This document shows positions 1 to 64,000 of a DNA stretch of 64,000 bases, piece after piece (positions within the stretch are counted from its first letter, which is position 1; each line of letters opens with the position of its first letter). Below the pieces are notes generated by a model. It made no database searches, was not told where the DNA came from, and saw only the letters and a program-made list of their open reading frames with translations. Source of the stretch: Nocardioides cavernae (lineage in GTDB: Bacteria; Actinomycetota; Actinomycetes; Propionibacteriales; Nocardioidaceae); NCBI RefSeq assembly GCF_013410035.1, contig NZ_JACCBW010000003.1, forward strand, positions 124,001-188,000, read 5' to 3'. Both the position numbers and the translations under genes were made by a program.

Positions 1-1
1 C

Positions 2-1021
2 GCCAAGCACGACCGTCCGATGACGACGCTGGAGAGGGCACGGGCCAACGCGACCCCGGTCGACTGGACCGGCTACGAGTCGCCGGCGCCGCGGATGCTG
101 GAGGGCGGCGGTGAGCCCGTCCGCGTGCTGCGCGACCAGGACCTCACGGTCCTGCGTCGCTACATCGACTGGCAGCCGTTCTTCAACGCGTGGGAGATGA
201 AGGGCTCGTTCCCCGACATTCTCAACAACCCGAGCTCCGGCCCGGCCGCGCGCAAGCTCTACGACGACGCCCAGGCCATGCTCGACCAGGCCATCGAGGA
301 GAAGTGGATCCGGGCCCACGGTGTCGTCGGCTTCTTCCCGGCGAACGCCGTCGGTGACGACGTCGAGCTCTACCGCGACAGCGAGCGCAGCGAGGTGCGC
401 GCGCGGCTCCACCACCTGCGCCAGCAGGGCGAGCACCGCGAGGGCGTGCCCAACCGCTCGCTCGCCGACTACGTCGCGCCCAAGGAGACCGGGCTGCGCG
501 ACCACGTCGGCGCCTTCGCGGTCACGGCCGGGGACGGCGTCCAAGAGCGCGTGGCCGCGTTCCGCGAGGACCTCGACGACTACAACGCCATCCTGCTGGA
601 GTCCCTCGCCGACCGCCTCGCGGAGGCCTTCGCCGAGTGGCTGCACGAGCGGGTGCGCACCGAGCTGTGGGGCTACGCGCCCGACGAGGACCTCGACAAC
701 GTCGGGCTCATCAAGGAGCAGTACGACGGCATCCGGCCCGCGCCCGGCTACCCCGCGTGCCCCGAGCACACCGAGAAGCGCACCCTGTGGGAGCTCCTCG
801 ACGTCGAGGCGCACACCGGCATCCAGCTCACCGAGTCGATGGCGATGTGGCCGGGGGCATCGGTCAGCGGGTTCTACTACTCGCACCCCCAGTCGCAGTA
901 CTTCGTGGTTGGCCGGCTCGCGCGCGACCAGGTCGCCGACTACGCCGACCGCAAGGGCTGGAGCCTCGCCGAGGCCGAGCGGTGGCTCTCGCCCAACCTG
1001 GGCTACGACCCCGAGGACTGA
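2..1021 (+). CDS. metH: Cobalamin-dependent methionine synthase, C-terminal part (5' end outside window)
   Basis: The reading frame is open from the first bases of the window, so this is the 3' end of a longer gene. The 339 or so visible residues match the C-terminal AdoMet-binding reactivation domain of MetH. The VGFFPANAVGDDVELY stretch (near residue 110) and the IRPAPGYPACPEHTEK signature (near residue 245) are diagnostic of that domain, which re-methylates cob(II)alamin from S-adenosylmethionine so that homocysteine methylation can continue in the cytosol. The protein ends naturally in LGYDPED. The homocysteine, folate and B12-binding modules must lie upstream of the window. It is convergent with the next gene, with only 27 bases between them and no clear terminator hairpin. 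Confidence 0.95.
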   Translation, partial: AKHDRPMTTLERARANATPVDWTGYESPAPRMLEGGGEPVRVLRDQDLTVLRRYIDWQPFFNAWEMKGSFPDILNNPSSGPAARKLYDDAQAMLDQAIEEKWIRAHGVVGFFPANAVGDDVELYRDSERSEVRARLHHLRQQGEHREGVPNRSLADYVAPKETGLRDHVGAFAVTAGDGVQERVAAFREDLDDYNAILLESLADRLAEAFAEWLHERVRTELWGYAPDEDLDNVGLIKEQYDGIRPAPGYPACPEHTEKRTLWELLDVEAHTGIQLTESMAMWPGASVSGFYYSHPQSQYFVVGRLARDQVADYADRKGWSLAEAERWLSPNLGYDPED

Positions 1022-1048
1022 GCGGCGCGGTGTCCGCCCGGGGCACGC

Positions 1049-2470
1049 CTAGAGCACCACGGCGGCGGCCATCACCAGCGGCAGCGAGACGACCGACGCC
1101 ACGGACGTGACGAGCGTGAGGGTCTTGAGCGTGCCCTTGGTCGACAGGCCGAGCAGCGACTTGAACATCCAGAAGAAGTTGCTGTTGACCTGCAGCGCGA
1201 ACATGGCGCCCGAGGCGATCGCGAGGCCGATGGCGATGGGGGAGATCGTCAGGGAGTCGAGGATCGGCGCGATGATGCCGGCAGCGGTGATCGCGGCGAC
1301 CGACACCGACCCGATCGCGAGGTGCAGCACCGCGGCGATGAACCACGCCAGCAGGATGCTCAGCACGACCGGCGCACCCTCGTCGGCCTGGAAGAGGTCG
1401 CCGAGCACCTGGTCCAGCCCGGTCGCCTCGATGACCGCGCCCAGCGAGCCGCCGACCCCGGTGATCAGCAGGATCTCGCCGGTGGTGTGGAAGCCATCCT
1501 CCATCGCCTCACTGGTGCGGTCCTGACCGGCTGACGCGCGCGAGAGGGCGTACGCGCCCAGCAGGCCGATGAACAGCGCGACGTTGGCGTCGCCGAGGAA
1601 CGCGATGAACGCGGTCGACCAGCCGCCCAGCTCGGCGAACGCGCCGAACGCGATGAGCAGTAGCGGCACGAGGATCGGCAGCATCAGCACCAGCAGCGGG
1701 AGGCGGCGTACGCCCTCCTCGGCCTCGGACGCGCTCGCGGACGCCTCGGTCCGCGCGAGCGCCTCCTCCGACGAGTCGACCTCGCCGGTCAGGTAGGCGC
1801 GGTCGGCGGCCTCCTGCTCGACCATGGCCTCGTCGACCTCCTCGTCGGTCTCGGGGTTCCAGAAGCCACCGGCGCTGAAGAGCAGGCGCATCAGCAGCGT
1901 CGAGACCAGAGCGGTCACCAGCCCGATGACCACGCCCCAGACGAGCCAGTCGCCCAGCCTGATGTCGAGGAGCCCCGCGATCGAGATCGCGGCCAGGCCC
2001 GGGATGACGAAGACGTAGCCCGCGAAGATGCCGCAGCCCAGCGCCGACGCGAGCACCGGCAGCCCGATCCGGCCGATGAACGGCGACGCGGACCGCGCGA
2101 CCGGGGCGGCCAGGACGACCTGCACGTCGACGTAGATCGACGGCATCACGACGGCGAGCATCGACGTGAGCGCGTACGGCAGCCGACCCGCCCCGACCCG
2201 CTGCACGAGCAGCCCGACGAGACGGCGGAAGGCGCCCGTGGAGTGCAGCAGGGCCCCGATGAGGACGCCGAACCCGATGAGCAGGCCGACCTCGGCCATG
2301 ATGCCGCCGAACCCGGTCGTGATCGCCTCCACGGTGCCGGCGAAGCCCACGCCGCTGGCCAGCCCGAGGTAGAGCGAGCCGAGGATCAGCGAGATCACCG
2401 GATCGATGCGCACCTTGATGATGAGGGCGACGACCAGGACGATAGCGATGGCGGTGTGGAGGGCGACCAA
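1049..2470 (-). CDS. GntP-family gluconate:H+ symporter-like permease
   Basis: The 473-residue product is hydrophobic with about a dozen predicted membrane segments. It has the GntP/ion-transporter pattern: an N-terminal LHTAIAIVLVVALIIKVRIDP segment, GFGGIMAEVGLLIGFGVLIG, and an AIGSVSVAAITAAGII stretch in the second half. A charged acidic loop (near residues 205-250) splits the two halves, as usual in this family. It probably imports gluconate or a related sugar acid with protons; the substrate cannot be read from sequence. The start is a TTG at 2470 preceded by a GGGAG ribosome-binding site six bases upstream; the longer GTG at 2477 is in another frame. There is no adjacent gluconate kinase. 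Confidence 0.85.
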   Translation of the reverse strand: MVALHTAIAIVLVVALIIKVRIDPVISLILGSLYLGLASGVGFAGTVEAITTGFGGIMAEVGLLIGFGVLIGALLHSTGAFRRLVGLLVQRVGAGRLPYALTSMLAVVMPSIYVDVQVVLAAPVARSASPFIGRIGLPVLASALGCGIFAGYVFVIPGLAAISIAGLLDIRLGDWLVWGVVIGLVTALVSTLLMRLLFSAGGFWNPETDEEVDEAMVEQEAADRAYLTGEVDSSEEALARTEASASASEAEEGVRRLPLLVLMLPILVPLLLIAFGAFAELGGWSTAFIAFLGDANVALFIGLLGAYALSRASAGQDRTSEAMEDGFHTTGEILLITGVGGSLGAVIEATGLDQVLGDLFQADEGAPVVLSILLAWFIAAVLHLAIGSVSVAAITAAGIIAPILDSLTISPIAIGLAIASGAMFALQVNSNFFWMFKSLLGLSTKGTLKTLTLVTSVASVVSLPLVMAAAVVL

Positions 2471-2596
2471 GGGACACTCCCGAGATGTCGGAGCCTCGGG
2501 ACGCTCCCGAGCCGCCCTCTGTCTACCGGTGGTGGAGGCCGCTTGGCCAGCACCGCCCGCTGCGTGGGCGCCGACGTCGACGCCCCGGGATGCTCC

Positions 2597-2602
2597 TAGA
2601 CT
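2597..2602 (+). promoter_or_regulatory. -10 box TAGACT of the interrupted HAD gene
   Basis: TAGACT lies eight bases before a GTG at 2611, the leaderless arrangement used by many backbone genes here. It marks the original start of the phosphatase gene whose body now begins near 33.9 kb. Confidence 0.5.
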
Positions 2603-2610
2603 CGGTCAGC

Positions 2611-2730
2611 GTGGCATCACACCGTGGCCGTGGCGACGAGGTCGCCGGCACTCCCTTGCCCCTCCCGGCCGCCGTGCTCTGGGACATGGACGCTATGAAC
2701 CCCGGATCCGGGTGCATCGAGAAGCGTTGA
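2611..2730 (+). pseudogene. 5' remnant of HAD-family phosphatase gene cut by the mobile element
   Basis: Read from the GTG at 2611 the frame gives a short leader and then PLPLPAAVLWDMD, the first beta strand and motif I of a HAD phosphatase. It then leaves the family with AMNPGSGCIEKR and a stop. The HAD gene near 33.9 kb resumes with WPAAVLWDMDGTLVDTEPYW. I read the two as the halves of one gene split by integration at the DMD codons. The shared PAAVLWDMD stretch is encoded with different synonymous third bases at the two ends, as expected if the right-hand copy came in with the element. Confidence 0.7.
2680..2692. mobile_element. Probable left attachment core (attL)
   Basis: The 13 bases tgggacatggacg recur at 33901-33913. 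Both copies encode the W-D-M-D motif of a HAD phosphatase, and the host gene is interrupted exactly here. The core is inferred from the gene break; it has not been mapped. Confidence 0.55.
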
Positions 2731-2815
2731 GGTACACGTTATCGCAGGTCAGCGCTCGGTTCGACCGATCGTGACGGCATCGAAGAGCATGTGAATGCAA
2801 CGAGATTCCGGGCAC

Positions 2816-2845
2816 TTCGTTGCACGGAACGTTGCATGACGCGTC
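2816..2845. repeat. Left copy of 30-base arm-type direct repeat
   Basis: This segment matches 33784-33813 at 29 of 30 positions, in the same orientation. Inside it GTTGCAyGGAAC is followed by GTTGCATGACG, so the repeat itself holds two tandem GTTGCA half-sites. An inverted copy (TGCAACGA) lies just upstream at about 2797. Placement about 125 bases inside the core fits integrase arm-binding sites. Confidence 0.7.
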
Positions 2846-2893
2846 GGACGCTGCGCCGCCCCTCGCAAAACTCCGTCATAGCACGGGCATCCG

Positions 2894-3118
2894 TCACGAC
2901 GGACGGTCGTCGCCTGCGGTCGGGATGCGTCGCAGGAGTGCCTCGACATCCTCCAGACGCACCCTGATCGGGCGACCGCTCCCGGGGCCACGCTTGCCGA
3001 GCGTGTAGCCCGGTAGTTCCCCGCTCGCGATGAAGCGACGGATGGTCTTCTCGGACACCGCTAACACCTGCGCAGCGTCCGAGAGGCTGATGTATCGGGG
3101 CAGTCGTGGCGACACCAC
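2894..3118 (-). CDS. Small excisionase-family HTH DNA-binding protein
   Basis: The 74-residue product has a MerR/Xis-type winged helix (YISLSDAAQVLAVSEKTIRRFIASGELPGYTL, residues 9-40) followed by a basic GKRGPGSGRPIRV wing and a short acidic tail. It is a DNA-binding protein, perhaps a recombination directionality factor or an element repressor. The start is a GTG at 3118 (GTG at 3115 is equally possible), only one base after the 3' discriminator base of a co-directional tRNA gene and without any ribosome-binding site. Translation would therefore start at the very end of the tRNA-processed transcript. It is distinct from the Xis-like gene beside the integrase at the other end. Confidence 0.7.
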   Translation of the reverse strand: MVSPRLPRYISLSDAAQVLAVSEKTIRRFIASGELPGYTLGKRGPGSGRPIRVRLEDVEALLRRIPTAGDDRPS

Positions 3119-3119
3119 G

Positions 3120-3191
3120 TGGGGCCTGCGGGATTCGAAACCGCAACCCTGCGTTGCAACCGCAGTGCGCTACCAGTTGCGCCAAGGCCCC
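3120..3191 (-). tRNA. tRNA-Ala(UGC)-like gene carried by the element, atypical
   Basis: On the minus strand this folds into a cloverleaf. It has a seven-pair acceptor (GGGGCCT with AGGCCCC), a D-stem GCGC/GCGC with GG in the loop, and an anticodon stem CTGCG/CGCAG with loop GTTGCAA. The anticodon is TGC. The T-arm holds TTCGAAT, and discriminator A follows with no encoded CCA. Three features are unusual. The third acceptor pair is G3:C70 instead of the G3:U70 that alanyl-tRNA synthetase recognises, base 53 is T opposite C61 instead of the near-universal G53:C61, and base 32 is G. It is either a degenerate gene or a specialised tRNA. The next gene starts one base beyond its 3' end. Confidence 0.75.
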
Positions 3192-3324
3192 TACATCGCA
3201 AGCCAATCTACCCAACGCTGCGGACCTTCACACACGTCCGCGGCGAAGTGACGCGGGTGGGGCAAGCGTCCTCGAAACTCCGCGCCGGGATGTGGGTTCG
3301 GAGCGACAGAGCCAAGGCGGCCGC

Positions 3325-3792
3325 TCACGCGATGATCTGAGCCGCTGCCGGGATTAGAAACCCTTCCAGACGGGCACGCACTTCGTCTCCGGCGGCGTTG
3401 ATGTCGCGTTTGGTCTTGGCTCTCTTCATGTTCCGGGTTGCCTCGAGGGCGGCCCGCGCAAGATCATCCAAATCCGAGTCGTCGACGACCAACTTCACCT
3501 GATAGAAGGCGGTCCAGGCGGCGGCTCGCGCACGGCGGTTCTCGTCCTTGACGGCGTCGACTTCTGGGATCGATGGTTGCACCGACTGAAGCGGGATAGA
3601 GGAGCGAATGACTTGCGTTCTACGCCACTCCATAAGTTTCTCTGCGAAGCTTGCATAGGCCGCGATTCGGCGTTCGCGCAGACGCTCGGCACGAGCGGCC
3701 TCCTCCGCCCTCGATGCGTTGATCCGTTGGAACAGGAACGTCAGGCTCGCGCCCGCCAGGGTGCCCACTATCGCCAACCACGCAGAATTCAT
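3325..3792 (-). CDS. Hypothetical membrane-anchored coiled-coil protein
   Basis: No family is recognised. The 155-residue product starts with one hydrophobic segment (WLAIVGTLAGASLTFLF, residues 5-21), then a highly charged Arg/Glu/Ala helix (residues 25-60) likely to form a coiled coil, and ends in more helical sequence. The topology suggests a single N-terminal anchor with a cytoplasmic helical body. It stands alone on the minus strand between the tRNA region and a plus-strand membrane gene with which it is divergent. Proteins of this shape are common unassigned cargo in actinobacterial islands. Confidence 0.6.
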   Translation of the reverse strand: MNSAWLAIVGTLAGASLTFLFQRINASRAEEAARAERLRERRIAAYASFAEKLMEWRRTQVIRSSIPLQSVQPSIPEVDAVKDENRRARAAAWTAFYQVKLVVDDSDLDDLARAALEATRNMKRAKTKRDINAAGDEVRARLEGFLIPAAAQIIA

Positions 3793-3979
3793 ACGGGTAG
3801 TGAACCACCACTTCGGCCACCTACGGGCTTGCGCGCGCTGGCTGCCTGCGCTTTGCGCACATGGTCTCCGGAGACCGCCTCAGTAGACGTCCGAAAAGCG
3901 CATCCGTCTCGATCTACAACGAGCCGAACACCGCAGGTCAGAGGTGTCAGACCCATGCCCATAAGGCATCCTCTTAAGG

Positions 3980-4687
3980 GTGAATGCACCTGAGAATGCT
4001 GGACGCCAACCGGTGGGCGATGTGGCTCCGCTCGGACAACGTGTGGTCGCGGGCGCGATAGGACTAGCCGCCGCCGTCGGCGGAGCCTTTGCCGTCTTCG
4101 AGACCACGAACGAGCTCGGCACCGCCGCGCTCTTCATCGTGGCCGGAGCATTCCTGATCTGCGCCACCTTTGGCGTCGTCCCAACCCGTTTCAAGGTAGG
4201 AAACAACGAGGTCAGCGTAGGAAGGGCAGCGCTTCACACTCTCGAACAAATCGTGAGCGAGGCTGATCTCCCCACGCAAGAGAAGGTCATAGACAGTCTT
4301 GAGGCGAATCTTGCGCGCGACGGGATCAGAAGAACTCCCGACGACGCAGTCGCGGCGATGTTGAGTCGCTTCGTGCGCTACTCAGGATCCGAATCTGCGC
4401 GTTCCGTTCACGATGAGTTGCTCGCAACGGGGTGGACGCCCTCTACGCCTCCCAAGAGCACCTACATCCGCTGGACGTACCCCGGCAAGCGGCAGCAGGC
4501 GAGTCTATTCCAGAACAGCGGTCAATTGGTCGTCGCGTCGAACCGGCTCGTCGACGCTGTTCGCGACTTGCCTGGCGGCGAGCTTCGACTACCCAAGAAC
4601 GAGGTCGTATTCAGTTACGGCGCCGACACAGGCGGAGCTCTGGCTGCCGCCGACGCAATTCGACGGTTCGTTGATGGAGAGGCCTAG
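3980..4687 (+). CDS. Hypothetical protein with two N-terminal membrane helices
   Basis: No family is recognised. The 235-residue product has two hydrophobic segments (about residues 23-40 and 48-67), then a soluble region of about 165 residues. That region includes an early amphipathic part (LEQIVSEADLPTQEKVIDSLEANLARDG) and a later basic, aromatic part (YIRWTYPGKRQQASLF). The start is a GTG at 3980. The paired-helix-plus-cytosolic-domain layout is shared by several membrane effectors and sensors of defence loci, but nothing here shows enzymatic residues. It is divergent from the coiled-coil membrane gene upstream and may share a promoter region with it. Confidence 0.6.
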   Translation: MNAPENAGRQPVGDVAPLGQRVVAGAIGLAAAVGGAFAVFETTNELGTAALFIVAGAFLICATFGVVPTRFKVGNNEVSVGRAALHTLEQIVSEADLPTQEKVIDSLEANLARDGIRRTPDDAVAAMLSRFVRYSGSESARSVHDELLATGWTPSTPPKSTYIRWTYPGKRQQASLFQNSGQLVVASNRLVDAVRDLPGGELRLPKNEVVFSYGADTGGALAAADAIRRFVDGEA

Positions 4688-4814
4688 GGCGGACCCGCGG
4701 CCTCCGGCCCTGGCGTACCTGCCTCGCGGTATGACGGTGTTCGAAGCGCCGCTCGCCCCTTACTGTCCCGCCCGATCGCACACGCTCGAGCAAGCTGCCA
4801 AGTAGCCTTCATGC

Positions 4815-6143
4815 ATGGACGAGGAGATTGTCATCGGGCGCCTCAGGTCCGTGCCAGCTCGGGAAGTGTGGCGTCATGAGGCTCTCGATTTCACTCCGTG
4901 GCTGTTGGACAACGCCGATGTCTTGTCAGAGGTGATCGGACTGGACCTCGAGCTCGACACTGCCGAGCACGCGGTGGGCGATTTCAGTCTCGACCTCATC
5001 GGGCGCGACCGCATCTCGGGCGATCTCGTGATCGTGGAGAACCAACTCGAGCAGAGCGATCACACCCATCTTGGCCAGATCATGACGTACGCGGGTGGCA
5101 CGGACGCGGCTCATATCGTGTGGGTCGCACCGTCCTTCCGACCGGAGCACCGCCGTGCTTTGGAGTGGCTCAACGAGCGGACCGACGAGACAACTCGATT
5201 CTTCGCTGTCGAGGTGAAGGCTGTGCGCATCGGGGACTCGCCCTATGCGCCCCTGCTTTCCCTTGCCGTACAGCCCAACGATTGGGGCAAGCAAGTCCGG
5301 ACGAAAGCAATCCAGCAGTCTGGTGCGACGTGGTCGTCTTCCGACCTCATGCCGGCGGTGCGAGCGGAAACAACGCCTCAGGTTGCCGACGCGATCGGCG
5401 CGTTGCTGGCTGCGCACGAGGCCCTGGGGCCGGGCGCGGGGTTCTACTACGGCACAGCGCGTTCACCGTCGGTCACGGCCACCATGTCTGCTGGAGCCGT
5501 TCGTGCCCAACCGTGGAGCGTGTTCACGCACCTCGGCGTGGTGTGGACCCTCAATCTGGACTGGATCCACAAGCAAGGACGTGTTCTCTCCGCGGACTAC
5601 ATGGAATCGCTTGCCTCTGAGCTTGGCGACCTCCCGGGGCTCGCAGAAGCCTTTGCCGCCGGTCGAGTGGTCGGATGGCGAAAGCGGCCGTCCGTCGCTG
5701 CCGAGCCTCTGTTCTCTCACCCTGGTGCCGTCGATCGGATATCGGCAGCCATGGCCCGCATGTTCCAAGAGATCGGTGCCACGGCTGATGCAGCCCCGCC
5801 GAGCTCAGCAGCGGCATTCGACTGGTCCCGGCTTCACGCTTATATGGCAGCGATACCGGAGGGCCGGTGGACAACATACGGCGTGCTGGCCCAACTCGTC
5901 GGCACGGCGGCGCAACCCCTCGGCCAACACATCACTAGATGTGTGGAGTGCCCGCACGCCCATCGCGTGCTGTCGGAGAAGGGCGTCGTTTCGGCCGGAT
6001 TCACGTGGTCCGATCCGGATGACCTCCGTGACCCAGCTCAGTTGCTGATTGAGGAGGGCGTCGACATGACTGGAGGTCGCGCGAGTTTTGCCCAACGCCT
6101 CGACGCCTCAGAGCTCGCCGCACTCGTCCGGACCGCTAGATAG
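4815..6143 (+). CDS. PD-(D/E)XK nuclease-like protein fused to an alkyltransferase-like domain
   Basis: The 442-residue product has three parts. Residues 1-110 hold a restriction-nuclease-like core: GDFSLDLIGRD supplies the Asp (D60), LVIVENQLEQ supplies E75-x-Q77, followed by HLGQIMTYAGG, as in DUF91/NucS-like PD-(D/E)XK proteins. Residues about 190-320 are an uncharacterised middle. Residues 335-442 resemble the DNA-binding domain of O6-alkylguanine transferase-like proteins (IPEGRWTTYGVLAQLVG, then GQHI, HRVLSEKGVVSAGF). The PCHR active site is replaced by PHAHR, so this domain should bind but not repair alkylated bases. A nuclease joined to a lesion- or modified-base-reading domain suggests a modification-sensing defence enzyme; that role is inference. 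The start ATG is at 4815. Confidence 0.65.
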   Translation: MDEEIVIGRLRSVPAREVWRHEALDFTPWLLDNADVLSEVIGLDLELDTAEHAVGDFSLDLIGRDRISGDLVIVENQLEQSDHTHLGQIMTYAGGTDAAHIVWVAPSFRPEHRRALEWLNERTDETTRFFAVEVKAVRIGDSPYAPLLSLAVQPNDWGKQVRTKAIQQSGATWSSSDLMPAVRAETTPQVADAIGALLAAHEALGPGAGFYYGTARSPSVTATMSAGAVRAQPWSVFTHLGVVWTLNLDWIHKQGRVLSADYMESLASELGDLPGLAEAFAAGRVVGWRKRPSVAAEPLFSHPGAVDRISAAMARMFQEIGATADAAPPSSAAAFDWSRLHAYMAAIPEGRWTTYGVLAQLVGTAAQPLGQHITRCVECPHAHRVLSEKGVVSAGFTWSDPDDLRDPAQLLIEEGVDMTGGRASFAQRLDASELAALVRTAR

Positions 6144-6276
6144 GGCGGTCGCGACCCCGACGTGCCTGCAACCGTCAGCTCGCCCGAACCGGGCCCAGCT
6201 GACCACCACCCCACACGGAACGCGGCGAAAGATGCAGGTCTGACCCATCTTCTACTCCAACGTCCGCGGTGGCGTC

Positions 6277-6282
6277 TACCTT
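6277..6282 (+). promoter_or_regulatory. -10 box TACCTT for leaderless gene at 6289
   Basis: TACCTT is followed by six bases and then the GTG start, which supports that start and leaderless transcription. Confidence 0.5.
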
Positions 6283-6288
6283 GAGGCC

Positions 6289-7023
6289 GTGGACCGAATC
6301 GACGTGGACTTCTGCTTCTACGATGACCCCGATTTTCTCACGGACGCCGATCGCGACAGCCACATCCTTTCGAGATGGCACCGGCAACTCTGGAGCAAGC
6401 CGCTACCCACCGGCGAGCTCCTTACCTGGGACCTTGAGCCAGGCACGTCGTGCTTGGTCCACGGCGACGTTCGCGTGTCCAGCGACACCATCGCCACAAC
6501 ACACTCGAACTATCGGCGCCTCGGCGCTGCGCAGATGTGGAAAAGCCTTACAGAAGCCGAGCGCACGCGATACGACCGCGGGTTCTACACGATCGGCGGA
6601 TTCATCATCTTTCCGACGCATCCTCAGTCCCTCAACCAAAGACGGGGCAGGGATCGGGCAATCGCGGACAGGTTCGACCTCACGCTCGAGTGCATCCGAC
6701 AGCACTACTTCGGTCAGGTCGACAACCCTTTGGGCGACGTGCTCTGTCTGGACGCCGGCTACTTCCAGCTCTTCGGTGGGGGGCAAAGCGGCTTTGCTGC
6801 CTTCGTGGAATTCTTCCACCTGCAGGACCTCGCGTCGCCCGATTCAGTGCGATGGCTGGATGGGCACGTCGACCGAGAGTGGTCCTTCGATCGACCACCG
6901 CTTCCGCAGAACCTCGATGCCTATCGTCGCTACTTGGACAACGTCGCGCAGTTTGTCGCACTAAGGAACGGCCGCATACGGGACTGGTGCGAAAGGCAGG
7001 ACATGCACGGGGTCTCCCAGTAA
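6289..7023 (+). CDS. DUF6994-like hypothetical protein
   Basis: The 244-residue soluble protein has the look of the DUF6994 family. It contains LWSKPLPTGE near residue 34, YTIGGFIIFP near residue 102, an RGRDRAIADRFDLTLECIRQHY stretch near residue 121, FFHLQDL and a closing RNGRI. No catalytic function is established for this family to my knowledge, and no metal or nucleotide motif stands out. The start is the GTG at 6289, six bases after a TANNNT box. Such proteins occur as single cargo genes in actinobacterial islands. The family assignment is from memory of its conserved words. Confidence 0.6.
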   Translation: MDRIDVDFCFYDDPDFLTDADRDSHILSRWHRQLWSKPLPTGELLTWDLEPGTSCLVHGDVRVSSDTIATTHSNYRRLGAAQMWKSLTEAERTRYDRGFYTIGGFIIFPTHPQSLNQRRGRDRAIADRFDLTLECIRQHYFGQVDNPLGDVLCLDAGYFQLFGGGQSGFAAFVEFFHLQDLASPDSVRWLDGHVDREWSFDRPPLPQNLDAYRRYLDNVAQFVALRNGRIRDWCERQDMHGVSQ

Positions 7024-7140
7024 CTGAGTGGGAGTTCAATCCCGGGACACCTGATGGTGCAGTTCCGCAGGACTCAACACGTGCGGTGCATCGCGGCGGA
7101 GAGACGCACGCCAGCAAGCCGCTGCTCGGCGCGAGCAGCG

Positions 7141-7515
7141 TCACCCACCGAGCGCAGTGACGATGATGAGAACGACAGTCGCGGCGACCAATGCCCAAGT
7201 TGCCCACTTGAGGGACGCGGCGTGAGAGTTCGCCGCTGTCGCTTGGCGATCCTGCGCGGCGGCTTGATCGAGCAGCGCCCGGGTATTGGCCTTAGACGCC
7301 GCCTCGGCGTCGCTCATCAACCGCTGATGGCGATCGGCGATCAGCAATCGATGCTGCAACTCCGCAAGGCGAACGTACGCGTCCAGTCGAGCCGCGGCCG
7401 CCTCTCGCAAGTTTACGGCTCCGCCAGCCCTAACCATCTCTTGGAGGAGTTCCTCCCAAGCTTGCGGGAACGGCTCCTCAAACGGATCGAATGCCAGATC
7501 GTCGCGCCAGGTCAT
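7141..7515 (-). CDS. Hypothetical tail-anchored helical protein
   Basis: No family is recognised. The 124-residue product is acidic at its N-terminus (MTWRDDLAFDPFEEPFPQAW). It has a long Ala/Arg/Leu-rich helix from about residue 35 to 95 that should form a coiled coil, and it ends in a single C-terminal membrane segment (WATWALVAATVVLIIVTALGG). The protein should hang in the cytoplasm by a C-terminal anchor, the mirror of the N-anchored protein at 3325-3792. It lies on the opposite strand to its neighbours. Confidence 0.55.
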   Translation of the reverse strand: MTWRDDLAFDPFEEPFPQAWEELLQEMVRAGGAVNLREAAAARLDAYVRLAELQHRLLIADRHQRLMSDAEAASKANTRALLDQAAAQDRQATAANSHAASLKWATWALVAATVVLIIVTALGG

Positions 7516-7703
7516 TGAGCGAGCCTGCCACGACGTCCCATGTGTTGGCGATGCCCGTCGTCGGAGCCGAATCCCATGGGGTCAGCCGCGACTCAGTGCA
7601 CCGCGACAGACCCATTTGCGAGCCGGACAGTTCATCGCATCGTCACGGCCGAAGCGGCGGGAAGACCGCACGGCGAATACGCGCAGTGCAGGTCAAGCTG
7701 ACC

Positions 7704-7709
7704 TAGTGT
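7704..7709 (+). promoter_or_regulatory. -10 box TAGTGT deciding the start at 7717
   Basis: The box is followed by seven bases and then GTG at 7717, favouring that codon over the GTG at 7711 that lies only one base after the box. Confidence 0.5.
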
Positions 7710-7716
7710 CGTGACC

Positions 7717-8637
7717 GTGGCGAAGGTATCCGTTCCGGAGAAAACACTCGAGCATTGGTCAAGCCTCTATCTTGCGTACAGGTACCGGTCGAGGGCGGCT
7801 ATGTGGTGGCCGGCGACTGGTGTCGACATCGACATTCGATGGCTTCCAAACTGTCCAGGGAAGGCCGTGCAACTCGAACTGAAGACGTCCATTGTGGCAG
7901 GCGCCAACCTTCAAGACGTGAAGGTCAACCTGGGTCAGCTGTGGGACTACGACCAGTTGCCGCCGGGGCAGAAGCCGTTCTATGTCTTCCCGTGGCCAGA
8001 TTGGACCGGCGACCTTGAGGCGGTCGCAATCGCAGCGAATATTCCTCCCAGCGAGCTCGCCTTCTCTCGAAGTGGTCAAGGTTGGTGGTTCGCGGACTGG
8101 CTCGTGGTGCTCACCACCGACCAAGTTGCCAGCGTCCTCGCACCCGAACTGGCGGCTCATGGATCCCCATCCCGAAAGAACGCGTCGTGTCGCCTAGTTC
8201 GGTTCGACCTGACGGCAAGCGCGACCGCACCGACTCGCTTGTGGGGCTCGGGAGCCCCCGAACCCACATGCATTCCGTGGCGGCAGTTCTGGAGCGACCT
8301 TCAGATGTGCGGTCGCGATGGGTGGAGTCAATTGATTCGACTCCCGATGGACTCAGTCACGACTCGCGATTACGACCGGGCGGAGATCGTAGAGATGCTC
8401 CGGCGAGTTAAAGGGACCGATCGCCGTGAGTGGCGCGACACAGAGATGGCCACACTTGCTCCATTCGCCAGCAATCTGTCGGACGGTCCGGACGTGTTCC
8501 GCATCATTGACGACCCGATCGGAGGTCTCGAGCCTCCAAGTAACGCTGACCGAGACGGGGACGGGCAACAGGACCTGTCCGATCGCCGGCAACTCACACT
8601 CATTGAAGCAGGCGCCTTGGGTAGACGGCGGGACTAG
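7717..8637 (+). CDS. Hypothetical protein, possible PD-(D/E)XK nuclease
   Basis: The product is about 306 residues, starting MAKVSVPEKTLEHW. Early in the protein GVDIDIRWLP is followed by AVQLELKTS, a D...E-x-K arrangement like a PD-(D/E)XK nuclease core, preceded by a helix (TLEHWSSLYLAYRYRS) that could supply an upstream Glu. The remainder has several Trp-rich stretches (QGWWFADWLVVLT) and no other recognised motif; the C-terminal tail is charged and likely disordered. I infer a possible DNA-acting enzyme and have only the short motif to support it. The GTG start is supported by the -10 spacing. Confidence 0.5.
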   Translation: MAKVSVPEKTLEHWSSLYLAYRYRSRAAMWWPATGVDIDIRWLPNCPGKAVQLELKTSIVAGANLQDVKVNLGQLWDYDQLPPGQKPFYVFPWPDWTGDLEAVAIAANIPPSELAFSRSGQGWWFADWLVVLTTDQVASVLAPELAAHGSPSRKNASCRLVRFDLTASATAPTRLWGSGAPEPTCIPWRQFWSDLQMCGRDGWSQLIRLPMDSVTTRDYDRAEIVEMLRRVKGTDRREWRDTEMATLAPFASNLSDGPDVFRIIDDPIGGLEPPSNADRDGDGQQDLSDRRQLTLIEAGALGRRRD

Positions 8638-8817
8638 GCTCGTGTCAGCGAGTTCGGGGTTCACCGGTGTGCGGCGCCATGAATAGGTCCGAACCGCGAG
8701 TTCGACCTCTCGCGCGTGGCTGCGGCGCTCGCGGCGGAACGCGCCACCGGCCACAGCCTGAGCCATCGAGACACTCGGTTGGATACCTTTGCGAAACGAA
8801 GCGATGCGCCATGGAAA

Positions 8818-9309
8818 TTAGGCAAGCGCGGCGCGAGCGGGCTTGATTTGTCCTGCGAAGTACTCCGAAAGGTCCCCGTCACTCGCTGCTAGGTGAGCAC
8901 ACCAAGCTTCGGCGATGTCAAAGACGTCCTCGGTCAGGTCGGGATAATTCCAGGAAGGGGCGCTCGGTGTGGCTCGCTCCCACGTCATGTGGGCGAGGTA
9001 CTTATTGAGCATCCATCCGTCTTTTTTGATCCGCGCCACGGCCTTGTCCGGAGCGGGAGTCCAGTCAGGCGCGAAGTCAGTGCGTCGGATGTCGCTGGGG
9101 AAACCCTTGGGCTTGATGAAGAAGTCGATAAGTGCCCGAGCGTGCAAGGCGGCAGAATCAATGTATGCGTTTTCGGCCATTGGGTCCCCGCTGGAAGTTT
9201 CACTGTCGCGTTGCAGGCGCGTTGCGTGAGCCATCTGGCGGAGTTCCGAACTGACGATACGAAGGGCTCGCATCTTCTCGAAGCGGGTTCGTACGGTTTT
9301 AGGAGGCAT
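8818..9309 (-). CDS. Hypothetical helical protein
   Basis: No family is recognised. The 163-residue product starts MPPKTVRTRFEKMRAL, is mostly helical, and contains ENAYIDSAALHARALIDFFIKPKG (residues 45-68) and a LNKYLAHMTWER stretch (residues 98-109). This pattern of a helical bundle with conserved His and Arg resembles AbiV/HEPN-like proteins in general form, but I do not see a clean R-x4-6-H motif. A longer upstream open frame exists, but the basic MPPK start matches the point where protein-like sequence begins. The gene faces away from the relaxase gene across a 660-base non-coding region. Confidence 0.5.
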   Translation of the reverse strand: MPPKTVRTRFEKMRALRIVSSELRQMAHATRLQRDSETSSGDPMAENAYIDSAALHARALIDFFIKPKGFPSDIRRTDFAPDWTPAPDKAVARIKKDGWMLNKYLAHMTWERATPSAPSWNYPDLTEDVFDIAEAWCAHLAASDGDLSEYFAGQIKPARAALA

Positions 9310-9627
9310 AACGAGGAGTGTGCCTGCTACCCCAGCACCTTGCGAATGGGTCGCGCGGCAGGGCCACTGGGCCATCTCGCGTGAAGCGACGCTCAGGCAC
9401 ACCTCCGGGCGGTCGTGGCGGTCGCATACCCGGCTGTGGCTGCGGTTCGCATCGCCTCTGAGCCAAGCCCGATTGGGCGGTCTGGCTCATCATCAGCCTC
9501 AGCTCACCCCTGCTGATCCGGGGCGGGGATAGGCAGGCAGGCATTCGGAGCGACGCTGTGGCGGGTGAGGCCCGGTTGGGTGGCGCCCGCTGCAAGGCCG
9601 CGCGGACGGCGGTGACTGACGCGCTCC

Positions 9628-9650
9628 GGTGCAGTGGGGCCCACTGCACC
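9628..9650. repeat. Perfect 23-base dyad, copy 1
   Basis: GGTGCAGTGGG, one central G, then CCCACTGCACC form an exact 11-base inverted repeat. It pairs with the dyad 43 bases downstream, which differs at one position in each arm with compensation. Confidence 0.8.
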
Positions 9651-9670
9651 GTGGGCTCTTGGGTGATCAC

Positions 9671-9693
9671 GGTGCCGTGGGGCCCACGGCACC
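9671..9693. repeat. Perfect 23-base dyad, copy 2
   Basis: GGTGCCGTGGG, one central G, then CCCACGGCACC. Relative to copy 1, one A:T pair is replaced by C:G in both arms, so the symmetry is kept. The centre-to-centre distance of 43 bases is close to four DNA turns, which would suit cooperative binding by a dimeric protein. Confidence 0.8.
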
Positions 9694-9909
9694 GTGGACT
9701 CCCGTGACGTTCGCGCTCCTCGAGCCGTCTACTGGCACTTCGTTTACGAACCTCTCCTATTACGACACGGCACCGTCGGCAACGCAATGCCCCTCAGAGC
9801 CGACCAGACGTTCATTCAATTCTTCGCCCTGCAGGTGCGCCCGACCTGTCATCCGCTCGCGCCTCCCTGTTCTTGTCCAGGCTTTCGTCCACCTTCACCG
9901 ACTTCACAC

Positions 9910-9948
9910 GGTGTGCAGATCGAGGGGTTCTGGATGAACCTGCACACC
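9910..9948. repeat. Inverted repeat just upstream of relaxase gene
   Basis: GGTGTGCAG (9910-9918) and CTGCACACC (9940-9948) are exact inverted copies with a 21-base spacer. The GGTG/TGCA words echo the two dyads upstream. It is a candidate relaxase recognition hairpin. Confidence 0.6.
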
Positions 9949-9973
9949 TGTGGCTTATGAGGCTTGGCTGGCC

Positions 9974-12900
9974 GTGACGATGTCGATGCGGCGGATGTCC
10001 GCGGGCAGCGGGTACCAGTACCTGCTGCGCAGCGTCGCTGCGGGCGACGGCAACCGCGTCCTGTCGACGCCCCTGACCCGGTACTACTTCGAGGTCGGTA
10101 CGCCGTCCGGCCGCTGGCTGGGCTCTGGTGTCGGCGCCTTCGGCACCGGCCGGCTTCGGTCGGGCATGCAGGTGAGCGAGGAGCAGCTCGCACTGCTTAT
10201 CGGCATGGGCCGAGACCCGATCACGGGAGAGCAACTCGGCCGCGCGTATCCGTCGTACAAGAATCTGTCGGACCGCATCGACGAGCGGGTCGCCGCTCTC
10301 GATCCGGAGATGACCCAAGAGGAGTGCGCCGCCGAGAGGACGCGGATGGAGGCTGAGGAGACCGCGGCCGGGATACGGCGAGCGGTGGCAGGGTTCGACC
10401 TCACCTTCAGCGTCCCGAAGTCGGTCTCCGTGCTTTGGGGTGTCGCCGACGCCGTCACCCAGAAGCGGATCGTCGCGGCCCATCACGCGGCGGTCGCAGA
10501 CGTCATTGCGCTTTTCGAACGAGAGATTGCCTCCACTCGGGCGGGCATCTCCGACGCTGACGGCGCCGTCGCCCAGGTCGACGTGGCGGGTGTCGCGGCC
10601 GTCGCCTACGACCACTTCGACTCGCGCGCCGGGGACCCGCAGCTCCACACGCACGTCGTCGTCGCCAATAAGGTCCTCACCGTCATGGACGGCCGCTGGC
10701 GCAGCCTCGACGGACGCCCGATCTTCGCCTCGCGTACAGGCCTATCCGCGCACTACGACGCACTCCTGGCGGACCGGCTGTCGCGCGACCTCGGCATCGA
10801 CTGGGAGCTGAGGCAGCGCGGACCCGACCGGAATCTTCGATGGGAGATCGCGGGCGTAACCGACGACCTGATCACCGAGTTCTCTAGCCGCACCCGCGAG
10901 ATCGAGCTCAAGAAGGACGAGCTCATCGCCGAGTACGTCGCTCGGCGCGGGCGGATGCCGTCAGCGAAGACCATCGTCGAACTCCGTGCCCAAGCGACGC
11001 TCGCCACCCGCCCGCCGAAGGAAGTCCGGGCACTGGTCGACCTGACAGCTGAGTGGCGGCAGCGTGCCGCCGAGCGGTTGGGGACGGAACCCACGGCATG
11101 GTCGCAGTCGCTGATCGGCCGGGAGGGAGCCCTCCCGACTGTAGACGATGTGCCACCGGCTGCGATCGAGACGATCAGCGCCGGGGTGGTCGCGGCGGTC
11201 TCTGTGAAGCGGGCGGTGTGGACGCATTGGAACCTAATGGCCGAGGCGGCCAAGCAGACGATGGACCTGAGGTTCGCGACGACCGAGGACCGCGAGGCCG
11301 TCGTCGGCCTCATCGTGGATGCGGCGCAGGCACGCTCCGTCGTCCTCACGCCGCCGGAACTCGCCCTCAGCCCGGCTCGGTTCCAGCGCGAGGACGGCAC
11401 GAGCCGGTTCCGCCCGCGGCACGGAGAGAAGTACTCCTCGATCGCAGTGCTCAACGCCGAAGCGAGACTGTTGGCTCGCGCCGAGAAGATGACTGGGCCA
11501 ACCGTGTCGGCCGGGGTTGCTGGTCGTGGCGCGGTCTCGCTGACGGTTCAGCAGCGGCGTGCTGTGGAGAGCGTCTGTCGCTCTGGCCGCCAGGTCGACC
11601 TGCTCGTCGGGCCCGCAGGGGCTGGCAAGACCACCACGATGAGAGCACTCCGCGCGGCCTGGATCAGCGAGCACGGGCGGGGGAGTGTCGTCGGTCTGGC
11701 GCCGTCCGCCGCCGCAGCCCAGGCGCTGGCCGACGACCTCGGCGTGGCGTGCGAGAACACGTCGAAGTGGCTCCACGAGTACGACCACGGCCGGACCGAA
11801 CTCCGCCGAGGTCAACTGGTGATTGTCGACGAGGCGACTCTCGCCGACACGGTGACGCTGGACCGGCTCACGGGGATCGCCGCAGCCGCGGGCGCCAAGG
11901 TGCTGTTGGTCGGTGACCCGCACCAGCTTCAGTCCGTCGATGCCGGCGGAGCCTTCGCACTTCTCGTCGACCGTCGTCCGGACGCCCCGGAGCTGAGTGA
12001 GATCCACCGGTTCACCAACGAGTGGGAGAAGGAGTCCTCACTCGCGCTGAGTCGCGGCGACGTGCAGGTCATCTCGGTCTACGCCCGCCACGAGCGGATC
12101 CGCGAGGGCCTCACGGAGGAGATGGTCGACGCGGCGTACGTTGCCTGGCGCGCGGACTGTGCCGCCGGGCGCGCAAGCATCCTCGTGACCGAGTCGGCTC
12201 GGGATGTCCGGGCGCTCAATGAACGCGCCCGGGCCGAGCGGCTGCTTCTGGATGGCGCCGTCGATCACCGCGAGGCCCACCTGATCGACGGCTGCCGAGC
12301 CTCGGTCGGAGACGTCGTCATCACCCGCCAGAACGACCGCACCATCCGGACCATGCGCGGTGGGTGGGTTAAGAACGGCGATCGCTGGCTGGTCACCGAC
12401 ATCCGGCGGGACGGTTCTGTTGTCGTCAAGCGCCACGGAGGCGACGGCAGGCGAACTGTCCTGCCGCCGCAGTACGTTGCCGAGCACCTCGACCTCGGCT
12501 ACGCCGTCACCGCGCATAGAGCTCAGGGCGTCACCGTCGACACCGCGCACGTCGTCGTGACCGCGTCGACGACCCGAGAGAACTTGTACGTCTCGATGAC
12601 ACGTGGCCGCGATTCGAACATCGCGTACGTCGCCCTCGACCAGCCAGACGACAGCCACTCCACGCCGGAGGCGGATGACGTGACGACCAGAACGGTTCTT
12701 TACGGCGTCCTCCAGCACAGCGGCGCCGATCTGTCTGCCACCCAAACGATCGAGGCCGAGTACGAGCTTCACGGCGGGATCGACCGCCTTGCCGCCGAAC
12801 TCGAGTCCATCGCCGCGGACGCGCAGCGCGCCAGGTTCTCCGACCTCCTGCGGCGCTCCGGCATGACTGCCGGGCAGCACGCCGCGGTCGTCGGCTCCAC

Positions 12901-13489
12901 GGCGTTCGGTCCGCTCACTGCGACGCTCCGACGGGCCGAGGCGTACCACCACGATCTGGAGACCCTCGTGCCCCGGATCGTCGGTCAGCACGGGCTCGAT
13001 GACGCGGACGACATCGCTGCCGTCCTGTCGTATCGACTCGACCGGGTCGCTTCGTCCTCGCCGCGGCACTGCAAACTCCGCCCGCGGCTGATCGGCGGGC
13101 TCGTCCCCGAGCCGCTGGGCCGAATGACTGCAGAGGATCGGCAGGCGATCGACGAACGCAAGGAGCTCATCGAGTCGCGGGCTCGCGCCCTCGCCGAGGA
13201 AGCGGTCGCCCACTCCGAGGCGTGGGCCCGAGGCCTCGGACCGCGCCCCGCCACGGCGACCGGAGGCGACGAAGCCTGGCTGGGTGCGGCGACGACGGTC
13301 GCGGCGTACCGCGACCGCTACAAACTGACCTCTGACCTGCCGCTCGGCGGTGCAGCGAAGAACGATGCTCAGCGCGCGGATCGCCAGCGTGCGCTCGCCG
13401 TCTTGCGTGCGGCGCTCTCGGCCAGCGCTACCCAGCGCCCCCCAACGACTCCGGTAAGTGACCTTGGGCCATTCCGGCTTCATAGGTGA
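9974..13489 (+). CDS. MobF-family (TrwC/TraA-like) conjugative relaxase-helicase
   Basis: The 1171-residue product starts VTMSMRRMSAGSGYQYLLRSV, the usual N-terminus of actinobacterial TrwC-type relaxases, with candidate nucleophile tyrosines at residues 14, 16 and 36-37 (TRYY). The metal-binding three-His motif is in DPQLHTHVVVANK near residue 225. A helicase half follows, with Walker A VGPAGAGKTTT near residue 545 and Walker B VIVDEATLAD near residue 616. A late GYAVTAHRAQGVT and LYVSMTRGR block holds the last helicase motifs. It would nick and covalently hold one strand at oriT and unwind it for transfer. It appears full length and intact. No coupling protein or secretion ATPase is recognised nearby, so transfer would need a helper element. 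The start could also be the ATG at 9980. Confidence 0.9.
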   Translation: MTMSMRRMSAGSGYQYLLRSVAAGDGNRVLSTPLTRYYFEVGTPSGRWLGSGVGAFGTGRLRSGMQVSEEQLALLIGMGRDPITGEQLGRAYPSYKNLSDRIDERVAALDPEMTQEECAAERTRMEAEETAAGIRRAVAGFDLTFSVPKSVSVLWGVADAVTQKRIVAAHHAAVADVIALFEREIASTRAGISDADGAVAQVDVAGVAAVAYDHFDSRAGDPQLHTHVVVANKVLTVMDGRWRSLDGRPIFASRTGLSAHYDALLADRLSRDLGIDWELRQRGPDRNLRWEIAGVTDDLITEFSSRTREIELKKDELIAEYVARRGRMPSAKTIVELRAQATLATRPPKEVRALVDLTAEWRQRAAERLGTEPTAWSQSLIGREGALPTVDDVPPAAIETISAGVVAAVSVKRAVWTHWNLMAEAAKQTMDLRFATTEDREAVVGLIVDAAQARSVVLTPPELALSPARFQREDGTSRFRPRHGEKYSSIAVLNAEARLLARAEKMTGPTVSAGVAGRGAVSLTVQQRRAVESVCRSGRQVDLLVGPAGAGKTTTMRALRAAWISEHGRGSVVGLAPSAAAAQALADDLGVACENTSKWLHEYDHGRTELRRGQLVIVDEATLADTVTLDRLTGIAAAAGAKVLLVGDPHQLQSVDAGGAFALLVDRRPDAPELSEIHRFTNEWEKESSLALSRGDVQVISVYARHERIREGLTEEMVDAAYVAWRADCAAGRASILVTESARDVRALNERARAERLLLDGAVDHREAHLIDGCRASVGDVVITRQNDRTIRTMRGGWVKNGDRWLVTDIRRDGSVVVKRHGGDGRRTVLPPQYVAEHLDLGYAVTAHRAQGVTVDTAHVVVTASTTRENLYVSMTRGRDSNIAYVALDQPDDSHSTPEADDVTTRTVLYGVLQHSGADLSATQTIEAEYELHGGIDRLAAELESIAADAQRARFSDLLRRSGMTAGQHAAVVGSTAFGPLTATLRRAEAYHHDLETLVPRIVGQHGLDDADDIAAVLSYRLDRVASSSPRHCKLRPRLIGGLVPEPLGRMTAEDRQAIDERKELIESRARALAEEAVAHSEAWARGLGPRPATATGGDEAWLGAATTVAAYRDRYKLTSDLPLGGAAKNDAQRADRQRALAVLRAALSASATQRPPTTPVSDLGPFRLHR

Positions 13490-13581
13490 GCCGATGGGTT
13501 GGTCCTCCACAGGGGGAGCGATGTCATCCGCGGTCGCCCGACGCTCGGCGTATCGAGGGAGGCCCGACCCATCCGGAGGCC

Positions 13582-13806
13582 ATGCTGGTCTTGCTCGCGC
13601 TGCCGTTCGCCGCCGCCGCCGCCGCTGCGATGCACCCCTACCTCCAGACCTACGCATCCTCTAACGTTCGTGTCCGACGGGCGCGATCTCTGCCGCTGCG
13701 GTTGCGGACCACCCTTTCCGCCGTCGCGGTCGCTTGCGTCCTTCTGATCGGCATGCATGCGGTGGCGCAGGCCGGGCGTCCGGCGGGTAGAACTTGGTGG
13801 TCCTGA
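13582..13806 (+). CDS. Small two-helix membrane protein
   Basis: No family is recognised. A 74-residue frame from ATG 13582, preceded by GGAGG two bases upstream of the start, encodes MLVLLALPFAAAAAAAMHPY, a basic loop (VRVRRARSLPLRLR) and a second hydrophobic segment (LSAVAVACVLLIGMHAVAQA). Two membrane helices joined by a positive loop are credible for a small membrane protein. It lies about 90 bases after the relaxase gene in the same direction. The short spacing of the ribosome site and the skewed composition leave doubt. Confidence 0.4.
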   Translation: MLVLLALPFAAAAAAAMHPYLQTYASSNVRVRRARSLPLRLRTTLSAVAVACVLLIGMHAVAQAGRPAGRTWWS

Positions 13807-14211
13807 TCCTTGCCTAGGACACGATCAAGGTCAGCCTGCTCGTCGTTTCCATCGTCGCACGGTGCACTGTCCATGTCGCGCGGCCACTTCGGCAACGCTC
13901 AGACCTGCCGCCATTGAATAGGTCAGGCCGCCTGATGCTGCACTCACGCCTTGTCGTCAGATCCGGCGACGCACAGGTGCTGGGATCTGCCCGGCGCCGC
14001 GTGGCGACCACGCTGCGACGATACGTGCCCTGACCGGGCAGCATCTCGGCGCAGAGGTCGAAATCAGGTCGCGAGCGACACTCCATGCGACGCGCACCCC
14101 GTTCACGAAGCCGACAACTGCCCGGTCTGCCCGCCCCCTGCGCACGAAATCCAACTCCACGTCGGAGGGCTCGGGGGGAGTCTGCACTTGTCGTGTTGGC
14201 CCACGACTCGG
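13807..14211. other. Region without recognisable gene
   Basis: About 400 bases between the relaxase module and the HNH-like orphan. Open frames exist on both strands, but none has a ribosome site, a -10-linked start or protein-like content. It may hold the decayed 3' part of the HNH-type gene that follows on the minus strand, or a junction between insertions. Confidence 0.4.
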
Positions 14212-14748
14212 TCAGGCTTGACGACCCTTCGATACGAGAGCGTCCTGCACGACCTGCCAGTCGGCCTCGCGCATCGCATGTTGGGACCTCGGCGACAGGG
14301 CCAACCGCCGTACCTCCGCTGCGGTCATGACACCCGGGGCATCAACCCACTCACTCCCGTAGTCCGCCCGAAACGTCGTCACCTCGACGACCTCGGTGTC
14401 AGCGTCGTCGAACTCGGTGTAGCAGTCGAAGCACCGCCAGTCCGGAGACTTGGTCTTCCTGTACTTGATGTCGGCGGATCCACAGGTAGGGCAAAGTCGG
14501 CGGTCGACTGTCCCCGTCCCCGTGGTGATCTTCTCGACCGTGGAGAAGCCCAACAAGCCGAGCTTGTCCCACAGGACGACACGATCGCCCACCGCGATGG
14601 CTCGGGAGTTCGGGACCCGACTGTTCCATGAGTAGAACGTGCTGATGTCGTCCTCGTAGCCGTCGTTGCCGCCATAGGATCGGTCAGCGGGAGCAAGCGC
14701 CATCAGGAGCCAAGCGCGCCGTGTGCGCGCAGCGTCGGTAGCCATCAC
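14212..14748 (-). CDS. Orphan N-terminal domain of an HNH endonuclease-type protein with zinc ribbon
   Basis: The 178-residue product starts near-leaderless and has a PUA/EVE-like beginning (YEDDISTFYSWNSRVPN, then AVGDRVVLWDKLGLLGFSTVEKI). A zinc ribbon (CPTC ... CFDC, residues about 88-111) and a VTTFRADY segment follow. I recall this architecture as the N-terminal half of actinobacterial HNH endonucleases, in which an HNH domain follows. Here the frame stops at VSKGRQA with no HNH residues, so it is either a truncated nuclease or a free-standing modified-base reader. The GTG at 14748 lies six bases after TAAGCT. Confidence 0.55.
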   Translation of the reverse strand: MMATDAARTRRAWLLMALAPADRSYGGNDGYEDDISTFYSWNSRVPNSRAIAVGDRVVLWDKLGLLGFSTVEKITTGTGTVDRRLCPTCGSADIKYRKTKSPDWRCFDCYTEFDDADTEVVEVTTFRADYGSEWVDAPGVMTAAEVRRLALSPRSQHAMREADWQVVQDALVSKGRQA

Positions 14749-14754
14749 GGCGCG

Positions 14755-14760
14755 AGCTTA
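14755..14760 (-). promoter_or_regulatory. -10 box TAAGCT for the gene at 14748
   Basis: Read on the minus strand, TAAGCT then six bases then GTG. This supports GTG 14748 over the neighbouring ATG 14745. Confidence 0.4.
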
Positions 14761-14876
14761 GGAGCTTCAATCCGAGTCAGCTGGAGAACGCCGGGATCGC
14801 CGTCGTCGGAGCTCGTTCCACGGCCCAGCGATTGCACGAGATGGGCGTTTCAGCCGTTTTTGTCGGGAGCAAGCAC

Positions 14877-14882
14877 TAACCT
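14877..14882 (+). promoter_or_regulatory. Candidate -10 box TAACCT for the defence operon
   Basis: TAACCT is the only TANNNT box found shortly upstream of the first defence gene. It would give a leader of about 30 bases that includes the GAGAGGGA ribosome site. No clear -35 element was seen, so the call is weak. Confidence 0.3.
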
Positions 14883-14920
14883 CCGGGTAAAGAGGAAGTG
14901 CCTCACCGAGAGAGGGAAGC

Positions 14921-16393
14921 TTGTCGGACTGGGACATCGCGGAGCCGCGGGCTGACGCACTCATCGAGTCTCTGCGAGCGTTCGGCTACACGCCGGAGGC
15001 AGCGATCGCCGATCTCGTCGACAACAGCATCTCGGCGGGTGCTAGGACGATCCGGATCGATCTCGTCTGGGACGGTAGGGACTCCGTCGTCACCGTCGCT
15101 GACGACGGTCACGGCATGTCCGAAGCGACGCTGTACGACGCGATGCGGCCGGGCAGTCGGAGCCCCCTCGAAGATCGTTCGACGGACGACCTCGGTCGCT
15201 TCGGACTGGGGCTGAAGACCGCGTCGTTCTCCCAGGCGCGTGAATTGACGGTGCTCACCCGGACGAAGTCCAACGGACACGCTGTACGGCGGTGGGACCT
15301 GGACACCGTCGCGGTGACCGGGGAGTGGCGCCTGCTGCGGTCGGGACCGTCCGACCTGGATCTCACCCCGGACGACGATGCCGGAACCTTGGTGGTTTGG
15401 TCGAAGTGCGACCGGTTGGTCGGCGACGTCGACGCGAGCGATTCGAAGGCGCACGACCGGTTCCTCCAACTGACCCGCCGGGTGAAGCAACATCTCGAAG
15501 CGACGTTCCACCGGTTCTTGGTCGGGCGAGGAAGGGTCACGATGACCGTCAACGGTCAGCCGGTCATCCCGTGGGACCCGTTCCTGACCGATCACCCGGC
15601 CACTCAGCAGCTGTTCTCGGAGGAGCTGCCATTCCAGGGGGAGCTGATCAAGGTGACGGCGTACGTGCTCCCGCACCGCAGCAAACTGACGCCGACCCAG
15701 GCCGACCATGGCCATGGGGCATCAGGATGGAACCAGCAGCAGGGGTTCTACCTCTATCGCTCCAACCGCCTCTTGGTCCAAGGTGACTGGCTCGGGCTCG
15801 GGTTCGCGAAAGACGAGCACACCAAACTCGCGCGCATCGCGGTCGACTTCCCTGCCAGCCTCGATCACGCGTGGCAGGTTGACGTGAAGAAGTCATCCGC
15901 ACGGACTCCGGGGCCGCTTGTCGCTGAGCTCCGGCGTATTGCGAAGGCTGCGCGCTCGCGGGCGGAGGAGGTCTACCGGTTCCGCGGCAAGATCACGGCG
16001 TCCAAGACGAGCCAACCATTCGTCGTAGCGTGGCAGCAGTACACCGATAGAGCGGGCGAGATCCGCTACAAGGTCAACAGGTCGCACCCCGTGATCGTCG
16101 CGCTCCTGGATTCCACCGGTGGGCGAAAACGGGAGGTTGAGAAGGCGCTCCGGTTCATCGAGGAGACCGTCCCCACCACGCTCATCGGCGTCAGCATCGC
16201 CGACTCGCTGGATCAGCAGCCGACCCCCTTCGGAGACGCGCCGAAGGATCTGAAGCCGCTCATCGACTTCGTCTTCACGGACCTTGTGAAGGATGGCTAT
16301 TCGGCCGATGAGGCCTTGGATCGGATCGGAGTCATCGAACCGTTCTCGCAGTTTCCCCAGATTGTCCAAGCCTTCCGAGAGAGTCAGCGATGA
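14921..16393 (+). CDS. GHKL ATPase (MutL/MORC-like), first copy of the defence island
   Basis: The 490-residue product has all GHKL ATP-binding motifs. The N-box is IADLVDNSISAGA (residues 28-40), G1 is VADDGHGMSEA (from residue 57), and the ATP lid is DLGRFGLGLKTASFSQ (from residue 90). The transducer-like region continues to about residue 300 and ends in a helical C-terminus. The family binds ATP and dimerises around nucleic acid. The start is a TTG at 14921 with a strong GAGAGGGA site four bases upstream. The stop overlaps the next start (ATGA), beginning a five-gene translationally coupled run. The order GHKL-Z1-nuclease-AIPR matches predicted MutL-homologue restriction systems. Confidence 0.85.
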   Translation: MSDWDIAEPRADALIESLRAFGYTPEAAIADLVDNSISAGARTIRIDLVWDGRDSVVTVADDGHGMSEATLYDAMRPGSRSPLEDRSTDDLGRFGLGLKTASFSQARELTVLTRTKSNGHAVRRWDLDTVAVTGEWRLLRSGPSDLDLTPDDDAGTLVVWSKCDRLVGDVDASDSKAHDRFLQLTRRVKQHLEATFHRFLVGRGRVTMTVNGQPVIPWDPFLTDHPATQQLFSEELPFQGELIKVTAYVLPHRSKLTPTQADHGHGASGWNQQQGFYLYRSNRLLVQGDWLGLGFAKDEHTKLARIAVDFPASLDHAWQVDVKKSSARTPGPLVAELRRIAKAARSRAEEVYRFRGKITASKTSQPFVVAWQQYTDRAGEIRYKVNRSHPVIVALLDSTGGRKREVEKALRFIEETVPTTLIGVSIADSLDQQPTPFGDAPKDLKPLIDFVFTDLVKDGYSADEALDRIGVIEPFSQFPQIVQAFRESQR

Positions 16394-19203
16394 GTAACAC
16401 GACAGCGGTCCGTGGCTTCGTCATCACGAAGATCGACCAGTTCGTGAGCCAGAACAAGCCGGTGACCCCAGAGCAGGTCAGGGCTTGGGTGGACGCCATG
16501 GCTGACATGGCCGAAGGCATGGAGCCCGACGACATCGTCGATCGTGAGCAGATCGCCAAGGAGATCGAGTCCGATGTCAATGTCCACATCGGCAACTGGA
16601 ACTCGATGTCGGATGACTCAGACCACATCCCTTGGCTGCAAGAGCGCCTCGATGACAAGGCTGAGTGGAAGTTCTGGAGTCGTTATGAGCGACTGATGCG
16701 GAACGAGCTCAAACTGCCGCCGAAGTCGGTCGACCGTTTGGACGAGGTGACCGACGACATCCTCGGCCGGTTGGAGGACCCGAAGCGCGAGGGCACTTGG
16801 GACCGCCGGGGTCTTGTGGCTGGTCAAGTTCAGTCCGGTAAGACCGGGAACTACACGGGCCTGATCGCGAAGGCGATCGACAACGGTTACAAGCTGATCG
16901 TCGTCCTAGCCGGCGTCCACAACAGTCTTCGCAGCCAGACGCAAGCCCGGATCGACGAAGGGATCCTTGGGTTCGACACTCGGGCGATCCGCAAGGCCCA
17001 GCAGGCGGACGGCGCCAACCGCATCGGTGTGGGGAAGCTCGCGGGCGAATGGCTGCACGTCAGCTCGTTCACGTCGTCGTCCGAGTCGGGGGACTTCAAG
17101 CTGGCCGTCGCCCAAGGGATGGGGGTGGTGCCCGGAGGCTCAGATCCGATCATCCTGGTGGTCAAGAAGAACAAGTCGATCCTCGAAAACCTCTACAAGT
17201 GGTCGACGCATCTGAAGGGCTCCACCGATCCGGAGACGGGAAAGTTCAGAGTTCGAAACGTGCCGGTCCTAGTGATCGACGACGAAGCAGACCATGCATC
17301 GGTGAACACGAAGTTCGCAAAGGATGACACGGAGATCGACCCGTCCGTGATCAATCGCCTAATCCGGAAATTTCTCGACACATTCGAACAAACCTCGTAC
17401 GTCGCGTATACGGCAACTCCGTTCGCGAACATCTTCATCGACCCGGATGCTGACCACTCCACGGTCGGTGAGGATCTGTTTCCTCGCAGCTTCATCGTGA
17501 ACCTTCCGGCTCCGAGCACGTACATCGGACCTGAACGTGTCTTCGGGCTTGATGCCGACAATGCCAACGCCATCGAAGGTGTCGAAGCCCTCGACATCGT
17601 CAGGAAGCCGTGGGACTACGACGAGTGGCTTCCAGACAAGCACAAGGCACTCGATCCACTTGGCGATGAGCTGCCTGACAGCCTCAAAGACGCAATCGTC
17701 TTCTTCCTAATGGCTGGTGCTGTCCGCAGGCTCCGCGGACAAGTGCAGAAGCACCATTCGATGCTGATCCACGTAACGCGCTTCACCGACATGCAACGTC
17801 GGGTCGCGGACCAAGTCGGCGACTACCTCGACAGTGTGAGGGACAGGCTCGAGTTCGGCGAGGGTGGATCTACCGTGCTCGCCTCGCAGATCGACCGGCT
17901 CTGGAGCGAGGATCTCCTCCCGACGAGTCTGGACATCGCAAGCCGTGAAGACCTCGCCTCACAGGTGGGTGACATCCCGCACTTGGAGGACGTGAAGGCG
18001 GAGATGGTTGAGGCGGCTCGGCGGACCCGGCTCCATGTCGTCAACGGGACGTCTGCTGACGCCTTGGAGTACGTCGACCACCCTGATGGGATCAGCGTCA
18101 TCGCGATTGGTGGCGACAAGCTTTCGCGTGGCCTCACCTTGGAGGGTCTCTGCGTTTCGTACTACCTCCGAGCGAGCCGCATGTACGACACCCTCATGCA
18201 GATGGGCCGATGGTTCGGCTACCGCCCGGGCTATCTGGACCTCTGCCGCTTATACACCACCTCACCCCTTGTCAGCTGGTACGAGAAGATCACGGCCGCC
18301 AGCGCGGAGCTCCAAGCGGAGTTCGAAGCTATGTCGGCCGTGGGGTCTACACCCGAACAGTTCGGCCTCCGTGTCCGTCAGCTTCCGGATGGGCTCCTGG
18401 TCACATCGCCTCAGAAGCTCAAGCACGCCGCTACGTACTCCATCTCCTTCAGCGGCGGGATCTCCGAAACGGTGACATTCCTGCCTGACCAGCGCGAGGC
18501 GAACATCGGGGCGCTGACCGAGCTCATCAGCTCCCTCGGAGGCGATCATTCCCCGGTCGGCGACGGGCGTGTGTGGAGAAACGTTGGCGCGGACACGGTC
18601 ATCAGGTTCTTGTCCGGATACAAGGCGGACAAGGCCGCACTGAAGAGCCTTCCGGAGCCCCTGATCAAGTACATCCAAGCACGCCGAGCGGAGGGCGAGC
18701 TTGGCTCTTGGACCGTCGTCGTCGCCGGTCGGCAGAACGGCACAGAACATTGGACCGTGGCGGGGCAGCAGCTCAGCCTCATCGAGCGGAGCAACCAGGC
18801 CGGCAAGGAGTCGGGACGCTACACGGTGCGACGAGTAGTGAGCCCTGCACATGAGCTTGTCGACTTCACTGCGGCCACGCCGGGCTGGGACCAAGCGCTT
18901 GCGGACACTGTTGAGGCTTGGGAGAAGCGGCCGAACAAGAAGGCGGGGGCAAAGCCGCCGACCGCGCCCAGTGGGCGATCAGAACGGTTCCGTCGTTCGG
19001 TGAACAACGGTCTGCTTCTCGTGTACCCACTTTCGGCCACTCCGTGGTTGAAGACTCACGAGGGAGAGGACCTCTCGAATGAACCGTTCGTTGGGTTCGC
19101 GGTGTCCTTCCCGCATTCGGTAGGGGCGAAGCCCTTGGAATACAAGGTCAACCCGATCTTCCTCAAGAACGTCTTCGGGTGGGACGGCGACGACGATGAG
19201 TGA
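16390..19203 (+). CDS. Z1-domain superfamily 2 helicase-like ATPase
   Basis: The 937-residue product has Walker A in GQVQSGKTGNYTGL (about residues 145-158), a Walker B-like VLVIDDEADHAS (about 293-304) and TATPFANIF (about 341-349) as motif III. The Z1 region holds GGDKLSRGLTLEG and the MQMGRWFGYRPGY block (about 575-615) as motifs V/VI. This is the Z1 protein that accompanies MutL-like ATPases in predicted restriction islands. It should use ATP to move on or remodel DNA for the nuclease encoded next. Its start overlaps the GHKL stop and its end overlaps the next gene by eight bases. Confidence 0.85.
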   Translation: MSNTTAVRGFVITKIDQFVSQNKPVTPEQVRAWVDAMADMAEGMEPDDIVDREQIAKEIESDVNVHIGNWNSMSDDSDHIPWLQERLDDKAEWKFWSRYERLMRNELKLPPKSVDRLDEVTDDILGRLEDPKREGTWDRRGLVAGQVQSGKTGNYTGLIAKAIDNGYKLIVVLAGVHNSLRSQTQARIDEGILGFDTRAIRKAQQADGANRIGVGKLAGEWLHVSSFTSSSESGDFKLAVAQGMGVVPGGSDPIILVVKKNKSILENLYKWSTHLKGSTDPETGKFRVRNVPVLVIDDEADHASVNTKFAKDDTEIDPSVINRLIRKFLDTFEQTSYVAYTATPFANIFIDPDADHSTVGEDLFPRSFIVNLPAPSTYIGPERVFGLDADNANAIEGVEALDIVRKPWDYDEWLPDKHKALDPLGDELPDSLKDAIVFFLMAGAVRRLRGQVQKHHSMLIHVTRFTDMQRRVADQVGDYLDSVRDRLEFGEGGSTVLASQIDRLWSEDLLPTSLDIASREDLASQVGDIPHLEDVKAEMVEAARRTRLHVVNGTSADALEYVDHPDGISVIAIGGDKLSRGLTLEGLCVSYYLRASRMYDTLMQMGRWFGYRPGYLDLCRLYTTSPLVSWYEKITAASAELQAEFEAMSAVGSTPEQFGLRVRQLPDGLLVTSPQKLKHAATYSISFSGGISETVTFLPDQREANIGALTELISSLGGDHSPVGDGRVWRNVGADTVIRFLSGYKADKAALKSLPEPLIKYIQARRAEGELGSWTVVVAGRQNGTEHWTVAGQQLSLIERSNQAGKESGRYTVRRVVSPAHELVDFTAATPGWDQALADTVEAWEKRPNKKAGAKPPTAPSGRSERFRRSVNNGLLLVYPLSATPWLKTHEGEDLSNEPFVGFAVSFPHSVGAKPLEYKVNPIFLKNVFGWDGDDDE

Positions 19204-20191
19204 CGCGCTGAATCCGGCCCTGTGGGCGAAGATCGCCGAGGACCCACTGCCCGCGGGCGCAGTGTTGCGCCGAGTGCTGCCTGGACTGCCGCACGATGTG
19301 TTCATCGGGGAGACTCGCCCAGACAGGAATCGCGTCCTCGAGTTATCAGTTCTCGGCTTGGCGTCCAACATGCCAAAGAAGTGGCGCCAGTCCAAAGGAT
19401 TGGAGATCACGGTCGACTCAACAGATCCAAACCGCACCAAGGTGCGTCTTCGATCGATGACGAAACTGGGCGATCCGCTCTTCACCGAGCTCGCATCCGA
19501 TGTGGTCAGCACGCTGGCTTCATTCCCCGGCGCCGATGCGGCGACTCGGGTGGTCGAGCGCGTCCTCGCTTGGCAGGAGTTCTACGCGCGACGGAGCGAA
19601 CCGTTCTCAGAGGAGATGGCAGCGGGTCTGTTCGGCGAACTGACCGTTCTAGGAGGCTGCTTCATCGGTGCACTTGGCACATCCGCCGCCACTTACGGAT
19701 GGACGGGTCCGGATCCGGCGCTCCAAGACTTCCAGTTCGCCGACTTGGCCGTCGAGGTCAAGACGTATCGCGGCGGTGGGGCCGGACGGATGAAGATCAG
19801 TTCTGAGCGCCAGCTGGACCACATCGGTGTCACCGACCTGTACGTGGCATATGTATCCCTCGACGAGCGCCAAGACGGCACTGGCGTTACGCTCCTTGAG
19901 CTGGTCGACGACGTTCGCCAACAATTGAGCAGCTCCGTCCCCGCTTCGCACCTCTTCGAAGGCAAGCTGCTCAACTGCGGCTGGCACGACTCATATGCGG
20001 AATTCCGCAACGAGCGCTACGAGGTTCGCTCGGTGGAGTTCTTCCTCGTCTCTGACGCGTTCCCGCGCTTAGTCGCCAGCGAGATCCCGACCGGCATCAG
20101 CAATGTGAGCTATCTGCTAGAGCGAAGTGCACTGGATCCCTACTTGATCGAGCGGGACGCCGTCGTAGCGCACCTGAGGACGAAGCAATGA
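19196..20191 (+). CDS. PD-(D/E)XK motif protein (DUF4420 type), predicted nuclease of the defence operon
   Basis: The 331-residue product carries the DUF4420 layout. GLFGELTVLGG (near residue 144) is followed by DFQFADLAVEVKTYRG (near residues 178-193), in which an Asp and E-x-K form the nuclease metal site. Basic RMKISSERQLDH follows. In Z1/MutL-type islands this protein sits between the Z1 helicase and the AIPR protein, as here, and is the best candidate for the DNA-cutting subunit. The ATG at 19196 overlaps the Z1 stop codon region, and its own stop overlaps the AIPR start. Confidence 0.75.
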   Translation: MSDALNPALWAKIAEDPLPAGAVLRRVLPGLPHDVFIGETRPDRNRVLELSVLGLASNMPKKWRQSKGLEITVDSTDPNRTKVRLRSMTKLGDPLFTELASDVVSTLASFPGADAATRVVERVLAWQEFYARRSEPFSEEMAAGLFGELTVLGGCFIGALGTSAATYGWTGPDPALQDFQFADLAVEVKTYRGGGAGRMKISSERQLDHIGVTDLYVAYVSLDERQDGTGVTLLELVDDVRQQLSSSVPASHLFEGKLLNCGWHDSYAEFRNERYEVRSVEFFLVSDAFPRLVASEIPTGISNVSYLLERSALDPYLIERDAVVAHLRTKQ

Positions 20192-22236
20192 GCAATAGTG
20201 ACCTCTCGACGTTCATCGTCGATCTCCACCAAGAGTTGGCGCTCACCGCGTCCCAAGAAGGTGCTGAACGCAGCATCCCAGAGGTATTTACGGAGTACAT
20301 GTTCGACGTACTCACTGAAGCCGGTGAGATCGACGGCGCAGACGTAGCGATGTACGAGGCTCGGGCCGCTAGAGCGTCAGGGTTCACCTTCAGCGAGGAC
20401 GAATCGACGCTCTGGCTGTTTCTGACTGACTACCGCGGCGGCCTAGATGTCGAGTCCTACACCAAGGCGGCATTGGACGCCGGTGTACGGCGAATGACGG
20501 GATTCCTGGAGCAAGCAGTCGGCGGACTCTGGCGGCAGCTGGAGGAGACGTCGCCCGCATGGGACATGGCTCAGCGTGTAGCAGAGACGTGGCCGAAGGT
20601 CGCCGAGGTCCGATTGGTCATCCTGACGAACTCGGATCTTCGGACGACCGTCACGCGTCCGGGTTCCATCGATGCGCGACCGGTCCACTTGTCCGTGTGG
20701 GACGCTACGAGACTTCATCAGCTCGTGACGAGTGGACGAACCCAGGAGCCCATTCACATCGATGTGGTCGCGATGTGGGGTGAGGCCATACCGTGCCTTG
20801 GCCCTCAGGGCGACCCGGGCCGGTACGAGTCGTATCTGACGATGCTGCCGGGCGAGTTCATCTCGAGGATCTACGAGGAGCACGGCCCGCGCCTACTCGA
20901 ACTCAACGTGCGCTCGTTCCTGCAATCGAGGGGCAAGGTGAATCGCGGCATCCAAGAGACGGTCCGGGACGAGCCCCGAAGCTTCCTCGCCTACAACAAC
21001 GGAGTCTCGATGACCGCCGCCGAGGTCGGTGTGGTGGCGCTACCGGGGGGTGGGGTGGGAATCAGCGAGATCCATGACCTGCAGATCGTCAATGGAGGTC
21101 AGACCAGCGCATCCCTGCACTACGCCAAGGTGAAGGGAAAGCAGGCCTTGGCGGACATCTACGTCCAAGCCAAGTTGTCAGTCGTCGAGCCGACGCACCT
21201 GATGAATCTCGTGCCGCGGATCAGCCAGTTCGCCAACAGTCAGAACAAGGTCAACATGGCTGACTTCAGCGCAAATGACCCGTTCCATGTAGAGGTCGAG
21301 AAGCTGTCCCGATCGGTCTGGGCTCCCGGCAAGGGCGGCACCGCTCGGATGACCCGATGGTTCTATGAACGGGCCCGTGGACAGTACGCAGACGCGCATG
21401 CGCGGGAACGCACGCCAGCGAAGCAGCGTGAGTTCAAGGCCGTCCACCCGCTCAACCAGAAGTTCACCAAGACCGATCTGGCGAAGTTCGAAAACACCTG
21501 GGACCAACTGCCGTGGATCGTCTCCTATGGTGCGGAGAAGAACTTCCGCGAGTTCATGCTTCGCATCGAGCGGCGCGGATCGTCCTTCAAGCCGGACCAG
21601 GGCTACTTCGAGCTGCTGGTCGCCAAGGCACTGCTGTTCCGATCGGCGGAGAAGCTCGTAGGCAGTCTCAATCTCGGCGGCTACCGAGCACAGACCGTGA
21701 CCTACACGCTCGCAAAGCTGGCACACGCGACGGAACAGCGCGTAGACCTCAGGGCACTCTGGCGGTCCCAAGAACTGCCGGCGCCGCTCGCTCAAGCGAT
21801 CCTCGAGCTCGCGCCTCGGATCCACGATGTGCTGTTCGAGAGTGCCGGCACAAGGAACATCAGCGAATGGGCCAAGAAGGAGGACTGCTGGAAGGCAGTT
21901 CTGTCGATGCCGTGGGCCGTGCCGGATGATCTTGCGAAGTCACTCACGAGTGGTCGTCGACGTACCAAGACCACGACGGACACGAGCATCGGCGAATTGT
22001 TGAACGATGACGAACGCGCGGCACTCGCGGCGGTCACCTCCATCTCCGGTGACGACTGGTTCGTCCTTAGCCAGTGGGCGAAGCAGACTGGGAACCTCCA
22101 GTCCTGGCAGCGCAGTCTCGCGTTCAGTCTCGGGCGGATCGTGAAGGCCGGTTCGACACCTTCGAGAAAGCAGGCAAACCAAGGCGCGCTGATCCTCGAA
22201 GAGGCCAAACGGTTGGGCTTCGCGGGTGCGCGTTGA
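20188..22236 (+). CDS. AIPR-family (abortive infection phage resistance) protein
   Basis: The 682-residue product contains the AIPR core from about residue 243: FLQSRGKVNRGIQETV, FLAYNNGVSMTA, IHDLQIVNGGQTSASLHYA and SQFANSQNKVNMADFSAND. The NGGQT and N-x-QN-x-V words are typical of the family. AIPR proteins come from phage-resistance plasmids and islands; their molecular action is not well established. The start ATG overlaps the preceding stop. The last codons overlap a TTG start of the next gene, so expression is coupled. Confidence 0.85.
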   Translation: MSNSDLSTFIVDLHQELALTASQEGAERSIPEVFTEYMFDVLTEAGEIDGADVAMYEARAARASGFTFSEDESTLWLFLTDYRGGLDVESYTKAALDAGVRRMTGFLEQAVGGLWRQLEETSPAWDMAQRVAETWPKVAEVRLVILTNSDLRTTVTRPGSIDARPVHLSVWDATRLHQLVTSGRTQEPIHIDVVAMWGEAIPCLGPQGDPGRYESYLTMLPGEFISRIYEEHGPRLLELNVRSFLQSRGKVNRGIQETVRDEPRSFLAYNNGVSMTAAEVGVVALPGGGVGISEIHDLQIVNGGQTSASLHYAKVKGKQALADIYVQAKLSVVEPTHLMNLVPRISQFANSQNKVNMADFSANDPFHVEVEKLSRSVWAPGKGGTARMTRWFYERARGQYADAHARERTPAKQREFKAVHPLNQKFTKTDLAKFENTWDQLPWIVSYGAEKNFREFMLRIERRGSSFKPDQGYFELLVAKALLFRSAEKLVGSLNLGGYRAQTVTYTLAKLAHATEQRVDLRALWRSQELPAPLAQAILELAPRIHDVLFESAGTRNISEWAKKEDCWKAVLSMPWAVPDDLAKSLTSGRRRTKTTTDTSIGELLNDDERAALAAVTSISGDDWFVLSQWAKQTGNLQSWQRSLAFSLGRIVKAGSTPSRKQANQGALILEEAKRLGFAGAR

Positions 22237-25082
22237 ACGGCGAAACCGACGACATGCAGCCCGAGTCGAGGGTTGACCGGCTGGCGGAGCTCTCCCTCGA
22301 CTCGCCGGAGCTCTCCCCGTTCCGACAGTCGATCCGGGAATGGACGCTCTTTGAGTTGCTGAAGGCGGACGGCTTCACAACCGTGGGTAGCGTTGCGTCC
22401 CTGTCGAGATCCGAGCTCTGCGACGTACCGAACATCGGCGAGCAGAGCGTCGACGAGGTCGCGGAGCTCCTCGATCGGATCCGCACAGCACTGCGGTGGG
22501 ATGATCCCGCTCCGAGTTCACACCTCCCGGTAGTCGATTTCGATTGGGAGCCCCAACCCCTCTCGCCGGCTGGCTGGGACGTTGTCGAGGAGCGTCCCAA
22601 GCCGAAATGGCAAGACCTTGGCGGACGTGCAAAGGTCGGCGACGCCCCGGCTTCCCCCAACACCCTCGGCTCGGAGTTCCCTGGCCTCACGCTCCTCGCT
22701 GGTAGGTCGTTGAGCGATCCTCTACTCAAAGCGGCATGGGTCGAGCCGGGCGATGGCCTTGCCCACAGCTGGCTCGCTAGGACGGGCGCCGCTCTCATCG
22801 GGGATCTTCTCGCGCTCACTCGCCAGGACCTACTTCATCTGCGCGGACTGGGGCCGTCGAAGGTACGGCGTCTGTATGACTACCTAGGACGCCTAGCAGG
22901 CGCGGCACCCACAATCGTTGCGTGGGACGACGTCGCCGCAACACCCGCTCCTGACACGCCGTCGGCCGACTCCAGACGTCACGCCATTCTAGAGATGGTC
23001 GTCGCCTGGGCGAGTTCGGTCGCTGGCGCCACGACGTGGGGAGAGGCGCTCATGGTCTCGGCAGAGGCCATGCCGGCGGACGTCGCAGGCGCCTGGCAGG
23101 AGCTGCTCGCGATGGACCTCCCGGCGCTGGTGGAGAGGTCGCCGTTGGCGGAGTTCCTTGCCGATGACCCCCGTCGCTCCCGGGTACTGATTGACCGCGT
23201 TGCGAGCAGCGAACCACTGACGCTGCAAGAACTTGCGACGGAGTTTGGGGTGACGCGCGAGCGCATGCGGCAGATCGAGTCGAAGAGCCTCGAACGCTTG
23301 CGGTCCAACTTCGACTCCTCGCCGACATGGCGCGTCGTGAGGTGGGCGGCGGAACGAGTCGTAGCGCAGGCGGGGGCGTACGCGCCGAGCGACGTCCTTG
23401 CCCGTGCGCTCCCGCGGTGGAGTCCGGCGGAACGGCACCTCGTCGCCCGACTGGCCGGCTACGAACGGTCCGATCCAGCACTGGTCCGTGAGGGCCTAAA
23501 GCTGCCGAACGTTGCCGAGTTGCCCACTATGGCTGACACCGACTTCGTCGTGGACGAGTACGAAGTGGTTGAGCGCCTGCACGCTCTTGGCGTCCTAGAG
23601 CAGCATGTGGAGTTCGCACTCAGTTCGGTCACCGGCGTATCCCGGGTTGACGGGCAGCTGGTCCGATGGAGCGGTTCCGTCGTGGACAAGGCCGTTGCGG
23701 TTCTCGAGATCCGCGATGAGCCTCAAAACATCGACCAGTTGGTCAGCGCCGCATATGGCGAGGGTGGGTCGAGGTCCGCGCGAAATAGGATTTTCGAAGA
23801 CCCACGGCTGATGAGAGTCACGAAGAACAAGGTCGGGCTGCGGCGCTGGGGAGGCGTCAGATACAGCGGAGTGGCCGAGCTCATGTTGGATCGTCTGGCG
23901 AGTGGCCCCATGGACTTGGACGAGTTGGCGGACGAACTGGCTGAACGCTACGAGATCGCTTCAGCCTCGGTGCGTATGTACGCGGCGGCGCCGGCCTTCA
24001 AGGTGACAGGTGACACCATCGCGCTTCGATCTCGACGGGAACCGTACGTGCCGCGACACAAGCCGTGGAAGGTGCGCGGTCTGTATCGCCAATCCGATGT
24101 CCGCACGACCGTGTGGTGCACTGCCGTCGACAACGACATGCTTCGGGGAAGCGGGCGGAGCATCCCGCAAGAGATCGCATCGGATCTGGGTCTTCGTCCG
24201 GGCGACCGGACGGAGCTGACGACCGCCGCGGGTCTGATCCCCGTGGCCTGGAGCGAGACGACGCACTCGGGCCCACACATAGGGTCCATCCGCGAGTTGC
24301 TGGAAGACTCCGGAGCTTCGGTCGGGGATCAGCTGGCCCTCCGGTTCAACCTCGCGGACTGCGGACTGGAGGTCCGAGTCATCAGACCCCCAACTCAGGA
24401 CGATGTCGTGGAGGAATTGGCTCGGCTCACGACGCTCCCGAAGTCGCTCGTGGCACATCGGACTCGGTTGGCCGCAGCTGTCGGCATCGCGCCCGCGGAT
24501 CTGGTGCCGGCGCTGGAGGCGCGCGGGGACGGTGAAGTGGCTTCGTTGGTCGCCCGCTTGCCTCTCCAAGCCGGTGGGGTCCACGACCATGACGCGGACC
24601 AGACATCGAACATGGCGGCCGGTGGGGGAGCGGCGGTTTCCGCGGATAGGCATCCGCCCCGCGTGGACACTCCCAATCGCGACTCGGTTGCACCCAATCG
24701 CGGCGGGCGAGGGGCTACCGACCTCGAGCGGGAGGCCGACTCGACGTCAACCGCTCTTGCAAGCGATCCCGACCAAGCGACACTCGAGCGCGAGTACGAG
24801 CGTGCCGTGGCTAACGCCATGATGCAGATGCGCTCGATCGGCTACGACGAGGCCGCGCTACGGAAGTTGGTCGCCACGGTGGGCTCGCGCAGGGCTAGTG
24901 AGTTGATCGCTGACCTAGCGGAGCCGACCGCGGCCTTCGTGGCCCTCCATCGACTCGGGCGCTTGGATCTCTCTATCGAGGCCCAAATGTCGTCTAGGCC
25001 ATACCGCGGGCTCTTCGAATCGCGCCATCTCTCGAGGATCACCCGACGTCTGCAAGAGCATGGGTTCAAGGTGGACCTCTGA
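22233..25082 (+). CDS. Large multi-HTH/HhH protein of the defence island, function unknown
   Basis: The 949-residue product is not a family I can name. Near residues 45-80 (FTTVGSVASLSRSELCDVPNIGEQSVDEV) and again near residues 190-225 (LALTRQDLLHLRGLGPSKVRRL) it has helix-hairpin-helix units like the RNA polymerase alpha C-terminal domain. Around residues 330-355 LQELATEFGVTRERMRQIES is a sigma-70 region 4 helix-turn-helix. The middle (about 480-610) looks like repeated winged helices (PMDLDELADELAERYEIASASVRMY). The C-terminal third has no motif. This is a DNA-binding protein, perhaps a specificity or transcription-sensing subunit. The TTG at 22233 overlaps the AIPR stop; the ATG at 22254 is the alternative start. 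Confidence 0.65.
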   Translation: MNGETDDMQPESRVDRLAELSLDSPELSPFRQSIREWTLFELLKADGFTTVGSVASLSRSELCDVPNIGEQSVDEVAELLDRIRTALRWDDPAPSSHLPVVDFDWEPQPLSPAGWDVVEERPKPKWQDLGGRAKVGDAPASPNTLGSEFPGLTLLAGRSLSDPLLKAAWVEPGDGLAHSWLARTGAALIGDLLALTRQDLLHLRGLGPSKVRRLYDYLGRLAGAAPTIVAWDDVAATPAPDTPSADSRRHAILEMVVAWASSVAGATTWGEALMVSAEAMPADVAGAWQELLAMDLPALVERSPLAEFLADDPRRSRVLIDRVASSEPLTLQELATEFGVTRERMRQIESKSLERLRSNFDSSPTWRVVRWAAERVVAQAGAYAPSDVLARALPRWSPAERHLVARLAGYERSDPALVREGLKLPNVAELPTMADTDFVVDEYEVVERLHALGVLEQHVEFALSSVTGVSRVDGQLVRWSGSVVDKAVAVLEIRDEPQNIDQLVSAAYGEGGSRSARNRIFEDPRLMRVTKNKVGLRRWGGVRYSGVAELMLDRLASGPMDLDELADELAERYEIASASVRMYAAAPAFKVTGDTIALRSRREPYVPRHKPWKVRGLYRQSDVRTTVWCTAVDNDMLRGSGRSIPQEIASDLGLRPGDRTELTTAAGLIPVAWSETTHSGPHIGSIRELLEDSGASVGDQLALRFNLADCGLEVRVIRPPTQDDVVEELARLTTLPKSLVAHRTRLAAAVGIAPADLVPALEARGDGEVASLVARLPLQAGGVHDHDADQTSNMAAGGGAAVSADRHPPRVDTPNRDSVAPNRGGRGATDLEREADSTSTALASDPDQATLEREYERAVANAMMQMRSIGYDEAALRKLVATVGSRRASELIADLAEPTAAFVALHRLGRLDLSIEAQMSSRPYRGLFESRHLSRITRRLQEHGFKVDL

Positions 25083-25130
25083 TGGCGCGCGACGCGCGTG
25101 CCAAGTGCCAACAGACGCCGGCCAGCTACG

Positions 25131-25136
25131 TAGAAT
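25131..25136 (+). promoter_or_regulatory. -10 box TAGAAT for the methyltransferase gene
   Basis: TAGAAT is followed by seven bases and a GTG at 25144 (another GTG lies at 25141). The modification gene therefore has its own leaderless promoter, separate from the restriction-type operon upstream. Confidence 0.55.
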
Positions 25137-25143
25137 CCCTGTG

Positions 25144-27066
25144 GTGAGTGCAGTGGGACAGCCGGAGAAGCAGCGGATCGATCGCGGTCAGGCACTTCGA
25201 CTGGCTCGCCATCCGGAACACTGTGAGACCGCGGACGAGGTAGTCGCTTTTTCTCGTCGCATCCGCCGCGATCGTCCGGGGCAGTTGATCGCGGCGGACC
25301 TCTTCTCCGGCGCCGGAGGCATGAGCCTCGGCCTCGAGCAGGCAGGGATGAAGGTCGTCTTCGGGGCTGACTTCGATCAGGACGCCCTCCGAACCCACGC
25401 GCATCACTTCGCCGGCATGTCGGTCGGCTGGGATCTGGGCGACCCAGATCGCGTCGACGAGGTCGGGAACATCCTCCGCGCCATCAACATTGATGTCCTC
25501 GCGGGCGGCCCCCCGTGCCAGCCCTTCTCGAAGGCTGGCAGATCGCGCATGCGCTACTTGGTTCAGCACGGAATGCGAGAACCTCACGACAAGCGTCGGG
25601 ACCTGTGGCAGTCCTACCTGGAGATAGTTCGTCTTGCGCAGCCACGCGCCGTGATCATGGAGAACGTCCCCGACATGGCGCTGGACCGCGAGATGTTCAT
25701 CCTTCGCTCTATCGTCCGGCGCTTGGAGGACTGGGGCTACTCCGTCCAAGAACGTGTCGTCGACACCTATCGGTACGGCGTTCCGCAGTTCAGGCAACGG
25801 CTGATCCTCGTCGCGCTCAAGGGCGGCTTGGAGTTCGTATGGCCTGCGGAGTCGAACAAGAAGGTCACGCTCGGGAACGCCATCCGCGACCTGCCCCCTG
25901 TCGGCCCAAAGGAAGGGTGGCTCTTCGACGAGACACGTCAGGTCTGGCGGCTCTACAACGGCCCGCGCACGGCGTTCCAACGTGAGATGCGTGCTGGCGT
26001 CCCTGAGTCGCACGCCAATCGCGTGTACGACCACGTCACCAGGCGCGTACGCGACGACGACGAAGCGGCGTTCGAGCACCTGGACACCAAGACCAAGTAC
26101 TCAGAGTTGCCGGACGAGTTGAAGCGGTATCGCGACGACATCTTCGACGACAAGTACAAGCGGCTGGACGCCGACGATCTGTCTCGGACAATCACGGCAC
26201 ACATCGCCAAGGACGGGTACTGGTACATCCACCCTGAGCAGAACCGGACCCTCACGATCAGAGAAGCCGCGCGGATCCAGACGTTCCCGGATCACTTCAG
26301 GTTCGCCGGGCCGCCGACCGCTGCCTTCAAACAGATTGGGAACGCGGTTCCGCCTCGGCTCGCTCGTGCCATCGGGACGGCAGTCTCCCAGGTCCTGACG
26401 CAGCGAACGGCTCCGTTGGCACTCCGTACGGACACGACGCGATCAGCTCTCGTCGAATGGGGAAGGTGCGCAGACGGGGTCAGTCCCTGGTTGCGATCTC
26501 GCTCACGCTGGCTCGTCGTCCTTGGTGACTCGCTTCTCGGGGATCAGTCACCGATCGTCTCAAAGGCCATCTGGCCGTTGGTCGAGAACTGGACGACGCC
26601 GGAGCGCTTCGTCCAGGACCAGGACCGGGTCGCCGAAGTCACGTCATGGCTCGGTAAGACCGATGCCGGCTCGGCATTGACGGAACTGGCCGGAGCAGTT
26701 GCCGCGGAGGGCGGCTCACTCGACGACGACCACTTGGAGAACCTGGTCGCTCGTGGTCTTCTCAGGCGTGCCGCCGCAGAGCTAGCGATGATCGCCGACC
26801 CCGAGGGAGAGGAACCGGTCATCGCCAACACGGCCGCGCTTCGTGTCGCAGGCCGATTCTTTCAAGGCACGGAGCGCTGGTTGAAGAACCGGAACTCGGA
26901 CGGGCGTATCGCCGTCGGCCGTCTGATCGGCTTCGACGAGGAGAGCCGTCAGGCTCAGGTCGCGCTCATCGAACTGGGCGCGCGGGTTTGCACCCCTAAA
27001 GCTCCGCGATGTCCCGAATGTCCGCTCGCCCAGTGGTGCGAGTACGGAAGCCGCTTCGGACGCTAG
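25144..27066 (+). CDS. DNA cytosine-C5 methyltransferase fused to an endonuclease III-like [4Fe-4S] domain
   Basis: The 640-residue product starts with a complete m5C methyltransferase. Motif I is DLFSGAGGMSLGLEQAG (from residue 52), motif IV is GGPPCQPFSKAGR (catalytic Cys 125), ENVPDM is at 173-178, and QIGNAVPPRLA closes the fold near residue 400. A further 200 residues follow and end in C616-x6-C623-x2-C626-x5-C632, the iron-sulfur loop signature of EndoIII/MutY glycosylases, preceded by QVALIELGARV as in that family. Free-standing EndoIII-like T:G mismatch glycosylases (Mig type) are known beside m5C methyltransferases. Here the domain is fused, but its HhH and catalytic residues are not clearly conserved. 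It has its own promoter. Confidence 0.85.
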   Translation: MSAVGQPEKQRIDRGQALRLARHPEHCETADEVVAFSRRIRRDRPGQLIAADLFSGAGGMSLGLEQAGMKVVFGADFDQDALRTHAHHFAGMSVGWDLGDPDRVDEVGNILRAINIDVLAGGPPCQPFSKAGRSRMRYLVQHGMREPHDKRRDLWQSYLEIVRLAQPRAVIMENVPDMALDREMFILRSIVRRLEDWGYSVQERVVDTYRYGVPQFRQRLILVALKGGLEFVWPAESNKKVTLGNAIRDLPPVGPKEGWLFDETRQVWRLYNGPRTAFQREMRAGVPESHANRVYDHVTRRVRDDDEAAFEHLDTKTKYSELPDELKRYRDDIFDDKYKRLDADDLSRTITAHIAKDGYWYIHPEQNRTLTIREAARIQTFPDHFRFAGPPTAAFKQIGNAVPPRLARAIGTAVSQVLTQRTAPLALRTDTTRSALVEWGRCADGVSPWLRSRSRWLVVLGDSLLGDQSPIVSKAIWPLVENWTTPERFVQDQDRVAEVTSWLGKTDAGSALTELAGAVAAEGGSLDDDHLENLVARGLLRRAAAELAMIADPEGEEPVIANTAALRVAGRFFQGTERWLKNRNSDGRIAVGRLIGFDEESRQAQVALIELGARVCTPKAPRCPECPLAQWCEYGSRFGR

Positions 27067-28352
27067 AGATCGAGCTGCTTGGCCAGCTCCGGGTGCTTCG
27101 AGCGCAGCAGGTCCAAGGCGGAACGGAACTCGACCAGTGACCTGTCCTCGATGAGTGCCGCCTTCAGTGCGATCCCGACGTCGCGAAGAGCCGTCTCGGA
27201 CGCTTTCGACGCCTTCGGCGACGCGTCCGGACGCTCCCCTGAGTTCGCCGACCGGCGGTAGGCGTCGTCTGCCAACACGCACAGCTCGGCCACGGGACGC
27301 TCCAACATCTGCCGCACGACTGGGGGCAGCTCAACGCTCATCTTCGCGACATTGATCTGGAACGATTCATCAAGGTCTGTGTCGAAGTCGATCGCTGCTC
27401 GCGCGAGCTTCATATGCTCGTCAATCCCGCGCAGGCCGGACCATCCGCCGTGCTGAACGAGACGATTGGCCCGATAGATGTACAAGCCTTGCTGGCGATT
27501 CCACTTCAACGGTCCTGAAAGCCGCTCGAACTCATCCAGGGACGAGAATCGATCACGCGCGGGTAGGACGGTCCCGCGGAAGCGGACCTCCGATGAACCC
27601 CCGTCGGTCTCGATCTCGAAGACATGGTCCTGCAGCACGAGTCGTTCTGCCTCCTCCGGGGCGAAGGGATCCCACGGACGGAGCTTCTCGTCGTCCACAC
27701 AGATGATGACCTCGCCGCGTTCCGGAACGTCGCCGGCGATGAAACGGTGGAACACCATCGCAAGGTGCTCAGCCGTCTTTCCTGCCAGTGAACGCAACCG
27801 CCGCCTGCCCCAGCCGCTCTCCGCGTATCGCTCGGGGAGGACCCGGTCCAGGTCCTCCCACACGACCACGGTTCCGGGCGACTCACTCAGGATCCTCTTC
27901 GCATGCTCGATCGCAGGGGAGGTCTCGTTGGCCGTGATGTCCCAGCGGTCGGTGCGGGTGATTCGGTTGAGATCCAGCGTCATGACGCGGATCGAACAGT
28001 GCTTCGGAGACGTTCGTGTCGCCACCGTGAGGCGACGGCACTGTGACAGCGATCCGGTCTTCAGGCCCAAACCGAACCGGCCGAGCTCGTTGGTCTCGTA
28101 GTCCCGACGGGTGCCGAACCGCAGTGCCTCGATCAGGCCGGTCTGCGACATGCCGCAGCCGTCGTCACTGATCAGGACGTAGGAGCCGTTCGGCTCGAAC
28201 TGTGTGAAGACGTTGATCCGCGAGGCCCCGGCAGTGATCGAGTTGTCCACCAGGTCCGCTACGGCGGTGGGAAAGTCGTATCCAATGTCGCGCAGGGATC
28301 CGGTCAAACGCGCGGCGGAAGGCGCCACCTCATAGGCCTTGGTTCCCGTCAC
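27063..28352 (-). CDS. Second GHKL ATPase (MutL/MORC-like) of the defence island
   Basis: The 429-residue product has the N-box VADLVDNSITAG (residues 31-42), G1 ISDDGCGMSQ (61-70) and the lid ELGRFGLGLKTGSLSQ (89-104). It shows clear similarity to the first GHKL protein in this region, with a shorter C-terminus. The start is GTG 28352, placed eight bases after a perfect AGGAGG; the long upstream extension of the frame overlaps vsr antisense and is not real. It is convergent with the methyltransferase gene (4-base overlap of stops) and divergent from vsr. Two GHKL paralogues suggest separate partners or a heterodimer. Confidence 0.85.
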   Translation of the reverse strand: MTGTKAYEVAPSAARLTGSLRDIGYDFPTAVADLVDNSITAGASRINVFTQFEPNGSYVLISDDGCGMSQTGLIEALRFGTRRDYETNELGRFGLGLKTGSLSQCRRLTVATRTSPKHCSIRVMTLDLNRITRTDRWDITANETSPAIEHAKRILSESPGTVVVWEDLDRVLPERYAESGWGRRRLRSLAGKTAEHLAMVFHRFIAGDVPERGEVIICVDDEKLRPWDPFAPEEAERLVLQDHVFEIETDGGSSEVRFRGTVLPARDRFSSLDEFERLSGPLKWNRQQGLYIYRANRLVQHGGWSGLRGIDEHMKLARAAIDFDTDLDESFQINVAKMSVELPPVVRQMLERPVAELCVLADDAYRRSANSGERPDASPKASKASETALRDVGIALKAALIEDRSLVEFRSALDLLRSKHPELAKQLDL

Positions 28353-28366
28353 CGGATCAGTCCTCC

Positions 28367-28372
28367 TAGTGT
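28367..28372 (+). promoter_or_regulatory. -10 box TAGTGT for vsr
   Basis: TAGTGT is followed by seven bases and ATG 28380, fixing a leaderless start for vsr in the short divergent gap with the second GHKL gene. Confidence 0.5.
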
Positions 28373-28379
28373 TCGAATC

Positions 28380-28901
28380 ATGCCAAGCGAAGATCAAGCA
28401 GGGCGTCAGCTTGGGGGCGTGTCTCCGGCAGGCTACGTTGCAGCGCCGACAGACCTTGCTCCCGTGGCGGCCGCGACCCGGAGAACCATGCAGGCGAACC
28501 GGGGGCGCGACACCGGGCCCGAGCTCGTGCTCAGGTCGCTGCTGCACCGTTCCGGGTTGAGGTTCCGAGTGGATCTGCCTCTCCCGTTCGATCGCCGCCG
28601 ACGCGCGGACATTGTATTCACGCGCGTGGGGCTCTACGTCTTCGTTGACGGATGTTTTTGGCACGGATGTCCCGCCCACTTCGTGATGCCGAAGACTAGG
28701 CGTGACTTCTGGGCTAACAAGATCGAGGGAAACCGGTCTCGTGACCGCGACACTGATGAGCGTTTGAGCGCTGCTGGCCTCCATGTCATGAGGGTGTGGG
28801 AGCACGTTCCCCCAGCCGAGGCGCACCAAGAAGTAGTCGGCGCATACAGAGGGCTCATCCTTTCTTCCCCACGCAACCCCGCGCAGCAGATCGTTAGGTG
28901 A
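28380..28901 (+). CDS. vsr: Very short patch repair endonuclease (Vsr)
   Basis: The 173-residue product has the Vsr signature. RRTMQANRGRDTGPELVLRSLLH (from residue 34) is followed by LRFRVD, RRADIVFTRVGLYVFVDGCFWHGCPAH with the catalytic Asp and His, and PKTRRDFWANKIEGNRSRDRDT. VMRVWEHV closes the fold. Vsr nicks 5' of the T in T:G mismatches made when 5-methylcytosine deaminates, so it normally accompanies a cytosine methyltransferase, as it does here. It has an N-terminal extension of about 30 residues with no known role. Confidence 0.9.
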   Translation: MPSEDQAGRQLGGVSPAGYVAAPTDLAPVAAATRRTMQANRGRDTGPELVLRSLLHRSGLRFRVDLPLPFDRRRRADIVFTRVGLYVFVDGCFWHGCPAHFVMPKTRRDFWANKIEGNRSRDRDTDERLSAAGLHVMRVWEHVPPAEAHQEVVGAYRGLILSSPRNPAQQIVR

Positions 28902-29133
28902 GCCACTGCCATCGGCCGAGCGTCGATCCTCCGGCGCGCTCGGTCGTTACAATCCCAGGCCGCTAGGAGGCATGGGCTGCAGCCCACCACCGACTTCGGC
29001 CTGTGCACGAAGCGCGCTGTCGGAAGACAGGTTTAGTGTGGTCAGCAACTCGCCCGGTGCCAGTCCGCCATCACGAACTCATCCGGCGCGTGACTCTCGG
29101 CCAGTTGGGTCATCGTGTGAGCGTGCCGGGGGA

Positions 29134-30363
29134 TCAGAGACCGAGTCTCCCGGCGACGTTGCGGTCGCTCAGTAGGGTCTCTCGCCGTTCGTGGCGCTGG
29201 ACGGATCCGAGTGAGATGAGGTCGGCTTGCGAAGCGATGATGTGCGAGCGCACGCCATCTCGCACGGCGGTCCTGATCATCCCAGTTCGGAGCGACGTCC
29301 AGGCGAAACGGCCGGTGAGTCCAGCTTCCTCGGCCCTCTGGTGGACCAGACGGTTGAGCCCGACCTCCGCCATGCCCTTCTCGAAAATGACGGAGAAGTT
29401 CGTGGCTCGGAAAGCGAGCCCATTCGGATCGCGAAGCCCGTGCATCTCCAATTCGTCCAGCCAGGTGCTCCAAGCCGTGGCTGGGTCATGGGCGCGGTCC
29501 GTTGCAGAGACTAGGTAGGTCAGCCGGCGCCGACCCTGGATGGATAGCACCAAGCCTCTATCATGCGAGACCACGTCCCGTTGACGGAGGGAAAGCGCCT
29601 CGCCGGTCCGCAGTCCCGCGGCATAGCCGATGAGAAGCAAAGCCCGGTCACGGCCCTGTGCCGGAGTCGACCCGCCCGCGCCGCCCGGGCGAAGCAGGCG
29701 GCCGAGGCGGTTGATGTCGAGGGGTCGTCCGCTCGTCCCGAACACGAACTCGCCGCCGCCGAGAGGCCGAAGAGCACGAATGGCGGCGACCGGGCACCGT
29801 GCGTCACCGACGGCTGCGCCAAGCGACCGGGATACGACGACGGGTTCGCCGCGCCCCACCTTCGTGACCAGCCTGAGCTGAACCTGGTCCTTGCCGATGT
29901 CGACATCGGACCAGCGAAGTCGCGCCATGGTCGCTGCCCCTAGCCCGAGCCGTTCACGGAGCATCCTGGCGGCGAGCGCGCGCCGTTGATCCGCGCTCGG
30001 TACTCGACAGGCGTCGACTAGGGCGTGCACGAGCTCGAGATAGAGCGGTTCGTAGTGGCTGTGCCGGTCCCCGACCGGGCGATGGGAGAACAGGCCACGG
30101 AGAAAGGTCCGCACGTCTTGGTGCTGATGCCACGGGGCCAGCCCGCGGAGTCGACGGTCAAGGTCCAGTAGCTGAAGTCGTCCCCGAATGGCCCAGGTGG
30201 GGGTCTGGTCGTCGAGAAGTGTCGTCAGGTAAAGCGTCAGTGTCTCGGCGGTGTCCTCGAGGTCGAAGCGCGACCGGAACGCTGCGTACGCCGATGCCTC
30301 GAGTTTCGCCCGTTCCGCGCGCCGCGGTGCCACCGAGCCTTTCAGAGCCTCGTCCCGATCCAT
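29134..30363 (-). CDS. Degenerate tyrosine recombinase, second gene of a tandem pair
   Basis: The 409-residue product has the tyrosine recombinase fold. RDRALLLIGYAAGLRTGEALSL supplies the first catalytic Arg, FAWTSLRTGM replaces the H-x-x-R box with T-x-x-R, and SVQRHERRETLLSDRNVAGRLGL occupies the place of the His/Tyr region but has no Tyr. It is therefore unlikely to cut DNA. It begins two bases after the stop of the active-looking recombinase at 30366, and both proteins end in LGL, which suggests duplication. It may be an accessory subunit of its partner, as in multi-recombinase elements of the Tn554 or RIT kind. Confidence 0.75.
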   Translation of the reverse strand: MDRDEALKGSVAPRRAERAKLEASAYAAFRSRFDLEDTAETLTLYLTTLLDDQTPTWAIRGRLQLLDLDRRLRGLAPWHQHQDVRTFLRGLFSHRPVGDRHSHYEPLYLELVHALVDACRVPSADQRRALAARMLRERLGLGAATMARLRWSDVDIGKDQVQLRLVTKVGRGEPVVVSRSLGAAVGDARCPVAAIRALRPLGGGEFVFGTSGRPLDINRLGRLLRPGGAGGSTPAQGRDRALLLIGYAAGLRTGEALSLRQRDVVSHDRGLVLSIQGRRRLTYLVSATDRAHDPATAWSTWLDELEMHGLRDPNGLAFRATNFSVIFEKGMAEVGLNRLVHQRAEEAGLTGRFAWTSLRTGMIRTAVRDGVRSHIIASQADLISLGSVQRHERRETLLSDRNVAGRLGL

Positions 30364-30365
30364 CC

Positions 30366-31889
30366 TCAGAGCCCCAACTGTGCGGTCGGATTGTTTCGGA
30401 AGGGGTCGTCGTTGGCAATGTAGCGGATCAGGCTGTCCAGGGTGGCGTGGCGTGAGCCCTTCGCGATGTCCTCAAGCCGGAGTCCCAGGTCGGCTGCGGT
30501 GCTGATAAATCCACGGCGCAGCGAACGACCAGACCAGTGTCCTTCGATGCCGGCCTCGGCCATCCGTGTGCGAACCATGACGGAGACGGCGCTGGGGGTG
30601 AGCGGTTCGGTGCCGATGCGGCCCGCTCGTCCGATCGTGGTGAAGCAGGGCCTGTTCTCGAGGCGGTCCGCGCCGAGTTGCCGCTCGACCCGGTCGCGCC
30701 AGCTCAGGAGTGCCGCCACTGGATCGGTGGTGTGCGAGGCGCCGGTCGGGATGCCGACGTCGATGCCTTGACCGAGCCGGTCGGTCTTGCTGTGGCGTAG
30801 TCGCAGGATCATCCCGCTGTCAGCGAGGGTCACGTCGGACCAGCGGAACCCGACGAGATCTGGGCGTCGGAACGCGCCCGCGAATCCGAGCAGGATGATC
30901 GCCTTGTCCCGCAAGACTCCTGGGCGGGATGAGCCGAGCAGTCGCATCGCCTGCTCGGGGGTCGCCCCGACCCCAGGGTGTCCGAGAGACGTCAGGCGCG
31001 CCTTGCGGATACGGAACACGTCGCGAGGAGTCCACTCGCGGTTCTCGCAGCCTCCGGCGTGACTTGTCTGGGTAACGACCCAGGGAACCGAGGTGTCGCT
31101 CAGGTACCGCCACGCCCGTATGGCCCGTACGCCGCAGAGATCCGGGTCGTTGTGCGCCCTGATCTGTACGGTCCGGTCGGACCGGTCGGCGCGGACACTG
31201 CGGAGTACTAGCGTTGCGCGCCGGCTGGTGAGCCGCACGTCGTCCCAGCGCAAACGGGCGATCTCCCCGTCCCCGGCGCCGGCTCGGTGCATGGCGAACA
31301 ACGCCCTGTCCCGGATCTCGACGGGGTCCGGCCCGATCGAGTCGAGGTAACGACAGACCTCACGCAAGGGGCCGATCGTGAGCGCCGACACCTGACCGTT
31401 CGAGTCTGCGGGGACGGCAGCCTTACGAAGGGATCGTAGGTACATCGTCATGGCCGGATCGTCGCCCGGCGGCGCCAGCCCGGCCTCCACATGAATGCGG
31501 TTGATGGCCGCCATGTACGACCGCAGCGTCCCCAGTGCTGCCCCGTGCTGCCCAACGTGGTCGGCAAGGAACATCATCACGACCTCGGGCGGACAATTCA
31601 GCGGCTCGATGCGCTTCTCGACACACCAAGCTTCGAACTTGCGCCAGCGACGCGCATAGTCCTGGCGCGTCTGGGCGGTGATCGACTCAGCGAACAAACG
31701 AGCCGTCCGAGAGATCAACGCATCGAGCTCGGTCTGCGGCTCAATGAGGTCCCCGCCGAGGAACGTGGCAACGCGCGCCTCTCGAAGGCGCACAGCAAGC
31801 GAGTCCCCATTCGGTGCCTCACCCGTCGGGCGAGGAAGCCGGCGATCAGGGCTGCCGCCGTTGGGCGGCCACTGGGCACGCGCGTTCAT
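30366..31889 (-). CDS. Tyrosine recombinase, first gene of a tandem pair
   Basis: The 507-residue product starts MNARAQWPPNG. An N-terminal SAM-like domain (ARLFAESITAQTRQDYARRWRKFEAWC) precedes the catalytic core. GFAGAFRRPDLVGFRW holds the first Arg, RHSKTDR the Lys, GRSLRRGF the second Arg (the usual His is Arg), SRHATLDSLIRY the His (481) and the nucleophile Tyr (490). An extra internal repeat of the core (RDRALFAMHRAGAGDGEIARLRWDDV near residue 200) suggests a duplicated or extended catalytic region. It is a different type from the integrase at 32101. It probably moved the defence cargo or part of it. Confidence 0.8.
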   Translation of the reverse strand: MNARAQWPPNGGSPDRRLPRPTGEAPNGDSLAVRLREARVATFLGGDLIEPQTELDALISRTARLFAESITAQTRQDYARRWRKFEAWCVEKRIEPLNCPPEVVMMFLADHVGQHGAALGTLRSYMAAINRIHVEAGLAPPGDDPAMTMYLRSLRKAAVPADSNGQVSALTIGPLREVCRYLDSIGPDPVEIRDRALFAMHRAGAGDGEIARLRWDDVRLTSRRATLVLRSVRADRSDRTVQIRAHNDPDLCGVRAIRAWRYLSDTSVPWVVTQTSHAGGCENREWTPRDVFRIRKARLTSLGHPGVGATPEQAMRLLGSSRPGVLRDKAIILLGFAGAFRRPDLVGFRWSDVTLADSGMILRLRHSKTDRLGQGIDVGIPTGASHTTDPVAALLSWRDRVERQLGADRLENRPCFTTIGRAGRIGTEPLTPSAVSVMVRTRMAEAGIEGHWSGRSLRRGFISTAADLGLRLEDIAKGSRHATLDSLIRYIANDDPFRNNPTAQLGL

Positions 31890-32100
31890 CACCTGATTGT
31901 TCCTCGCTGACGTCCGGCCTGTCAGCGTCAATGAACCGCCGATGTCTCGCGACCGGTGCGCCGCGGAGCGCACCCAGGTGGACGGGAGCCACGCCGACAT
32001 CTCTGAGTGCGCCATACATCGAGGACCGGAACGGGCTGCAGAAGCGTCGCCGTCACCTATTCGAGTCAGTTCGAGCTGTTCTCCCACTGCAGGTCGTAGA

Positions 32101-33420
32101 TCAGCTCGGACCCACCTCGCGAGTTCGATGCGACCTCCCAGTTGCGAGCAGGTCGTCGAGCGCAGCTGCCGCACGGCTCTGCGCGTCGTGGAGCAGGTGC
32201 GCATAGGTGTTGAGCGTGACCTGGGCGCTGGCATGGCCCAGGCGTTCCTGGACGACCTTGACGGACTGGCCCGCCTCGAAGAGCAGGGAGGCGTGGGTGT
32301 GGCGCAGTTCGTGGACGGTGAGGCGGGGGAGGTCGCGATCGGGGTGGGCGTCCCGGTAGCGCTTCTGCGCCCGCTGAAACGCCGCGTGCAGTCCGGACTG
32401 GGTGGCCGCGCGTCCGGGCAGCGAGGGAAACAGCGAGTCATGGGCTCGAAGGCCGAACAGCGGAGTCACGTTGTGCCCACCGCCGGCGAGCAGTACGGGC
32501 AGGACCTTTCGCCAGTCGTCGAGGATCGAAGCGCAGGTCCTGTCGAATGACACGGTGCGGGGCCGTCCGCCCTTGACCGATCCGATGACGTAGCGCTCGC
32601 CGGCCGGAAGCGTCTCGTCGTAGTGGAGGGCGCGTTCGATGCGTATCTCGCTCCTGGTGACGTCGACGTCACCCCATCGCAGGGCCAGGAGCTCGCCGGA
32701 GCGCAGGCCCGTGCGGCTCAGGAGGATCCAGCCGTGCGCCCAGGGCTGGTCGTCGGCGAGGGCCCAGTCGCAGAACGAGGTGAGCTGCTCCACGTTCCAG
32801 ATGACGAACGGCTTGACCCGCTTCGCCGTCTCGCCTCGCGGCCGGCCGGCGTGCTTCGAGTTCGCCGGGTTGCGGGCGACGATCCCCTCGTCCAGTGCCG
32901 CCAGGAAGATGGTGTTGACCCAGTTGGCGTAGCGGGCGACGGTCGAGCTGGCGAGCCCCTTCCGATGTCGCTTCGGCGAGGGCGTCTGTCTCGTGCCGTG
33001 CTCCAGGCCGCGGTAGGTGGCCGCGAGATCGGTGGCACGGATGTCGGCCATCGGGACGGAGCCGATGTAGGGGTCCATGGCGTCGAGGACGCGCTGGATG
33101 TACATCCGGGTCCCGTTCCCGACGGCATGTCCGTCGAGCCAGCGCTGCCCGTAGGCGGCGAAGGTGTCGCGACCGCGGGGTTGCAGCACGTTGCGCATCA
33201 CATCGGCACGCAGCAGGGTCAGCGCGGCATCGGCCGCCTCGTAGCTCGTGAACCCCGCCCGGGAGTGCTTGCGTTCACCGATCTCCGGGCGGGCCACATC
33301 CACCGGGACGGTCACCTGGAAGCGCCACCTCGTGCCGGCCTTCGTGTCGTAAGCCGTGATCGACCCGGTGCCGCGACCGCGGACCGAGCGGCGCCTGGAT
33401 CGGTGCCGGGTCGCGGTCAT
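32101..33420 (-). CDS. Phage/ICE-type tyrosine integrase
   Basis: The 439-residue product has an N-terminal arm-binding-like domain (RGRGTGSITAYDTKAGTRWRFQVTV), a central core-binding domain, and the catalytic residues in GLRSGELLALRWGDVD (Arg), GSVKGGRPR (Lys), HELRHTHAS (H-x-x-R), GHASAQVTLNTYAHLL (His and nucleophile Tyr 406). It should catalyse site-specific integration and, with the Xis-like partner, excision of the whole element. The ATG at 33420 overlaps the stop of the Xis-like gene (ATGA). It lies a few hundred bases from the right core site, the normal place for int. Confidence 0.92.
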   Translation of the reverse strand: MTATRHRSRRRSVRGRGTGSITAYDTKAGTRWRFQVTVPVDVARPEIGERKHSRAGFTSYEAADAALTLLRADVMRNVLQPRGRDTFAAYGQRWLDGHAVGNGTRMYIQRVLDAMDPYIGSVPMADIRATDLAATYRGLEHGTRQTPSPKRHRKGLASSTVARYANWVNTIFLAALDEGIVARNPANSKHAGRPRGETAKRVKPFVIWNVEQLTSFCDWALADDQPWAHGWILLSRTGLRSGELLALRWGDVDVTRSEIRIERALHYDETLPAGERYVIGSVKGGRPRTVSFDRTCASILDDWRKVLPVLLAGGGHNVTPLFGLRAHDSLFPSLPGRAATQSGLHAAFQRAQKRYRDAHPDRDLPRLTVHELRHTHASLLFEAGQSVKVVQERLGHASAQVTLNTYAHLLHDAQSRAAAALDDLLATGRSHRTREVGPS

Positions 33421-33677
33421 GCCGATACCCCGTCGGGCGGGAGGATCGTGGTCGTCGGGGCGTCGGCTCCGAAGGCGTGTAGGAACGGACGGCGGGGGAT
33501 CAGCACCCGTCGCCCGACGTGGACGGCCGGGATGGTGCCGTCGGCGATGGCGTGGTCGACGGTGCGTGGGTCGAGGCTGAGGAGGGTGGCGACCTCGGCA
33601 CGGTTGAGAACCTCCCGGTCCGTGGTGCGGGCGGCCGCCCAGGTGGTGATCGGGGTGGCGATGGTGTGGTTGCTCAT
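33417..33677 (-). CDS. Excisionase-like helix-turn-helix protein
   Basis: The 86-residue product has a MerR/Xis-type HTH (VLNRAEVATLLSLDPRTVDHAIADGTIPAVHVGRRVLIPR, residues 18-58) and a short Pro/Thr-rich tail. Small proteins of this type encoded directly upstream of int act as recombination directionality factors. It overlaps int by four bases, so the two are co-expressed. The start is ATG 33677; a longer frame upstream runs through the attachment region and is not needed. Confidence 0.8.
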   Translation of the reverse strand: MSNHTIATPITTWAAARTTDREVLNRAEVATLLSLDPRTVDHAIADGTIPAVHVGRRVLIPRRPFLHAFGADAPTTTILPPDGVSA

Positions 33678-33783
33678 GCCTTTCAGGTGCGCGCGGGGGG
33701 CCACCCAATCCGCTTGTCGGCGCCGGGATGTCGGTGCTCCGCCTCGACGATGCCCGATGTGGGACGCCTTCGATTTAGGATCG

Positions 33784-33813
33784 TTCGTTGCATGGAACGT
33801 TGCATGACGCGTC
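33784..33813. repeat. Right copy of 30-base arm-type direct repeat
   Basis: It matches 2816-2845 at 29 of 30 positions in the same orientation and lies about 88 bases inside the right core. It also contains the tandem GTTGCATGGAAC and GTTGCATGACG half-sites. Confidence 0.7.
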
Positions 33814-33900
33814 TGGGAGGGCATTCTGAGCACCGCATTTCGGAGTAAACCTGCAGGTCAGCCCCTCGAGGACCCCATCCGGTGGCCCGCGGCCGTCCTA

Positions 33901-33913
33901 TGGGACATGGACG
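33901..33913. mobile_element. Probable right attachment core (attR)
   Basis: The 13 bases tgggacatggacg, identical to 2680-2692, lie inside the HAD motif I codons. Just upstream the coding similarity to the left remnant continues only at amino-acid level (PAAVLWDMD) with synonymous changes. Confidence 0.55.
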
Positions 33914-34533
33914 GCACCCTCGTCGACACCGAGCCCTACTGGATCGACACCGAGTACGCGATGGCGGAGAAGTACGGCGGGACGTGGTCGCAGGAGCACG
34001 CGATGAACCTGGTCGGCAACGCGCTCCTCGACTCGGGTGACTACATCCGCGTCCACATGGGCATCGACCGCACCCCCCAGCAGATCGTCGACGAGCTGCT
34101 CGACGGCGTGGTGGCCCGGGTCGAGGACGACGTCCCGTGGCGTCCAGGTGCCCGCGAGCTCCTCTCCGACCTGCACGACCACGACGTCCCGTGCGCGCTC
34201 GTGACGATGTCGTGGCAGCGCTTCGTGGCGCCGATCCTCGCCCAGCTCCCGTCCGGGACCTTCGCGAGCGTCGTGACCGGCGACCGGGTCGAGCTGGGCA
34301 AGCCGCACCCCGAGCCCTACCTGACGGCCGCCGCCGAGCTGGGCCTCCCGCCGGACCGGTGCCTGGCGATCGAGGACTCCAACACGGGCGCCAAGTCCGC
34401 GGTGGCAGCGGGGTGCACCGTCCTGTGCGTGCCGCACCACGTGCCGATCCTCGAGGGCGAGCGCCGGGTCTTCGCCGACACGCTCGCCGGCCTCGGCGCC
34501 GCCGACCTGGGCGGACTCCTGCGCGACACGTGA
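33907..34533 (+). CDS. HAD-family phosphatase, 5' end altered by element integration
   Basis: The frame encodes a HAD-IA hydrolase. Motif I is W-D-M-D-G-T, VTMSWQRF is motif II, GKPHPEPYL carries the motif III Lys and AIEDSNTGAKSA motif IV. The first ATG is 33907, which starts at the Met of DMDG and would remove the nucleophile Asp just before it. Upstream the frame is open to a stop at 33805 and reads EDPIRWPAAVLWDMDG, but it holds no ATG, GTG or TTG. An ATC at 33877 with GAGG five bases before it sits where relatives begin. The gene is either inactive or uses a rare start codon. Confidence 0.75.
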   Translation: MDGTLVDTEPYWIDTEYAMAEKYGGTWSQEHAMNLVGNALLDSGDYIRVHMGIDRTPQQIVDELLDGVVARVEDDVPWRPGARELLSDLHDHDVPCALVTMSWQRFVAPILAQLPSGTFASVVTGDRVELGKPHPEPYLTAAAELGLPPDRCLAIEDSNTGAKSAVAAGCTVLCVPHHVPILEGERRVFADTLAGLGAADLGGLLRDT

Positions 34534-34579
34534 CACGACCGTGATCACCGTGGTGTGGTCTGGCCCACAGCGTCCGGTC

Positions 34580-34585
34580 TAGGGT
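34580..34585 (+). promoter_or_regulatory. -10 box TAGGGT of the ABC transporter operon
   Basis: TAGGGT lies about 40 bases before the ATG of the binding-protein gene and would give a leader containing GGAAGGA as ribosome site. Confidence 0.45.
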
Positions 34586-34624
34586 GCTGTGCCAACCGCA
34601 TACCGGACGGAAGGACCACCACGG

Positions 34625-36301
34625 ATGTCTCGTACACGCTCCGTAGCTGCATGGACGACAGCAGTCCTGGCAGCAGCCACTCTCGCAGGATGTGCCGAGA
34701 GCCAACGCGACGACGACGGCAGCAGCGGGGGTGGCGAGGACAGCGGGACGTTCGTCTTCGGTGCCGCCGGCGCGCCCGAGATGTTCGACCCCTTCTACGC
34801 CACCGACGGCGAGACGTTCCGCGTCACCCGCCAGATGTTCGAGGGCCTCGTCGGGATCGAGCCGGGCACCGCCGAGGTCGTGCCCGAGCTGGCCACCTCG
34901 TGGGAGCCCAACGAGGACGGCACCGAGTGGACCTTCGAGCTGCGCGACGACGTGAAGTTCCACGACGGCACCGACTTCAACGCCGAGGCCGTGTGCGCCA
35001 ACTTCGAGCGGATGTTCGACCAGAACGAGGCCGGCCAGACCGCCGGTGAGTACTGGGGCTACGTCATGGGCGCGTTCAAGAACGACGCGGCCAACTCGCT
35101 CTACCAGGGCTGCGAGGCCACCGGCGACTACGAGGCCGTGGTCACCATCAGCGGCCCGACGTCGGGCTTCCCGACGATGCTGTCGCTCGCATCGCTGTCG
35201 ATGCAGTCGCCCACCGCGATGGAGGAGGGAGACGCCAACGGCATCGCCGCCGAGGGCGAGGGCTTCAGCTTCCCCGACTACGCCGACAACCCGGTCGGCA
35301 CCGGCCCGTTCACCTTCGGCGAGTACGACGAGGCCAACGGCACCATCACCCTCGAGCGCAACGACGACTACTACGGCGAGCAGGCCGGCGTCAGCGAGCT
35401 CGTCTTCCGGGTGATCCCCGACGAGAGCACGCGTCGCCAGGAGCTCGAGGCCGGCAGCATCAACGGCTACGACCTGCCCAACCCGGTCGACTGGCAGGGC
35501 CTCGAGGACGACGGCAACAGCGTCGAGATCCGCGACGCGTTCAACATCCTCTACCTCGGGTTCAACCTCGACGGCGCCAACCCGCAGCTCAAGGACCCGA
35601 AGGTCCGCCAGGCGCTCTACCACGCGCTGAACCGCGACCAGCTGGTCCAGACCCAGCTGCCCGAGGGCGCGACCGTCGCCACCCAGTTCATGCCCGACAC
35701 GGTGAGCGGCTACAACACCGACCTCCAGCCCTACGAGTACGACCCGGAGGAGGCCAAGCGCCTGCTCGCCGAGGCCGGCGCCGAGGGCATGGAGCTCACC
35801 TTCGCCTACCCGACCGAGGTGAGCCGGCCCTACATGCCGGACCCGGAGAAGATCTACGAGGCGCTGCGCACCGACCTCGAGGCGGTCGGCGTGAAGGTCA
35901 ACGTCAAGACGGCGTCGTGGAACGGCGGCTACCTCGACAACGTCACCGCCGGTCGCTACGACGCCTACATCCTGGGCTGGACCGGCGACTACGACTCCCC
36001 GTTCAACTTCATCGGCACGTTCTTCGGCAACCTCAAGGAGAACGACTTCGGCACCAAGGGCATGCCCTGGGGCAAGCAGCTCGCCGACGACCTCAAGGCC
36101 GCCGACGCGATCGTCGACGAGGGCGAGCGGGCAGCCGCGTTCGAGGAGATCAACGGCCAGATCATGGAGGAGTACCTCCCCGGCCTGCCGATCAGCCACT
36201 CGCCGCCCGCGCTGGTGGTCGGTCCCGGGGTCGACGGCGTGGTTCCCAGCCCGCTGACCGCGGAGGAGTTCGACTCGGTCACGGTCGAGGGTGGGCAGTG
36301 A
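34625..36301 (+). CDS. ABC transporter substrate-binding lipoprotein, family 5 (dipeptide/oligopeptide type)
   Basis: The 558-residue product starts MSRTRSVAAWTTAVLAAATLAGC, a lipoprotein signal with the Cys at about residue 23, then a Gly/Ser/Asp-rich linker. The family 5 fold follows: PEMFDPFYATDGETFRVTRQMFEGLVGIEPG, LATSWEPNEDGTEWTFELRDDVKFHDG, NPVGTGPF and DPKVRQALYHALNRDQLV. It captures peptides or similar solutes outside the membrane for the permeases encoded next. ATG 34625 is preceded by GGAAGGA. A strong hairpin follows the gene, suggesting it is made in excess over the permeases. Confidence 0.9.
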   Translation: MSRTRSVAAWTTAVLAAATLAGCAESQRDDDGSSGGGEDSGTFVFGAAGAPEMFDPFYATDGETFRVTRQMFEGLVGIEPGTAEVVPELATSWEPNEDGTEWTFELRDDVKFHDGTDFNAEAVCANFERMFDQNEAGQTAGEYWGYVMGAFKNDAANSLYQGCEATGDYEAVVTISGPTSGFPTMLSLASLSMQSPTAMEEGDANGIAAEGEGFSFPDYADNPVGTGPFTFGEYDEANGTITLERNDDYYGEQAGVSELVFRVIPDESTRRQELEAGSINGYDLPNPVDWQGLEDDGNSVEIRDAFNILYLGFNLDGANPQLKDPKVRQALYHALNRDQLVQTQLPEGATVATQFMPDTVSGYNTDLQPYEYDPEEAKRLLAEAGAEGMELTFAYPTEVSRPYMPDPEKIYEALRTDLEAVGVKVNVKTASWNGGYLDNVTAGRYDAYILGWTGDYDSPFNFIGTFFGNLKENDFGTKGMPWGKQLADDLKAADAIVDEGERAAAFEEINGQIMEEYLPGLPISHSPPALVVGPGVDGVVPSPLTAEEFDSVTVEGGQ

Positions 36302-36333
36302 GCCCCACCCGCTGACCGACCGACGTGCGTGGC

Positions 36334-36365
36334 GTCCGGGGGCCGTCCGACGACGGCCCCCGGAC
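36334..36365 (+). terminator. Intercistronic hairpin after the binding-protein gene
   Basis: GTCCGGGGGCCGT (36334-36346) and ACGGCCCCCGGAC (36353-36365) form a perfect 13-pair stem with a 6-base loop. No U-tract follows, and the next gene starts 25 bases later. It could be a partial terminator or a 3' stabilising structure that sets the binding protein above the permeases. Confidence 0.6.
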
Positions 36366-36390
36366 CCGCGCGAGCGTGTGAGGAGAACCC

Positions 36391-37401
36391 TTGATCCGCT
36401 TCGTCGTACGACGACTGCTCCAGATGTGCCTGGTCGTCCTCGTCCTGTCGATGCTCGTCTTCGCCTGGCTGCGCTCGCTGCCCGGCGGACCGGTGTCGGC
36501 GATGCTCGGCGAGCGCCAGACCGAGGAGCGCCGCGCCGCCCTCGAGGCCGCCCTCGGCCTCGACCAGCCGCTCCCCGTGCAGTACCTCAAGTTCCTCGAG
36601 CGAGCCGTCCAGGGCAACTTCGGCGTCTCCACCAAGGTCCTGCCGGGTGAGGACGCCTTCCAGGTGTTCCTCGACCGGCTGCCGGCCACCGTCGAGCTGT
36701 CGTTCCTCGCGATGCTGCTCGCGATCGTCCTCGGCATCCCGCTCGGCTACCTCGCCGCGCGCCGCCGAGGCTCCCTCACCGACACCGGTGCGGTGATCTT
36801 CTCGCTCGTCGGCGTGGCCGTGCCGGTCTTCTTCACCGCGTTCCTCCTCAAGTACTTCTTCGCCGTCGAGTGGAACCTGCTGCCCGTCTCGGGACGCCAG
36901 AGCACCGGCCTCGACGCCACGCGGGTGACCGGCATGTTCGTCCTCGACGGCGTCCTCACGCGCGAGTGGGACGCCGCCTGGGACGCCCTCAAGCACCTCA
37001 TCCTCCCGTCGCTCGCGCTCGCGACCATCCCGTTCGCGGTGATCTTCCGCATCACCCGCGCCGCGGTGCTCGACGTGCTCGACGAGGACTACGTCCGCAC
37101 GGCCGAGGCCAAGGGCCTCACCGCCCGCGTGATCCGCGCCCGCCACGTCCTGCGCAACGCGATGCTGCCCGTCGTGACCACCATCGGCCTGCAGGTCGGC
37201 GGCCTGCTCGCGGGTGCCGTGCTCACCGAGACCGTCTTCTCGTTCCGCGGCGTCGGCGACGCCCTGGCCACCGCCTTCCGGGAGAAGGACTACCCCGTGC
37301 TCCAGGTGCTGATCATGGCGGCAGCCGTGATCTACGTCCTCGTCAACCTGCTGGTCGACGTCGCCTACGCGATCATCGACCCCCGGATCAGGACGAGGTG
37401 A
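36391..37401 (+). CDS. ABC transporter permease (DppB/OppB type)
   Basis: The 336-residue product has the N-terminal MIRFVVRRLLQMCLVVLVLSM segment and FAWLRSLPGGP, typical of DppB proteins. There are six membrane helices, and the cytoplasmic coupling loop is EDYVRTAEAKGLTARVIRARHVLRNAMLPV. It forms half of the membrane channel. The start is TTG 36391 with GAGGAGA upstream; it is followed after four bases by the second permease. Confidence 0.92.
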   Translation: MIRFVVRRLLQMCLVVLVLSMLVFAWLRSLPGGPVSAMLGERQTEERRAALEAALGLDQPLPVQYLKFLERAVQGNFGVSTKVLPGEDAFQVFLDRLPATVELSFLAMLLAIVLGIPLGYLAARRRGSLTDTGAVIFSLVGVAVPVFFTAFLLKYFFAVEWNLLPVSGRQSTGLDATRVTGMFVLDGVLTREWDAAWDALKHLILPSLALATIPFAVIFRITRAAVLDVLDEDYVRTAEAKGLTARVIRARHVLRNAMLPVVTTIGLQVGGLLAGAVLTETVFSFRGVGDALATAFREKDYPVLQVLIMAAAVIYVLVNLLVDVAYAIIDPRIRTR

Positions 37402-37405
37402 CCCG

Positions 37406-38374
37406 ATGACCGACCCCACCTCGCCGCAGCGCCGGTCGTACGGCAGCCTCCGCAAGGACCGCATCGACCAGCTCGCGACCGCGGGCACCGTCACCGAGGA
37501 GCCGGGCGTCTCGCTGATCCGCAGCGCGTGGCATCGCCTGCGCCGCAACCCGGTCTTCCTCATCGGCGCCGGCATCACGCTCCTGTTCGTCGTGCTGGCG
37601 GCCATCGCCCCCTGGGTCGCCCCGTGGGACGTCACCGCCACCCCGCTGCTCGACAAGGTCCGCCCGCAGTCCAACCCCGTGCCCGGGCCCGAGGCCGGCC
37701 ACCTGCTCGGCGCCGACGACCGTGGGCGGGACCTGTTCTCGCGCCTGCTCGTGGGCAGCCGCCAGACGCTGGTCGTCGGCGTGGTGGCGACGCTCTTCGG
37801 CCTGCTCGGCGGACTCACCCTGGGCACCGTCGCCGGCGCGATCGGCGGCTGGGTCGACTCCCTGGTGATGCGGATCGTCGACGTCATGCTGTCGATCCCG
37901 TCGCTGCTGCTGGCCTTCACGGTCGCCTCGCTCGCGCGCAACCCCAGCCAGTGGACGCTGGTCATCGCCATCGCGATCATCCAGGTGCCGATCTTCGCGC
38001 GGCTGCTGCGCGGGTCGATGCTCGCGCAGCGGGGCAGCGACCACGTGCTGGCGGCACGCTCCCTCGGCGTCAGGCCGGGCGCGATCGTCTTCCGCCACAT
38101 GCTGCCCAACTCGCTCGGCCCGGTGATCGTGCAGGCGACCCTGTCGCTGGCGGTGGCGATCATCGACGCCGCCGCCCTGTCGTTCCTCGGCCTGGGCAAT
38201 CCCGACCAGAGGCAGCCCGAGTGGGGGCAGATGCTCGGGCGCGCCCAGCCCTTCATCACCGAGGCGCCCCACCTGGCGTTCTACCCGGCGGGCTGCATCA
38301 TCGTGGTCGCCCTCGGCTTCACGCTGATGGGCGAGTCGCTGCGCGAGGCCCTCGACCCGAAGTCACGGAGGTGA
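37406..38374 (+). CDS. ABC transporter permease (DppC/OppC type)
   Basis: The 322-residue product has the DppC N-terminus (a cytoplasmic leader, then [29 protein letters not shown]) and the [22 protein letters not shown] box. The coupling loop is [31 protein letters not shown]. It pairs with the upstream DppB-type subunit. ATG 37406 lies four bases after the preceding stop, within one operon. Confidence 0.92.
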
Positions 38375-38379
38375 CCTCG

Positions 38380-39396
38380 ATGACCCAGACCACCCACACC
38401 CGCCGCTCGCCGGGCACCGGCGAGCCGCTGCTCTCGGTGCGCGACCTGCGCGTCACCTTCCAGCGCCACGGCGAGGAGGCGTTCACCGCCGTCGACGGTG
38501 TCAGCTTCGACGTGCGCCCCGGCCAGACCGTAGGCCTCGTCGGCGAGTCCGGCTGCGGCAAGTCCGTGACGTCGCTCGCGATCATGGGGCTGCTCCCGGC
38601 GCGCGGCAACAGGGTCGAGGGCTCCGCCGTCTTCGACGGCGAGGACCTGCTGGGGCTGTCGCCGTCGCAGATGCGCGACCGGCGTGGGGCCGAGATCGCG
38701 ATGATCTTCCAGGACCCGCTGTCCTCCCTCAACCCGGTGATCACGATCGGGCGCCAGGTGACCGAGGTGATGGAGCGCCACCAGGGGCTCAGCCGCAAGG
38801 AGGCCATGCCGAAGGCCGCCGAGCTCCTCGAGCGCGTCGGGATCCCCGACCCGAAGGCCCGGCTGGTCAACTACCCCCACCAGCTCAGCGGCGGCATGCG
38901 GCAGCGGGCGCTCATCGCGATGGCACTGGCCTGCAACCCGCGACTGCTGATCGCCGACGAGCCCACGACGGCCCTCGACGTCACGATCCAGGCGCAGATC
39001 CTGGCCCTGCTCAAGGAGCTCGTGGTCGACACCGGCACCGCCCTGGTGATGATCACCCACGACCTGGGTGTCGTCGCCGGGCTCTGCGACGAGGTCAACG
39101 TGCTCTACGCCGGCAAGGTCGTGGAGCGCGGCGGACGGCACGGGCTGTTCGCGCGCCCGCGCCACCCCTACACCGTCGGCCTCCTCGACTCGATCCCGCG
39201 GCTCGACGCGCCCCGCGGCGAGAAGCTCTCGCCGGTGCCGGGCTCGGTCGCCGACAACCTGCCGTGGACCTCGGCGTGCGCCTTCGCGCCCCGCTGCTCC
39301 CACGTCGTGGACACCTGCACCCGCGAGACCCCGCAGTGGGAGGGCGACCAGGTCGTCGGCTTCCGCTGCTTCAACCCGATGGGGGAGGCCCGATGA
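38380..39396 (+). CDS. ABC transporter ATP-binding protein (DppD/OppD type)
   Basis: The 338-residue product has Walker A GESGCGKS, signature [19 protein letters not shown], Walker [15 protein letters not shown] and a switch His in [11 protein letters not shown]. The C-terminal oligopeptide-transporter extension ends with three Cys in the [14 protein letters not shown] region, which in some DppD/OppD proteins binds an iron-sulfur cluster. It powers transport together with the next gene product. Start ATG 38380; its stop overlaps the next start (ATGA). Confidence 0.92.
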
Positions 39397-40556
39397 GCGC
39401 CACGCCGGCCACGCCCGCCGCGTCCACGACGCCGGCGGAGGCGGGCAGCGACGTCCTCGTCGAGGTGCGCGGCCTTGAGGTGCACTTCCCGATCAAGAGC
39501 GGGATCGTGTTCGACCGCACAGTCGGCCACGTCCGTGCCGTCGACGGGGTCGACCTCAGCATCCGCCGCGGCGAGACGTACGGCCTGGTGGGGGAGTCCG
39601 GCTGTGGGAAGTCGACCCTCGGCAAGGCCATCCTCAACCTCGAGCCTCCGACCGCGGGGTCCGTCGTGTTCGACGGCACCGACATCGCCTCCCTGACCGG
39701 GGAGGACCTGCGGCGCGAGCGCAAGCGGTTCCAGATGGTGTTCCAGGACCCGATGTCGAGCCTCGACCCCCGCCAGACGGTCGAGTCGATCCTCGTGGAG
39801 GGCATGCGCGCCCACGGCCTGGCCGACGACAAGGCGGCCACGCAGGCGCGGCTGCGCGAGCTCATGTCCGCCGTCGGGCTCCCGCCGGCGGGCCTGTCCA
39901 AGTACCCCCACGAGTTCTCGGGTGGCCAGCGCCAGCGCATCGGCATCGCGCGGGCCCTGTCCGTCGGCCCCGACCTCATCGTCGCCGACGAGCCGGTCAG
40001 CGCCCTCGACGTCTCGATCCAGGCGCAGGTGATCAACCTGCTGCAGGACCTGCAGGACGACCTCGGGCTGACCTACCTCGTCGTCGCCCATGACCTCGCG
40101 GTCGTGCGCCACATCAGCGACCGGATCGGCGTGATGTACCTCGGGGGCCTCGTCGAGGAGTCCGACGCGGCCGAGCTCTACGACCTGCCGCTGCACCCCT
40201 ACACGCGCGCCCTCATGTCCGCGGTGCCCGTGCCCGACCCCCGGGTCGAGGACTCGCGCGAGCAGATCCTGCTGACCGGGGACCTGCCCTCGCCCGCGAA
40301 CCCGCCCACCGGCTGCCGCTTCCACACGCGGTGCCCGTGGCGGCAGGAGACGCGCTGCGACACCGAGCGCCCGCAGCTGCGGGTGGTCGAGGCCGAGGGG
40401 GTGTCCTCCGGGCACCGGGTGGCGTGCCACTACGCCGAGCAGATCGCCGCGGGCGAGCTGCAGCCGCACGCGGTGGACCCGGTGGTGGTCACCGAGGGCT
40501 TCGGTGGTCCCGACGTCGACGACGCCCCGCACAACCTGGCGATCGGCGAGGTCTGA
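39393..40556 (+). CDS. ABC transporter ATP-binding protein (DppF/OppF type)
   Basis: The 387-residue product has Walker [13 protein letters not shown], signature [17 protein letters not shown], Walker [15 protein letters not shown] and [12 protein letters not shown]. The C-terminal oligopeptide extension ([16 protein letters not shown]) follows. It begins with an Ala/Thr-rich leader, then [31 protein letters not shown]. It completes the binding protein, two permeases and two ATPases of a dipeptide-type importer. It ends six bases from the convergent RecB-like gene. Confidence 0.92.
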
Positions 40557-40562
40557 CCGGGC

Positions 40563-41507
40563 TCAGTCCTGCGACTCGTCGACCGTGGCGTCCACGGGTC
40601 GCGGGGTCCGCTCGGGCAGCGGCGGGACGGTCCCGCCCTTGGTCGGGCAGAACTCGTGGAACGAGCACCAGTCGCACAGGCGCGACGGGCTCGGTCGCCA
40701 GTCACCGGTCTCGGTGGCGAGGCTGATCGCGCGCCAGAGGGCCTCGACCTTGCGCTCGGTCGCGAGCAGGTCCTGCTCGTCCGGCTCGTAGCGGACGATC
40801 TCGCCGTTGCCGAGGTAGACCAGCTGGAGCACCGACGGCACGATGCCCCGCACGCGCCACATGACCAGGGCGTAGAACTTCATCTGGAACAGCGCCTTGG
40901 CCTCGAAGCCCTCGGCGGGGGACCGGCTCGTCTTGTAGTCGACCACCCTGATGCGGCCGTCGGGCGCGATGTCGACCCGGTCCACGAAGCCGCGCAGCAG
41001 CAGCCGCGAGTCGAGCAGGGCCTCGACGTAGAGCTCGCGCTCCGCCGGCTCGAGGCGGCGCGGGTCCTCGAGGTCGAAGTAGCGGTCGAGCACGGTGCGA
41101 CAGGACACGAGCCACGCGGCGAGGTCGGGCCCCTCGCCGCCGAACATCTCCTCGAGCCCCGGCTCCGCCTCCAGGACGGTCTCCCACGCCGGCAGCAGCA
41201 TGTCGGCGGCCCGGTCAGGGGTGCGGTCGGGGGCGTCGAGGTCGAAGAGGTCCTCCAGCACCTTGTGCACCACGGTGCCGCGGACGGCGGCGGGCGACGG
41301 CTCCTCGGGGAGCCGGTCGATCGTGCGGTAGCGGTACATCAGGGGGCAGGCCATGAAGTCGCCCGCGCGGCTCGGCGAGAGCGCGCCCAGCACGTCGACA
41401 CCGTCGACCGGCGTGGAGACCCGCTCGGCCGGCGACGCGGGCGGGGCCGGGGACGGGGAGGGGGAGGGGGACGGGGAGGGGGACGGGGACGGATCGTGGA
41501 GCGACAT
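40563..41507 (-). CDS. RecB-family exonuclease (PD-(D/E)XK, Cas4-like)
   Basis: The 314-residue product starts with a Pro/Ser repeat tail (residues 6-27), then ALSPSRAGDFMACPLMYRYR. GTVVHKVLEDLF carries the His, GRIRVVDYKTSR carries the D...D-x-K nuclease site, QMKFYALVMWR the following helix, and a Cys cluster (CDWCSFHEFC) closes a Cas4/AddB-like iron-sulfur arrangement. It is a single-domain nuclease often found near the proteasome block in actinobacteria; its exact DNA repair role is not shown here. The repeat leader is encoded by a G-rich purine tract at about 41450-41490. Confidence 0.85.
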   Translation of the reverse strand: MSLHDPSPSPSPSPSPSPSPAPPASPAERVSTPVDGVDVLGALSPSRAGDFMACPLMYRYRTIDRLPEEPSPAAVRGTVVHKVLEDLFDLDAPDRTPDRAADMLLPAWETVLEAEPGLEEMFGGEGPDLAAWLVSCRTVLDRYFDLEDPRRLEPAERELYVEALLDSRLLLRGFVDRVDIAPDGRIRVVDYKTSRSPAEGFEAKALFQMKFYALVMWRVRGIVPSVLQLVYLGNGEIVRYEPDEQDLLATERKVEALWRAISLATETGDWRPSPSRLCDWCSFHEFCPTKGGTVPPLPERTPRPVDATVDESQD

Positions 41508-41585
41508 GACGCGGTCACCCTAGGTGAGGCGTACGACAGTGCCGGGGCGCCGCTCCCGGGCGGGGTCGGCGTGGGTGGGGTTCGT

Positions 41586-41591
41586 TAGGGT
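41586..41591 (+). promoter_or_regulatory. -10 box TAGGGT for the site-2 protease gene
   Basis: TAGGGT, six bases, GTG 41598. This fixes the leaderless start. Confidence 0.6.
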
Positions 41592-41597
41592 CGAGGG

Positions 41598-42767
41598 GTG
41601 GCCGAGCCGACCGACGCAGCCCCCGGCACGGGGGGCTCCCGCCCCGGTCCGCGCGCGCCCGGGACCCTGCGGATCGGCTCCATCGCGGGGATCGACGTGC
41701 TCATCACCGGCTCGTGGTTCATCGTGGCGCTGCTGATCTCGGTGACGTTCGCCCCGCGGATCGAGGCGTCCGAGCCCGGGCTCGGCTTCTGGAAGTACGT
41801 CGCCGGCTTCGTCTTCGCCGTCGTGCTCTACCTCTCGGTGCTGCTGCACGAGGCCTCGCACGCCGTGGTCGCCCAGCGCCGCGGCTACGGCGTCCACTCG
41901 ATCACCCTCCACTTCCTGGGCGGGATGACCGAGATCGACGGCCAGTCGCGCCGGCCACGCGACGAGTTCTGGATCGCCGTGGTGGGGCCGCTGACGTCGA
42001 TCGCCGTGGGCGTGGCGGCGGCGGCGGTGTGGTGGGTCGTGCCCGACGGCCTCCTCCGGGAGGCCGTGTTCGGTCTGGCCGGCGCCAACCTCGTCATCGG
42101 CGTGCTCAACCTCGTCCCCGGGCTGCCCCTCGACGGCGGCCGGGTGCTCAAGTCGGCCGTGTGGGGCGCCTCCGGCGACCAGCACCGCGCGACCATCGTC
42201 GCCGGGTGGGGCGGCCGGCTGACCGCCCTGGCGCTCCTCGCCTGGCCGGTCGTGCAGGAGCCCCTCATCGGCGAGCCGCCGACGATCGTCGACCTGGTCC
42301 TCGTCTTCATCCTGGGGCTCTTCCTGTGGACCGGCGCGACCGCCGCGATGGCGCACGCCCGGGTCCGCCAGCGCCTGCCCGCGCTGGTCGCACGCCCCCT
42401 CGCCCGGCGTACGCTCACCGTCCCCGAGGACCTCCCGCTGGCCGAGGCGGTGCGTCGTGCGCAGGAGGCCCAGGCGGGCAGCATCGTCACCGTCGCGCCG
42501 GACGGCACGCCCCTCGGCATCGTCAGCGAGGCCGCCGTGACGGCGATGCCCGCCGAGCGTCGGCCTTGGGTCGCGGTGTCGACCGTGGCCCGCACGATGG
42601 AGTCGGGCCTGACCCTCCCCGCCACCGTCGCCGGCGAGGACCTCATCCTCGCCATCAGCCGTCGCCCCGCCGAGGAGTACCTCCTCGTCGAGGAGGACGG
42701 TCGCATCTACGGCGTGCTCTCCACCGCGGACGTCGACCGTGCCTTCCGCGACAACGCCCGCCGCTGA
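41598..42767 (+). CDS. Site-2 protease family (M50) intramembrane metalloprotease with CBS domains
   Basis: The 389-residue product has several membrane helices. The zinc site is HEASH (in VLLHEASHAVVAQRRGYGV, near residue 83) and the third ligand is in NLVPGLPLDGGRVL (near residue 173). Two CBS-like units occupy residues about 260-385 (SIVTVAPDGTPLGIVSEAAV, YLLVEEDGRIYGVLSTADVD). Such CBS-bearing site-2 proteases cleave membrane-embedded anti-sigma factors or similar proteins and may sense nucleotides through CBS. The GTG start is set by the -10 spacing. Confidence 0.9.
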   Translation: MAEPTDAAPGTGGSRPGPRAPGTLRIGSIAGIDVLITGSWFIVALLISVTFAPRIEASEPGLGFWKYVAGFVFAVVLYLSVLLHEASHAVVAQRRGYGVHSITLHFLGGMTEIDGQSRRPRDEFWIAVVGPLTSIAVGVAAAAVWWVVPDGLLREAVFGLAGANLVIGVLNLVPGLPLDGGRVLKSAVWGASGDQHRATIVAGWGGRLTALALLAWPVVQEPLIGEPPTIVDLVLVFILGLFLWTGATAAMAHARVRQRLPALVARPLARRTLTVPEDLPLAEAVRRAQEAQAGSIVTVAPDGTPLGIVSEAAVTAMPAERRPWVAVSTVARTMESGLTLPATVAGEDLILAISRRPAEEYLLVEEDGRIYGVLSTADVDRAFRDNARR

Positions 42768-42788
42768 GGGATTCGGCCCCGCAGCAAC

Positions 42789-42794
42789 TAGGGT
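42789..42794 (+). promoter_or_regulatory. -10 box TAGGGT for trmI
   Basis: TAGGGT, seven bases, ATG 42802. Supports the chosen start over the upstream in-frame ATG. Confidence 0.6.
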
Positions 42795-42801
42795 TCCGGC
42801 C

Positions 42802-43770
42802 ATGTCCGACCCCTCTCCCGACGTCCCCGCCGAGGCCTGGTCCGGCGTCCACCGCGGCCCCCTGCGCGAGGGCGAGTGGGTGCGCCTGGTCGACCAGAAG
42901 GGCCGCAAGCACAACTTCGAGCTCGTCGCCGGCAAGCGCTTCTTCTCCAACAAGGGCCACCTCGACCACGACGACATGCTCGGGCGCGACGAGGGGTTCA
43001 CGATCACCTCCTCCGCCGGCGGGCAGTACCTCGTCTTCCGCCCGCTGCTCAGCGAGTTCGTCGTGTCGATGCCCCGCGGCGCCGCCGTGGTCTACCCCAA
43101 GGACGCGGCGCAGATCGTGGCCCTGGCCGACATCTACCCCGGCGCCCGTGTCGTCGAGGCCGGCGCCGGCTCGGGCGCCCTGACCTGCTCGCTGCTGCGC
43201 GCCGTCGGGCCGTGGGGCCGGGTCACCTCCTTCGAGCTCCGCGAGGAGTTCGCCGACGTCGCCCGGCGCAACGTCGAGCAGTTCTTCTCCGCGCCCGACG
43301 GGCGCACGCACCCGGCCTGGGACCTGCGCCTCGGCGACCTCAAGGAGGGCCTGCCCACGCTCGACGGCCAGGTGGACCGGATCATCCTCGACATGCTCGA
43401 CCCCTGGAGCTGCGTCGACGCCGTCGCCGACGCCCTCGTGCCGGGCGGGATCGTGTGCGCCTACGTCGCGACGACCACCCAGCTGTCCCGCGTCGTGGAG
43501 ACCCTGCGGGTCCACGGCGGCTTCACCGAGCCCCAGCCGTGGGAGTCGATGGTGCGTGACTGGCACGTGGAGGGCCTGGCCGTGCGACCGGGCCACAAGA
43601 TGATCGGGCACACCGCCTTCCTGGTCACCGCGCGCCGGATGGCGCCGGGGGAGAAGCCGCCGCGCAAGACGCGCCGGCCCGCGCCCGGTGCGTACGGACC
43701 CGACTACACCGGCCCGCGACCGGCCGACGTGTCCCAGCCGGAGCCGGCCCCCGCCGACGACCAGGCGTGA
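42802..43770 (+). CDS. trmI: tRNA (adenine(58)-N1)-methyltransferase TrmI
   Basis: The 322-residue product starts MSDPSPDVPAEAW. It has the TrmI N-terminal beta domain (GPLREGEWVRLVDQKGRKHNFELVAGKRFFSNKG) and YPKDAAQIVALADIYPGARVVEAGAGSGALT as the SAM-binding motif I (near residue 115). ILDMLDPWS is motif IV. It makes m1A58 in the tRNA T-loop as a homotetramer. The gene is regularly found directly upstream of arc in actinobacteria. Its stop overlaps the GTG start of the GrpB-like gene. Confidence 0.92.
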   Translation: MSDPSPDVPAEAWSGVHRGPLREGEWVRLVDQKGRKHNFELVAGKRFFSNKGHLDHDDMLGRDEGFTITSSAGGQYLVFRPLLSEFVVSMPRGAAVVYPKDAAQIVALADIYPGARVVEAGAGSGALTCSLLRAVGPWGRVTSFELREEFADVARRNVEQFFSAPDGRTHPAWDLRLGDLKEGLPTLDGQVDRIILDMLDPWSCVDAVADALVPGGIVCAYVATTTQLSRVVETLRVHGGFTEPQPWESMVRDWHVEGLAVRPGHKMIGHTAFLVTARRMAPGEKPPRKTRRPAPGAYGPDYTGPRPADVSQPEPAPADDQA

Positions 43771-44312
43771 GCCGCATCGAGGTCGTCGACTGGACACCGC
43801 GGTGGGCCGAGCAGTTCGACGAGGTGGCCGCCGTCCTGCGTGACGCGCTGCGCTCGGTGCCCTCGGCACGGGTCGAGCACGTGGGCTCGACATCGGTCCC
43901 CGGCCTGGCGGCCAAGCCCGTCCTCGACATCGACGTGATCGTCGAGGAGCACGCCGTCGCGGCCGCGGTCGCGGCGCTCGAGTCCGTCGGCTACGTCCAC
44001 CGCGGCGACCTGGGCGTGAGCGGCAGGGAGGCGTTCCACGCCCCCGACGAGCCCCGGCGCCACGTCTACATCTGCACCGCAGGCAGCGCCAACGTGCGCA
44101 ACCACCTCGCCGTCCGCGACGTCCTGCGCGCCCGCGACGACCTGCGCGAGGCGTACGCCGGGGTCAAGCGCGCCCTCGCAGCCGACCCCGGCATGGACAT
44201 CGACACCTACGTCGCGGGCAAGTCCGCGGTGCTCCAGCAGGTGCTCGAGGAGTCGGGCGAGCTCACCGCCGCCGAGCTCGTCGCGATCCGACGGTTGAAC
44301 GACCCCGCCTGA
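43767..44312 (+). CDS. GrpB family (UPF0157) protein
   Basis: The 181-residue product has the GrpB pattern. VVDWTPRWAEQFDEVAAVLRDAL is followed by VEHVGSTSVPGLAAKPVLDIDVIV, a nucleotidyltransferase-like GS...D-x-D core, then HIYVCTAG-like RHVYICTAGS and RNHLAVRDVLRARDDLREAY. The fold is that of a nucleotidyltransferase but the substrate is unknown. GTG 43767 overlaps the trmI stop, so the two are co-expressed. Confidence 0.88.
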   Translation: MSRIEVVDWTPRWAEQFDEVAAVLRDALRSVPSARVEHVGSTSVPGLAAKPVLDIDVIVEEHAVAAAVAALESVGYVHRGDLGVSGREAFHAPDEPRRHVYICTAGSANVRNHLAVRDVLRARDDLREAYAGVKRALAADPGMDIDTYVAGKSAVLQQVLEESGELTAAELVAIRRLNDPA

Positions 44313-44388
44313 GCGCGCTCGTCCGCCGCCGTTGCGAAACGGTGACCAACACGACGAGATATCCACTTCCGTCCCTCGGGTGGGTGGG

Positions 44389-44394
44389 TAGTGT
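44389..44394 (+). promoter_or_regulatory. -10 box TAGTGT of the arc gene
   Basis: TAGTGT lies 20 bases before ATG 44415 and just ahead of a perfect AGGAGG (44403-44408, six bases from the ATG). The start is thus leadered, unlike its neighbours. Confidence 0.45.
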
Positions 44395-44414
44395 CACTGG
44401 GCAGGAGGTGCGAG

Positions 44415-46160
44415 ATGATTGAGCCGACCCGCGAGCAACTTGCCACTCAGGTGCGCTATCTGGAGGCCGAGGTCACGGACCTGCGCCGCCGTCTCGACGA
44501 CGTGCCCGGGCACGCGCGCGGCCTGGAGAACCGGCTGGCCGACGCGCAGCGGTCGCTGGCCGCCGTGTCGAGCCAGAACGAGCGCCTGGCCCAGACCCTG
44601 CGCGACGCGCGCGACCAGATCACCACGCTCAAGGAGGAGGTCGACCGTCTGGCCCAGCCGCCCGCCGGCTTCGGCACCTTCCTCGGGCGCAACGACGACG
44701 ACTCGGTAGACGTGTTCACCGGCGGGCGCAAGCTCCGCGTCAGCGTGAGCCCCGCCGTCGAGCTCGACGGCCTCGTGCGCGGCCAGGAGGTCATGCTCAA
44801 CGAGGCCCTCAACGTGGTCGCCGCGCTCGACTTCGAGCAGGTCGGCGAGGTCGTGATGCTCAAGGAGATCCTCGCCGACGGCGAGCGCGCCCTCGTGATC
44901 GCCAACGCCGACGAGGAGCGCGTCGTGCGCCTCGCCGAGCCGCTGCGCGCCGAGGACGTCACCATCCGGGCCGGTGACTCGCTGCTGCTCGACACCCGGG
45001 CGGGCTACGTCTACGAGGTGGTGCCCAAGTCCGAGGTCGAGGAGCTCGTCCTCGAGGAGGTGCCGGACATCGAGTACGGCTCGATCGGAGGGCTCACCAC
45101 CCAGATCGACGCCATCCGTGACGCCGTCGAGCTGCCCTACCTGCACCCCGAGCTGTTCCGCGACCACGAGCTCAAGCCGCCCAAGGGCGTGCTCCTCTAC
45201 GGCCCTCCCGGCTGCGGCAAGACCCTGATCGCCAAGGCGGTCGCCAACTCGCTGGCCAAGAAGGTCGCGGAGAAGACCGGCGCCTCGGGGAAGTCCTACT
45301 TCCTCAACATCAAGGGTCCCGAGCTGCTCAACAAGTACGTCGGCGAGACCGAGCGCCACATCCGCCTGGTCTTCCAGCGCGCCCGTGAGAAGGCGTCCCT
45401 CGGCACCCCGGTCATCGTCTTCTTCGACGAGATGGACTCGCTGTTCCGCACCCGCGGCTCGGGCGTGTCCTCCGACGTGGAGAACACGATCGTCCCGCAG
45501 CTGCTCAGCGAGATCGACGGCGTCGAGGCGCTGGAGAACGTCCTCGTGATCGGCGCCTCCAACCGCGAGGACATGATCGACCCGGCCATCCTGCGCCCGG
45601 GCCGGCTGGACGTGAAGATCAAGATCGAGCGGCCGGACGCCGAGTCGGCCCGCGACATCTTCTCCAAGTACCTCACCCCGACGCTGCCGCTGCACGCCGA
45701 CGACCTGGCCGAGTTCGGGCAGGACCGCGCTGCGACCGTCGACGCGATGATCCGCGCCACCGTCGAGCGGATGTACACCGAGTCGGAGGAGAACCGCTTC
45801 CTCGAGGTCACCTACGCCAACGGCGACAAGGAGGTCCTCTACTTCAAGGACTTCAACTCTGGCGCGATGATCCAGAACATCGTCGACCGGGCGAAGAAGA
45901 TGGCGATCAAGGACTTCCTCGACAGCGACCTCAACCCCGCCCAGCGCGGCCTGCGGGTCCAGCACATGCTCCAGGCGTGCGTGGACGAGTTCAAGGAGAA
46001 CGAGGACCTGCCCAACACGACCAACCCCGACGACTGGGCGCGGATCTCGGGCAAGAAGGGCGAGCGGATCGTCTTCATCCGCACGCTGATCACCGGCAAG
46101 CAGGGCACCGAGCCGGGCCGCTCGATCGACACGGTCGCCAACACCGGTCAGTACCTCTGA
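44415..46160 (+). CDS. arc: Proteasome-associated AAA+ ATPase Arc/Mpa
   Basis: The 581-residue product has an N-terminal coiled coil (residues about 5-80) that captures Pup. Two OB-like domains (about 90-230) follow, then the AAA module with Walker A GPPGCGKT (about 263-270) and Walker [11 protein letters not shown] (about 333-342). The C-terminus TGQYL is the penultimate-Tyr tail that docks into the 20S alpha ring. The hexamer unfolds pupylated proteins and feeds them to PrcBA. ATG 44415 is preceded by AGGAGG; an in-frame GTG at 44391 is less likely. Confidence 0.95.
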
Positions 46161-46161
46161 G

Positions 46162-46515
46162 GTGCACGTGACGCGCGAGGAGGAGCTCGGGCACGGCGAC
46201 ATCGAGGCCGCGCTGGCGACGCGTCGCGAGCTCGGCGCACGCTACGACGCCGAGCTCGTGGAGGGGTTCGCGGAGCGCATCGAGCGCGCCGTGGACCGTC
46301 GGGTGGCCGACCAGGTCGCCCTCCAGCGCGGGCGTACGGCGGCGGTGGCGGGCGGCGGGGCCCGCCAGCTCGCGCTCGGCATCGTCTCGCTCGTCGCGTT
46401 CATCCCGATCAGCATCGCGCTGGGCGTCAACGGCGAGTTCCTGGCGCTGCTGGTCACCCTGGCCGGGATCGTGGGCGTCAACCTCGCCCACGCCTGGCAG
46501 TCGCGCCAGTCCTGA
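46162..46515 (+). CDS. Conserved hypothetical protein with two C-terminal membrane helices
   Basis: The 117-residue product starts at GTG 46162 directly after the arc stop. A soluble helical N-terminus (GDIEAALATRRELGARYDAELVEGFAERIERAVDRRVADQ) is followed by two membrane segments (LALGIVSLVAFIPISIALGV and FLALLVTLAGIVGVNLAHAW). Similar small membrane proteins occur in other actinobacterial genomes as far as I recall; no function is established. Its placement suggests co-transcription with arc. Confidence 0.65.
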   Translation: MHVTREEELGHGDIEAALATRRELGARYDAELVEGFAERIERAVDRRVADQVALQRGRTAAVAGGGARQLALGIVSLVAFIPISIALGVNGEFLALLVTLAGIVGVNLAHAWQSRQS

Positions 46516-46558
46516 GCCGCTCACCCGCGGGGAGGGCCCGGCCGGGGCCGGGGACCGC

Positions 46559-46564
46559 TAGGTT
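46559..46564 (+). promoter_or_regulatory. -10 box TAGGTT for the 25-residue membrane peptide gene
   Basis: TAGGTT, six bases, ATG 46571: the leaderless pattern of the neighbouring real genes, supporting a very short gene. Confidence 0.5.
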
Positions 46565-46570
46565 GGCCCG

Positions 46571-46648
46571 ATGCGAAGCATCCTGATCATCATCGTCATC
46601 ATCGTCGTGGTCATCTTCCTGCTGGGGTTCCTGCGCCGCGGCCGCTGA
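46571..46648 (+). CDS. 25-residue hydrophobic membrane peptide
   Basis: The frame encodes a short basic start (MRS), about 17 hydrophobic residues (ILIIIVIIVVVIFLLGF) and the basic tail LRRGR before a stop. It would form a single membrane helix with positive charges on the tail. The six-base spacing to TAGGTT is the best evidence that it is expressed. Its function is unknown; it could act as a small regulatory membrane peptide or be a relic. Confidence 0.5.
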   Translation: MRSILIIIVIIVVVIFLLGFLRRGR

Positions 46649-46669
46649 CCGCACGACCCGGACCCGGAC

Positions 46670-47299
46670 CTAGTCCCGGACCGCGACCAGCCGGGTGCCG
46701 AACACCCACGGTCGCGAGACCGCGGGGCCGGGCAGGTACTCCTGCTGCAGCTCGGTGACCTGCCACCCGGCCTCGGACACCATCGCGGGCACGTCCCGCG
46801 TGAGGTGGCAGCCGCCGGCGACGGCGCGCTGCAGCGGCTCCATCCGGCGCTGCCAGCGGCGTACGCCCTCGTCGGGCGCCAGCCCGTGCTCGAGGACGTG
46901 CAGCCGCCCGCCGTGGCGCACCACCCGCCGTGCCTCGCGGAGCGCGAGCACGGGGTCGGGGATGGTGCAGAGGCTGAACGTGACGAGGGCGCTGTCGTGG
47001 GAGTCGTCGGGCAGGTCCAGCCGCTGCCCGTCCAGCCCCGCGCGATCGATCGGCAGCGTGGTGCGGGCACGTCGACGCCGTGAGATCTCCCAGCCGAGGT
47101 CGGAGGGCTCGATCGCCGTCACCGACGTCACGCCAGGCGGGTACCACCGGACGTTGAGGCCGCTGCCGAACCCGATCTCGAGGACGCGGCCGGTGAGCCC
47201 GGCGCAGGCGACCTCGCGCATCTCGCCCACCTCGTGCCCCCGCAGGCTCAGGTCGGTCAGGCGCGGCACCACCCGCTCGTCCCACACCCGTAGGCTCAT
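46670..47299 (-). CDS. Class I SAM-dependent methyltransferase
   Basis: The 209-residue product starts [19 protein letters not shown] and has [16 protein letters not shown] as SAM motif I (near residue 39), then TAIEPSD as motif II and [32 protein letters not shown] as motifs IV/V. This is the small-molecule/ubiquinone-type methyltransferase group; the substrate is unknown. It is divergent from dop with only three bases between the two ATGs; the two promoters overlap inside each other's first codons. Confidence 0.85.
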
Positions 47300-47311
47300 G
47301 TCATGAGCGTA
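47291..47311. promoter_or_regulatory. Palindromic bidirectional leaderless promoter (dop / methyltransferase)
   Basis: On the plus strand TAGGCT (47291-47296), six bases, ATG 47303 (dop). On the minus strand TACGCT (47311-47306), six bases, ATG 47299 (methyltransferase). Each -10 box forms codons 2-3 (AGC CTA or AGC GTA) of the opposite gene. The two transcripts would begin on complementary, overlapping DNA. Confidence 0.65.
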
Positions 47312-48823
47312 CGCCGCGTGATGGGCACGGAGGTCGAGTACGGCATCTCGGTCCAGGGACAGCCGTCGGCCAACCCGATGGTCGCGTCCTCGCAGATCGT
47401 CAACGCCTACGCGAGCTCGACCGCCCGGGCCCGGCGGGCCCGCTGGGACTTCGAGGAGGAGTCCCCGCTGCGGGACGCGCGTGGCTTCGACATGGCCCGC
47501 CAGGTGGCCGACCCCACCCAGCTCACCGACGAGGACCTCGGGCTGGCCAACGTCATCCTCACCAACGGCGCCCGGCTCTACGTCGACCACGCCCACCCGG
47601 AGTACTCCTCGCCCGAGGTGACCACGCCGCTCGACGTGGTGCGCTGGGAGAAGGCGGGGGAGCAGGTCATGCTCGACGCCTCGCGGATGGCCGCGCAGGT
47701 CCCGGGGAGCACGCCGATCGTGCTCTACAAGAACAACACCGACAACAAGGGCGCCTCCTACGGCGCCCACGAGAACTACCTCATGCGGCGCTCGACGCAG
47801 TTCGCCGACATCGTCCGCCACCTCACGCCCTTCTTCGTGTCCCGCCAGGTCGTCACGGGCGCCGGGCGGGTGGGGATCGGGCAGGACGGTCGCGACACCA
47901 CCCCCGAGCGCGGCTTCCAGATCAGCCAGCGCGCCGACTACTTCGAAGTCGAGGTCGGTCTCGAGACGACGCTCAAGCGGCCGATCATCAACACCCGCGA
48001 CGAGCCGCACGCCGACCCCGCGGTCTACCGGCGCCTCCACGTCATCCTCGGCGACGCCAACCTCGCCGAGATCTCGATCTACCTCAAGTCCGGCACCACC
48101 GCACTGGTCCTCGCGATGATCGAGGACGGCTTCATCGACCGCGACCTCAGCGTCGAGGGGGCGGTGAAGGCGCTGCGCGACGTCTCGCACGACCCGACCC
48201 TGAGGCACCTGGTCACGCTGCGCGACGGCCGGCGCCTCACCGCCGTCCAGCTCCAGCTGGAGTACCTCGAGCTCGCCCGCAAGTACGTCGAGGACCGCTA
48301 CGGCGCCGATGCCGACGAGCAGACCGTCGACGTCCTGGCCCGCTGGGAGTCGGTGCTGACCCGCCTCGAGCGCGACCCGATGGAGTGCGCCACCGAGCTC
48401 GACTGGGTCGCCAAGCTCAAGCTGCTCGAGCAGTACCGCGACCGCGACAGCCTCGACTGGGACGACGCCAAGCTGCACCTCATCGACCTGCAGTACGCCG
48501 ACGTACGCCCCGACAAGGGGCTCTACCACCGGCTGGCCGGTGCCGGCCGGATCCGGCGGCTGCTCGACGACGCCACCGTCGAGGCGGCGATGCACGAGCC
48601 CCCGACGGACACCCGGGCGTACTTCCGCGGGCGCTGTCTCGACAAGTACGCCGGGGCGGTGGCCGCCGCGTCCTGGGACTCCGTGATCTTCGACCTCCCC
48701 GGCCGGGAGTCCCTCCAGCGGGTGCCGACGATCGACCCCCTGCGCGGCACGCGCGTCCACGTCGGCGAGCTCATCGACCGCAGCGACACCGCCCAGGCGC
48801 TGGTCGCGGCGATCACGCGCTGA
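47303..48823 (+). CDS. dop: Pup deamidase/depupylase Dop
   Basis: The 506-residue product starts [20 protein letters not shown], the Dop form of the glutamine-synthetase-like fold. [38 protein letters not shown] and [14 protein letters not shown] carry the ATP and metal ligands. An insert of about 35 residues after GQPSANP (the Dop loop, residues 22-60) separates it from PafA. It converts the C-terminal Gln of Pup to Glu and also removes Pup from targets. The pup gene, which encodes a GGQ end, follows. Confidence 0.95.
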
Positions 48824-48887
48824 CCCGGCGGCGCGGCGACGCGCCGCCCCCCGACCGCCAACGCCTTGTGGCGTCGGTGGGAGTGGA

Positions 48888-48893
48888 TAGGGT
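48888..48893 (+). promoter_or_regulatory. -10 box TAGGGT for pup-prcBA
   Basis: TAGGGT, six bases, ATG 48900: a leaderless promoter for the pup, prcB, prcA run. Confidence 0.6.
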
Positions 48894-48899
48894 CGTCCC

Positions 48900-49097
48900 A
48901 TGGCCCAGGAGCAGAAGCAGCCGCGCAAGTCCTCGCAGGAGGAGACGGCGACCGAGGAGGTCGTGGAGACCGACGTCGCCGAGCGCAAGGAGATGATCGA
49001 TGAGGACGTCGACGCGATCCTCGACGAGATCGACGAGGTCCTCGAGACCAACGCGGAGGACTTCGTGAAGTCCTTCATCCAGAAGGGTGGCCAGTGA
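48900..49097 (+). CDS. pup: Prokaryotic ubiquitin-like protein Pup
   Basis: The 65-residue product is acidic and largely disordered. It has a helix-forming stretch [23 protein letters not shown] and ends FIQKGGQ. The terminal Gln must be deamidated by Dop before PafA can ligate Pup to lysines. The stop overlaps the GTG start of prcB. Confidence 0.97.
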
Positions 49098-49933
49098 GCC
49101 GCATGGCCGACTCTCGCCTGCCCGCCTCGTTCATGGCCCCGGGGACGTCGAGCTTCGCCGACTTCCTCGGCGTCGAGGCGCCCGACCTGCTGCCGTCGAG
49201 CCGTGCCGTCCCCGCCGGTGCCGCCGGTGACCTCGCGCCGCACGGCACGACCATCGTCGCCGCGACCTTCGCCGGTGGCGTGGTGATGGCGGGCGACCGT
49301 CGCGCGACGATGGGCAACATCATCGCCCAGCGTGACATCGAGAAGGTCTTCCCCGCCGACGAGTTCTCCGTCGTCGGGATCGCCGGCACCGCGGGCCTCG
49401 CGGTCGAGATGGTGCGGCTGTTCCAGACCGAGCTCGAGCACTACGAGAAGATCGAGGGCACCACGCTGTCGATGGACGGCAAGGCCAACCGTCTCTCCGC
49501 GCTCATCCGCGCCAACCTCGGACTCGCCATGCAGGGTCTCGCGGTCGTGCCGCTGTTCGCGGGCTACGACCTCGTCGCCGGCCAGGGCCGCATCTTCAGC
49601 TACGACGTGACCGGGGGACGCTACGAGGAGACGGCGTTCCACTCCGTCGGCTCCGGCTCGCTCTTCGCCCGCGGCTCGCTCAAGAAGCTCTACCGCGAGG
49701 ACCTCGACGCCGAGGGGACGGTGACGGCCGTCGTGCAGGCGCTCTACGACGCCGCCGACGACGACTCCGCCACGGGCGGTCCCGACCTCACCCGGCGGAT
49801 CTTCCCGGTCGTCCACGTGATCACCGCCGACGGCGGCCGGCGGCTGCCCGACGCGGAGGTGTCCGTGATCGCCGACCGCATGATCGCCTCCCGCATGCAG
49901 CGGCCCGACGGTCCTGCCGCACCCCTGACCTGA
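49094..49933 (+). CDS. prcB: 20S proteasome beta subunit PrcB
   Basis: The 279-residue product carries a propeptide of about 51 residues; processing at HG/TTIVA would leave Thr 52 as the N-terminal nucleophile. [14 protein letters not shown] provides the catalytic Asp and Lys-region residues, and [18 protein letters not shown] and [12 protein letters not shown] complete the beta fold. It forms the inner proteolytic rings. GTG 49094 overlaps the pup stop. Confidence 0.95.
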
Positions 49934-49970
49934 TCGACCCGATCGACGACAACGCGGAGAGTCCAGCCAG

Positions 49971-50924
49971 ATGAGCATGCCGTTCTACGTCTCGCCCGAG
50001 CAGCTGATGAAGGACCGGGCCGACTTCGCCCGCAAGGGCATCGCCCGGGGCCGGTCCGTGGTCGCGGTCCAGTACGCCGACGGGGTGCTGTTCGTCTCGG
50101 AGAACCCGTCGCAGGCGCTGCACAAGGTGAGCGAGATCTACGACCGGATCGCCTTCGCGGCGGTGGGCCGCTACAACGAGTTCGAGAACCTCCGGATCGC
50201 CGGGGTGCGCCTGGCCGACATGCGCGGCTACGCCTACGACCGTCGCGACGTCACCGGCCGCGGCCTGGCCAACGCCTACGCCCAGACCCTCGGCACGATC
50301 TTCTCCTCCGGGGGCGAGAAGCCCTACGAGGTGGAGATCTTCGTCGCGGAGATCGGTGACTCGGCCGCCGACGACCAGCTCTACCGGCTCACCTACGACG
50401 GCCAGGTCGCCGACGAGCACGGCTACGCGGTCATGGGCGGCGCTGCGGACGTGGTCGCGTCCCACCTCGCCGAGCACTTCGTGGCCGGGGCGTCGCTGGA
50501 GGACGCCCTGCGCGTCGCCGTCGCCGCGCTCGGCCACAGCGAGTCCGACGACCGGGTGATCCCCGCAGGCGACCTCGAGGTCGCCGCGCTCGACCGCACC
50601 CGCACCCAGCCGAGGAAGTTCCTGCGCCTGCGTGAGGCGCGGCTCGCCGAGGTCCTCGGGGACCGTGGCACGGCCCCGTCGGACGCCGGGACCGACGCCG
50701 GGACCGGGAGCGACGCTGTCGACGCCAACGGGGGAGTCGGCCGGCACCAGGGCGGTGTCGACGACCCGTCCGACCCGACCGACCAGGTCAGCGGCGCCGT
50801 CGCACCCCTCGAGGACCCGGTCAGCGGCGAGCCGGCTGCCGAGCCCCCGGTCGCGCCCCCCGTGGCGCCCCCCGTGGCGCCCCCCGTCGCTCCGCCGGCC
50901 GACCCGGACCAGCCGCGCGGCTAG
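49971..50924 (+). CDS. prcA: 20S proteasome alpha subunit PrcA with extended Pro-rich tail
   Basis: The 317-residue product starts [41 protein letters not shown], the gate-forming alpha N-terminus. The fold ends near residue 230. A low-complexity C-terminal tail of about 85 residues follows, ending in a PVAPP repeat and DPDQPRG. Alpha subunits usually stop near 240-260 residues, so the tail is long. It forms the outer rings that Arc contacts. It is convergent with a small minus-strand gene, overlapping by two or three bases. Confidence 0.95.
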
Positions 50925-51079
50925 GTGTCGGCCGGGTCGCCGGACCGGCCCGTGGGCGTCCTCGGCGAACCGGACGAGGCGTCGCGTGCGGCGAGCCGAC
51001 TGCGCCTGCCGCACTCCGCGCGTGCGAGGCGCTCCGCGACGTAGAGGCCGGCGAGCTGCTGGGCCAGTGGCTGGTTCAT
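50921..51079 (-). CDS. Small basic hypothetical protein
   Basis: A 52-residue frame starts at ATG 51079 with AGGAGA five bases upstream. It reads [20 protein letters not shown] followed by a Cys, an Arg-rich part and a Ser/Pro/Asp tail. The good ribosome site and the helical N-terminus argue for a real small gene; the tail composition resembles unconstrained high-GC sequence. Function unknown. The rest of the region to 51304 has no gene. Confidence 0.45.
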
Positions 51080-51292
51080 GACGGTCTCCTGGGACTCCGG
51101 CCCCGCTGCTCGAGACCGGACGTCCACAGGCTGGACCGCGCTCGTGGGGTCCCGCATCGGGAGCCGCCCCGCGTGCGGGCCGGCCGCGTCACCCACCCCG
51201 GGACCCTCGACCTCCCCACCCGCACCCCGCTCCGTGCGGGGTGGGGCGCAGATGGGGGGTCCTCACCGACGCGTGGCGCGGCCGCCCGCTCC

Positions 51293-51298
51293 TAGCGT
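51293..51298 (+). promoter_or_regulatory. -10 box TAGCGT for gene at 51305
   Basis: TAGCGT, six bases, ATG 51305. It marks the start of the PQ-loop-like gene. Confidence 0.5.
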
Positions 51299-51304
51299 CC
51301 GGGC

Positions 51305-51643
51305 ATGACCACGAACGACCACCCCGTGGACGCAGCGCTGATCGCCGGCACCTTCTCGACGGCGCTGTTCGTCCTCAGCTACCTGCCCATGCTCGTCAAG
51401 GCGGCCCGCACGCGCGACCTCGACTCCTACAGCCGCGGCCAGCTCGTGCTCGCCACGGTGGGCAACGTCGTGAACTCGGTCTACGTGGTCAGCCTGCCGG
51501 TGGGACCGGTCTGGTTCCTCCACGGCTTCAACCTCACGTGCACCGTCCTGATGCTCGCGTGGCACCTGCGCTACGTGACGGGCGGTGCGCCCCCGCCGGT
51601 CGACGTGCGGGAAGCCGCGCCCAACGCGGCATCGACGTCCTGA
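51305..51643 (+). CDS. PQ-loop-like small membrane protein
   Basis: The 112-residue product has three membrane helices. LIAGTFSTALFVLSYLPMLVKAARTRDLDSYS matches the first helix and PQ-type loop of the SemiSWEET/PQ-loop group (Pro followed by a basic loop and Ser), and LHGFNLTCTVLMLAWHLRYV is the third. Such proteins may dimerise to move small solutes; the substrate is unknown. It is convergent with, and overlaps by about 70 bases, the 3' end of the minus-strand gene at 51571-52104. Confidence 0.6.
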   Translation: MTTNDHPVDAALIAGTFSTALFVLSYLPMLVKAARTRDLDSYSRGQLVLATVGNVVNSVYVVSLPVGPVWFLHGFNLTCTVLMLAWHLRYVTGGAPPPVDVREAAPNAASTS

Positions 51644-52104
51644 CGCGGGCGTCTCCGGTCGATCGCGCTCATCCCGAGCGACAGGCCGGCCGCGGCGACA
51701 CCGATCCACAGGCGGGGACGGCGTACGCCCCTCGCCGTGAGGCGACGCTCGACCCAGGCGTCCGCGGCCTGGCCGCCGCGGCTCACCCCCGCGACGGCGA
51801 GACCGACGGCGGCGGCCGCGCCGAGGGCGCGGGCCGTGGACCGGGCGGTCGAGGGCGCGGTCGAGGGGGTGACGGACGGCTCCTGGGGGGAGGAGGCTCT
51901 CGAGAAGCGCTCCGGGTTGCTCACGAACAGTCCCGTGCCAGCAGCGGCCAACGCGCCGAGCCCGCCGTGCATCGCCCACTGCGCCCCGCGCGACCAGCGC
52001 TGCGAGGGCCACCGGGCCGTCACGACCCCGCTGAGCACGGCCATGGCGACCTCGGTCGGCCAGGACACGGGTGGCGGCGTCGGGGCGTTCGCGATCGGAT
52101 CCAT
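51571..52104 (-). CDS. Hypothetical membrane protein
   Basis: The 177-residue product starts MDPIANAPTPPPVSWPTEV and has four hydrophobic segments (VAMAVLSGVVTARW, HGGLGALAAAGTGLFV, ALGAAAAVGLAVAGV and IGVAAAGLSLGMSAI) with a Pro/Ser/Thr-rich linker near residues 70-90. No family is recognised. ATG 52104 lies six bases after a TAGGTT box on the minus strand. The 3' end overlaps the convergent PQ-loop-like gene, so either this stop region or the other C-terminus may be dispensable. Confidence 0.6.
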   Translation of the reverse strand: MDPIANAPTPPPVSWPTEVAMAVLSGVVTARWPSQRWSRGAQWAMHGGLGALAAAGTGLFVSNPERFSRASSPQEPSVTPSTAPSTARSTARALGAAAAVGLAVAGVSRGGQAADAWVERRLTARGVRRPRLWIGVAAAGLSLGMSAIDRRRPRQDVDAALGAASRTSTGGGAPPVT

Positions 52105-52110
52105 GCCCGC

Positions 52111-52116
52111 AACCTA
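52111..52116 (-). promoter_or_regulatory. -10 box TAGGTT for gene at 52104
   Basis: Read on the minus strand: TAGGTT, six bases, ATG 52104. Confidence 0.5.
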
Positions 52117-52142
52117 GGCGGTCGGCACAACCCGCGCGTGCG

Positions 52143-52553
52143 TCAGCGGAGGTTGAGCCCCGGCCAGTCGGACGTCGGCACGGTGGGGATGCCGGCGAGG
52201 CGTCGGCGGAAGCGGACGAGCGGGCCGAACTCGTCCAGCGCGTGCCAGAGCCGCTCGTGCGCCGCCCAGGGGAGGGGGCCGGTCGGTCGTACGTTGCCGT
52301 CCGGGCCGAACTCGTGCCACGCATCGCCGAACCCGATCCAGACGGGCGTCCACGTGGCCGCGTCGTCCCAGGCTCCACGACGCTGCTCGACGAGCCGCCG
52401 CCGCAGCTGGAACTCCAGGCGCGGGCCGTCGACGACCACGGGGGCGGTGCGGACCGGCCACAGCCACAGGTCGTCGGTCATCACGCGCAGCTCGACGTCC
52501 GCCACGACGCTGGGCTCGACCAGTGCGGTCGCGACGAGGTGGCGGGGTCCCAT
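52143..52553 (-). CDS. Conserved hypothetical protein, function unknown
   Basis: The 136-residue product starts MGPRHLVATALVEPSVVADVEL. It is soluble and Trp-rich (DDLWLWPVRTAP, TPVWIGFGDAWHEFGPDGN) and ends in RLAGIPTVPTSDWPGLNLR. No family or catalytic motif is recognised. A GTG 14 codons upstream would add a leader; neither start has a strong ribosome site. It is divergent from pafA, about 80 bases away. Confidence 0.6.
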   Translation of the reverse strand: MGPRHLVATALVEPSVVADVELRVMTDDLWLWPVRTAPVVVDGPRLEFQLRRRLVEQRRGAWDDAATWTPVWIGFGDAWHEFGPDGNVRPTGPLPWAAHERLWHALDEFGPLVRFRRRLAGIPTVPTSDWPGLNLR

Positions 52554-52624
52554 GCAGGCACGCTCACCCGAGCAGGGCCGCACCGTCAAGGCCACGATCC
52601 ACGTCTGTCCGCCCAGGGCGAGAC

Positions 52625-52630
52625 TAGGGT
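52625..52630 (+). promoter_or_regulatory. -10 box TAGGGT for pafA
   Basis: TAGGGT, six bases, ATG 52637, fixing a leaderless pafA start. Confidence 0.6.
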
Positions 52631-52636
52631 GGATCC

Positions 52637-53998
52637 ATGGACCGGCGGATCTTCGGGATCGAGAACGAGTACGGCGTCACGTGCACGTTCAAGGGGCAGC
52701 GCCGGTTGAGTCCCGACGAGGTCGCCCGCTACCTCTTCCGCAAGGTCGTCAGCTGGGGCCGCTCGTCCAACGTCTTCCTCCGCAACGGCGCCCGGCTCTA
52801 CCTCGACGTCGGCAGCCACCCCGAGTACGCCACGCCCGAGTGCGACGACATCGTCGAGCTGGTCACCCACGACAAGGCGGGGGAGCGGATCCTCGAGGGA
52901 CTGCTGCTCGACGCCGAGGCGCGCCTGCACGAGGAGGGCATCGCCGGGGACATCTACCTGTTCAAGAACAACACCGACTCGGCCGGCAACTCCTACGGGT
53001 GCCACGAGAACTACCTCGTGGGCCGCGCCGGCGAGTTCAGCCGGCTCGCGGACATCCTGATCCCGTTCCTGGTGACCCGCCAGATCGTCGTCGGCGCGGG
53101 CAAGGTCGTGATGACGCCGCGCGGGGCGTCGTACAGCGTGAGCCAGCGCGCCGAGCACATCTGGGAGGGCGTCAGCAGCGCCACGACGCGCAGCCGGCCG
53201 ATCATCAACACGCGCGACGAGCCGCACGCGGACGCGGAGCGGTTCCGCCGCCTGCACGTCATCGTCGGCGACTCCAACATGAGCGAGACCACCACGATGC
53301 TCAAGGTGGCGTCGTGCGACCTCGTGCTGCGGATGATCGAGGAGGGCGTGGTGATGCGTGACCTCACCATGGAGAACCCGATCCGCGCGATCCGCGAGAT
53401 CAGCCACGACCCGAGCGGGCGCCGCAAGGTCCGCCTCGCCAACGGTCGCGAGGCGAGCGCGCTGGAGATCCAGGGGGAGTACCTCTCCAAGGCCCGCGAC
53501 TTCGTCGACCGCCGCCAGATCTCCACCCCGACCATCGAGCGGGCGCTCGACCTGTGGGAGCGCGGGCTGAAGGCCGTCGAGTCCGACGACCTCGGCCTGG
53601 TCGACCGCGAGATCGACTGGGTGATCAAGCTCAAGCTCATCGAGCGCTACCGCGCCAAGCACGGGCTCTCCCTCGGCGACGCGCGCATCGCGCAGCTCGA
53701 CCTCGCCTACCACGACATCCACCGCGGTCGCGGGCTCTACTACCTGCTCGAGAAGCGTGGTGCGGTGGCGCGGGTGACGTCGGACCTCAAGATCTTCGAG
53801 GCCAAGAGCGTGCCGCCCCAGGACACCCGCGCCCGGCTGCGCGGCGAGTTCATCCGGCGCGCGCAGGAGCGCCGCCGCGACTTCACCGTCGACTGGGTCC
53901 ACCTCAAGCTCAACGACCAAGCGCAGCGCACGGTCCTGTGCAAGGACCCGTTCAAGGCCTACGACGAGCGGGTGCAGCGCCTCATCGACGGCATGTGA
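52637..53998 (+). CDS. pafA: Pup--protein ligase PafA
   Basis: The 453-residue product starts [20 protein letters not shown], the PafA form of the glutamine-synthetase-like fold. [39 protein letters not shown] and [29 protein letters not shown] carry the active-site ligands. It lacks the extra loop of Dop. It uses ATP to join Pup-Glu to substrate lysines. In this region it is separated from dop-pup-prcBA by three small membrane or unknown genes. Confidence 0.95.
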
Positions 53999-54032
53999 GC
54001 GGTGTCGTCCCCACTCGGTGGGGTCGGCTGGA

Positions 54033-54038
54033 TAGGGT
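54033..54038 (+). promoter_or_regulatory. -10 box TAGGGT upstream of the FKBP lipoprotein gene
   Basis: TAGGGT lies about 38 bases before GTG 54077, so this transcript would have a short leader with a GAGG ribosome site. Confidence 0.4.
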
Positions 54039-54076
54039 GACCCGGCAACGCTGTCCCCACCGATGAGGTTGAACCT

Positions 54077-55045
54077 GTGTCCCGTGTACGTTCCGCTGCC
54101 CGCCGTCGAGTCCTCAGCGGTGTCCTGGCCGTCAGCATGCTCGGCCTCGCCGCGTGCGGCTCCGCGTCGAGCGAGTCCGACTCCGAGGGTGGTGCGCCGC
54201 TCAGCTCGGTGACCATCGAGGGCAAGCAGGGCAAGGAGCCCAAGGTCACCTTCGACGGCCGCCTCGACGGCTCGAAGACCGAGACCGAGGTGCTCGTGGA
54301 GGGCGACGGCGAGACCGTGGCCGACGGGGACACCGTGTCCACGCACTGGTGGATCGGCAACGGCTTCACCGAGAAGGAAGCCCAGACGACCTACGACGAG
54401 GCGCCGCAGTCGGTCGAGGTGACCGAGGAGATCCTGCCGTTCCTGCGCGAGGCACTGATCGGGCACAAGGTCGGCGACCGCGTCGTCATGCTGACCTCGG
54501 CGGAGAAGGCCTACGGCGAGTCGGGCAACCCGAGCATCGGCATCGGCAACAAGGACTCCGTCCTCGCCATCGTCGACATCATGGACCGCTCCGAGACCGT
54601 GCCGCCGCTCGACGGCCCGCAGGGCGAGGACAAGAAGCCGGCCGGGTGGGCGCCGACGCTGGTCGAGAAGGACGGCGTGATCACCGGCTTCGACTTCTCC
54701 ACCGCCCACGAGCCGAGCGGCGAGCTCATCGCCACGACCCTGGTCAAGGGCGACGGCGCGAAGGTGAAGTCCGGCCAGACGCTGACCGTCAACTACCTCG
54801 GCCAGGTCTACGAGGCCGACAAGCCCTTCGACGAGTCCTACAGCGGCGAGCCCGCCGAGTTCCCCATCGGCGTCGGTCAGGTCATCGCGGGCTGGGACGA
54901 GCGACTCGTGGGCCGCACCGTCGGCTCGCGCGTGATCCTCGAGATCCCGCCGGCCAAGGGCTACGGCGAGAAGGGCAACGAGGGCGCCGGCATCAAGGGC
55001 ACCGACACGCTCTTCTTCGTCGTCGACATCCTCGCCGCCAAGTAG
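54077..55045 (+). CDS. FKBP-type peptidyl-prolyl isomerase lipoprotein, two-domain
   Basis: The 322-residue product has a lipoprotein signal (GVLAVSMLGLAACGSASS, Cys near residue 26). Two FKBP-like domains follow. The first (about 75-175) has VADGDTVSTHWW and GHKVGDRVVMLTSAEKAYGESG. The second (about 220-320) has VKSGQTLTVNYLGQVYEADKPFDESY, FPIGVGQVIAGWDERLVGRTVGSRVILEIPPAKGYGEKG. The second keeps more of the FKBP core. It probably assists folding of exported proteins at the outer face of the membrane. It is commonly found between pafA and pafB. Confidence 0.88.
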   Translation: MSRVRSAARRRVLSGVLAVSMLGLAACGSASSESDSEGGAPLSSVTIEGKQGKEPKVTFDGRLDGSKTETEVLVEGDGETVADGDTVSTHWWIGNGFTEKEAQTTYDEAPQSVEVTEEILPFLREALIGHKVGDRVVMLTSAEKAYGESGNPSIGIGNKDSVLAIVDIMDRSETVPPLDGPQGEDKKPAGWAPTLVEKDGVITGFDFSTAHEPSGELIATTLVKGDGAKVKSGQTLTVNYLGQVYEADKPFDESYSGEPAEFPIGVGQVIAGWDERLVGRTVGSRVILEIPPAKGYGEKGNEGAGIKGTDTLFFVVDILAAK

Positions 55046-55078
55046 CACGCGGTCCGGACGGACGACGGGAGCAGGGGG

Positions 55079-56071
55079 ATGGCGCAGCCTCGGGCCGAGC
55101 GGCTGATGAACCTGCACATCCTCCTGCTCGGCGCCAAGCGCTTCATCGGCAAGGACGCGATCCGGGACGCGATCTACCCCGAGCACCCGCGCGGCGCGGC
55201 CGGTGACGAGGCGTTCGAGCGTGCCTTCGAGCGCGACAAGGACGCCCTGCGGCAGATCGGGGCCGTGATCGAGGTCGGCAGCGCGGACGCGTTCTTCGAC
55301 GACGAGATCGGCTACCGCATCCCCACCGAGCAGACCTCGCTGCCCGAGATCCGCTTCGAGTCCGACGAGGCCGCCGTGCTCGGGCTGGCCGCCCAGGTGT
55401 GGCAGCAGGCCACCCTCGCGAAGGCCACCGGCCGGGCGCTGGCCAAGCTGAAGGGCCAGGGCGTGGAGATCGACCCGACCCGGCTCGAGGTCGTCGCCCC
55501 GGCGATCACGGCCGACGAGCCGGCGTTCGAGCCCCTGTGGGACGCCGTCGGCAAGCGCCGCCAGGTGACCTTCCCCTACCAGCGGGCCTCCGAGACCCAG
55601 CCCACCACGCGCAAGGTCCAGCCGTGGGGGCTCGCCCGCTCGTCCGGTCGCTGGTACGTCGTCGGGTTCGACGTCGACCGCGGCGCCGAGCGGGTCTTCC
55701 GCCTGTCGCGGATCGTCGGCCCGGTCCGCGCGAGCGGGAAGTCCGGGGCCTACGAGGTCCCCGCGGGCACGGACGTGCGCGCGGTCGCCCGGCGCCTGTC
55801 GCCGTCCTACCCCTCGGTGCGCGCCGAGATCCGCGTACGCCAGGGCACCGGGGTCGGCCTGCGCCGGCGCGCCGAGTCCGTCACCGCCCTCGACGACGCG
55901 CCGGGCTGGGACCTCGTCGTCGTCGAGGGGCCCGTCCACGAGATCTCCGACGAGGTGCTCACCAACGGTGCCGACGCCGTCGTCGACGGTCCGCAGTCCC
56001 TGCGCGAGGACGTGGTGGCCCGCCTGCGCGCCGTCGCCGCGTCGGCCGTGCCCGCGGAGGAGGCCCGATGA
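55079..56071 (+). CDS. pafB: WYL-domain transcriptional regulator PafB
   Basis: The 330-residue product has an N-terminal winged helix (AERLMNLHILLLGAKRFIGKDAIRDAIYP) and a WYL domain with KVQPWGLARSSGRWYVVGFDVDRGAERVFRLSRIVG (near residue 185), then a WCX-like C-terminus. With PafC it forms the regulator that activates many DNA-damage genes in actinobacteria, as shown in mycobacteria. ATG 55079 follows a short G-rich ribosome region. Its stop overlaps the pafC start. Confidence 0.9.
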   Translation: MAQPRAERLMNLHILLLGAKRFIGKDAIRDAIYPEHPRGAAGDEAFERAFERDKDALRQIGAVIEVGSADAFFDDEIGYRIPTEQTSLPEIRFESDEAAVLGLAAQVWQQATLAKATGRALAKLKGQGVEIDPTRLEVVAPAITADEPAFEPLWDAVGKRRQVTFPYQRASETQPTTRKVQPWGLARSSGRWYVVGFDVDRGAERVFRLSRIVGPVRASGKSGAYEVPAGTDVRAVARRLSPSYPSVRAEIRVRQGTGVGLRRRAESVTALDDAPGWDLVVVEGPVHEISDEVLTNGADAVVDGPQSLREDVVARLRAVAASAVPAEEAR

Positions 56072-57060
56072 CCGCGCAGGCAGGCGACACCGCCCCCGAC
56101 CAGGTCGCCCGGCTCCTGGCGCTCGTGCCCTACCTCCTCGCCCACGGCGAGGTGAGGCTCGACGACGCGGCCGCACACTTCGGCACCGACGCCGACCAGA
56201 TCGAGCGGGACCTGCGGCTGCTGTTCATGACCGGCGTCTCCCCGGGCCTGCCGGGCGACCTCATCGAGGTGGACCTCGAGGCGCTGGAGGGCGACCGGAT
56301 CATCCGCGTCGACAACGCCGACTACCTCGCCCGCCCCGTGCGGTTCTCGCCGGCCGAGGCGACGTCGCTGGTGGTGGCGCTGCGCACGATGGTCGAGGCG
56401 GCGCCGTCGGAGGCCCGTGAGGTGATCGCGCGCACCCTGACCAAGCTGGAGGAGGCGGCCGGACAGGACGGCGAGGGCCTGCTGCGCCTGCACGTCGCGC
56501 CGACCCGTCTCGAGACCAGCGCGGTCGTCCCGGTCCTCGAGTCCGCGCTCGCGCACGGCCACCAGGTCGAGATCACCTACCACGTGCCCTCCCGCGACCA
56601 GGAGTCTCGTCGCGTCGTCGACCCCCGCGGGCTCGCCCGTGTCGAGGACCTCGTCTACCTCGACGCGTGGTGCCACACCGCCCAGGGCGACCGCGCCTTC
56701 CGCGTCGACCGGATCCTCGCCGCCACCGAGCTCGACACCCCCGTGGCCGACCCCGGCGCCCGCGCCCGTGACCTGACGGGGGGCTGGTTCACCGACGCCG
56801 AGACGACGACCGTCACCCTGCGGCTCGCACCGCAGGCGCGCTGGGTCGTCGAGTACTACGACGTGACCGACCAGCGCCCCGGTCCCGACGGCACCGTGGA
56901 CGTCGACCTCGAGGTCGCGAGCGAGCAGTGGATCCAGTCGCTGCTCCTGCGCCTGGCGCCCCACGCGACGATCCTGTCGCCGCCGCACTACGCCAGGGCG
57001 TTCACGGACTCGGCGCGGGCGGCGCTCAGGCTCTACGAGGGCGACCACGTAGACTCCTAG
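56068..57060 (+). CDS. pafC: WYL-domain transcriptional regulator PafC
   Basis: The 330-residue product has an N-terminal helical DNA-binding region (ARLLALVPYLLAHGEVRLDDAAAHFGTDADQIERDLRLL). A WYL domain follows, with RRVVDPRGLARVEDLVYLDAWCHTAQGDRAFRVDRI, and a C-terminal WCX domain (VVEYYDVTDQRPGPDG). It pairs with PafB. ATG 56068 overlaps the pafB stop. A -10-like TAGACT (57050-57055) at its very end may drive tatA. Confidence 0.9.
   Translation: MTAQAGDTAPDQVARLLALVPYLLAHGEVRLDDAAAHFGTDADQIERDLRLLFMTGVSPGLPGDLIEVDLEALEGDRIIRVDNADYLARPVRFSPAEATSLVVALRTMVEAAPSEAREVIARTLTKLEEAAGQDGEGLLRLHVAPTRLETSAVVPVLESALAHGHQVEITYHVPSRDQESRRVVDPRGLARVEDLVYLDAWCHTAQGDRAFRVDRILAATELDTPVADPGARARDLTGGWFTDAETTTVTLRLAPQARWVVEYYDVTDQRPGPDGTVDVDLEVASEQWIQSLLLRLAPHATILSPPHYARAFTDSARAALRLYEGDHVDS
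57050..57055 (+). promoter_or_regulatory. Candidate -10 box TAGACT for tatA
   Basis: The box overlaps the last codons of pafC and would give tatA a leader of about 45 bases. Confidence 0.35.
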
Positions 57061-57106
57061 GCGAACCTCGCAGGACCGCCCCAACCCACGATGACGGAGT
57101 GTTTCC

Positions 57107-57409
57107 ATGATCAACCCGATGATCGGCATGCCGCAGGGTGCTGAGTGGCTCGTGATCCTCGCGATCGTCATCCTCGTGTTCGGTGCCGCGAAGCTCCCCG
57201 ACCTCGCCCGCAGCTCCGGTCAGGCGCTGCGCATCTTCAAGAGCGAGACCAAGGGTCTGCGTGACGACGAGAAGGCCGCGTCCGAGACGACCGAGGCCCA
57301 GCGCGAGATCGAGGCCCGCGACGAGGCCCGCCGCGAGGCGCACGACGAGGCGCGCAGCGAGACCTCCGGCGAGGTGCTCCGCGAGCGCCGCGACGACACC
57401 ACCGCCTGA
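57107..57409 (+). CDS. tatA: Twin-arginine translocase subunit TatA
   Basis: The 100-residue product has one N-terminal membrane helix (GAEWLVILAIVILVFGAAKLPDLARSSGQALRIFK), the FGxxKLP hinge, and an acidic amphipathic tail. It forms the protein-conducting assembly of the Tat system with TatC, encoded next. The preceding PafBC pair makes tatA-tatC a common neighbour of that locus in actinobacteria. Confidence 0.93.
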   Translation: MINPMIGMPQGAEWLVILAIVILVFGAAKLPDLARSSGQALRIFKSETKGLRDDEKAASETTEAQREIEARDEARREAHDEARSETSGEVLRERRDDTTA

Positions 57410-57436
57410 TCCCGCTCGAGACGAGCCACGACTAGC

Positions 57437-58270
57437 GTGAGGATCGCCGGTCTCGTCGGCCTGTTCAAGGGCCGGCCGCACCACGACGTCGGCCCCGACG
57501 GCCGGATGGCCCTCTCGGACCACTTCCGGGAGTTCCGCGCGCGGCTGCTGCGGTGCCTGCTGGCGTTCGTGGTCGTGCTCGCGGTCGCGCTGGTCTTCCG
57601 CCACGAGCTGCTCGAGCTGGTCTACGGACCCTACGAGCAGGCGCGTGACAAGCTGCCCGAGGGCACGACCGAGGCGACGACGAGTGGCGCCGGCGCGGGG
57701 CTGCTGCTGTGGCTGACGCTGTGCGGGTTCGCCTCCGCGATCGTCACGGCGCCCTACTGGCTCTACCAGATCTGGGCGTTCGTGCTCCCCGGGCTCTATC
57801 CGCAGGAGCGGAAGATGAGCCGCATCTTCGTCGCCATCGCGGGTCCGCTGTTCCTCGGCGGTGTCGTCCTCGGCTACGTCACGCTGCCGCTGGCGCTGGA
57901 GGTCCTGATCGGGTTCAACCCCGACGGCGTCACCAACCTGATCGACTTCAACGGCTACCTGCAGTTCTTCACCCGGACCCTGTTCGTGTTCGGCCTGGCC
58001 TTCAACATCCCCGTGTTCGTCGTGCTGCTCAACTTCGCCGGCGTCGTGAAGGGCGCCCACCTCAAGGCCTACCGGCCGTGGATCATCATCGGCACGTTCG
58101 TCTTCGCGGCCGTGGCGACGCCCTCGGCCGACCCGTTCACGATGACGCTCATGGCGGTGCCCATGGTGGTGCTCTTCTTCGCCTCGGAGGCCATCGCGCG
58201 GATCAACGACCGCCGCCGCGCACGCAACCGCGAGGGCGGCCCGGGGCCCGACGAGGCGTCCCGGATCTGA
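57437..58270 (+). CDS. tatC: Twin-arginine translocase subunit TatC
   Basis: The 277-residue product has six membrane helices and the TatC words MALSDHFREFRARLLRCLLAF, PYWLYQIWAFVLPGLYPQERK and FGLAFNIPVFVVLLNFAGVV. Glu or Asp residues of the signal-peptide site lie in the N-terminal loop. It recognises RR signal peptides of folded cargo. The start is the GTG at 57437. Confidence 0.93.
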   Translation: MRIAGLVGLFKGRPHHDVGPDGRMALSDHFREFRARLLRCLLAFVVVLAVALVFRHELLELVYGPYEQARDKLPEGTTEATTSGAGAGLLLWLTLCGFASAIVTAPYWLYQIWAFVLPGLYPQERKMSRIFVAIAGPLFLGGVVLGYVTLPLALEVLIGFNPDGVTNLIDFNGYLQFFTRTLFVFGLAFNIPVFVVLLNFAGVVKGAHLKAYRPWIIIGTFVFAAVATPSADPFTMTLMAVPMVVLFFASEAIARINDRRRARNREGGPGPDEASRI

Positions 58271-58317
58271 CCAGACCCCGACCCGGCCGGCGCCGCGCGG
58301 TCTGACAGGGTGGGACC

Positions 58318-58719
58318 ATGCCGGCCACGCTGATCGACGTCGACCCGTTCGACCTGCCGGAGTGGCTCGGCACCTCCGACGTCGTCTGGCGCGCCGAGGA
58401 CGGGCTGCCGGTCGGCCACCGGGTGGCCGGGCGGCTCACCGCCGACGGCGGCACCACCGACCAGGTGCTCGCTTGCGACCTCCTCGCGGTCGACGAGGCC
58501 TACCCCGCGCCCGTCGTCGACGACGCCACCCGGCTGCGGGTGCACCAGGCCTGGCGCCACGGCCAGGTCGTCATCGGCGAGGTCGACGGTCGCCTCGCGC
58601 TCGCCGTCCCGGGCACCGCGTTCGGGCCCGAGCTGGTCCTCGACGTCGTGGGGCGACTGGCCCGCGCGGTGGGCGCGCACGCGGAGCGGTACGCCGTGCT
58701 GCTGCGGCTCGGCCGCTGA
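58318..58719 (+). CDS. Conserved hypothetical protein downstream of tatC
   Basis: No family is recognised. The 133-residue product starts MPATLIDVDPFDLPEWLGTSDVVW and contains HRVAGRL, QVLACDLLAVDEAYPAPVV and LRVHQAWRHGQVVIGEVDGRLALAVPGTAF. It is soluble and compact with mixed alpha/beta character. ATG 58318 has no strong upstream ribosome site. It sits between tatC and a lipid kinase gene. Confidence 0.7.
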   Translation: MPATLIDVDPFDLPEWLGTSDVVWRAEDGLPVGHRVAGRLTADGGTTDQVLACDLLAVDEAYPAPVVDDATRLRVHQAWRHGQVVIGEVDGRLALAVPGTAFGPELVLDVVGRLARAVGAHAERYAVLLRLGR

Positions 58720-58766
58720 CGTGTCGACGGGGCTCGTGTCCGCCCGTCCGGCGTGAGGGTGCGGGA

Positions 58767-58772
58767 TAGGGT
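58767..58772 (+). promoter_or_regulatory. -10 box TAGGGT for the diacylglycerol kinase gene
   Basis: TAGGGT, six bases, ATG 58779. Confidence 0.55.
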
Positions 58773-58778
58773 CGCGCC

Positions 58779-59696
58779 ATGCACGACCCGCAAGCACCGG
58801 GCCACCCGGTGCGTGGCCGAGAGATCGCCCTGCTGACCAACCCGACGTCCGGTCGGGGCAGGGGCGCCCGGCACCGCGACGTGGCGCTGGCCCGGCTGCG
58901 GGAGAGCGGCTTCGTGGTGCGCAACCTCCAGGGACGCGACGCGGACGAGGCCTTCGACCTGGCGCGCGGCTGCGTCGCCGACGGCGTGGAGGCGCTCGTC
59001 GTCTGCGGCGGCGACGGGCTCGTCCACCTCGGCGCGCAGGCGGTCGCCGGCACGGGCGTACCGCTCGGCCTCATCCCGAGCGGCACCGGCAACGACGTGG
59101 CCCGCTACCTCGGGCTGCCCCGCACCGACCCCGTCGCCGCGGCCGACCGCGTCATCGCCTCGCGCCGCCGCCGGATCGACCTGGCCCGCAGCGGCGACCG
59201 CTACTTCGTCACCGTGATGGCGGCCGGCTTCGACGCGATCGTCAACGAGCGCGCCAACGCGATGACGTGGCCGCGCGGCCAGATGCGCTACAACCTCGCC
59301 ACCCTCGCCGAGCTGCGCACGTTCCGGCCCCTGCCCTACGTCCTGCAGCTCGACGACGGGTCCGCGACGGAGACGGTCGAGCACGAGGCGATGCTGGTCG
59401 CGGTCGGCAACGGGCCGTCCTTCGGTGGCGGGCTGCGGATCACCGAGGGCGCCCTGCTCGACGACGGCCTGCTCGACGTCGTGGTGATCACGCGGATGAG
59501 CAAGCCCAAGCTGGTCCGCTCCTACCCCCGCCTGTTCACCGGCCGCATCGACGGCGTCGCGGAGTACGTCCACCGCCGGGTCCGCTCGGTCACCGTCGCG
59601 GCGCCCGGCATCGTGTCGTACGCCGACGGCGAGCGCTTCGGCCCACTGCCCCTCACGGTCGAGTGCGTGCCCGGGGCACTGGACGTGATCGCATGA
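58779..59696 (+). CDS. Diacylglycerol/lipid kinase (DagK/YegS family)
   Basis: The 305-residue product has LLTNPTSGRGRG at the N-terminus, VVCGGDGLVHLGAQAV (near residue 73), IPSGTGNDVARYLGL (near residue 101) and GNGPSFGGGLRI, the family's nucleotide-binding set. It phosphorylates diacylglycerol or a related lipid at the membrane. Its stop overlaps the helicase start (ATGA). Confidence 0.9.
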   Translation: MHDPQAPGHPVRGREIALLTNPTSGRGRGARHRDVALARLRESGFVVRNLQGRDADEAFDLARGCVADGVEALVVCGGDGLVHLGAQAVAGTGVPLGLIPSGTGNDVARYLGLPRTDPVAAADRVIASRRRRIDLARSGDRYFVTVMAAGFDAIVNERANAMTWPRGQMRYNLATLAELRTFRPLPYVLQLDDGSATETVEHEAMLVAVGNGPSFGGGLRITEGALLDDGLLDVVVITRMSKPKLVRSYPRLFTGRIDGVAEYVHRRVRSVTVAAPGIVSYADGERFGPLPLTVECVPGALDVIA

Positions 59697-62521
59697 GCGG
59701 CGACCGCCCCCACGAGGAGTCAGCAGACATGTCCACACCGTCGCCCGCCGAGCGCTACGCAGCGTTCCAGCGGGAGAAGCCGTACCCCATGCTCAAGGAC
59801 TTCGCCGGCCTCCACGGCTTCGAGCTCGACGACTTCCAGGTGCGCGCGTGCCAGGAGATCGAGCGCGGGCGCGGCGTCCTCGTCGCCGCGCCGACCGGCT
59901 CCGGCAAGACGATCGTCGGCGAGTTCGCCATCCACCTGGCGCTGCAGACCGGCCGCAAGGCGTTCTACACGACGCCGATCAAGGCGCTGTCGAACCAGAA
60001 GTACCACGACCTCGTGAAGCGCTACGGCGCCGAGAACGTCGGCCTGCTGACCGGCGACAACGTCGTCAACGGCGAGGCCCCCGTCGTCGTGATGACGACC
60101 GAGGTGCTGCGCAACATGCTGTACGCCGGCTCCCGGACCCTGCTCGGCCTCGGCTACGTCGTGATGGACGAGGTGCACTACCTCGCCGACCGGATGCGGG
60201 GGGCGGTGTGGGAGGAGGTGATCATCCACCTGCCCGAGTCGGTGACCCTGGTGTCGCTGTCGGCGACCGTCTCCAACGCCGAGGAGTTCGGTGAGTGGCT
60301 GGCCACCGTCCGCGGCGAGACCACCACGGTGCTCGAGGAGAAGCGGCCCGTCCCGCTGTTCCAGCACGTCATGGTCGGCCGGCGGCTGCTCGACCTCTTC
60401 GCCTCCTCCGACGTCGACGCGAGCGCGGGCTTCGTCAAGGAGGGCGCCCCGGTCAACGAGGAGCTCACCCGGATCGCACGCGACGACTGGGCCAGCACGC
60501 GACTCATGCGCGACCGTCGCTCGCCGCGCAAGGGCAAGCCCGGGTCCTCGAAGAACCCGCGCGCGGTCGGCAACGGCCGTCGCGTCTGGATCCCCAGCCG
60601 GGTCGACGTCGTCGAGCGCCTCGACCGCGAGGGCCTGCTGCCGGCGATCGTCTTCATCTTCAGCCGGGCCGGCTGCGACGCCGCGGTGACCCAGCTCGTC
60701 CAGGCCAACACCCGGCTCACCACCGCCGCCGAGCGCGACGAGATCTTCGCGCGCGTCGAGGCGGCGTCGCGGACGCTGCCGGAGGAGGACCTGCACGTCC
60801 TGGGCTACCACGAGTTCCTCGACGGGCTGACCCGTGGCATCGCCGCCCACCACGCGGGGCTGCTGCCCGCGTTCAAGCAGGTGGTCGAGGAGCTGTTCCA
60901 GGAGGGCCTGGTCAAGGTCGTCTTCGCCACCGAGACCCTCGCGCTCGGCATCAACATGCCGGCCCGGACGGTCGTCATCGAGAAGCTGTCGAAGTGGAAC
61001 GGGGAGTCGCACGCCGACCTGACACCGGGGGAGTACACCCAGCTGACCGGGCGTGCGGGGCGTCGCGGTCTCGACATCGAGGGGCACGGCGTCGTGCTCT
61101 ACCAGCCCGGGATGAACCCGGGCGAGGTCGCCGGCCTCGCCTCCACGCGTACCTATCCGCTCCGCTCGTCCTTCCGCCCGTCCTACAACATGGCGGTCAA
61201 CCTGGTGCACCAGTTCGGCCGCTCCCGCTCGCGCGAGCTGCTCGAACAGTCCTTCGCGCAGTTCCAGGCCGACAAGGCCGTCGTGGGGCTCGCCCGTCAG
61301 GTGCACAAGGCGGAGGAGGCGCTCGACGGCTACCGCGACGCCGCGCAGTGCCACGTCGGCGACTTCATGGAGTACGCCGCCCTCCGCCGCCGGATCTCCG
61401 ACCTCGAGAAGGGCGCCGCCCGCGAGCGCCGGCAGGACCGCCGGGGCGAGGCCGCCGCCTCGCTCGGCAAGCTGCGTCCCGGCGACGTCATCCAGGTGCC
61501 GGCCGGCAAGTTCAGCGGTCTCGCCGTCGTCATCGATCCCGGGGCCTCGGGCGAGGAGCCCCGCCCCTACGTCGTGACCGCGGACCGCCAGGCGCGACGG
61601 CTGGCCATGATGGACTTCCCGGTGCCGGTGGAGTCGATCGGACGCCTGCGGATCCCGAAGTCGTTCAACGGACGCAATCCCGCCCAGCGGCGCGAGCTGG
61701 CGAACGCGCTGCGCTCGCGGGCCGACTCGTTCGACGCGCCGGCGTCTCGACGCGCGCAGCAGCGCGACTCCTTCAGCGACAGCCCGGCGGACCGCGAGAT
61801 CGGCCGGCTGCGCGCGGAGCTGAAGGCGCACCCGTGCCACCAGTGCCCCGAGCGCGAGGACCACTCGCGGTGGGCCGAGCGCTACTTCAAGCTCGAGCGG
61901 GATACCGAGACCCTCAAGCGGCGGGTGGAGAACCGGACCAACACCGTCGCCCGCACCTTCGACCGGGTCTGCGACGTGCTGACGGCGCTCGGCTACCTCG
62001 AGGGCGACAAGGTCACCGACAAGGGCGTGCACCTGCGCCGCATCTACTCCGACATGGACCTCGTGGCCGCCGAGGCGATCCGGGCCGGGCTCTTCGACGA
62101 GCTCGCCCCGTCCGAGCTGGCGGCCGTGCTGTCGGCGCTGGTCTTCGAGGCCCGCCGCGCCGACGACGCGTCCTCACCCAAGATGCCCGGCGGCGGCGTA
62201 CGCCCCGTCCTCGCCGAGGTCGTCCGCCTGTGGGGCCAGCTCGACGCCCTCGAGCGCGACCACAAGCTCGACTTCCTCCGCGAGCCCGACATCGGCTTCG
62301 CGTGGGCTGCGTGGCGGTGGGCCGAGGGCGACGACCTCGACGACGTCCTCATGGTGACGGGACTGTCGGCCGGCGACTTCGTGCGCTGGATGAAACAGCT
62401 GCTCGATCTCTGCGGACAGGTGGCCGACGCCGCCGGTGACAGCGACCTGCGCGAGACGGCCCGCGCGACGGCCAGGCTGCTCAAGCGGGGCGTGATCGCG
62501 TACTCCGTCCTCGCCGAGTGA
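59693..62521 (+). CDS. Ski2/MTR4-like DEAD/DEAH-box RNA helicase
   Basis: The 942-residue product has Walker A AAPTGSGKTIVG (near residue 67), the box VVMDEVHYLADRM (near residue 160), LVSLSATVSN, and ATETLALGINMPARTVVIEKLSKWNG as late helicase motifs. QLTGRAGRRGLDIEGHGVVL and a C-terminal DSHCT-like domain follow. Actinobacteria carry this large helicase downstream of tatC; it is probably RNA-processing. ATG 59693 overlaps the kinase stop; ATG 59729 is an alternative. Confidence 0.9.
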   Translation: MSGDRPHEESADMSTPSPAERYAAFQREKPYPMLKDFAGLHGFELDDFQVRACQEIERGRGVLVAAPTGSGKTIVGEFAIHLALQTGRKAFYTTPIKALSNQKYHDLVKRYGAENVGLLTGDNVVNGEAPVVVMTTEVLRNMLYAGSRTLLGLGYVVMDEVHYLADRMRGAVWEEVIIHLPESVTLVSLSATVSNAEEFGEWLATVRGETTTVLEEKRPVPLFQHVMVGRRLLDLFASSDVDASAGFVKEGAPVNEELTRIARDDWASTRLMRDRRSPRKGKPGSSKNPRAVGNGRRVWIPSRVDVVERLDREGLLPAIVFIFSRAGCDAAVTQLVQANTRLTTAAERDEIFARVEAASRTLPEEDLHVLGYHEFLDGLTRGIAAHHAGLLPAFKQVVEELFQEGLVKVVFATETLALGINMPARTVVIEKLSKWNGESHADLTPGEYTQLTGRAGRRGLDIEGHGVVLYQPGMNPGEVAGLASTRTYPLRSSFRPSYNMAVNLVHQFGRSRSRELLEQSFAQFQADKAVVGLARQVHKAEEALDGYRDAAQCHVGDFMEYAALRRRISDLEKGAARERRQDRRGEAAASLGKLRPGDVIQVPAGKFSGLAVVIDPGASGEEPRPYVVTADRQARRLAMMDFPVPVESIGRLRIPKSFNGRNPAQRRELANALRSRADSFDAPASRRAQQRDSFSDSPADREIGRLRAELKAHPCHQCPEREDHSRWAERYFKLERDTETLKRRVENRTNTVARTFDRVCDVLTALGYLEGDKVTDKGVHLRRIYSDMDLVAAEAIRAGLFDELAPSELAAVLSALVFEARRADDASSPKMPGGGVRPVLAEVVRLWGQLDALERDHKLDFLREPDIGFAWAAWRWAEGDDLDDVLMVTGLSAGDFVRWMKQLLDLCGQVADAAGDSDLRETARATARLLKRGVIAYSVLAE

Positions 62522-62533
62522 AAGGCTGAGCGC

Positions 62534-63472
62534 ATGACCTCCTCCGACGGGCGACTGCTGCTGCTCGACACCGCCTCCCTCTACTTCCGGGCGTTCTTCG
62601 GCGTGCCCGACTCGGTCAGGGCGCCGGACGGCACCCCCGTCAACGCCGTGCGCGGGCTGATGGACTTCATCAGCCGTCTGGTGGGGGAGTACGACCCGAC
62701 GCACCTCGCGTGCTGCTGGGACGACGACTGGCGCCCGCAGTGGCGGGTGGACCTGATCCCGTCGTACAAGGCGCACCGGGTCGTGCGGGCCGTCCCCGGT
62801 CCGCGCCCGGACGTCGAGGAGGTGCCCGACCCGCTCGAGGCGCAGGTCCCGGTCATCCTGTCCGTGCTGGAGGCCTACGGCATCCCCGTCGTCGGGCACC
62901 CGGAGATGGAGGCCGACGACGTCATCGGCACCCTGGCCACGGACGCCGGGATGGCCGTCGACATCGTCACCGGCGACCGTGACCTCTTCCAGCTCGTCGA
63001 CGACGACGCCGCGGTCCGGGTGCTCTACGTCGCGCGCGGGGTGAGCAAGCACGAGCGGGTCGACAACGCCTGGGTGCGGGCCAAGTACGGCGTCGACGCA
63101 CACCAGTACGCCGACCTCGCGACCCTGCGCGGGGACGCCTCCGACGGCCTGCCGGGCGTGGCCGGGGTGGGGGACAAGACGGCGGCGACGCTGCTCAACC
63201 GCTTCGGGACGATCGACGCGGTCGTCGAGGCCGCCGCGGACCCCGACTCCGACATGGGGCCCGGTCCGCGGGGCAAGATCAAGGCGGCGGCCGACTACCT
63301 CGCGGTCGCACCGCGCGTGGTCGCCGTGCGTCGCGACCTCGACCTCGGCACGCCCGACCTGACCCGCCCGCGTACGCCCGCGGACCACGACGCCGTCCTC
63401 GCCCTCGACGAGAGGTGGGGTCTCGGCTCGTCGGCGGTGAGACTCGTGCAGGCGCTGTCCGGTTCGGACTAG
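62534..63472 (+). CDS. 5'-3' exonuclease (Pol I N-terminal domain-like)
   Basis: The 312-residue product starts MTSSDGRLLLLDTASLYFRAFFGVPDSV, then NAVRGLMDFISRLVGEYDPTHLACCWDDDWRPQWRVDLIPSYKAHR. EADDVIGTLATDAG, IVTGDRDLFQLVDD and GDASDGLPGVAGVGDKTAATLLNRFG supply the acidic metal site and helix-hairpin-helix. It removes 5' flaps or RNA primers. ATG 62534 lies 12 bases after the helicase stop. Confidence 0.92.
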   Translation: MTSSDGRLLLLDTASLYFRAFFGVPDSVRAPDGTPVNAVRGLMDFISRLVGEYDPTHLACCWDDDWRPQWRVDLIPSYKAHRVVRAVPGPRPDVEEVPDPLEAQVPVILSVLEAYGIPVVGHPEMEADDVIGTLATDAGMAVDIVTGDRDLFQLVDDDAAVRVLYVARGVSKHERVDNAWVRAKYGVDAHQYADLATLRGDASDGLPGVAGVGDKTAATLLNRFGTIDAVVEAAADPDSDMGPGPRGKIKAAADYLAVAPRVVAVRRDLDLGTPDLTRPRTPADHDAVLALDERWGLGSSAVRLVQALSGSD

Positions 63473-63475
63473 GGT
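63470..63475 (+). promoter_or_regulatory. -10 box TAGGGT for the Lrp-type regulator
   Basis: TAGGGT begins within the stop of the exonuclease gene; six bases later is GTG 63482. Confidence 0.55.
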
Positions 63476-63481
63476 GCCCAC

Positions 63482-63934
63482 GTGAGTTCTTCCGAGGTGG
63501 AGTCCAAGGACCGCCAGATCCTCTCCCTGCTGGCCGCGGACGGCCGGATGTCCTTCACCGATCTCGGCAAGGCGACGGACCTGTCGACCTCGGCGGTGCA
63601 CCAGCGGGTGAAGCGTCTCGAGCAGCGCGGTCTGATCACCGGCTACGGCGCGACGGTCGACCACGACCAGCTCGGCCGGCCGCTGACGGCCTTCATCTCG
63701 ATCACGCCGATCGACCCCTCGCAGCCCGACGACTACCCCGAGCGGCTCGTCGGGATCAAGGAGATCGAGTCGTGCTGGTCGGTCGCGGGCGAGGAGTCCT
63801 ACATCCTCAAGATCCGCGTGGCGACCCCGCTCGCCCTCGAGGAGCTGCTGGCGCGGATCCGGGCGTCCGCGAGCGTGTCCACCCGTACGACCATCGTGCT
63901 CTCGACGCCGTACGAGAACCGCCCGCTCGACTGA
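63482..63934 (+). CDS. Lrp/AsnC-family transcriptional regulator
   Basis: The 150-residue product has an N-terminal HTH (DRQILSLLAADGRMSFTDLGKATDLSTSAVHQRVKRLEQRGLI) and a RAM ligand-binding domain (TAFISITPIDPSQPDDYPERLVGIKEIESCWSVAGEESYILKIRV). It should be an amino-acid-responsive regulator. The regulated gene is not visible. The GTG start is fixed by the -10 spacing. Confidence 0.92.
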   Translation: MSSSEVESKDRQILSLLAADGRMSFTDLGKATDLSTSAVHQRVKRLEQRGLITGYGATVDHDQLGRPLTAFISITPIDPSQPDDYPERLVGIKEIESCWSVAGEESYILKIRVATPLALEELLARIRASASVSTRTTIVLSTPYENRPLD

Positions 63935-63968
63935 CCGCCGGCGGTCCGGGGCTCGGCGGGCCCCCTGC

Positions 63969-64000
63969 TCAGTGATCCCCGGCTGACCGGGGATCACTGA
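63969..64000 (+). terminator. Perfect hairpin at the window end
   Basis: TCAGTGATCCCCGG and CCGGGGATCACTGA form a 14-pair stem around a 4-base CTGA loop. It follows the Lrp-type gene by about 35 bases and probably ends transcription. The window stops exactly at the end of the stem, so a U-tract or a repeat continuation cannot be seen. Confidence 0.75.

What the first reader, a model, noticed from the sequence alone, without database searches (positions are those of the whole stretch)
14921..28901. Candidate multi-gene defence system built on two MutL/MORC-like GHKL ATPases
Five genes overlap stop-to-start (GHKL, Z1 helicase, DUF4420 nuclease, AIPR, large HhH/HTH protein). They are followed by a cytosine-C5 methyltransferase, a second GHKL ATPase and Vsr. 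MutL homologues in restriction-type islands were predicted from comparative genomics (Iyer, Abhiman and Aravind 2008). The stop-start overlaps seen here argue for one coupled machine. The complete composition, with two GHKL proteins and the unexplained large subunit, may be a new variant.
Basis: partly seen in the sequence, partly recalled or inferred. Interest (0 to 1): 0.85.

Follow-up and report, generated by a model that had tools for sequence, protein, structure and literature searches.

The report
Phage-defence operon with swappable methylation module
A bacterium, probably a Nocardioides, carries on a mobile DNA element a relative of a known virus-defence operon joined to a separate methylation-and-repair cassette that in other bacteria sits beside different defence engines, so the locus looks like a mix-and-match variant of a known kind and not one new machine.

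Summary
The genes are real. The first four are MzaB (GHKL), MzaC (Z1 helicase), MzaD (DUF4420) and MzaE (AIPR) homologues in order, all below NCBI's equivalog cut-offs: a relative of Mza that fits Miller 2022's methyltransferase-linked 'type II' system and Iyer 2008's paraMORC neighbourhoods. Corrections: the second GHKL is on the minus strand, tail-to-tail with the methyltransferase; the locus most likely rides on a 31-kb element with a relaxase and three tyrosine recombinases. The large protein has sigma-4, winged-helix and B3-like parts, is not MzaA, and was found in none of 80 related loci. New here: the methyltransferase ends in a MutY-like [4Fe-4S] domain without the catalytic Asp; this methyltransferase, the second GHKL and Vsr form a cassette (together in 54 of 63 loci) beside at least three kinds of effector operon, with 10-12 partner changes on trees. 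So: two exchangeable modules, not one fixed eight-gene machine. New variant of a known kind. Defence activity and mechanism are untested.

The parts
2816..33813 (.). probable integrated mobile element that carries the locus, bounded by 30-bp direct repeats (2816-2845 and 33784-33813)
   Evidence: 29 of 30 bases identical; GC 0.60-0.69 inside against 0.69-0.75 in the right flank; relaxase and recombinases inside; no empty site found
9950..13489 (+). MobF/TrwC relaxase-helicase
   Evidence: Pfam TrwC 4.5e-87
14212..14748 (-). homologue of the N-terminal half of a 309-aa protein with a C-terminal HNH_2 domain that flanks some related loci; no HNH part seen here
   Evidence: tblastn 4.9e-35 and 2.7e-36; HNH_2 in the L062 copy, no Pfam match for the window copy
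14921..16393 (+). MzaB-like GHKL ATPase (B1)
   Evidence: PADLOC MzaB 1.8e-104; N, G1, G2 motifs present
16390..19203 (+). MzaC-like Z1 superfamily II helicase
   Evidence: PADLOC MzaC 1.5e-210; Walker A, DEAD box and DThhQxuRhFG motif
19196..20191 (+). MzaD-like PD-(D/E)XK nuclease (DUF4420)
   Evidence: Pfam DUF4420 1.5e-60; D...AVEVK read by eye in the translation, after a stricter expression failed
20188..22236 (+). MzaE-like AIPR protein
   Evidence: Pfam AIPR 2.8e-91 and AIPR_N 2.2e-39
22254..25082 (+). large DNA-binding protein: alpha-CTD-like HhH, sigma-70 region 4, winged helices, B3-like domain (start TTG 22233 or ATG 22254)
   Evidence: Pfam; model m428a8c590c60, pLDDT 71.4, and structural alignment
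25060..27066 (+). C5 cytosine methyltransferase (start ATG 25060 or GTG 25105)
   Evidence: Pfam DNA_methylase 6e-59; motifs I, IV, VI, VIII, X present
26404..27066 (+). MutY/Mig-like [4Fe-4S] tail of the methyltransferase, catalytic Asp not kept
   Evidence: hmmsearch of A3 against PDB sequences 3.8e-15; model pLDDT 92.9; Foldseek; residue count
27063..28352 (-). second GHKL ATPase (B2), tail-to-tail with the methyltransferase
   Evidence: PADLOC MzaB 5.6e-59; start chosen by alignment with three relatives; motifs present
28380..28901 (+). Vsr-type T:G mismatch endonuclease
   Evidence: NCBIfam vsr 1.3e-32, above its cut-off; PF03852 7e-15
29134..33708 (-). three tandem tyrosine recombinases (29134-30363, 30366-32441, 32101-33708)
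   Evidence: Pfam Phage_integrase 5.3e-7, 3e-10, 1.7e-22

Best explanation
A methylation-guarded, restriction-like anti-phage island made of two exchangeable modules on a mobile element. Effector module: B1 (GHKL ATP-gated clamp), Z1 helicase (translocase), DUF4420 (PD-(D/E)XK nuclease) and AIPR attack incoming DNA that lacks the host mark; here they are joined by a large DNA-binding protein that probably supplies sequence recognition or recruitment. Modification module: a C5 methyltransferase marks host DNA. Its MutY-like [4Fe-4S] tail lacks the glycosylase Asp, so it most likely binds DNA (mismatched, hemimethylated or bent sites) without removing a base. Vsr repairs the T:G mismatches that 5-methylcytosine causes. 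The second GHKL (B2) is an ATPase partner of the methyltransferase or of Vsr. Shown here: gene identities, conserved motifs, the fusion and its predicted fold, recurrence of the cassette, its pairing with different effector operons, the repeats and recombinases of the element. Inferred: defence activity, self/non-self by methylation, mobility today, and all biochemical roles.
For: MzaB-C-D-E homologues in order. In a class sample of 394 genomes, 10 genomes, the window's included, have an MzaC match over 700 bits. Within the stretches fetched, a C5 MTase with the four-Cys tail is present in 10 of 10 (in L069 one Cys spacing differs), Vsr in 8, B2 in 3, the large protein in 1. In a scan anchored on B2 (best 80 of 218 relatives kept; at least four of the 80 are the same loci as in the class sample), 63 score 390 bits or more to B2. 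Anywhere in the fetched stretch these hold an MTase in 62 of 63, one with the FeS tail in 59, Vsr in 57, tail-to-tail MTase/B2 in 53, FeS-MTase plus Vsr in 54. Control: 16 loci anchored on homologues of the large protein have Vsr in 1, MTase in 1, GHKL B in 0, Z1 in 0. Effector labels of the 63: type I 30, type II 17, type III 6, other or not visible 10. Effector type changes 12 times on the B2 tree (63 rows, 54 labelled) and 10 times on the MTase tree (51 rows); the least possible is 2. By tree path the window's B2 is nearest to L103 (type I) and its MTase to L105 (type I, 85% identity); its most identical B2 (85%, L102) stands beside another AIPR-bearing variant. Its MzaC is nearest, in the class sample, to a type II copy (63%). 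Tail: MutY 3.8e-15, Mig 5.7e-13; Foldseek TM 0.5-0.7 to MutY, EndoIII and Mig. The same MTase/GHKL/Z1/DUF4420/AIPR/Vsr set is annotated on an Agrobacterium plasmid.
Against: No phage or biochemical data. The methyltransferase's target, and whether the effectors spare methylated DNA, are unknown. Mza as Miller describes it is a five-gene set with a sigma factor; that it needs no MTase is recalled. B2 is not seen in 7 of 10 full-length MzaC loci of the class sample, so it is not required. Effector labels rest on score thresholds; 9 of 63 B2-tree rows are unlabelled, and 17 of the 80 loci (B2 under 390 bits) and L127 were left out. The trees are quick ones with long branches. The large protein's model has pLDDT 71 overall, and its B3-like matches (Z 6.6-8.1) lie in the range where a shared arrangement may be accidental.
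Confidence: 0.6

Rival explanations
1. One fixed eight-gene machine with two GHKL subunits forming a heteromer, the large protein being an essential subunit.
For: Short gene overlaps; B1 and B2 both keep the ATPase motifs searched and are 34% identical.
Against: B2 in 3 of 10 full-length MzaC loci, large protein in 1 of 10 and 0 of 80; B2 stands with the MTase beside different effector operons.
Confidence: 0.08
2. B2 is a portable MutL substitute for Vsr: Vsr repair in E. coli works with MutL (Iyer 2008), and the hosts here have none, so the cassette brings its own.
For: No canonical MutL over the cut-off in the window's genome and 29 relatives (0 of 30; two had weak matches below it), nor in any of 19 B2-bearing actinobacterial genomes tested (0 of 19, one weak match). 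Three proteobacterial loci with Vsr and B1 but no B2 (L174, L181 type II; L178 the IIb variant) lie in genomes with MutL (3 of 3).
Against: Seven actinobacterial type II genomes without B2 in the fetched stretch also lack MutL (0 of 7), and six of those loci carry Vsr. Two loci with distant B2-like proteins (L165, L172) lie in genomes that do have MutL. B2 stands without Vsr in the fetched stretch in at least five loci (L114, L120, L124, L131, L145). The correlation may be phylum alone.
Confidence: 0.15
3. Two independent systems side by side: an Mza-like system and a separate type II restriction-modification set in which B2 is part of the restriction activity, as in the BbrUII/HgiDII family.
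For: B2's GHKL domain matches the BbrUII/HgiDII model weakly (1.2e-5, 24 of 550 bits); the cassette recurs as a unit.
Against: B2 is 429 aa and no nuclease domain matched in it; the FeS-MTase is near the Mza-like genes in 10 of 10 class loci even where B2 is not seen, which suggests that it serves those genes.
Confidence: 0.15
4. The large protein is a transcription regulator of the operon (a stand-in for MzaA, a sigma factor) and not a DNA-recognition subunit.
For: Sigma-70 region 4 at residues 305-350 (1.9e-9) and an alpha-CTD-like HhH; MzaA in Mza is sigma-like.
Against: Sigma regions 2 and 3, which an MzaA homologue has, did not match in it; it shares only a 27-aa helix-turn-helix with that homologue; it has a B3-like part of the kind found in restriction enzymes (EcoRII, LlaJI.R1).
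Confidence: 0.3

Closest known systems
Mza (mzaABCDE; Gao et al. 2020, PMC7985843, not held and not read; seen through NCBIfam/PADLOC models and Miller 2022)
   Same: Homologues of MzaB, C, D and E in the same order
   Different: All below NCBI equivalog cut-offs; no MzaA; has a C5 methyltransferase, Vsr and second GHKL; a large unrelated protein after MzaE instead of a sigma factor before MzaB (compare)
Putative defence system type II-A/II-B of Miller et al. 2022 (PMC9523054; section 11 and two passages read)
   Different: The section read names neither a MutY-like tail nor exchange of an MTase/GHKL/Vsr cassette between effector types; figures and supplements not seen
MORC/paraMORC restriction neighbourhoods of Iyer, Abhiman and Aravind 2008 (PMC2292703; outline and sections 4-6 read)
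   Same: GHKL + helicase with DThhQxuRhFG motif + RE-fold nuclease, with DCM, Vsr and AIPR; a second GHKL in a subset
   Different: In the sections read: predictions only, no MTase-MutY-like fusion, no large B3/sigma-4 protein of this kind, no tally of cassette exchange
MutY / EndoIII / Mig glycosylases
   Same: HhH-GPD fold and [4Fe-4S] cysteines in the methyltransferase tail
   Different: Catalytic Asp not kept in any of the 47 tails that could be scored; fused to a C5 methyltransferase

Membership tests
Mza (mzaABCDE) | MzaB, MzaC, MzaD, MzaE homologues in this order | tested here: met
   PADLOC 1.8e-104, 1.5e-210, 2.3e-27, 1e-103 in order B-C-D-E
Mza (mzaABCDE) | NCBIfam equivalog cut-offs for the components | tested here: not met
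   427.6/850, 762.3/1500, 145.4/420, 436.9/1050 bits
Mza (mzaABCDE) | MzaA sigma-70-like subunit | tested here: not met
   large protein: 36.8 of 800 bits, only its region-4 stretch; 27 aa shared with an MzaA homologue
Mza (mzaABCDE) | anti-phage activity | not testable with these tools
   needs plaque assays
Miller 2022 putative system, type II | Z1 protein + DUF4420 protein + cytosine methyltransferase | tested here: met
   (the section prints DUF4220, taken as DUF4420)
Miller 2022 putative system, type II | AIPR protein, with a MORC-type GHKL in association | tested here: met
Miller 2022 putative system, type II | associated putative transcriptional regulator | tested here: inconclusive
   large protein has sigma-4 and HTH parts but its identity with their regulator was not tested
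Iyer 2008 MORC/paraMORC neighbourhood | helicase with DThhQxuRhFG motif next to a GHKL and an RE-fold nuclease | tested here: met
   DTLMQMGRWFG at residue 600
Iyer 2008 MORC/paraMORC neighbourhood | DCM, Vsr and, in a subset, a second GHKL | tested here: met
   which of the five paraMORC families B1 and B2 belong to was not tested
active MutY/EndoIII-type DNA glycosylase (methyltransferase tail) | fold and [4Fe-4S] cysteines | tested here: met
   (fold predicted, not solved)
active MutY/EndoIII-type DNA glycosylase (methyltransferase tail) | catalytic Asp | tested here: not met
   0 of 47 tails that matched the motif expression have Asp; 21 of 68 rows did not match and are not counted; one locus is in the rows twice
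Vsr endonuclease | family model cut-off and conserved motifs | tested here: met
   112.6 over 97.85 bits; GCFWH and VWE present

The most novel reading that the evidence does not exclude
A portable epigenetic cassette: a C5 methyltransferase with a pseudo-MutY sensor tail, its own MutL-like ATPase (B2) and Vsr act together as a self-marking, damage-proofing and licensing unit onto which different GHKL/Z1/nuclease engines dock, so that one methylation mark licenses interchangeable restriction engines.
Probability: 0.25. Interest if true: 0.72.

Novelty: new variant of a known kind. Interest (0 to 1): 0.5.

Why it matters
If right, it explains why these islands hold two MutL-like ATPases: one belongs to the engine, one to the mark. 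It offers a natural experiment in which closely related methyltransferases are paired with different restriction engines, and a glycosylase fold without its catalytic residue reused inside a methyltransferase. It makes a simple question testable: does B2 work with the methyltransferase, with Vsr or with the engine?

Tried and rejected
MutL-substitute idea for B2: kept only as a rival, because B2-less actinobacterial loci with Vsr also lie in genomes without MutL. Large protein as MzaA: rejected on sequence. Large protein as a regular component: rejected. tRNA-Ala (3119-3191) as the insertion site: not supported, since the direct repeats lie at 2816 and 33784. Empty attachment site: not found; of 196 genus genomes, the window's own included, one other had a site within 2 mismatches, and it is an occupied right junction 75% identical over about 2.2 kb. 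An expression for the D-ExK motif of the nuclease failed; the motif was then read by eye. Literature searches for a methyltransferase fused to a glycosylase: one search listed two papers that are off the topic by title and start of abstract, the other two listed none; the library is open-licence PubMed Central only. Searches for Mza and its domains led to Miller 2022; PMC5379612 (holds 'Z1 domain', 'AIPR', 'DUF4420') and PMC10740426 (holds 'Mza') were seen in listings only and not opened. Parts of the large protein outside those listed were barely tested.
Full report
WHAT IS THERE. The window lies in a 4.3-Mb genome. Its genus is probably Nocardioides: the eight B2 relatives at 80% identity or more among the 80 kept are all labelled so, and the 'same genus' genome G185 has a contig of the same length as the Nocardioides solisilvae record L171. 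Eight genes between 14921 and 28901 are confirmed by profiles. The first four are homologues of MzaB (GHKL), MzaC (Z1 helicase), MzaD (DUF4420 nuclease) and MzaE (AIPR), with overlaps of 4, 8 and 4 nt. A large protein follows (22233 or 22254 to 25082), then a C5 methyltransferase (25060 or 25105 to 27066). The second GHKL (27063-28352) runs on the other strand; its stop codon overlaps that of the methyltransferase. Vsr (28380-28901) diverges from it. The ATPase, helicase, methyltransferase and Vsr motifs searched for are present (motif definitions recalled, except DThhQxuRhFG, which is Iyer's).

MOBILE ELEMENT. GC is 0.60-0.69 across about 3-34 kb and 0.69-0.75 in the right flank. A 30-bp direct repeat (29 of 30) bounds 2816-33813. 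Inside are a MobF relaxase and three tandem tyrosine recombinases. Of 196 genomes searched in the genus, the window's own included, one other has a related site, with the recombinase end and the neighbouring gene at 75% identity. No empty site was found, so mobility is inferred.

RELATION TO KNOWN SYSTEMS. The four core proteins fall below NCBI's equivalog cut-offs, so it is not Mza in the strict sense. Miller 2022 (PMC9523054, section 11) describes a putative system with Z1 + PD-(D/E)XK + cytosine methyltransferase; its type II adds AIPR, is associated with a MORC-type protein and a putative regulator, and resembles Mza at about 20% identity. Iyer 2008 (PMC2292703, sections 4-6) predicted such neighbourhoods, with methylases and Vsr, and a second GHKL in a subset. 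Gao 2020 is not held and was not read. MTase-GHKL-Z1-DUF4420-AIPR in one direction, with Vsr on the other strand, is annotated on an Agrobacterium plasmid; an MzaA-to-E operon followed by a restriction endonuclease and a C5 methyltransferase is on a Thalassospira plasmid. Bellieny-Rabelo 2021 (PMC8011034, passages read) links Vsr, C5 methylases and paraMORC-like kinases in other loci.

TWO MODULES. In a class sample of 394 genomes, 36 have an MzaC match at E <= 1e-20; 10 of these, the window's included, exceed 700 bits. Around those 10 (18-20 kb fetched for each of the 9 others): methyltransferase with four-cysteine tail 10 of 10 (in L069 one spacing differs, seen in the alignment), Vsr 8, second GHKL 3, large protein 1. 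In the same genus, L076 has close homologues of the window's methyltransferase, second GHKL and Vsr, and a recombinase homologue, beside a different Z1/DUF4420 operon. A scan anchored on the second GHKL gave 218 relatives, of which the best 80 were kept. Of these 80, 63 score at least 390 bits to B2. Anywhere in the fetched stretch: methyltransferase in 62 of 63, with FeS tail in 59, Vsr in 57, tail-to-tail arrangement in 53, FeS-methyltransferase plus Vsr in 54; of the 49 with 20 kb or more, 48, 44 and 44 have the tail, Vsr and the tail-to-tail arrangement. Their effector operons, labelled by score thresholds (type names I and II after Miller as far as the section allows, III and IIb mine): type I (Z1, DUF4420, no AIPR) 30, type II (MzaB-C-D-E-like) 17, type III (AIPR with another make-up) 6, IIb 1, AIPR only 5, none visible 4. 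Of the 30 type I loci, 29 hold an own GHKL-like protein (N-box, DxG and GxGKT motifs in A5; no Pfam match) and L111 a second B2-like one, so the cassette's GHKL is a second one there too. On the B2 tree (62 loci, L127 left out, plus the window; 54 labelled) effector type changes 12 times, on the methyltransferase tree (51 rows: labelled loci with a FeS tail, plus the window) 10 times; the least possible is 2. Shuffled labels need 20.4 and 18.8, so pairing is clustered but not fixed. By path the window's B2 is nearest to L103 and its methyltransferase to L105, both beside type I effectors; the most identical B2 (85%) is in L102, beside the IIb variant. Control loci anchored on the large protein's homologues: Vsr 1 of 16, methyltransferase 1 of 16, GHKL B and Z1 0 of 16.

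METHYLTRANSFERASE TAIL. A profile of 57 tails (A3) finds MutY (3.8e-15) and the T:G glycosylase Mig (1kea, 5.7e-13) over nearly its whole length. AlphaFold gives pLDDT 92.9; Foldseek returns MutY, EndoIII and Mig (TM 0.5-0.7). The position of the catalytic Asp holds T, G, N, S, R, A or I in the 47 rows that matched a motif expression, never Asp; 21 of 68 rows did not match, and one locus is in the rows twice. Hence a DNA-binding, probably inactive glycosylase fold. Three searches for such a fusion in print found none.

LARGE PROTEIN. It has an alpha-CTD-like HhH and sigma region 4. The model (pLDDT 71) aligns with sigma-4 (Z 8.5), winged helices, and at 612-712 with B3-like domains: LlaJI.R1 N-domain Z 8.1, VRN1 8.0, ARF1 7.6, EcoRII 6.6. 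Iyer 2008 noted VP1/RAV domains in another group of MORC operons, those with SWI2/SNF2 helicases. Homologues stand elsewhere, one beside a GmrSD enzyme (L092) and one beside a PLD-helicase (L089). It shares only 27 aa with an MzaA homologue, which has sigma regions 1.2, 2, 3 and 4 and ankyrin repeats.

MUTL. No canonical MutL over the cut-off in the host and 29 relatives (0 of 30, two weak matches). One search tested 34 genomes: 0 of 19 B2-bearing actinobacterial ones (one weak match), 0 of 7 actinobacterial type II ones without B2 in the fetched stretch, 3 of 3 proteobacterial ones with B1 and Vsr but no B2, and of 5 with distant B2-like proteins 2 with MutL and 3 (all archaeal MAGs) without. 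The same control genomes rang in 11 of 14 in both calls. This fits a MutL-substitute role for B2 in part but does not separate it from phylum.

VERDICT. Known kind (Mza-like / Miller type II / paraMORC), new variant. The new points are the exchangeable methyltransferase-GHKL-Vsr cassette, the pseudo-MutY tail, and the B3/sigma-4 protein. Mechanism is inferred.

Noticed in passing
L107 (Erythrobacter MAG, 14-kb contig): Carries a cassette whose B2 is 79% identical to the window's; the other copies that close are from Nocardioides, so the short contig may be a binning error and not a transfer to Pseudomonadota.
   Followed up: no
L062:13570-13893 (same as L110:13520-13843): A uracil/mismatch glycosylase (UDG superfamily) fragment of 107 aa lies between AIPR and the methyltransferase, in the place of the window's large gene.
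   Followed up: partly
window 14212-14748; L062:4626-5555; L103:20436-21287; also L104, L111, L129, L158: A protein with an N-terminal domain of unknown kind and, in the L062 copy, a C-terminal HNH_2 domain flanks several type I and II loci; the window copy has only the N-terminal half.
   Followed up: partly
L121, L133, L134, L143 (Frankiaceae): AIPR plus two FeS-methyltransferases, Vsr and B2 next to a 936-1026-aa protein with a weak B1 match: possibly a further effector type.
   Followed up: no
L154:13903-17330: A 739-aa protein with a GHKL-like N-box (by eye) and a 403-aa response-regulator-like protein (by eye) follow Vsr, like the HEF_HK/Response_reg_2 pairs of PMC8011034 (passages read).
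   Followed up: no
window 2662-2692 and about 33890: A stretch like the start of the gene at 33907 lies just outside the left repeat as well, perhaps a relic of earlier insertions.
   Followed up: partly
window 4815-6143: A 442-aa protein ends in a weak match to the 6-O-methylguanine-methyltransferase DNA-binding domain (8.8e-6, below the cut-off); a GmrSD protein in L092 has a weak match of the same kind.
   Followed up: no
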